Below are positions 1-23,072 of a stretch of DNA of 23,072 bases, in pieces. Source of the stretch: a virus. Location of the stretch: positions 1-23,072 of IMG/VR virus record IMGVR_UViG_3300036832_000156; one strand, 5' to 3'. Both the position numbers and the translations under genes were made by a program. Each line of letters opens with the position of its first letter. Position 1 is the stretch's first letter. The notes beneath the pieces are model-generated. The model had not been told where the DNA came from, ran no database searches, and worked only from the letters and a program-made list of their open reading frames with translations.

Positions 1-20
1 CGAGAGCCGGTCAGGATCAC
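1..20 (-). CDS. Possible start of the next tail-operon gene (partial)
   Basis: A GTG at 20-18 overlaps the TGA stop of the preceding baseplate gene (GTGA), the same coupling style used throughout this operon. It opens a frame reading M-I-L-T-G-S to the window edge. Only six codons are visible, so no function can be given. By position just after the NlpC/P60-baseplate gene it would be expected to be another baseplate component. The call rests only on the overlap pattern. Confidence 0.2.
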
Positions 21-1630
21 AGCCAGATCCCTGCCTTGGCGATGCCGCCAGCCGTGCCCTTGGTCTTGACCACGCCGTTGTTGAAGACCGATCCCTTAGC
101 GAAGGGGAAGGTCAGGTTCCCGGCCTGACCCATCTGTGACACCAGAGGATTGACGATGTCTGCGCTGGAAAGGTTGGGCAGGTACATCCGCATGACGGTG
201 AGGTCGACGCTGGCCTCGACGGGCACCATGTTGTGATCGAACATGGTGTACGTGTAGTCCATGCTGGCAATCATGCCCTGGAACTGGATGGAGTTCGGGC
301 CTCCAAAGACCACCTGAAGACCCAGGCCCTGGGGAGGTCGGTCACCCGCTCCATAGGTACCCAAGCCCGTCTGACCAGAGATCTTCTGAGGCTTCTGAGT
401 GCCGGGGTAATCAGCCTTGGCGTCGTAGATGCCCATCAGCCGCTCTATCGACCGGATGTCCCAACGACAGCCAATGTCTGATGGACCGGGCTTACCGTTC
501 GGCCCCTTCACGTTGCCCTGCCAGACCTCGTACATGCGATTGAAGATCAGCGTGAAGGCGATGGTCTGGTTCTGCACCCAGTAGGCACCCTGCTGCATGG
601 CCGTGGGGTCCACCTGAGAGGGAGCCGCCACGTCCACGTTCATGGCGCAGTCCGTAGAGATGGTCGAAGGGTTCATCATGAAATAGCAGGCGAACTGCCC
701 GCCCTTCCGGGCCTGGAGCTTGACCGAAGTGGGGTCGGTGCTGCTGCTGTCGCCTACGTTCGCCAGGAGTTCCACCATGCCACCACGCACCAAGGTGGAA
801 CTGACATTGACGGCACCAGCCTTCGGTCCCATGAAGACCCGGAATCCGCCACCTAAAGTCTCCGCTGCGTTGGCTCCCATAAACAGAGCCGAGAAGGGCA
901 GGTTATTGCGGGGGTCATCCAAGGGGGCAATGGCGAGGTTCTTGGCCTCGTCAGACTTGGGATCGATGAGCTTGCCCACCGGAGGGCCACCCTGCTGGCC
1001 TGACCCCTGCGAGGTGTCTCCAGACCCTCCACTCCCGCCACCACCGGCACTACCACCCGGTCCCCCCGAGCTTCCGCCACCCGAGGGTCGCTTGATGCCC
1101 CGGAACGGCTCAGTGGAACTGCCCACCAGATCCAGTGTCGCCATCTTGACCACTGCCCCGGTGTAAGGGGCTTCGATGGTCTGACCACCCCCGGCGTACA
1201 TCTTGACGTGGGCGTTCTCTCCACTATTGCCGGGGACGAAGTAGAGAATGAGATCCCCAACCTGAAGATCCGCTGCGGCAATGGGTCCGCTCTGAGTGAC
1301 GGCATCCCAAACCGTCTTGAAGGTGGTGTTGTTATTCCACTGGGCATTGGTGTCACGCCCGGGATCTATGTGAGGACCATTCAGGTAGGAGTACTGCATG
1401 AGGCCCGAGCAGTCGAAGGTGTCCGGTCCAGAGGTGTTGTAGACGTAAGCCTTGCCCAGTTGCCGCTGTGCTACTGCAAAGGCTTGGTCACCTGGCTTCT
1501 GCTGAGGCGCACTGCTCTGACTGGCGGTAGTGGACGACCCACCTCCACCATCATTGACGATGATGTACTGAGAGATCTGCGGCGGGTTTTCGTCAGGGCG
1601 TGGCTCATTTTCTGCGTAGTGGATGGGCAT
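17..1630 (-). CDS. NlpC/P60 peptidase fused to baseplate hub-like domain
   Basis: A 537-residue protein with two parts. Residues about 45-182 form an NlpC/P60 cysteine peptidase: the nucleophile Cys74 lies in FDCSGLMQYSY, a histidine (His141) lies in NAHVKMYAGGG, and a polar residue follows in QTIEAP. This family cleaves stem-peptide bonds of peptidoglycan. A Gly/Ser linker spans about 183-216. The remainder (240-537) has a pattern seen in baseplate/LysM-type tube-associated proteins of contractile tails: an NPSTIS turn around residue 322 followed by a QTIAFTLIFNR strand. The second assignment is inference. The ATG directly follows the tape measure TAA, with GAGGAG about 8 bases upstream. Position after the tape measure fits a tail-tip hub that opens the cell wall on infection. 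The peptidase call is firm; the baseplate call is moderate. Confidence 0.8.
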   Translation of the reverse strand: MPIHYAENEPRPDENPPQISQYIIVNDGGGGSSTTASQSSAPQQKPGDQAFAVAQRQLGKAYVYNTSGPDTFDCSGLMQYSYLNGPHIDPGRDTNAQWNNNTTFKTVWDAVTQSGPIAAADLQVGDLILYFVPGNSGENAHVKMYAGGGQTIEAPYTGAVVKMATLDLVGSSTEPFRGIKRPSGGGSSGGPGGSAGGGGSGGSGDTSQGSGQQGGPPVGKLIDPKSDEAKNLAIAPLDDPRNNLPFSALFMGANAAETLGGGFRVFMGPKAGAVNVSSTLVRGGMVELLANVGDSSSTDPTSVKLQARKGGQFACYFMMNPSTISTDCAMNVDVAAPSQVDPTAMQQGAYWVQNQTIAFTLIFNRMYEVWQGNVKGPNGKPGPSDIGCRWDIRSIERLMGIYDAKADYPGTQKPQKISGQTGLGTYGAGDRPPQGLGLQVVFGGPNSIQFQGMIASMDYTYTMFDHNMVPVEASVDLTVMRMYLPNLSSADIVNPLVSQMGQAGNLTFPFAKGSVFNNGVVKTKGTAGGIAKAGIWL

Positions 1631-4600
1631 TTACGTGCTCCTCACCGCTGCCAGAAGCTGCGGCTTGGAGATCGCAGCGACGAACTGCTTCGCCATGTTG
1701 TCCATGTCCTGCTGACTGCTGGTGGGCGGCACTTGCAGGACCACCGACCCGGCCTTGAAGTTCAGGACGACTTGGACCGCCCCACCCATAGCCCCATTGC
1801 GGTTATACGGCGTGGTGCCGTAGTTGTCAGCCGCTGGCACCACAGCCTCGCCCTTGTGCAGCATGGCAAGCTGGGTGCGGTCGATCAACTGGGAGCCACG
1901 GGCGTAGTGGGAACCCTTGGACGACAGGACGTTCTTGGCGAAGTTGATGCGGTTCTGCATGGCCGGGGTACCGGCCCGCTCAAACGACTGCTCAAATGCC
2001 TGGGTGGCCCCGCTGACATCGGTCGCTGCCTTGACCTGGGACAGCCCCTGACCCTGGAACTCAGACCACAGGAAGTCAAGCTGCACACCCAGGTCAGTAG
2101 GTGGCTTGTTGCGCTGCTTCGCCAGAGCCAGCACACCCTGCCACCGCTCATTGACCGTCCACTGGGCGATGCCTCGCCCCGGGCCACCACCCGACTGGTT
2201 GGAGTTGGGGTTGACTCCTGACTCCTGGGCCAGGTTGCCGACGACACCAGCCGCCTGGAAATCTGACAGCCCCTTGCCCAGCAAGTAGTTGTACGCCTGC
2301 TGGACGTTGCCACTGCCGTTCAGGTTGGGGCCACCCGAGTCAGAGCCAGTCCCACCACCCGGGGAGGATGCGCCCTGCCCACCATTACCGGAGTTGTTGG
2401 TGCTGGACTGCTTCTTGTTGTTGGCGAACAAGCTGGACATGTCGGTGACACCCATGCCGCCCAGGCCCTTGTACCCCCAACCATAAGGACTGGCAGCGCC
2501 CCCACCCATGGTCTGAGCAGAAGCAGAGGGCATATTGGTGATGCCCAGGGCACTACCGAGAAGACCCAGCCCCGCTCCCAGTCCGGGCACGCCCATGGCT
2601 GCGCCCATAAGAGAACCCAGGATGCCGCCACCCTTCTTCTGCTGAACAGGGCCACCCATGCCAGCCTGGCCCCCGCCTGGATGCATGGCTGCGGCAAGCA
2701 CAGTGTGCTCTGGTGGTTTTTGCAGCAGCACGTCGAGCACGCTGCCCTTGGGCGGGTTTTTCAGGGCGGCTGTGTCGCTGTCGTCTGAGGTGTTGTCGGT
2801 CTGCTTCTTCTTGTGGTGGAACAGCCCGCCCAGGAGATGCCCCGCCGCACCACCGAGGAGGCCCCCTCCAGCCAGGCCCAGGGCACCCCCGATAAGACCC
2901 CCATGCTCCTTGAAGAGGCCACCAACACCGTGAGCGATGCCCTTGACAGCCTGACCAATTTGCTTGTGGAACATCAGAGCTATGCCCGCAGCATTCAGAG
3001 CCAGCCCGATGGGCGCACCTATGCCGGTGGCGTCGAGGGCAGCACCGGCTCCCTCCAGACCCGCTGCTTCACCACCCATGAGGCCCGCCCGAGCAGCCAG
3101 CCCACCGGCCTTACCCTTGAGCAGCCCACCAGCCTTGCTCAGCAGGCCCCCTTCTCCTCTGAGGCTACCCAGCTTGCCCATGCCACCCTTGGTTGCACCC
3201 CAGGCCCGGGAGAAAAGGCCACCGAAGCCCTTGCTCTCCATGCCCAGCCGCTCACCCTCCTTGCCGACATCACTGCCCAAGACCTTGCCCAGGATGTCCC
3301 GGATCCCGCCCCTCTCCCCGCCCTTGATCCAGTCCATGGCCTTGCCGCCCATTTCCCGGAGCTTGCCGGTGCCCTGGAACATGTTGCCCAGGCCACCGCT
3401 GCCCCCACAGCCGAAGCAGTCCATAAGACCGCCGAGGATTCCTCCTTTGCCCTTGCCCGACATCCCGCCCTCGATGGCGTCTTCAGCCTCAGTGACGGCT
3501 CCCCCACCCTTGCCCATCTTCTTGAAGATGCCACCCATGGTCTTGCTACCCCTGATCCTGCGGAACAGGCTCTTGCCCGCCCACAGACCACCAGCCATGG
3601 TGAGTGCGCCCCCGACTATCCCACCCGGCCCACCAGGGCCAGGGATGATGCCGGTGGCGAAATTCGCCAGGTGACCCAGGGGGCCAGTGAAGTGGTCAGC
3701 AGCATGCAGCATGGCTGCGGCGGCATCGTTGAGTCGCTTGGCTGCCTCAGCCAGGGCAGGCTCTGCCTCTGACTCCATGCGTGACTTCGCAGACGTAGCC
3801 TGTAGCTGGGCGTAGTAAGGGGTCTGGCCCAGGGGCGTTTGCTTGGCCCCGGACTTGGTGCCCACATCGGGCATGCCCTTGCCCTGCTTGGCCTGGCCCA
3901 GCCGGGTGAGGGCGTACTGCATGAAGCCGTAGTAGGCGTCACTGTTCGGGTCGATGCCGAGAGCCTGGAGGTTGACCTGACCGGGCGCACCCGGCTGCAT
4001 CATGGCCTCAAAGGTCTTGGCGTCGATCTTGTTGCCCATGGTGAGGCGGTTGAAAATCTGTGAGAACTGCTGCTCAGGAGTCTCCATTTTTCCGCCAGGG
4101 CGGAAGTTCATGCCCAGGGCCACAGCCCGGTTGAGGACCGGGGCCTGCTGCATCTGGTTCATGGCAGCCATGGCACCCTGACGGCTCATGCCGGGGGCCA
4201 GCGTCATCATCTGGTTGGCACCACGCTGGACGGTCGACCAGTTAGCCGTACCAGGAGCCGCCCCCATCTGCATCATGGCGTAGTAGTTGGACTGGGCGTA
4301 GTCCTGGGCGTTCTGCGCCAACGTGCCCTTGGGGATGCGGTACAGGCTCTGAGAACTGACCCCGAAGGCCGGGGCTTCCATCTGACCGATGGTGGCTCCC
4401 TGGACCGCCGCCGAGATCATGCTCCCGCCATAGCCAGTGGCGAAGTTGATGGCCTTGCCCGCCATGGCCGGGAGGATGGACTCCGCAGCCCGCCCCCACA
4501 CATCCCTCCCACCCGTCTGGCTCTGCGTGGCCTTGGGCTTGGCCGTGTCGGGCGGCATGTCCTGGGTCTGCTGCTTGGCAGGAGCAGGGGCAGCCGCTGG

Positions 4601-4969
4601 CGGCATTATGGGGTTGCCCTGGAACGGACCCGCATCTTTGGGTTGACCGGGCGTCCACAGCGTGCCGCCTGCTGCACCATTGGTGGATGAAGGAGTAGGC
4701 GCAGCCCCGCCCTTACCCATGCCTCCAGGTGCAGCCCCGGCCATGGCACCTTGGGCCTGCTGTACCGACTGCTGAAGGCCAGACAGCTTGCCTGACAGAT
4801 CCTCGATGGACTTGGCGATCCCTGCGATGCTCTGTGACGCCGAGGTACCGAAGGTGCCAAAGGCCCCCTGGACCTGGGTCAGTACGTTAGCGATCTCCTT
4901 GATCGCATTAGCGAATGCAGTCGGTCCCTTGCTGTCGAACAGCCCGACACCGTAGCCACCCTCAGGCAT
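1631..4969 (-). CDS. Tail tape measure protein with lysozyme-like domain
   Basis: A 1112-residue protein, the longest in the window, lying between the assembly chaperone and the baseplate gene, the standard place for a tape measure. The N-terminus is helical, then come Pro/Ala/Gln-rich linkers. Hydrophobic Gly/Ala/Leu-rich segments lie near 431-470, 645-717 and 781-812, typical of tape measures that insert in the host membrane. Residues about 885-1020 resemble the phage tail lysozyme family: AGVVGNLAQESGVNP with a likely catalytic Glu916, followed by GRGIAQW. This domain would cut glycan strands during DNA entry. The C-terminal 90 residues are the usual post-domain tail. The ATG overlaps the upstream TAA (TAATG). 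At about 1.5 Å per residue, a general rule for tape measures, the tail tube would be about 165 nm; that figure is an inference. Confidence 0.93.
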   Translation of the reverse strand: MPEGGYGVGLFDSKGPTAFANAIKEIANVLTQVQGAFGTFGTSASQSIAGIAKSIEDLSGKLSGLQQSVQQAQGAMAGAAPGGMGKGGAAPTPSSTNGAAGGTLWTPGQPKDAGPFQGNPIMPPAAAPAPAKQQTQDMPPDTAKPKATQSQTGGRDVWGRAAESILPAMAGKAINFATGYGGSMISAAVQGATIGQMEAPAFGVSSQSLYRIPKGTLAQNAQDYAQSNYYAMMQMGAAPGTANWSTVQRGANQMMTLAPGMSRQGAMAAMNQMQQAPVLNRAVALGMNFRPGGKMETPEQQFSQIFNRLTMGNKIDAKTFEAMMQPGAPGQVNLQALGIDPNSDAYYGFMQYALTRLGQAKQGKGMPDVGTKSGAKQTPLGQTPYYAQLQATSAKSRMESEAEPALAEAAKRLNDAAAAMLHAADHFTGPLGHLANFATGIIPGPGGPGGIVGGALTMAGGLWAGKSLFRRIRGSKTMGGIFKKMGKGGGAVTEAEDAIEGGMSGKGKGGILGGLMDCFGCGGSGGLGNMFQGTGKLREMGGKAMDWIKGGERGGIRDILGKVLGSDVGKEGERLGMESKGFGGLFSRAWGATKGGMGKLGSLRGEGGLLSKAGGLLKGKAGGLAARAGLMGGEAAGLEGAGAALDATGIGAPIGLALNAAGIALMFHKQIGQAVKGIAHGVGGLFKEHGGLIGGALGLAGGGLLGGAAGHLLGGLFHHKKKQTDNTSDDSDTAALKNPPKGSVLDVLLQKPPEHTVLAAAMHPGGGQAGMGGPVQQKKGGGILGSLMGAAMGVPGLGAGLGLLGSALGITNMPSASAQTMGGGAASPYGWGYKGLGGMGVTDMSSLFANNKKQSSTNNSGNGGQGASSPGGGTGSDSGGPNLNGSGNVQQAYNYLLGKGLSDFQAAGVVGNLAQESGVNPNSNQSGGGPGRGIAQWTVNERWQGVLALAKQRNKPPTDLGVQLDFLWSEFQGQGLSQVKAATDVSGATQAFEQSFERAGTPAMQNRINFAKNVLSSKGSHYARGSQLIDRTQLAMLHKGEAVVPAADNYGTTPYNRNGAMGGAVQVVLNFKAGSVVLQVPPTSSQQDMDNMAKQFVAAISKPQLLAAVRST

Positions 4970-5133
4970 TACTTACGGTCTTCCAGGACAACCTCTACCC
5001 AGTGCTTTCGCTCTGGATAGGGCATGGCCTTGATCTCGGACAGGTTCCAGCCCAGGAACTTCTCGGAGATCCTCCGATACTGAAGATAAAGAAGATCGAG
5101 AGGGGTGAGGTCGTTAGCGAAATAAATCGACAA
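4969..5133 (-). CDS. Frameshifted extension of the tail assembly chaperone
   Basis: A short open frame in the +1 phase relative to the upstream chaperone gene. It overlaps that gene's end and stops in the TAA that overlaps the tape measure ATG. Read from the slip point it gives 49 residues: ANDLTPLDLLYLQYRRISEK, then a segment including FLGWNLSEIKAMPYPERKHW. This is the kind of helical C-terminal piece that tail assembly chaperones gain by frameshifting. Its only conventional start would be a TTG at 5133-5131 without a Shine-Dalgarno, so independent translation (54 residues) is less likely than fusion to the upstream protein. The fused product would be 319 residues. Coordinates here use the TTG. 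That the frame is coding is fairly sure; the mode of expression is inference. Confidence 0.65.
   Translation of the reverse strand: MSIYFANDLTPLDLLYLQYRRISEKFLGWNLSEIKAMPYPERKHWVEVVLEDRK
5114..5128 (-). promoter_or_regulatory. Candidate +1 programmed frameshift site
   Basis: On the minus strand the end of the chaperone reads GAT TTA TTT CGC TAA. A tRNA-Phe on TTT can slip forward one base to TTC, with perfect or better pairing, just before the stop, and then continues as GCT AAC GAC in the frame of the extension at 4969. Tail chaperones preceding tape measures commonly use frameshifting, usually -1; +1 is rarer but known. The required direction here follows from the geometry of the frames. 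No obvious downstream pseudoknot was identified by eye. Confidence 0.45.
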
Positions 5134-5929
5134 GGCTCACGGTGTAGTTCGCCTCTCGACCGCATTCGGTACATGTGACCCCCACCTCCTCCATCTGCGG
5201 ACCAGGCTGGGCGTCGGCCATAGCCTGGACGATCTTGCGCCGGTCAGCCATGCTCATCTTCTGAGCGACGTGGCCCGCCACAGGAGCGCCGTCGAGGCGG
5301 CGTATGCAGCGGTCGATAGCGATGGTGATCTCCTCCGGGCCGGTCTTGTTGCCGGTGCCCACCATCTCCAACTGCACTGCCCCGGTGAGCAGCGCCACGT
5401 TGGCGATGTGCCCGTTACGGAGTTCGACCTCTACCTCCTGGACCATCGGGTTGTCCAGCTTCTTCATAGGGATGCTGTCCAGTTCCACGATGGTGCCGAA
5501 GGTCTGGCCGCACAGACGGCAAGGGAAGTCCGGTACCTCCCAGTCGGTGCCGAAGGTCAGCATCCGCACAGCCAGCATGAGTGCGGCCCGGTCACCGGTC
5601 AGCAACTTCTGCAACATCTGAGGCGGGAGCGGATCGATGAGGCCCACCGACAGCACACACCGCTTGAGCAGTAGTTCAACCACCCTAGGCACGTTGACCG
5701 TGGGGCTGAGAAGCTCCCGGGCCATGGCCTCCTCGTCGGCACCGTTGATCTCCCGGATACGGCACTCAGTGTGCAGTACACCATCTGAATCGATGAAGCC
5801 ACCCGGTAGTTGAACAGTGTCAGCGGGCAGGGACGGCATGAGCGGGACGGTTGGCTCTGTGACCTTCCGTACTACCTCGCCAGCCTCAACTGAGGCCGCT
5901 TCTAAGACGTTGGGTTCAAATACTGTCAT
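5114..5929 (-). CDS. Tail assembly chaperone, T4-baseplate-chaperone-like
   Basis: A 271-residue protein between the tail tube and the tape measure, the classic place for a tail assembly chaperone that coats the tape measure during tail building. It resembles the T4-type baseplate/tail chaperone family: a GDRAALMLAVRMLTFGTDWE helix followed by a cysteine pair, CRLC (Cys137, Cys140), and a beta strand TFGTIVEL. A second pair, CTEC (Cys253, Cys256), lies near the C-terminus, so the two pairs could form a split zinc ribbon. The ATG overlaps the TGA of the tube gene (TGATG) with no clear Shine-Dalgarno, implying coupled translation. The end overlaps a +1-phase extension frame. The family call is moderate and the context is strong. 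Confidence 0.72.
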   Translation of the reverse strand: MTVFEPNVLEAASVEAGEVVRKVTEPTVPLMPSLPADTVQLPGGFIDSDGVLHTECRIREINGADEEAMARELLSPTVNVPRVVELLLKRCVLSVGLIDPLPPQMLQKLLTGDRAALMLAVRMLTFGTDWEVPDFPCRLCGQTFGTIVELDSIPMKKLDNPMVQEVEVELRNGHIANVALLTGAVQLEMVGTGNKTGPEEITIAIDRCIRRLDGAPVAGHVAQKMSMADRRKIVQAMADAQPGPQMEEVGVTCTECGREANYTVSLVDLFR

Positions 5930-6537
5930 CAGAACTGTGTAGATGCGCTCAGGAACTTACCGGGATCCTGGGTCGCAGTAACTACTCCCCATCCTTCGTG
6001 TGCGAGTGTCAAGTTTTCGATAAAGACTGCGTTCCCACCGGCTTCCAAGTCACTGAACGAATAGCCCATAGGCCAAGCATTCTGGACAATGAATCGGGCC
6101 TTGATGGGTGGTGGCCGGTCGACACCAGCAGCATAACCCGTTGTGGTGATTGGGTGTTCTAGCACATCGATGGTGATGCCCACTCGGAAGTTGGTGGTCG
6201 GGCCACCGAACCCTCCTCCGATATTCACAGCAAAGATCTGGCCGAACCAGTTGTAGATTTCGTTCCTGCCTACACCTACAGAGGCCGAACCATTCTCGAT
6301 AGGAGCCGCCATGAAGCCACGGGTTAGGGTGATAGGACCGAAGTCTGATTGCCCGGGCATTTTGCGAGTTGTCGTGTTGTTACCACCCTCCCTATAGGGA
6401 ATAACCTCGTTGTTCACAGCCAGTCCAGAGACAGCCATGAAGCCCAGGCGAGGCAGAGTGGGGATGTTGGGATGGTTGATGCTGACCTGGAAGCGGAAGT
6501 TCCGCAGCGGGTCAGAGTTCAGTCCTCGACTGGTCAT
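5929..6537 (-). CDS. Tail tube protein (T4 gp19-like)
   Basis: A 202-residue protein directly after the sheath gene. It starts MTSRGLNSDPLRNFRFQV, the typical opening of gp19-like tube proteins, and carries the family pattern of a conserved GFMAVSGLAVNNEVIPYREG strand region, then ITLTRGFM, and a C-terminal NAWPMGYSFSDLEAGGNAVF stretch. It polymerises into the rigid inner tube that the sheath drives into the cell. A longer frame opens at 6585 inside the sheath gene, but the ATG at 6537 has an excellent AGGAGG six bases upstream and leaves an 8-base gap after the sheath stop, so it was chosen. The gene is visibly less GC-rich than its neighbours, with many A/T-ending codons. Confidence 0.93.
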   Translation of the reverse strand: MTSRGLNSDPLRNFRFQVSINHPNIPTLPRLGFMAVSGLAVNNEVIPYREGGNNTTTRKMPGQSDFGPITLTRGFMAAPIENGSASVGVGRNEIYNWFGQIFAVNIGGGFGGPTTNFRVGITIDVLEHPITTTGYAAGVDRPPPIKARFIVQNAWPMGYSFSDLEAGGNAVFIENLTLAHEGWGVVTATQDPGKFLSASTQF

Positions 6538-6545
6538 GTCTCCTC

Positions 6546-8171
6546 CTAGCTGTTGCTGATGTCGACGGCCTGTCCACCCGCCCACTGGCCGATCTTGATG
6601 ACCACGAACTCGGCGGGGAACTGGAGGGCGACACCAACCTCGACGTGAACGATGCCCTGCTGGATCTGATCAGGGGTGTTATTGGTGGAGTCACACAGCA
6701 CGTAGAAGGCTGACGGGGCGCTCAGCCCTGCCAGGCCACCGCTCTGCCAGAACTGGTTCAAGAACTGACTGAGCACCGAGGTGACGTGGTTCCACAAGAC
6801 CCAATCGTTAGGTTCAAAGACGGCGAACCTCGTCAGGGCGACCATCTGGCTTGACAGGTAGATGATGCTCCGGGCCACCGGCACGTAGCGGGTGACCATG
6901 TAGGACGAGAGCGTGCGTGCGCCCCAGATCACCACGCCTGAACCTGGCACTGACACCAGGCAGTTGACATTGGCCTGGTTGAGGTTGCCCTGATCGGTGT
7001 TAGTCAAAACCCCGGTGGACTCCACACCATAGACACCCAGCAGGGAGGTGCCCAGGCCAGCCGGGGCCTTGGCGACTCCTCTGTTGAGGTCGGTGGCGAT
7101 GTACATACCGGTGACGAACCCGCCCGGAGGAACAGTCCTCGTCGCCCCTGCGGTAGGCGAGTAAGGATCAGCGATGACAAGCTGCGGGTAATAAACCGCC
7201 GCCTTCTCACTGCGGAAGCTCAGGTTCAAGGCCCAGGGCAGCATGGCTGAGGGGGTGTAACCAGGCGGGGGATCAAGAACCAGGAACACGTTGCCCCGGT
7301 TCTGCGCCTGGCCCACGACTGGCCCTATGACAGTGGGGTCATATTGCCCACACAGGTTGACCACGAAGGGCTGGTCCGGGAACTGATCAAGCAGAGCGAA
7401 TGCATTCTGGAAGTCAGTGGGCTGAGGCGCAGGCGGGGGGGCGGGAGGGGAACCAGTGCCGTCCAGGCCACCAGTTAGCTGTGTGGCAGCAACGGACTTG
7501 GGGTTGTTCGATGGGGGTGCAGTGGCCGACGCCCCTCCAGCAGGCTGCGCCAGTTGGATCCACCGGGAGCCGGTGTAGGGGTTGTTCACCACTTGCAGGG
7601 CGTAGTTGGGAGTGCCCATATTGGTGGAGTTCGGCACCAAGGACAGGTCACGCCACTGCTCCACTACATTGCCTGGACCAGGCGTGCCCGTACCTCCTGG
7701 CAAGTAATGGACCAGAAGGTTGAAGGTCAGCATCGGTCCAGCCGGGGGCGTGCTGATAGGGCTTAGGGAACCCGGAGTGACCTCAACCCAAATGTTGTTG
7801 CTCCAAGCTCCCGGGTTGGCAGCCGACACCACCAAGGTCTGCAACGGAGTAGCAGCCTGGTCCATAAGGGTGATCTTGGCTGCCACTGGGTTCGACGCTG
7901 CGGTGGCAATGCGGATGACGACGGCGCTTGACCCACCCGCCGAGAAATAGCTGTACACGGCCAGGTGTAGGGGGCTGACGGGAGCATTAAGTTCAAACCC
8001 GCCGAACCACCCCGTGAAATCACGCCAGGACGTGACGATAGTGGGGACCATCGGACCCCGAGGTGCCCAACCAATGAAGCAGGCCACCGCATCGCCTGGC
8101 GTGGCACTGACATAGGTGGGGAAGGAAGAGGTGTCGACGTAGACGCCAGGCCGACTAAGGGTTACGGGCAT
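6546..8171 (-). CDS. Contractile tail sheath protein
   Basis: A 541-residue protein of usual sheath length. The start, MPVTLSRPGVYVDTSSF, holds the PGVYV motif typical of sheath N-termini. GWAPRGP, a sheath-like glycine loop, follows near residue 35. A Pro-rich insertion (about 240-255) lies in the variable outer domain. The C-terminal domain (about 400-541) has the conserved order of a WNHVTSVLSQFLNQFWQSG helix, the FYVLCDSTNNTPDQI loop and a final FPAEFVVIKIGQW strand. It assembles around the tube and contracts on infection, so the phage is a myovirus. The Shine-Dalgarno AGGAG lies 8 bases before the ATG, which follows one base after the upstream TGA. Confidence 0.96.
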   Translation of the reverse strand: MPVTLSRPGVYVDTSSFPTYVSATPGDAVACFIGWAPRGPMVPTIVTSWRDFTGWFGGFELNAPVSPLHLAVYSYFSAGGSSAVVIRIATAASNPVAAKITLMDQAATPLQTLVVSAANPGAWSNNIWVEVTPGSLSPISTPPAGPMLTFNLLVHYLPGGTGTPGPGNVVEQWRDLSLVPNSTNMGTPNYALQVVNNPYTGSRWIQLAQPAGGASATAPPSNNPKSVAATQLTGGLDGTGSPPAPPPAPQPTDFQNAFALLDQFPDQPFVVNLCGQYDPTVIGPVVGQAQNRGNVFLVLDPPPGYTPSAMLPWALNLSFRSEKAAVYYPQLVIADPYSPTAGATRTVPPGGFVTGMYIATDLNRGVAKAPAGLGTSLLGVYGVESTGVLTNTDQGNLNQANVNCLVSVPGSGVVIWGARTLSSYMVTRYVPVARSIIYLSSQMVALTRFAVFEPNDWVLWNHVTSVLSQFLNQFWQSGGLAGLSAPSAFYVLCDSTNNTPDQIQQGIVHVEVGVALQFPAEFVVIKIGQWAGGQAVDISNS

Positions 8172-8172
8172 A

Positions 8173-8907
8173 TCACGCTCCTGCTGTCTCGGATCGGTAC
8201 TGACCGTGGATTTCCCCGGGGAGCACCTGGGGGGTGTCGCTGATAGCGGTTACCGCACGCTCTCCCCACACCTTCTGACCAGTGCGGGACTCAATGAGAG
8301 CAATGACCACCTTGGCTACCCGGGTAGTGGAGATGGCGATCATGGACTCGATCTCGGTGGAGATGCGGACTTGGTAGATCTGCCGGAAGAGCCGCTTGTC
8401 GGCCTCCATGGCGTTGGTACGGGTGACCCCCATGACGGTGAGGCGGCGCACCGTGCCACCCGGGCAAGTCACCTGGGCGAAGCGGGGGTGCAGTCGACCG
8501 AGCGCCAGAGCGCCGCTGATCTGAGAGATGTGCTGGTTGATCCTGGCCGAGGCGGTCACGGTGTAGTCGAAGTCCATGGGGATCGGGTACTCCATGAACA
8601 CGGCGTCACTGAAGGGGATGTCCTGGAGGTAGCGAAACCAGATCGGCACCCAGCCCCGGTGCTCCCGCTCATGGGCCACCCGCTCGCTCAGGAAATTCAC
8701 CACCATATTCGGATATACGATGCGCCGCTCTTCTCTCTCAGGGTTGTGAAACCACACCGGCACCGGGCGAGGCGTGCCTGGGCTGGTGTTGAGATCGGTG
8801 ACCGTGACGCCCTGGAGGAGGGTCTTGAGGCCCATGTCCTCTTCGGTGTAGAGGCCCAGGAAGGGAGGGTTGGGGTCGGTGTCATACGTGGGGTTGACGA
8901 CGGTCAT
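8173..8907 (-). CDS. Virion protein, tail-completion/terminator position
   Basis: A 244-residue protein just upstream of the sheath, with no family I can name with confidence. The N-terminal 50 residues are Pro-rich and look flexible. The middle contains the YPNMVVNFLSERVAHEREHR helix and EYPIPMDFDYTVTASARINQ, a hydrophobic and polar strand followed by a helix (HISQISGAL), a layout seen in tail-completion proteins that cap the tube at the neck. A long C-terminal strand/helix region follows. The ATG overlaps the TGA of the 128-residue gene by four bases. Position between neck and sheath genes supports a tail terminator or neck role; this is inference, and a purely structural decoration role is not excluded. 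Confidence 0.5.
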   Translation of the reverse strand: MTVVNPTYDTDPNPPFLGLYTEEDMGLKTLLQGVTVTDLNTSPGTPRPVPVWFHNPEREERRIVYPNMVVNFLSERVAHEREHRGWVPIWFRYLQDIPFSDAVFMEYPIPMDFDYTVTASARINQHISQISGALALGRLHPRFAQVTCPGGTVRRLTVMGVTRTNAMEADKRLFRQIYQVRISTEIESMIAISTTRVAKVVIALIESRTGQKVWGERAVTAISDTPQVLPGEIHGQYRSETAGA

Positions 8908-9290
8908 CTCAGGCTTCCGGCCAACTCGGAGTAGAAGACCTCTTCGATGTCACCGCTCTGTCTCGCCAACTCGGTAGCCACTTCGGTGATCTGGTAGTGG
9001 TTCTCCATCTGGTTGGCGATGGAGGCCATGCCCCACACCCCCGGTGAGGACGGGATACCGACCACGACGTTGCCCTGGTCCTCAAAAACCTGAAGGTGTT
9101 CTGCCACGTCATGGAACAGGGAGATGCTGCTCTCACCCTTGATCAGCATCTGCATGTGACCACGCAATGCCTCACCGGCTGCATGGGCGGCGGGCATGAC
9201 AGCCTTCTGCATTTTTCCGTATTGGCGTGCGGCCTTGCCCAGCATCTCCACGTCTGCTTGCTTGACGCAGTTGAATAAAGAGGAAGGCAT
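8904..9290 (-). CDS. Neck protein, HK97 gp10-like
   Basis: A 128-residue protein, first gene of the leftward tail operon. The layout is a long N-terminal helix (DVEMLGKAARQYGKMQKAVM, then PAAHAAGEALRGHM), a central strand region (FEDQGNVVVGIP) and a segment WGMASIANQMENHYQI. This matches the general shape of HK97-gp10-like head-tail joining proteins, in which the ANQMENHY-type stretch corresponds to the conserved 'A...E.G' region. The assignment is by pattern only. GAGGG lies a few bases before the ATG. It starts right at the divergent region, so it is probably the first gene of its transcript. Confidence 0.5.
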   Translation of the reverse strand: MPSSLFNCVKQADVEMLGKAARQYGKMQKAVMPAAHAAGEALRGHMQMLIKGESSISLFHDVAEHLQVFEDQGNVVVGIPSSPGVWGMASIANQMENHYQITEVATELARQSGDIEEVFYSELAGSLR

Positions 9291-9413
9291 TTTCCCTCTG
9301 TCGCTGGGCGTTTTTTGGCTGGTGCTGCTTGACCGGCGTTGGCGGGCCGGATAGCTCCAAGCGTAGGTCCGGGTGTCGCACCCCCCTTGACCACCCGAAC
9401 GTAGCCTGGGGGT
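9291..9413. promoter_or_regulatory. Divergent intergenic region between the two structural operons
   Basis: This is the largest non-coding gap in the window and the only place where transcription of the leftward tail operon and the rightward neck/fibre/lysis operon can both begin locally. For the plus strand, TTGACC at 9329-9334 sits 17 bases before TAGCTC at 9352, a weak -35/-10 pair; a second TTGACC lies at 9387. A small perfect inverted repeat, GGGTG-TCG-CACCC, spans 9371-9383. A T6 run lies at 9311-9316. No strong consensus promoter is visible on the minus strand, so a phage-specific or host-alternative sigma site, or transcription from outside, is possible. Confidence 0.4.
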
Positions 9414-9419
9414 GTGTCA

Positions 9420-10529
9420 GTGACTGGGCCGGTCAGCGGACTTCCGAACCCGTACGACATCACCGCAGGCGTACCGGGGCAGTACCCCGATTCCGATCAA
9501 GGGTCGCTCTACCCCCCAGTAGATCCCTCTTCGACCCAGCGGATCGCTCAGATGGCCCGACTCCGACTCCGGGATCTGCCCCGGCCCTTCCTGGCGAGGC
9601 AGACCTGCTCTGGAGCAGCCTGGCGGTTTGAGCTACCCGTGGAGAACGTCGAAGCGGGCAGCTTCCAGGTGGTGCTCACCGACACCACCCAGGAGGGCAC
9701 GACGAACCAAGTCCTGGGCCAGGACTACTTCCTCGATGCCCATGGTGGTGTCCTCACCTTCCGGGTCGCTCCCGTGGGGGGCATGCTCATGGTGGCGCAG
9801 GGCACCTACTACCGGGACTTCCTGCCCGCCGAGCTTGACCTCTATATCCGCACGGCCTACATCCAGCACACCTACGGCACCGAGCCGACTGAGCAAGTCG
9901 ACATCTACGGCGACACTCCGGTGCTGCCACCCCCTCCGAACTCAGCGGGCCAGCCCATCTACCCCGGCACCCCGGCCCCCATGATGCTCAACGAGGTGGA
10001 GGAGTACCCAGTCTCCATCCTGGTCACGATCATGGCCCTGTGGGACATGGCCGTGGGCATCGCCCAGCAGCACGACATCCATACCCCGGACGGGGTGACC
10101 ATCCCCATCAGCCAGGTGTTCCAGCAGTTGATGTCGATGATCAACGCCCTCCAGACCCAGTACCTGACCCTGTCGAGCGCCCTGGGCGTGGGCCTGTATC
10201 GCATCACCCAGTCCAGGCTGCGCCGGGTCAGCCGTACTACCAAGAGGTTGGTGCCCATCTTCCGATCCAAGGAGTACGACGACATCACCTGGCCCCAGCG
10301 GGAGATGCCGCAGATCGATGTCACGCAGAAGATGTACACCTACCAGGGCACCTGGGATGCCACCCGGGCCTACAACCCCCAGGATCTCATCGACTACAAG
10401 AACCACCGGTACGTGGCCCTCCAGCCCAGCACCAACATCGACCCCACCCTGGACGTGGACCCCAAGACCGGGTCCGGGTACTACTGGGCCTGGACCACCA
10501 TCAACACGGGGTGGGTGGGCTGGTGGTAG
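9420..10529 (+). CDS. Head-to-tail adaptor with C-terminal carbohydrate-binding-like domain
   Basis: A 369-residue protein. After a flexible N-terminus comes a beta-rich region (about 65-130), then a helical core including EEYPVSILVTIMALWDMAV, DGVTIPISQVFQQLMSMINA and YRITQSRLRRVSRTTKRLVP. The last segment resembles neck/adaptor proteins of other high-GC phages, by remembered pattern. The final 64 residues look like a separate small domain: YQGTWDATRAYNPQDLIDYK, then HRYVALQ and an aromatic end (YYWAW, WVGWW). This is the order of CBM5/12-type modules. A GTG at 9414 is possible, but GGGGG at 9408-9412 is better spaced for the GTG at 9420. It is the first gene of the plus operon. The adaptor role and the sugar-binding role are both inference. 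Confidence 0.55.
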   Translation: MTGPVSGLPNPYDITAGVPGQYPDSDQGSLYPPVDPSSTQRIAQMARLRLRDLPRPFLARQTCSGAAWRFELPVENVEAGSFQVVLTDTTQEGTTNQVLGQDYFLDAHGGVLTFRVAPVGGMLMVAQGTYYRDFLPAELDLYIRTAYIQHTYGTEPTEQVDIYGDTPVLPPPPNSAGQPIYPGTPAPMMLNEVEEYPVSILVTIMALWDMAVGIAQQHDIHTPDGVTIPISQVFQQLMSMINALQTQYLTLSSALGVGLYRITQSRLRRVSRTTKRLVPIFRSKEYDDITWPQREMPQIDVTQKMYTYQGTWDATRAYNPQDLIDYKNHRYVALQPSTNIDPTLDVDPKTGSGYYWAWTTINTGWVGWW

Positions 10530-11188
10530 CTCCGTACCCTGATATTCCTCCGACTCCCAGCCACCTGAACTCAACCCAGTTCAAGGACCACGTCCACCCT
10601 CATCAGATGGCCCTGCCTGGCATGGAGCACATGGCTCACCCCTGGGCCGAGCACCTGTCCCGTGGCTTCATGTTGCAGTTCAGTAGTAGCCGCAGTGAGC
10701 ACCACCTGACCGCCATGGACGTGTCCGACCCGAAGTGGGGACCGCAGGAGGCGGCAAGCCTGGACTGGGCCAAGAGCCATCGAGATGTGCCAGGTGAAAT
10801 CAAGATGGTGCTGAACTACCAGGCCGGTGGCAAGGAGACTCACGGGCAGGGCGTAGCCAAGGGACTGGCCGGGGCGCTCATGCACTCGGCCCACCATTGG
10901 GACTTCGGCCAGGAGACTCTGCCGATCCATTCCCATGTTCGCACCGAAGCTGGAGAGCACTTCGCCACCAAGACCCGGCCTGACCTCAAGCCCGATGTGT
11001 GGAGCAACCTGGACAAGCCTGGTGCGAGGTACCGAACCAAGGGCAAGGCTTCGCATGCCCCTGTCGAGTGGCCCAACGTAGGCCCGGAGTTCCACCCCTT
11101 CCAGAAGCAGAAGGCTGAAGCAGAGAGGGCTGCTGCCACCAAGATGAGGACACCGAAGAAGGCCAAAGGCCAGGGGACGTTGTTCTGA
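10523..11188 (+). CDS. GNAT-like protein of unknown role in neck operon
   Basis: A 221-residue protein if translation begins at the GTG at 10523, which overlaps the last codons of the adaptor gene. The open frame extends further upstream inside that gene, but an overlap of hundreds of bases is unlikely. The centre has the order of a GNAT acetyltransferase fold: a strand GEIKMVLNYQ (91-100), a GxGxA-like turn and helix GQGVAKGLAGALMHSAHH, then a strand PIHSHVRTEAGEHFAT, which resembles the HS..RT..G signature of GNAT-like proteins common in actinophages. The acceptor substrate is unknown. The C-terminus is Lys/Ala-rich and probably disordered. Its stop overlaps the next ATG (ATGA). The frame is surely coding; the fold is a modest inference, and a purely structural protein is the alternative. 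Confidence 0.5.
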   Translation: MVAPYPDIPPTPSHLNSTQFKDHVHPHQMALPGMEHMAHPWAEHLSRGFMLQFSSSRSEHHLTAMDVSDPKWGPQEAASLDWAKSHRDVPGEIKMVLNYQAGGKETHGQGVAKGLAGALMHSAHHWDFGQETLPIHSHVRTEAGEHFATKTRPDLKPDVWSNLDKPGARYRTKGKASHAPVEWPNVGPEFHPFQKQKAEAERAAATKMRTPKKAKGQGTLF

Positions 11189-11694
11189 TGCCGCTCTACA
11201 CCCCCGACTACATCGCCAAGGATCGGGTGATTCGCATGAACGAGGTCATGCGGAACTACCAACGGGTATGGGGCGAGAACGTGCTGTGGTCCGAGTACGA
11301 CGCCCTGGACTCCTCCAAGCACAACGTCTACGACGAGGGACCGACCCGGGTGTGGTACCCACCCTGCACCCTGCCGGTCATGTTCCTCGACTTCCGCCAG
11401 GACGATCCCATGGACACCGACGAGGGCTTCTACGTCCTGTCGACGGCCTCAGTGTGCTTCCAGGTGACCGAGGCCATGAACCGGTTCAGAATAAATCCTC
11501 TCTTTACAGCCTCTCACTTCCGGGACCGATTTTCCTACGACAACATCGTCTACCGGGTGACCAAGTACGAAAAGCAGGGTTTCGTTCACGGGACATACCT
11601 CACCGTGAGCGCCCTGGGCGAGCAAGTCAAGGCCGAAGAAGTCGTTAACGACGCCCAGCAGCAAGACTTCTTCGTGCAGCAGTTGGTGTGGTGA
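11188..11694 (+). CDS. Head closure/stopper-like neck protein
   Basis: A 168-residue protein with no named family recognised. It contains NVLWSEYDAL, NVYDEGPTRVWYPPCTLPVM, FRQDDPMDTDEGFYVLSTAS and a C-terminal strand region FVHGTYLTVSALGEQVKAEE. The YDEG...W..P..LP pattern followed by a beta barrel-like remainder fits head-closure (stopper) proteins that plug the portal and join the tail. This fits its place two genes after the adaptor. It is coupled by ATGA overlaps to both neighbours. An oddity is a run of rare, AT-rich codons (AGA ATA AAT and others) at about 11488-11515 in an otherwise GC-rich gene, encoding RINPLFTASHF. The function is inference from position and shape. Confidence 0.5.
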   Translation: MPLYTPDYIAKDRVIRMNEVMRNYQRVWGENVLWSEYDALDSSKHNVYDEGPTRVWYPPCTLPVMFLDFRQDDPMDTDEGFYVLSTASVCFQVTEAMNRFRINPLFTASHFRDRFSYDNIVYRVTKYEKQGFVHGTYLTVSALGEQVKAEEVVNDAQQQDFFVQQLVW

Positions 11695-12140
11695 TGACCC
11701 TCCAGTACGACTTCTACCTGAGTGCCGGGGCCGACTGGCAGAAGGTGGTGCGCCTGCGTGACCAGGGCACGGGCAGGCTCATCGCCCTGGAGTCTGCCGT
11801 CATGGAGATCCGCAACACCAACTACGTCCTGGTGCTACGGCTCGACTATGACAGCGGGCGCTGCGTGGTAGCTGAGGACGGGGCCTCCATCCAGTTGCAC
11901 ATCAGCGACGACGACAGCCTGGCGTACCTGTCCCAGGGCAACTACCCCGGAGCGGTTCAAGCTGTTGGGGTTTGGGGCATCGGGCGGTCTTACATCTACG
12001 ACCTGTTCGTGCTCTACGGCACTGGGGTGCAGGACCGCATCCTGCGGGGCTACTTCTACGTGGACCCCAACATCACCCGTGGCCCCGAACTCACAGCCCA
12101 GCCCACCGCACTCGCCATCGGCCAGAGAGGCAACTACTGA
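11694..12140 (+). CDS. Fibre adaptor/upper baseplate-like protein
   Basis: A 148-residue protein. It shows the pattern of small all-beta proteins encoded just before collagen-like fibres in many phages: an opening [18 protein letters not shown], then a strand SAVMEIRN, a turn region [16 protein letters not shown], then [10 protein letters not shown] and [15 protein letters not shown]. By this resemblance it would be an adaptor connecting a receptor-binding fibre to the tail, but I cannot name a family with certainty. GTG codons at 11688 and 11691 are also in frame. The ATG at 11694 was chosen because it forms an ATGA overlap with the upstream stop, as elsewhere in the operon. Its TGA overlaps the fibre ATG. 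Confidence 0.5.
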
Positions 12141-12928
12141 TGACTGACGCCATCGTCATCACCCCCGAGACTGATGTCATCGAGATCCTGACACCAGGCA
12201 TGCCCGGACCTCCCGGCATGCCTGGCCCCCGGGGGCCAGGTGGGGTGCAGGGGCCAACCGGTCCAGCAGGCCCAGTCGGTCCCAGTGGCCCCTATGGGCC
12301 TCCAGGGGGCTTTGTAGTCGCTGCGGTCATACCAGACACCAGCCACCTCCCAGCGGCCCCTACAGCGGCTCAGGCGGGCATGGTGTGGCTGGTGGGAACG
12401 ACGAGCTACGTCGTCTACTGGTGGAACGGGACGACCTGGCAGACCCTGAACATGGCAGCCGGTCCTCAAGGGCCTCCGGGGCCAGCAGGTCCAACCGGGT
12501 CAGCCGGTCCCCAGGGAGTCGTGGGGCCAACTGGAGCGCAGGGGCCAGTGGGAGCTACTGGCGCAACCGGGAGCATGGACCAGCTATTCCCGCCCACCTG
12601 GGCAGATGCGTCCTCGCTCCTAGTCATACCGTGGAAGCCGATCACCAACTCGCTTGTCAGCTACTACGTAGATGGCTTCGGGCGCTGCCAGCTTCGGGGC
12701 GAGGTGTTCTTCCAGGGTGGAAATCCTGGGGACGCCTCCATCATCATGGCCTGCCCTCCGGGCACCACGCCCAAGCAGAACGCTGTCCTCTGCGCCATCG
12801 AGGATGTCATCCCTATGCGGGTGTATCGGGTAGACGTACGCACAGATGGCAAAATTGTCTTGAGGTTCCCTGTGCCCTACTCCACAGGCCAGCTTTTCCT
12901 CGACAGCCTCAGTTGGAGCACCCAGTAA
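12140..12928 (+). CDS. Collagen-like tail fibre / receptor-binding protein
   Basis: A 262-residue protein with two Gly-X-Y collagen-like stretches (residues about 20-57 and 107-145). They flank a short globular segment (58-106, containing [20 protein letters not shown]) of a type often found between phage collagen repeats. Residues about 146-262 form a beta-rich tip: [42 protein letters not shown]. This matches trimeric fibre heads that bind the host surface. Trimerisation through the collagen rods is expected from the repeats. The start is fixed by the ATGA overlap; a longer frame to the left is only an overlap with the preceding gene. The receptor cannot be deduced. Confidence 0.8.
12197..12310 (+). 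repeat. Collagen-like Gly-X-Y repeat coding segment 1
   Basis: Consecutive Gly-X-Y triplets rich in proline ([16 protein letters not shown] at its start), coding the first rod of the fibre protein. DNA is GC-rich, with GGN CCN repeats in several codon variants. Confidence 0.85.
12458..12574 (+). repeat. Collagen-like Gly-X-Y repeat coding segment 2
   Basis: A second run of Gly-X-Y triplets in the fibre gene ([13 protein letters not shown] and following), leading directly into the C-terminal tip domain. Confidence 0.85.
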
Positions 12929-12937
12929 AGGAGCGAC

Positions 12938-13117
12938 ATGAGTACTACCGAAGCCCCCGAACCTCACCCCGAAGCCCAGCCCCAAGAAGCTCCTGCGGAA
13001 CCCTATGTCGACCCCACCGGAGCACCTGGGGGGACCGGCGTACAACCGCCCGCCACCGAGGAGCCGGTCACTGAGTCTCCTGCTGAGGAGAGCGAAGACG
13101 AGTCGGAGGAAGAGTGA
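12938..13117 (+). CDS. Tiny acidic Pro/Glu-rich protein
   Basis: A 59-residue protein starting MSTTEAPEPHPEAQPQEAPA and ending in the acidic tail EESEDESEEE. It is low in complexity and predicted disordered, with no cysteine, membrane segment or known motif. The start has a good Shine-Dalgarno (AAAGGAG, four bases before ATG), which argues for a real gene. It sits 9 bases after the fibre stop and overlaps the next gene by GTGA. Function unknown. A small fibre- or DNA-mimic-type role could be imagined, but nothing in the sequence supports one. Confidence 0.65.
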   Translation: MSTTEAPEPHPEAQPQEAPAEPYVDPTGAPGGTGVQPPATEEPVTESPAEESEDESEEE

Positions 13118-13287
13118 GCACTCCACGATTCGACATGGATCTGGATGATCCTCGCTGGACTGATGGCACCTTTGAGTTCCCGTCACGGGCTGACCTGGAA
13201 CGGGAGCCAAGTCACCCTGAACTGATCCCTGACGACCACCCTGGCCCGTTCAAGGAGCGGAGAGAGGAGCAGAAGGATGGCACTTAA
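13114..13287 (+). CDS. Tiny protein of unknown function
   Basis: A 57-residue protein reading MSTPRFDMDLDDPRWTDGTF at its start. The GTG start overlaps the preceding TGA (GTGA) and has GAGGAA upstream. It is acidic/proline-rich, without membrane segments or recognisable motifs, and its last 11 bases overlap the endolysin start. An ATG at 13135 is an alternative start. Like its upstream neighbour, it sits between the fibre and the lysis genes. The tight overlaps support coding; the function is unknown. Confidence 0.6.
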   Translation: MSTPRFDMDLDDPRWTDGTFEFPSRADLEREPSHPELIPDDHPGPFKERREEQKDGT

Positions 13288-14110
13288 CCGAATCTGGCTG
13301 CCCTCTCCCAACTACTCCAGCCGGGGAGGAGCAGGCGTACGCCTGATCGTTATCCATACGGCTGAAGGATCGAAAACATACCAGTCGTTGGGTAACTACT
13401 TCGCCTCTTCATCCAGCCAGGTGTCCTCCCATACCGGGATTGATGACACTGTCAACACTGTGGGGGAATACGTAAAGCGGGGCAATAAAGCGTGGACGGC
13501 CTCAAACGCAAATCCTGTGGCCGTTCAGGCCGAGCTATGTGCCTTTGCCGCCTGGGACAGCGCCGAGTGGCACAGGCACCCCAACATGCTGTCGAACTGT
13601 GCCGCCTGGATCGCTGAGGAAGCCGCCGCCTTCGGCATCCCCATCACCAAGCTGAATGCCTCTCAGGCTCAGGGTTCAGGGCGGGGCGTATGCCAGCACG
13701 TCGATCTCGGTAGCTGGGGCGGCGGGCACACCGACTGTGGCTCTGCTTTCCCACTGGACGAGGTCATCGCTATGGCCGGGGGCCAACCAGCACCGTCACC
13801 AGGGCCTACGCCCACTCCTCCCCCGGCAGGTAAAGCGCCACCCTTTCCCTACCCAAGCTCCGATTACCTGGGCAAACCAAGCTCCGATCCACATTGTCAT
13901 TCCGGCCACTACGGCGGCGTGGATAGCACGAACGTCCGCACCTGGCAACAGCAGATGGCGAACAGGGGATGGAACATCGGTGTAGACGGCGACTTCGGAA
14001 ATCAGTCAGATCAGGTCTGTCGCCAGTTCCAGGCTGAGAAGGGCTTGTCCGTAGATGGACTTGTAGGTCCGACCACTTGGTCTACAAGTTGGACCGCAGC
14101 CGTGACCTGA
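13277..14110 (+). CDS. Endolysin: N-acetylmuramoyl-L-alanine amidase with peptidoglycan-binding domain
   Basis: A 277-residue lysin. Residues about 15-165 are an Amidase_2-type zinc amidase: the first zinc histidine (His27) in LIVIHTAEG, then SSHTGID, and a C-terminal pair of candidate ligands in QHVDLGSWGGGHTDCG (His141, His151/Cys154). It cleaves the bond between N-acetylmuramic acid and L-alanine. A Pro-rich linker (172-192) leads to a peptidoglycan-binding_1 domain: residues about 215-277, with VRTWQQQM, VDGDFGNQS and LSVDGLVGPTTW. The start has AGGAG before GCAGAAGG-ATG. There is no signal peptide, so release depends on the holin-like proteins encoded immediately after. Confidence 0.93.
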   Translation: MALNRIWLPSPNYSSRGGAGVRLIVIHTAEGSKTYQSLGNYFASSSSQVSSHTGIDDTVNTVGEYVKRGNKAWTASNANPVAVQAELCAFAAWDSAEWHRHPNMLSNCAAWIAEEAAAFGIPITKLNASQAQGSGRGVCQHVDLGSWGGGHTDCGSAFPLDEVIAMAGGQPAPSPGPTPTPPPAGKAPPFPYPSSDYLGKPSSDPHCHSGHYGGVDSTNVRTWQQQMANRGWNIGVDGDFGNQSDQVCRQFQAEKGLSVDGLVGPTTWSTSWTAAVT

Positions 14111-14111
14111 T

Positions 14112-14390
14112 GTGAGTTCGGTACCAGGCCGAGAATCTGAGGAACCGAAGGAGGTCAGTCGGCTTGAGTGGCTGGCTCAGCGTGTCAACAAGGATCAGGA
14201 ATACCCACGATGGGTAGCTATCGTCCGACAGGTAGCCGTCTTCCTGCTGGGGGTGTGGATCATCACCTACTCGGTCAATGCCAGCAGCAAGAACATCGCC
14301 TACATCATCACGGGACTGATCCTGATCGGCATCATCCCGGTGGAGACAATGCTCCTGGCCGTAACCCGGCGTCGCAAGCGAGATGAATGA
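14112..14390 (+). CDS. Holin-like protein with two membrane segments
   Basis: A 92-residue protein starting at GTG one base after the endolysin stop. The hydrophilic N-terminus (1-33) is followed by two transmembrane helices, about 35-55 (VAIVRQVAVFLLGVWIITYS) and 61-84 (NIAYIITGLILIGIIPVETM), and a basic tail RRRKRDE, which favours a cytoplasmic C-terminus. Small size, two membrane spans and position right after the endolysin fit a holin, the membrane pore that times lysis. There is no clear Shine-Dalgarno, so translation is probably coupled. No named holin family is assigned. Confidence 0.75.
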   Translation: MSSVPGRESEEPKEVSRLEWLAQRVNKDQEYPRWVAIVRQVAVFLLGVWIITYSVNASSKNIAYIITGLILIGIIPVETMLLAVTRRRKRDE

Positions 14391-14665
14391 GTGTCACCGA
14401 TCTCATCGCCCTCATTGCAGGCATAGGTGGGATCGTCGCCGCCATTGGAGGAGTCCTGCTGGCGATCAGGACCGTACGTAACAAGGAGCGCAAGGGAGCC
14501 AAGGAAGACCTCGACAGCATGAGCCACATGCTGGCCGACGAGCGCCGCCTACGCATCGAGGCGGAACGTCACAACTACGAGCTTCTACTCGATCTGGCGG
14601 AACATGGCATCAAGCCACCGAAGCAGAACGGGGGAGAGGATGGGATGGATCCGAAGAGTCTTTAG
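14387..14665 (+). CDS. Small membrane protein with coiled coil, second holin or lysis accessory
   Basis: A 92-residue protein with one N-terminal membrane segment (about 5-27, LIALIAGIGGIVAAIGGVLL) followed by a charged helix, RTVRNKERKGAKEDLDSMSH through ERRLRIEAERHNYELLL, likely a coiled coil. It is coupled to the upstream holin-like gene by an ATGA overlap. One-span proteins of this size often accompany actinophage holins and are thought to modulate or form part of the lysis pore; that role is inference. A spanin-like role is less likely because no lipobox is present. Confidence 0.65.
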   Translation: MSVTDLIALIAGIGGIVAAIGGVLLAIRTVRNKERKGAKEDLDSMSHMLADERRLRIEAERHNYELLLDLAEHGIKPPKQNGGEDGMDPKSL

Positions 14666-15212
14666 TAGCGGGGTGGCGCTGCTGCTCATCGCCGCTGCCC
14701 TATTTATCGCCTGCGCCGTAGCTCTGGTAGTGGGGAACCCTCCCGAGCCTGCGGCAGCAGGGCCACCAGGAGCACACGGCCCCCCTGGACCACAGGGGAA
14801 AACTGGGCCAACAGGACCACAAGGCCAACGGGGACCACAAGGAGAAAGAGGTGCCATTGGACCAGCCGGAACCGGATCAACAACTGCGAGCCAGGCGGGA
14901 GTAGTGGGAGCAACGGGAAGCACCGGTACGGCGGGAGCGACGGGAACGCAAGGCCAGGCAGGATCCAGCGGCTCCACAGGATCCGCTGGAGCGAAGGGCC
15001 AACCGGGTGCAATTGGCCCGTCTGGCGGTCGTGGACCTGCTGGCCCTGCTGGGCCTGCCGGTGTCCGAGGAGCGACGGGAGCTACGGGGAAGGCCGGTGC
15101 AACCGGACCACCGGGGCCAGCAGGTCAGGCGTGCCCAGCCGGATACTCCCTGAAGCCCCTCTCCGTCAAGGAGAAGAGCGAAGTCCTCAACTTCCTGGCC
15201 TGCCAGCGGTAG
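14640..15212 (+). CDS. Membrane-anchored collagen-like protein
   Basis: A 190-residue protein: a short basic start (MGWIRRVF), a membrane segment at 11-32 (GVALLLIAAALFIACAVALV), about 120 residues of Gly-X-Y repeats (41-163), and a compact C-terminus with two cysteines (Cys165, Cys188) that could form a disulfide. By the positive-inside rule the collagen rod would lie outside the membrane. The ATG at 14640 is preceded by GGGGAGAGG. An earlier ATG at 14604 lacks this and lies deeper in the upstream gene. The repeat uses many GGA, CCA and ACA codons, unlike the C-ending codons of neighbouring genes. Being last in the lysis operon and membrane-anchored, it is probably not an ordinary fibre. Its role is unknown; an adhesin made in the infected cell, or a lysis accessory, are possibilities. 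Confidence 0.75.
   Translation: MGWIRRVFSSGVALLLIAAALFIACAVALVVGNPPEPAAAGPPGAHGPPGPQGKTGPTGPQGQRGPQGERGAIGPAGTGSTTASQAGVVGATGSTGTAGATGTQGQAGSSGSTGSAGAKGQPGAIGPSGGRGPAGPAGPAGVRGATGATGKAGATGPPGPAGQACPAGYSLKPLSVKEKSEVLNFLACQR
14760..15128 (+). repeat. Collagen-like Gly-X-Y repeat in membrane protein
   Basis: About 40 Gly-X-Y triplets. The first third is Pro/Gln/charged-rich (GPPGPQGKTGPTGPQGQRG), the middle is Ser/Thr/Ala-rich (GATGSTGTAGATGTQG), and the end is Pro-rich again, so the repeat is compositionally layered. Confidence 0.85.
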
Positions 15213-15386
15213 CTATTCCGTATCGCTCATCAGCCGACTGGTAAAGACAGTGTCCAGGTAGCCAGTGGCTCCCAGGAAGCTGGGGTCTTGGCCGACTGTG
15301 CCGAGCATCGACTCCACTAGGGAGGGTGGCTGGTCATTGGTGGCGATTACGTCAAACGATGGACCGAAGGCGGTTGACATGCTCAT
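15213..15386 (-). CDS. Tiny protein ending the head operon
   Basis: A 57-residue protein starting MSMSTAFGPSFDVIATNDQP and containing SLVESMLGTVGQDPSFLGA. Its ATG overlaps the TGA of the 152-residue gene (ATGA), the coupling used throughout this operon, which is the main reason to call it. Its TAG stop abuts the TAG stop of the rightward collagen gene with no base between. No membrane segment, cysteine or known motif is present. Probably a minor virion or assembly protein by location; the function is unknown. Confidence 0.6.
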   Translation of the reverse strand: MSMSTAFGPSFDVIATNDQPPSLVESMLGTVGQDPSFLGATGYLDTVFTSRLMSDTE

Positions 15387-15841
15387 GGGGCCACCGACAT
15401 TTGCACCGTCACCGTGAGTTGGGCGTTGGTTGCGGGAATCGGCCCAACGACACTCAGGACCGTGACGGGGTAGGTGAGATATGTCCCCCCATCAGTACTC
15501 GGACCAGTCATGTTCACCAACATCACGCTGGACTTGTTGGCATTAGAGATCTTCGTCGTCCCGTAGGAAGGGTCACTATCCACTAGAACAGACGGGAAGC
15601 TCAGGCCACTGTTGCTGGTCTTGCTCACGGCCATGACCGACGCCGACATGTCCCAACTGTTGAGGTTGATCTTTCCAGAGGCAGGACCGGACTGTGGTGT
15701 GTACTGGTAGCTGTACTGGTTGGTGAAGGTGTAGGCGGCATTGAAGATCTCCGTGATGATCGACCTGAGATCAGCCGCACTGATCTGCCCAGTGGTGTTG
15801 TCCGGTAACAACGCCAGAATCTGGTTCAACGTCATGGGCAT
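15383..15841 (-). CDS. Small virion protein of unknown function
   Basis: A 152-residue protein. The N-terminus, LNQILALLPDNTTGQISAAD followed by LRSIITEIFNAAY, is a motif I recall from N-termini of phage surface or fibre-like proteins, where it forms a short helical attachment segment. The remainder is beta-rich with Ser/Thr/Asn-rich strands and few charges (KINLNSWDMSASVMAVSK, YLTYPVTVLSVVG), suggesting a decoration or fibre-like protein. It follows the 131-residue gene by four bases with no clear Shine-Dalgarno. Role inferred from composition and location in the head operon only. Confidence 0.55.
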   Translation of the reverse strand: MPMTLNQILALLPDNTTGQISAADLRSIITEIFNAAYTFTNQYSYQYTPQSGPASGKINLNSWDMSASVMAVSKTSNSGLSFPSVLVDSDPSYGTTKISNANKSSVMLVNMTGPSTDGGTYLTYPVTVLSVVGPIPATNAQLTVTVQMSVAP

Positions 15842-15845
15842 GGCG

Positions 15846-16241
15846 TCAGCTTAAATTTTTGCTATAGGAGCCTGCCGAGATGCTGAAGGTGTCCCCTAAG
15901 TTGCAGGTCTTGTTCGTGCTCAGAAGTCCGAACCAACGCCGGGTGGTGCCGTTGGCGTCGTACTCTTCCACGCCTCCGACTGTGCAAGCAGGCATATTGA
16001 CATAGGTCAGCGTGTTGCTCGACGTGATGGCACCACCCGAGGGGGCGGCGAACTGGATGGCCTTACGAACATAGCCCGCACCCACCACTTCGCTCCCCGG
16101 CGTCGTGGCTGTGCTGGGGGTAGTGATAGTTATCAGAGCCACAAGCTGGGTGCCAAGGCCACCGGACACAGGAGTGAAGGCAGCCTGGCCCGAAGACGCC
16201 GCCAGGATGTTATTCGCTTCGGTGGTGGTCAGGTTGGCCGT
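15846..16241 (-). CDS. Small virion protein with apparent ACG start
   Basis: A 131-residue protein when read from an ACG at 16241. Residues 1-24 (M/T-ANLTTTEANNILAASSGQ...) join smoothly to the rest: GSEVVGAGYVRKAIQFAAPS, TVGGVEEYD, GLLSTNKTCNLGDTFSISAG. This resembles a recurrent phage virion protein pattern (N-terminal helix, 'G.E..G.GY.R..v.F' and 'GDtf.i.aG'). The first conventional start, a GTG at 16169, would remove the conserved helix and has no Shine-Dalgarno. In contrast, a strong AAGGAGG (16252-16246) sits four bases before the ACG. Between the frame's upstream stop and 16169 there is no ATG, GTG or TTG. Coding is fairly sure; the start is inference. Confidence 0.6.
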   Translation of the reverse strand, partial: TANLTTTEANNILAASSGQAAFTPVSGGLGTQLVALITITTPSTATTPGSEVVGAGYVRKAIQFAAPSGGAITSSNTLTYVNMPACTVGGVEEYDANGTTRRWFGLLSTNKTCNLGDTFSISAGSYSKNLS

Positions 16242-16579
16242 GACTCCTCCTTGGTGTAGTCGAACTCCGGGGAGGTGATCCCATGGACCTCAAAGAGTTC
16301 AGCCAGGTACTCCCTGGGAGGGTTCTGCAAGAACTCGTTGAACCTCTCACCCGGCTCCAACGCATCGTCGTCGTTCAACGCCACCCGGGCGTGCTTCATG
16401 GCGGTCTGACAAAGCTCACAGCCATCCGAAGCGCAGCACTGGACGTGCTTGGTGATCGATAAATCAACCGGTTGCTTTGAAATCGGGTGAGTGAAAGCCA
16501 CGTAATTGGTGTGATGCCCGTGACTATCTGTCAATTCACACTTGGCACATTGACGCTCGATGCGCTCACCCTCAGCCAT
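16229..16579 (-). CDS. Cysteine-rich zinc-binding head-operon protein
   Basis: A 116-residue protein with CAKCELTDSHGHHTNYVAF at 11-29, then HVQCCASDGCELC at about 45-57. The two CxxC pairs, an extra cysteine and several histidines make one or two zinc sites likely. The rest is acidic and helical, with REYLAELFEVHGI near the C-terminus. Proteins with this CxxC...DS...H..CC...GC..C layout occur next to capsid genes in actinophages as I recall them; their function is not known. It is coupled to the upstream gene by TGATG, and its end overlaps the next gene's start region by 13 bases. Confidence 0.65.
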   Translation of the reverse strand: MAEGERIERQCAKCELTDSHGHHTNYVAFTHPISKQPVDLSITKHVQCCASDGCELCQTAMKHARVALNDDDALEPGERFNEFLQNPPREYLAELFEVHGITSPEFDYTKEESRPT

Positions 16580-17106
16580 CAGTGGTAGACCACCCCCCGG
16601 CTATCGAGCCAGTTATAAAGATCCCGGGGGACACGGTAACGACGGCCTCGTAAGAAGGTGTAGCTGGTGCCCGCTCCGTAGGTCATGTCCTCGATGTCGG
16701 TATTGACCCTGATGACCCGCCACTCGTCCTCTACCACCATGGGTTCCGGACCCAGGTCTTGGACCTCCATGGCGTTGGGCGTCTGGACCTTGGGCACCTT
16801 CTTCATCTCCATGTCCTGGAGATCCTTCATGGGGTCATAACCGGGCACCACGTTGGTGGGGTCCAGGACGGGGTCATCCTCCACCGTCACGGGCTGGCTG
16901 AGGGACTCGATGCGGGCCTGGGCCTCCGGTGACATCTCCACCACCTGACCGGAGGAGGGGTCGAAGACCCCTTCCTCCTCGATCACGGTGTCGACTTGGT
17001 TGACCAGGCCGACTTCTTGCTGGCGCTGAGCCAGTACCTGGGCGTTCTCCTCAGCCAGACGCTCTCGCTGCTGGCCGGTGAAGTCGCCTCGTTGCGCTCT
17101 CGGCAT
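16579..17106 (-). CDS. Conserved head-operon protein downstream of capsid
   Basis: A 175-residue protein three bases after the capsid stop. The N-terminal half is a charged, Gln/Glu-rich helix and an acidic, Pro-containing segment (likely disordered). The C-terminal 50 residues are compact: EWRVIRVNTDIEDMTYGAG, then YTFLRGRRYRVPRDLYNWLD and GVVYH. That end (F..Gr.Y.VPr.l...L...G.v) recurs in proteins downstream of phage major capsid genes as I recall them. Its role is not established; a connector or head-completion function is plausible by position. No Shine-Dalgarno lies in the short gap, so it is probably translated by coupling. Confidence 0.6.
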   Translation of the reverse strand: MPRAQRGDFTGQQRERLAEENAQVLAQRQQEVGLVNQVDTVIEEEGVFDPSSGQVVEMSPEAQARIESLSQPVTVEDDPVLDPTNVVPGYDPMKDLQDMEMKKVPKVQTPNAMEVQDLGPEPMVVEDEWRVIRVNTDIEDMTYGAGTSYTFLRGRRYRVPRDLYNWLDSRGVVYH

Positions 17107-17109
17107 CGA

Positions 17110-18120
17110 TCAGTTGGTCCAAGCCTGGACCACGCTCTGATCGGTGATGAGGCCAAAACCCCATATCGAGTACCAACACAGGGCATGCTCACGACCGAAG
17201 TCCAGCACCCCACCGTCACGAAGCTCGACGGGGAGGGCGATGGCGTGGCCGAAGGCATTGTCGCCCAGGTAGAGCGCACCGTGGGTGACGCCAGCGTTGC
17301 CCTGGCCGGTGCCACCAGCGGGACCAGCACCAGGGGCGTACTGACGCACCTGGGTTGTCTCGATGTACACCACGTCGTTGAGCCGCCCGATCTCCCCGAT
17401 CATGAAATTACCCGGTGCTGCATATTTTGTCATTTCGATGAATTCCGGGTTATCTCGTATCCTACGAGACTGATGCGGGTCGATGAAGCACACGTATGTC
17501 TCACCGATGCGAGGGACGTTCTTGGTCGCCAGCGTTTCGACCGCATCCTTGGTCACGTTGACGCTCATGTACTGGGTGCCAGCCAGGGCGGCGTAGTTGG
17601 CAGCCACCACGCCCTGGTCGTAGGGCGAGAGCGGAGTGATGGCACCAGTCGGCAGGGTGTAGCCGAAGATGGTGCTGGAGGACTGGTACAGGGTGTCCCG
17701 GGCGCTGCCGTCCAGGTACTTCGCCATGTTCCTCCCGAGCAGGCGTGAGGACGAAGCCATCACGTCATCGAAGGAAGCGTTGAGCAGTAGCTCACTCACG
17801 GCCACGGCGTAGCCCTGCTCAGCCACGGTGATGGCGTACTGGCTGGCCGTGAGGGCAGCGGTCTGCATGCGGACACCTTCAACCAACTGCGTGGCGTCAC
17901 CCAGGTTATTATAACGCATGAAGTTCACTTGAAGGCCAGGTTGTATACCGAGTTCCGTCTTCTTTACAGCAAACTGCTCGAAACGCAGTACGGGCATGCT
18001 CTGGAACAATATCTCTTTGCTCCAAATGACCTGGATAGCCGGGGAAAGCTGTGAGTTCGTACCCGGGTACCCGGTTGGCGACGCACTCAGCAGCGGGGTT
18101 CCAGTGATGCTGGAGGGCAT
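17110..18120 (-). CDS. Major capsid protein, probably N4 gp56-like
   Basis: A 336-residue protein following the scaffold gene. It has the pattern of N4-gp56-type capsid proteins: an N-terminal helix region with VIWSKEILFQSMPVLRFEQF, the strand GLQVNFMRYNNLGDATQLVEG, then AEQGYAVAVSELLLNASFDD, and a C-terminal domain with YVCFIDPHQSRRIRDNPEF and GEIGRLNDVVYIETTQVRQY. The fold is expected to be HK97-like and to build the icosahedral shell. It has the best Shine-Dalgarno in the window, TAAGGAGGT eight bases before the ATG, consistent with high expression. Two AT-richer patches (about 17400-17470 and 17900-18060) stand out from the rest of the gene. Confidence 0.88.
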   Translation of the reverse strand: MPSSITGTPLLSASPTGYPGTNSQLSPAIQVIWSKEILFQSMPVLRFEQFAVKKTELGIQPGLQVNFMRYNNLGDATQLVEGVRMQTAALTASQYAITVAEQGYAVAVSELLLNASFDDVMASSSRLLGRNMAKYLDGSARDTLYQSSSTIFGYTLPTGAITPLSPYDQGVVAANYAALAGTQYMSVNVTKDAVETLATKNVPRIGETYVCFIDPHQSRRIRDNPEFIEMTKYAAPGNFMIGEIGRLNDVVYIETTQVRQYAPGAGPAGGTGQGNAGVTHGALYLGDNAFGHAIALPVELRDGGVLDFGREHALCWYSIWGFGLITDQSVVQAWTN

Positions 18121-18128
18121 CCTGTCCT

Positions 18129-18137
18129 ACCTCCTTA
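18129..18137 (-). promoter_or_regulatory. Strong ribosome-binding site of the major capsid gene
   Basis: TAAGGAGGT on the minus strand, eight bases before the capsid ATG, in a 39-base gap after the scaffold stop. Most genes in this operon have no gap at all, so an independent and strong initiation site here fits the need for hundreds of capsid copies. The AT-richer leader just upstream could also hold an RNA-processing site, but none can be shown. Confidence 0.8.
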
Positions 18138-18159
18138 TTTGGGGTTTTCGGGTACTACC

Positions 18160-18945
18160 TCATTGCCTACGGCTGATGGATGCCGCTCGCAACAAGTTCT
18201 CTCGTTCAGCAGCGTATTCCTCTGGAGTCATGGCCTTGAGTTCATCCGCCGTATACGTGCGTGTGGCCCCAGCAGTTTCCATGGGACCGACTGGAGGCGC
18301 AGTGACACCCACAGTTGGTCTTGTGGAGTTGACCTTCCGTAAACCGTCCACCACATTGTTGCGAATGAGGTCGGTTTTTTGCATGAGCAGGTTGATCGAG
18401 GCGTCGATCTCTTCGGGGCTATTTCCGGCGACAAGATCTCGCAGTTCCTCTGCGATTTTGTCACCGTCCTGAGCCATACGCTGGGCCAGGTAGGTCTGAA
18501 GGGAGGCGTGGCGGCGCTCCTGGTCAAGGATGGCAAGGGCGTTTTCCCTGGCCTTGCGCTCCTCTTCCAGCTTCTGCTCCCACTCCTGATCCTTCTTCTG
18601 GATCAGGTCACGAAGCTCCATCTCCTCTTCTTCTTTTTTCTTCTGCGCCTTGGCAGTCTCCCGCTGGAGCTTTTCTTCCGCCTTCTGGCGGTCCTCAGCC
18701 TCCTTGCGGTACTGGGCCAACTCATTCTGGAGTTCGTCAGCCCGCTGCTGCTCTGCGGCGTAGCGGGCACGCTCCTCCTGGCGGATGCGCTCGACATCCT
18801 CCGTGGTGAATGCCTGGGGCGGCTCGCCACTGCGCTGTTGGCGTGGGGGCTGGGCCGGTGGCTCAGCCGGGACGGTGATGGTGGTACCGGGATCAGGTGG
18901 CTGTGGCTCACCTTCAGGCTGGTTCTCTGGTTCGGTGACGGTCAT
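18160..18945 (-). CDS. Capsid scaffold protein
   Basis: A 261-residue protein between portal and capsid genes, the standard scaffold position. Residues 1-45 are Pro/Glu-rich and disordered. About 50-165 form a long, highly charged coiled coil (TEDVERIRQEERARYAAEQQ through EEEEMELRDLIQKKDQEWEQ). About 165-215 are helical (ASLQTYLAQRMAQDGDKIAE), and the C-terminus contains ADELKAMTPEEYAAERENLL, a typical short capsid-binding helix. It would guide prohead assembly and then leave. No protease gene is visible in the window. The ATG overlaps the portal stop (TAATG). Confidence 0.87.
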   Translation of the reverse strand: MTVTEPENQPEGEPQPPDPGTTITVPAEPPAQPPRQQRSGEPPQAFTTEDVERIRQEERARYAAEQQRADELQNELAQYRKEAEDRQKAEEKLQRETAKAQKKKEEEEMELRDLIQKKDQEWEQKLEEERKARENALAILDQERRHASLQTYLAQRMAQDGDKIAEELRDLVAGNSPEEIDASINLLMQKTDLIRNNVVDGLRKVNSTRPTVGVTAPPVGPMETAGATRTYTADELKAMTPEEYAAERENLLRAASISRRQ

Positions 18946-20714
18946 TACGCCTTCTCATCCTCCTCCGGGAGTCGTCGTTGGGGCAGAGTTGTGCCGTGGG
19001 CCAGGGTGACGATCCGCTGGAACATCTTCTTCACGTCCTCGCTGTCCTCCAGGTTGATCCCTGGCAGGGAGCCGATCTTGGCCTGTGGGGCACTGTTTAC
19101 ACCTGGACCGCCCGCCGACTTCACACCCCCGTTGGGACTCCCGTTGCTCTTGCCGTTGCCATTTCCGCCATTTTGGGGTGGTGGTGGGATTGGCTGTGGA
19201 CCCTCCGGGCTGACCATGCCGGTCATGTTGGCCACCAGGGATGCCACCTGGGCCTTCAGTAGCTCCAGGGCGGCTTGCTGTTCGGCGTCATCAAGTAGCT
19301 CCTTGAAAAGCTCCTGGAGCTTCTCGTCCGGGAACTCCTCGCCAAGCTCCACCATCGCACCACGCTTGGACTCCAGGCCCAACTGCATCTTGACCATTAG
19401 CTCGTTGAGCAGCACCAGCTTGTCCACTGGAAGCGGGGGCTGGAAGCTGACCACCGACTCGTAGGTGATCGGGTCCATGGGGTCCAACAGGGGCTGCTGG
19501 TCGTCCCGCAGGGGCGGGTCGAACGTCGGGTTGTAGACCAGAGTCTCAGGCTCTTTCATAAACAGCGTCTTCAGGGCGAGCCGGTTGACCTCAGAGAACC
19601 CTTCTCCGTACTGGGTTTCCTTGAGGTGGAAGCGATTCATCAACGGCTGATACTGGATCGCCAGGGCCACGCCCGAGGTGTTGGAGATGGCCTGCTCCTC
19701 GCCCAGGGCGGTCACGGGAACACCGGTCATCTCATGCATGGCCCGCTTGAGCACGTCCAGTAGCTTGATGGCCTCCTCGATGCCCCTGGGGTCGAAGAGC
19801 AGGTTCTCCACCTTGGCATCCTTGTTGGGGATGCTCCAGGTCTGATGGGTGCCTTTTTCCAGGTTGGCTGCCCGAGCACCAATCACTACTGTGACCGGCG
19901 CAGCGTGGTAGTTGACGATATCGCAGATATCTGTGGCTACCTCATTGTAGGTTCTGTTGAGAACAGTGATGTCCTGTATATCAGGCATTCCCCACGGTGA
20001 GGAGGCGATGGGCAGGTTGGAGATGTGGACGATAGGTATCTCTCCCAAGGGATTTTCCCTGGAATCTATAAGCTCGTCGTTCACATATTCCTCAATCTGG
20101 TTCTCGGTAAGTAGCTCAGTATAGGTGAATACCTGCCTTGTTCCCTCCTGAGTTGTCCCCCAAAAACGGTACTTGAGCTTGAATCTAATCAGTCTTTTGC
20201 GATCATGTGGATGCCATTCCGGGAAGGCATATGCGCTGTTGATGGGCAGGATACGCACTCGACCTGGGTGAGACATCCCGGCAGGGTCGACCCATGGCTC
20301 CTCGTAGGCCACCTTGATGAAGGAGTCCCCGGTCACGCTGCCCATGGACCCGATCTCCCACAGCAGGGAGTCCTTCTGGTTGTCCTTCTCCCATATGCGC
20401 TGGAGCCGGGTAGGGACTATCGCTCCGGTGGTGTCAGGCGACCGGAACTTCACACCCTTGCCGAAGACGAAGTTGGTGGTGAAGTCACTGAGGGCACGGG
20501 TCCAGTTGAAGGTGAGTTGCGGGTCACCCAGGTCTGGTCGCTGTGCCCAGTGATAGCCCAGGTAGAAGGCCCAGTTCATGGCGTACCGGCTGAGCCTGGG
20601 GCCGTGGACCTCAAACTCCTCGTCGGCCAGTTCCACCAGCCCGAGCGGGCTGATCTGGATCGTCAGGTCTGACGATGCCGCTCTATAGCTGGGGGATTGA
20701 AACTGGATCGACAC
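18945..20714 (-). CDS. Portal protein, SPP1 gp6-like
   Basis: A 589-residue protein of the size and layout of SPP1-gp6-like portals, which form the dodecameric DNA channel at one capsid vertex. Features include NWTRALSDFTTNFVFGKGVK in the N-terminal wing, GDSFIKVAYEEPW, NPLGEIPIVHISNLPIASSP (the NPLG.IPIVH motif is typical), DIQDITVLNRTYNEVATDIC, and MTGVPVTALGEEQAISNTSG followed by a helix of the stem. A Pro/Gly/Asn-rich segment lies at about 515-560. The GTG start overlaps the upstream TAG (TAGTG), with AGGGG just before it. The region around 19900-20200 is AT-richer than the rest. Confidence 0.9.
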   Translation of the reverse strand: MSIQFQSPSYRAASSDLTIQISPLGLVELADEEFEVHGPRLSRYAMNWAFYLGYHWAQRPDLGDPQLTFNWTRALSDFTTNFVFGKGVKFRSPDTTGAIVPTRLQRIWEKDNQKDSLLWEIGSMGSVTGDSFIKVAYEEPWVDPAGMSHPGRVRILPINSAYAFPEWHPHDRKRLIRFKLKYRFWGTTQEGTRQVFTYTELLTENQIEEYVNDELIDSRENPLGEIPIVHISNLPIASSPWGMPDIQDITVLNRTYNEVATDICDIVNYHAAPVTVVIGARAANLEKGTHQTWSIPNKDAKVENLLFDPRGIEEAIKLLDVLKRAMHEMTGVPVTALGEEQAISNTSGVALAIQYQPLMNRFHLKETQYGEGFSEVNRLALKTLFMKEPETLVYNPTFDPPLRDDQQPLLDPMDPITYESVVSFQPPLPVDKLVLLNELMVKMQLGLESKRGAMVELGEEFPDEKLQELFKELLDDAEQQAALELLKAQVASLVANMTGMVSPEGPQPIPPPPQNGGNGNGKSNGSPNGGVKSAGGPGVNSAPQAKIGSLPGINLEDSEDVKKMFQRIVTLAHGTTLPQRRLPEEDEKA

Positions 20715-20917
20715 TAAGCCCCTGTCCTACGGGCCTTCACCCTGGCCTTGGAGGCGGCTGCCAACGTGGCCGAGCGGCGTGCTTTCGACTCTTGGTTGAC
20801 GCCATGCTTGAGGTACGACTCTGCCGCCCTGGCTCCTGGCGTGGCGTAGGAAGGAGTCGAACGCCGTCCTTCACTACGCCGGTCGTTGAAGAGGGGAGGG
20901 GCATCTTCACCGTTCAT
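20714..20917 (-). CDS. Tiny basic protein before the portal
   Basis: A 67-residue protein, MNGEDAPPLFNDRRSEGRRS at the start and a strongly basic helical end (QESKARRSATLAAASKARVK). The frame stays open to 21142, but the ATG at 20917 overlaps the TGA of the preceding small gene (TGATG), so it was chosen. The LFNDRR motif is shared with the small protein at 21090 (LWNDRRD). The basic composition could suit nucleic-acid or scaffold contacts, but nothing proves it. Function unknown. Confidence 0.6.
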   Translation of the reverse strand: MNGEDAPPLFNDRRSEGRRSTPSYATPGARAAESYLKHGVNQESKARRSATLAAASKARVKARRTGA

Positions 20918-21093
20918 CGAGGCCGGTCCCTCCGCATCTGGAGATAGTCGAGATGCGTCATGGGCAGCTTGCGCCGCTGTGCGTTCTTCTTCACGGCGGC
21001 GACCACCCGCTGATCCTGGAGGCCCGCCGACTGTGCCGCTATGGCAGCATGACGAGGCTGGAAGCGGTGTAGCTGAGAGGTGTCGCCAGTCAT
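20914..21093 (-). CDS. Tiny basic protein of unknown function
   Basis: A 59-residue protein starting MTGDTSQLHRFQPRHAAIAA, with a basic stretch VVAAVKKNAQRRKLP and an end THLDYLQMRRDRPR. Its ATG overlaps the TGA of the gene before it, and its TGA overlaps the ATG of the gene after it, which is the main evidence for coding. Pro- and Arg-containing, without membrane segments or cysteines. No family recognised. Confidence 0.55.
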   Translation of the reverse strand: MTGDTSQLHRFQPRHAAIAAQSAGLQDQRVVAAVKKNAQRRKLPMTHLDYLQMRRDRPR

Positions 21094-21287
21094 TTAGGGC
21101 CGGTGGGCTTGCCGCCCCGGTAGACGCCCTCCAGGGCACCACCCAGTTGACTCATGCTGGGCGCACGACCTCCCTCTCGTCGGGGCGAAGACGCCAGGGG
21201 GCTGGCATGAGGGTCACGCCGGTCGTTCCACAGGGTGTCCACGTCCATGTAGTCGACCGGCACACCTTTTACCTTGGACTGCTTCAT
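21090..21287 (-). CDS. Tiny protein with NDRR motif
   Basis: A 65-residue protein: MKQSKVKGVPVDYMDVDTLW leads to NDRRDPHASPLASSPRREGG, and the end is Gly/Lys-rich. The ATG overlaps the stop of the 594-residue gene (ATGA), and its own TGA overlaps the next ATG. The LWNDRRD stretch parallels LFNDRRS in the small protein at 20714, so the two may derive from one another or bind the same partner. Likely a minor head or assembly protein by place. Function unknown. Confidence 0.6.
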   Translation of the reverse strand: MKQSKVKGVPVDYMDVDTLWNDRRDPHASPLASSPRREGGRAPSMSQLGGALEGVYRGGKPTGPK

Positions 21288-23068
21288 CCGGCGTTCCTCC
21301 GTAGCTGCTCGACGTGCTCGATCTCATGGGGGGCCACTGACCCTCCACCCACCACCCGGTCGTAGAGGGCTTTGGCAGCGGCGTGGTGGATGGGGGTCAC
21401 CGGGTTACGAGGGGCGTTGGGGTACTGACGGCCCAGGGGCGGGGGCTGCTTGGGCAGGCTCCGCAGGTTCATCTCGATCCCCAATTGCTTGCGGTACTCA
21501 GGGGACTTGTCGGCCCGGATGCGCTGCTCCGACCAGGGCACCTCCTGGGTGAAGGTGGCGGGCATCCCGATCTGGTGAGCCGCCTGCCTGGTAGCGTGAT
21601 TTTCCACTGCGTGACGTAGGGCGGCGTTCTTCACCCGGCCATCAGTGGCGACCTTGGCCTCTGAGGACACCGACGACTTCCGCATGCGCTTGTCGCTGGC
21701 GAGATCGGGGTCAGACACCAGGGTCTTGGCGATGCTAGAGCCACTCCTGCCCTTGGCTTCACCTGGCTCTCCACCCTCCCGCACACTGCGGGGGTCTTGC
21801 TGGGTGGAGATGGACTGCATCCAGGTGTCCTCAGCGGTGGGGCGATCCTTCGCCAGGATCCCCTCGTCCGACTGACGCAGAGGGCGATAGTCGGGCAGGG
21901 TGTGCTGCCCACTGGGGTGCCTGCGGATGCCAGCAGCACTCAACTGGAGGGCAGATAGACGAGCTTCCGGCGAGCCAGCCGGGGGCTTCGCCGCCTGGGC
22001 CGACATGCGAGCCAACTTGTCCGCACCCGTGTCAGGGTGGAAGCCCTGGGGCGTGCGGCGTCCCTGGGCTACGCCCTTCTGCCCACCCCGCTGATAGTCC
22101 TGCGCCCGAGCCATGTACTCCAGGTGTGCGGCACTACCCGGCACCGAGTCCAGGGTGTTCTGCCGGTAGCTCCACAGCTTGGGAGCAGAGTGTGGGTCAA
22201 TTACGTCCTCCAGAGAACGCTGGCCCCGCAGGTACTCGATGCCCTTGAAAGCGTTCTTGGCCTTGCGGGCCGCACCCAGGTCTTCAAAGGGAGCAGTGGA
22301 CTGGACGGGCTGCTGCTTCTCCTCCCGCATGTGAGCAGCCACCGAGCCAATGGCAGCGATGTGCTTGGCGTCCATGTCCGACAACTTGACGTGCTGGCCC
22401 TTCCAGTTGGCAGGCATGGGAGCGCCCTGCAAGTCGCTGCCCTTGAGCCGCTGGTTCACCACCGAGTGAAGCTCAGGGGTGACGTGGACGGTGTGATCGT
22501 CCTGACCGGCGACCATGTTCATAATGGCCCGCCCCGCCCGCTTCTCGATCTCCGGGTGGTTCTCAGGACTCATGTTGGTGGTGACCGTGATGGCCTGTTC
22601 CTTGCTGAACCCATGCTGGTCGCCAGCGGAAGCGATGTCAGCGTGGTGACTGAAGTACCAGCCACTGCCCTCTGGAACCTCTGGCATTTTCCAACCAGTT
22701 TGTGGGTCAGTCAGAGGGCCTATTTTTTTGGCCCGTGCCCGAGCTTGACGGGTCCGCTGCACCCGGGCCTGGGTGGCTCCCTCCTGGGTGATGGGGATGT
22801 CCTGGACGTGTGGCTCGATAGCAGCCAGGGCCTTGATCCGCTTCCGGCCCTTCTCCCGGCCCTCCTCCTTGATGTTGGGGTTGACGGCCTGCTCCTGGGC
22901 CTTCTGCTTGGCCTCAGCCACGTGCCCCCGGGCCATGCCCATAGCAGCCCAGTTCTCCCGGACGGCCTTCTCAGTCTCCGGGTCCATGTGCTCGACCTGA
23001 ACGGCCTCGCCCGCTGGTGCCCAGTCCTTCCGCCTGGCTGGCCGCTCTGGCTCTTTACGTCGGGCCAT
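21284..23068 (-). CDS. Large head-operon protein of unknown function
   Basis: A 594-residue protein, first complete gene of the leftward head operon. About 1-115 is very charged and helical (Arg/Lys/Glu/Gln). About 120-265 is more compact, with SGWYFSHHADIASAGDQHGF, then an AITVTTNMSPENHPEIEKRA helix, HTVHVTPELHSVVNQRL and DMDAKHIAAIGSVAAHMREE. Later come SYRQNTLDSVPGSAAHLEYM and, near 525, FTQEVPWSEQRIRADKSPEY. The spacing of WYF..H..IA, an 'SPE..' helix and Q..pW...R recalls an actinophage domain of unknown function (DUF7178-like), but I hold this loosely. It could be an internal or ejected virion protein encoded before the portal. Its ATG overlaps a TGA, so another gene lies immediately upstream outside the window. 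Confidence 0.7.
   Translation of the reverse strand: MARRKEPERPARRKDWAPAGEAVQVEHMDPETEKAVRENWAAMGMARGHVAEAKQKAQEQAVNPNIKEEGREKGRKRIKALAAIEPHVQDIPITQEGATQARVQRTRQARARAKKIGPLTDPQTGWKMPEVPEGSGWYFSHHADIASAGDQHGFSKEQAITVTTNMSPENHPEIEKRAGRAIMNMVAGQDDHTVHVTPELHSVVNQRLKGSDLQGAPMPANWKGQHVKLSDMDAKHIAAIGSVAAHMREEKQQPVQSTAPFEDLGAARKAKNAFKGIEYLRGQRSLEDVIDPHSAPKLWSYRQNTLDSVPGSAAHLEYMARAQDYQRGGQKGVAQGRRTPQGFHPDTGADKLARMSAQAAKPPAGSPEARLSALQLSAAGIRRHPSGQHTLPDYRPLRQSDEGILAKDRPTAEDTWMQSISTQQDPRSVREGGEPGEAKGRSGSSIAKTLVSDPDLASDKRMRKSSVSSEAKVATDGRVKNAALRHAVENHATRQAAHQIGMPATFTQEVPWSEQRIRADKSPEYRKQLGIEMNLRSLPKQPPPLGRQYPNAPRNPVTPIHHAAAKALYDRVVGGGSVAPHEIEHVEQLRRNAG
22716..22734 (-). other. A7 homopolymer inside a GGGCC/GGCCC hairpin, within the 594-residue gene
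   Basis: On the plus strand the site reads GGGCC, TATTTTTTT, GGCCC. On the coding (minus) strand it is GGCCC flanking AAAAAAAT. It encodes RAKKIGP at about residues 112-118. The seven-A run in a GC-rich gene is a potential slippage site. Either shifted frame stops quickly: +1 meets TAG at once, and -1 meets TGA within about six codons. Confidence 0.4.
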
Positions 23069-23072
23069 CAGA

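Follow-up and report, generated by a model that had tools for sequence, protein, structure and literature searches.

Tailed phages are classified with the help of the order and direction of their head, neck and tail genes, which belong to their more conserved features. In the Type 1 neck modules of Virfam, the mean gene order is Ad1-Hc1-x-Tc1 (PMC4362835). In Cluster O mycobacteriophages such as Corndog, the virion and lysis gene set is broken by opposite-strand genes, with predicted leaderless promoters (PMC4351075), and leaderless genes of high-GC Actinobacteria are reported to carry TAnnnT some 12 bp ahead of their start (PMC3160421). Closest to the locus described here are Borockvirus and its relatives (Streptomyces phages BRock, LuckySocke, Alone3, GiJojo and pSt2308), contractile-tailed phages with homologous capsid, portal, sheath and tube proteins, of which the capsid is 68-70% and the portal 54-55% identical to ours. 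In BRock the genes run capsid, gp146, gp145, gp144, gp143, gp142, the fibre-like gp141 and gp140, gp139 and sheath.

The window, by which we mean the whole stretch of 23,072 bases that was analysed (IMG/VR record IMGVR_UViG_3300036832_000156, probably a fragment), comes from a lineage related to BRock and carries a real, old and fixed inversion that is a clade-specific architecture. A search of the open literature returned no described neck-gene inversion, which is not proof of absence.

Results

Open reading frames confirm the strand layout that a sequence-only reading had proposed. A leftward head set (23068-15213: portal, scaffold, capsid and small head-side genes) and a leftward tail set (9290-17: terminator-like gene, sheath, tube, baseplate, tape measure and a hub with NlpC/P60) flank a block that runs rightward from 9414 to 15212. 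The interval first drawn around this block, 9291-15386, does contain it, but also spans the 123-bp divergent gap and the leftward gene at 15213-15386. The genes concerned are as follows.

18945 to 20714, minus strand: portal protein
17110 to 18120, minus strand: major capsid protein
16579 to 17106, minus strand: head-side protein, homologue of BRock gp146
15846 to 16169, minus strand: head-side fibre or decoration protein, homologue of BRock gp144
15213 to 15386, minus strand: last gene of the head set, detected only in the inverted clade
9414 to 15212, plus strand: inverted block (neck, fibre and lysis genes) drawn from open reading frames, in 30 records oriented against the head and/or tail genes
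9414 to 10529, plus strand: F371, probable adaptor (T4 gp13-like) with a C-terminal fibre-like domain, homologue of BRock gp143
10610 to 11188, plus strand: protein G192, start codon uncertain, no family match
11188 to 11694, plus strand: H168, stopper (head-closure protein) by predicted fold, homologue of BRock gp142
11688 to 12140, plus strand: I150, phrog_1084, detected only in the inverted clade
12134 to 12928, plus strand: collagen-like tail fibre
12938 to 13117, plus strand: small protein (open reading frame), conserved in L094
13114 to 13287, plus strand: small protein (open reading frame), conserved in L094
13277 to 14110, plus strand: endolysin, amidase with a peptidoglycan-binding domain
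14112 to 14390, plus strand: small protein, holin candidate by position alone, no significant family
14387 to 14665, plus strand: holin candidate, weak match to phrog_1350 (E 0.013)
14604 to 15212, plus strand: collagen-like protein, last gene of the block
8904 to 9290, minus strand: p128, first gene of the tail set, detected only in the inverted clade
8173 to 8907, minus strand: protein in the terminator position, homologue of BRock gp139, weak match to tail sheath stabiliser
6546 to 8171, minus strand: tail sheath
5929 to 6585, minus strand: tube
5114 to 5929, minus strand: T4-baseplate-like protein
1631 to 4969, minus strand: tape measure with tail lysozyme

Ahead of the portal gene, 21284-23068 encodes a 594-residue protein with no family match, whose homologues also stand ahead of the portal in loci L014 and L023.

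The neck proteins are identified from structure predictions (pLDDT 76 and 73) and distant matches, and the adaptor and stopper called earlier from the letters did not fare equally. H168 (168 residues), modelled from 44 relatives with a mean pLDDT of 75.7, matches stoppers and head-closure proteins in the necks of T4 (E 7.9e-5) and Pam3 (E 3.1e-4), with further matches in phiCD508, T1, lambda, SPP1 and others, so that its predicted T4 gp14/SPP1 gp16 fold makes the stopper assignment well supported. F371 (371 residues), modelled from 63 relatives (pLDDT 73.3, with much of the core above 90), has the T4 gp13-gp14 complexes as its best fold matches at E 2.6e-4, but with TM-scores of at most 0.26, and T5-type, GTA and phage 812 necks among lower-ranked ones. 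With a poorer model and weaker support than the stopper, it is a probable T4 gp13-like adaptor. Residues 302-349 match phrog_5073, and the final 70 residues resemble a fibre module. On the tail transcript, 3 of the 35 members of the 8173-8907 family match phrog_227 weakly (best E 0.008), and a sequence-profile search of solved structures with four neck and tail-end alignments returned nothing useful. Because the stopper and probable adaptor lie inside the block and this putative terminator lies outside it, the neck set appears to be split, as had been claimed. The 192-residue protein of 10610-11188, between adaptor and stopper, is present in about half of the flipped loci.

Relatives were gathered from viral contigs, genomes and phage records by capsid, sheath and stopper searches, and their gene order was scored with protein profiles. 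The divergent layout recurs in 30 distinct records from many different samples, the window included, and is therefore neither chance nor an assembly artefact. These 30 records, in which adaptor and stopper are flipped, belong to the window's own clade, within which capsid proteins are as little as about 83% identical to the window's; the search returned no cultured member. Those homologues of the two neck genes that were found are co-directional with head and tail in 58 other distinct records, among them the cultured Streptomyces phages BRock, LuckySocke and pSt2308, loci in Terracoccus, Actinomadura, Nonomuraea, Herbidospora and Streptomyces genomes (Actinomycetota prophages included) and one locus in a Chloroflexi MAG.

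On a capsid tree of 102 rows, the flipped records form one group (support 99) nested in co-directional lineages, and the adaptor tree yields the same single split (support 100). One change of state suffices on each of the capsid, portal, sheath and adaptor trees. No co-directional block was found within the flipped clade among the loci scored, nor any intermediate with part of the segment flipped. For L022, the deepest flipped contig, the state was inferred from I150 and the fibres and not read directly, because the contig ends before the adaptor. The capsid tree is rooted at its midpoint and has no formal outgroup, which leaves some room for the divergent layout to be the ancestral one and the co-directional order derived. 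However, the flipped group is nested and the deeper loci from prophages and MAGs that allowed scoring are co-directional, which makes this very unlikely. One of the nearest co-directional relatives, L025, has all genes on one strand and an adaptor homologue whose C-terminus is extended in a similar way. Just ahead of that homologue, L025:3680-8353 encodes a 1557-residue repetitive fibre-like protein with no Pfam family.

As the window stands, its shared genes do not follow the BRock-like order. Turning 9414-15212 round restores that order exactly for every shared gene: 16579-17106, 15846-16169, 9414-10529, 11188-11694 and 8173-8907 are the homologues of gp146, gp144, gp143, gp142 and gp139, and the fibres then fall between the stopper and gp139. 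This collinearity, together with the co-directional outgroups and the one-change trees, argues for one old, fixed inversion. We consider it highly probable that the neck-plus-fibre segment was inverted once, in place, in the ancestor from which this soil clade of BRock-like myophages descends. An ancestral inversion and a distinct lineage architecture had both been suggested beforehand; the inversion is supported, and it has also become fixed in one clade.

An insertion had also been suggested. On such a reading, a foreign divergent cassette of neck, fibre and lysis genes would have replaced the native ones. It would explain why the lysin, I150, r57 and p128 were not found in co-directional relatives (a homologue of p128 was specifically sought there), and why the neck and tail proteins diverge more between the groups than within the co-directional group. 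Yet adaptor and stopper are homologous to the genes found at that place in relatives and occur in one copy in each of two long flipped-clade genomes, and the adaptor tree recovers the same single split. The extra divergence is common to the sheath, tube and terminator-like protein, which stayed put, and is therefore as expected under vertical descent. A cassette is accordingly improbable as the source of the whole block, in which the lysis genes and some fibres alone have the look of additions.

At the far end of the block, the stop codons of its last gene and of 15213-15386 abut as TAG|CTA (15210-15215). In 10 of 16 loci inspected, the convergent stops either meet exactly (0) or share 4 bases; overlapping (CTAG) or abutting (TAGCTA) stops are seen at the equivalent place in L017, L020, L022, L098, L104 and L118. 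Because the stop codons overlap or abut, no room is left for a terminator between the convergent genes; an intrinsic terminator scan gave nothing above shuffles, and the hairpin at this end (z -0.7 to -1.6) is no clear terminator. Inverted repeats at the block ends are limited to imperfect, scattered matches, several of them in collagen-like coding repeats, and none brackets the block. This bears on whether the block might be an invertible segment that switches orientation, as in the Mu or Min systems. Fibre genes, the usual cargo of such switches, are present in it, but with no bracketing repeats, no recombinase recognised in the window and no flipped-clade locus in the other orientation, such a switch is hardly credible, the more so as the paired element described below is unique and stands at one end only. 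The flipped layout had a single origin and has been retained since, and so we take it to be no insertion, artefact or switch.

The earlier claim that lysis genes lie between head and tail holds for the amidase endolysin, for which alone the lysis assignment is certain, the holins being weak candidates. The lysin lies within the block in the flipped genomes searched, and elsewhere in those co-directional genomes where it was located. L022 carries a weakly sulfatase-like protein and collagen-like fibres at this place and no lysin beside the head genes, and the lysis genes may for this reason have been gained after the inversion. The protein in question (L022:7570-9666, 698 residues) has a weak sulfatase C-terminal match (E 0.009) where relatives carry lysis genes. 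The window's block holds two collagen-like proteins (12134-12928 and 14604-15212), and the second begins with a membrane-anchor-like segment and adjoins the holin candidates.

At its other end, the block starts from a short gap that it shares with the tail genes.

9291 to 9413, no strand: divergent gap of 123 bp, start of the block and of the tail genes, length and motifs conserved in 22 loci
9392 to 9409, plus strand: rightward element copy, CACCCGAACGTAGCCTGG, with TAGCCT at 9402-9407
9358 to 9375, minus strand: leftward element copy, CACCCGGACCTACGCTTG, with TACGCT at 9365-9360

The gap holds two outward-facing, back-to-back copies of an 18-bp element close to CACCCGRACNTAnnnTTG. This paired element with its TAnnnT boxes is newly described here, and it is conserved: a pair scoring above 30 bits is present in 35 of 41 flipped loci as opposed to 0 of 60 co-directional loci, and it is unique in the window and in the two long genomes. 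Since these very gaps served to train the matrix, what is informative is that the pair is unique and that co-directional loci differ from flipped ones. As for the six flipped loci that lack a scored pair, L022, L024, L100 and L118 do not hold the gap, and L007 and L114 (the same contig) have element copies shortened by a base.

We infer from the sequence that the element is a two-way promoter or operator, and the gap would be a new and probably two-way control region that separates the block from the tail genes. The first T of TAGCCT lies 12 bp before the GTG start at 9414, which fits the leaderless TAnnnT spacing, and in most relatives TAnnnT stands 11-13 bp before the start; the adaptor mRNA would thus be leaderless. 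A transcript from the leftward box would begin about 64 bases ahead of the ATG at 9290, with GAGGG as the ribosome site of this leader. The leftward leader (9291-9357) also includes, in most relatives, CCGG-N10-CCGG and a T-rich stretch (GGCGTTTTTTGGC), a possible leader hairpin. Even with the inversion accepted as real, it is possible, if somewhat unlikely, that the 18-bp pair acts as an operator for a repressor or activator, or as a site of DNA processing, and not as two promoter cores. Its halves form a near-palindrome at a fixed spacing, their 5′ ends lying 17 bp apart in the loci that score best, and a simple scan found no sigma-70 site or -35 box and nothing above shuffles. Against this, the distance from TAnnnT to the start, in the window and in most relatives, is that of leaderless promoters. 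The two-way promoter reading is open to direct test.

Discussion

The history that we propose begins with an ancestor in which portal, scaffold, capsid, head-side genes, adaptor, stopper, one or more fibres, the terminator-like gene and the sheath would all have stood on one strand. Once the segment from the adaptor through the fibres had been inverted, the start of the adaptor gene would have faced the start of the tail genes, and the end of the fibre genes that of the head genes. The inverted segment would thereby have lost access to the head-side transcript; presumably it now has a promoter of its own in the 123-bp gap, from which the tail transcript would also start leftward. The endolysin and probable holins may have joined the flipped operon at its far end. 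Neck, fibre and lysis proteins would come from one late transcript, apart from head and tail.

More tentatively still, it is conceivable that the inversion created a separately controlled late operon for neck, fibre and lysis genes, with the unique near-palindromic site setting the ratio and timing of tail versus neck, fibre and lysis products. If true, head-tail joining and lysis would be regulated together. The lysis genes joined the flipped block, and relatives keep theirs elsewhere. The clade has diversified with adaptor and stopper on the opposite strand, and co-directional neck transcription is therefore not needed for a viable virus. The locus also provides a natural test of which control sequences arise once a virion operon has been split in three.

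Like the Type 1 neck modules, the window has its stopper after its adaptor in their own direction of transcription, whereas the adaptor-stopper pair as a whole runs opposite to the portal, capsid and tail genes. Cluster O phages such as Corndog share with the window an opposite-strand interruption and predicted leaderless promoters, but their reversed genes are few, small and for the most part of unknown function, and in the window these are neck, fibre and lysis genes. The Borockvirus group has the same order as the window after reversal of the block (portal, scaffold, capsid, gp146, gp144, adaptor, stopper, fibres, gp139, sheath, tube). In contrast to the window, however, its genes are all co-directional, its endolysin lies far off (LuckySocke gp185 at 94 kb, with the capsid at 31 kb) and the paired element is absent. 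Because its head, neck and tail genes are not all on one strand, we regard the window as a related lineage and do not file it within Borockvirus.
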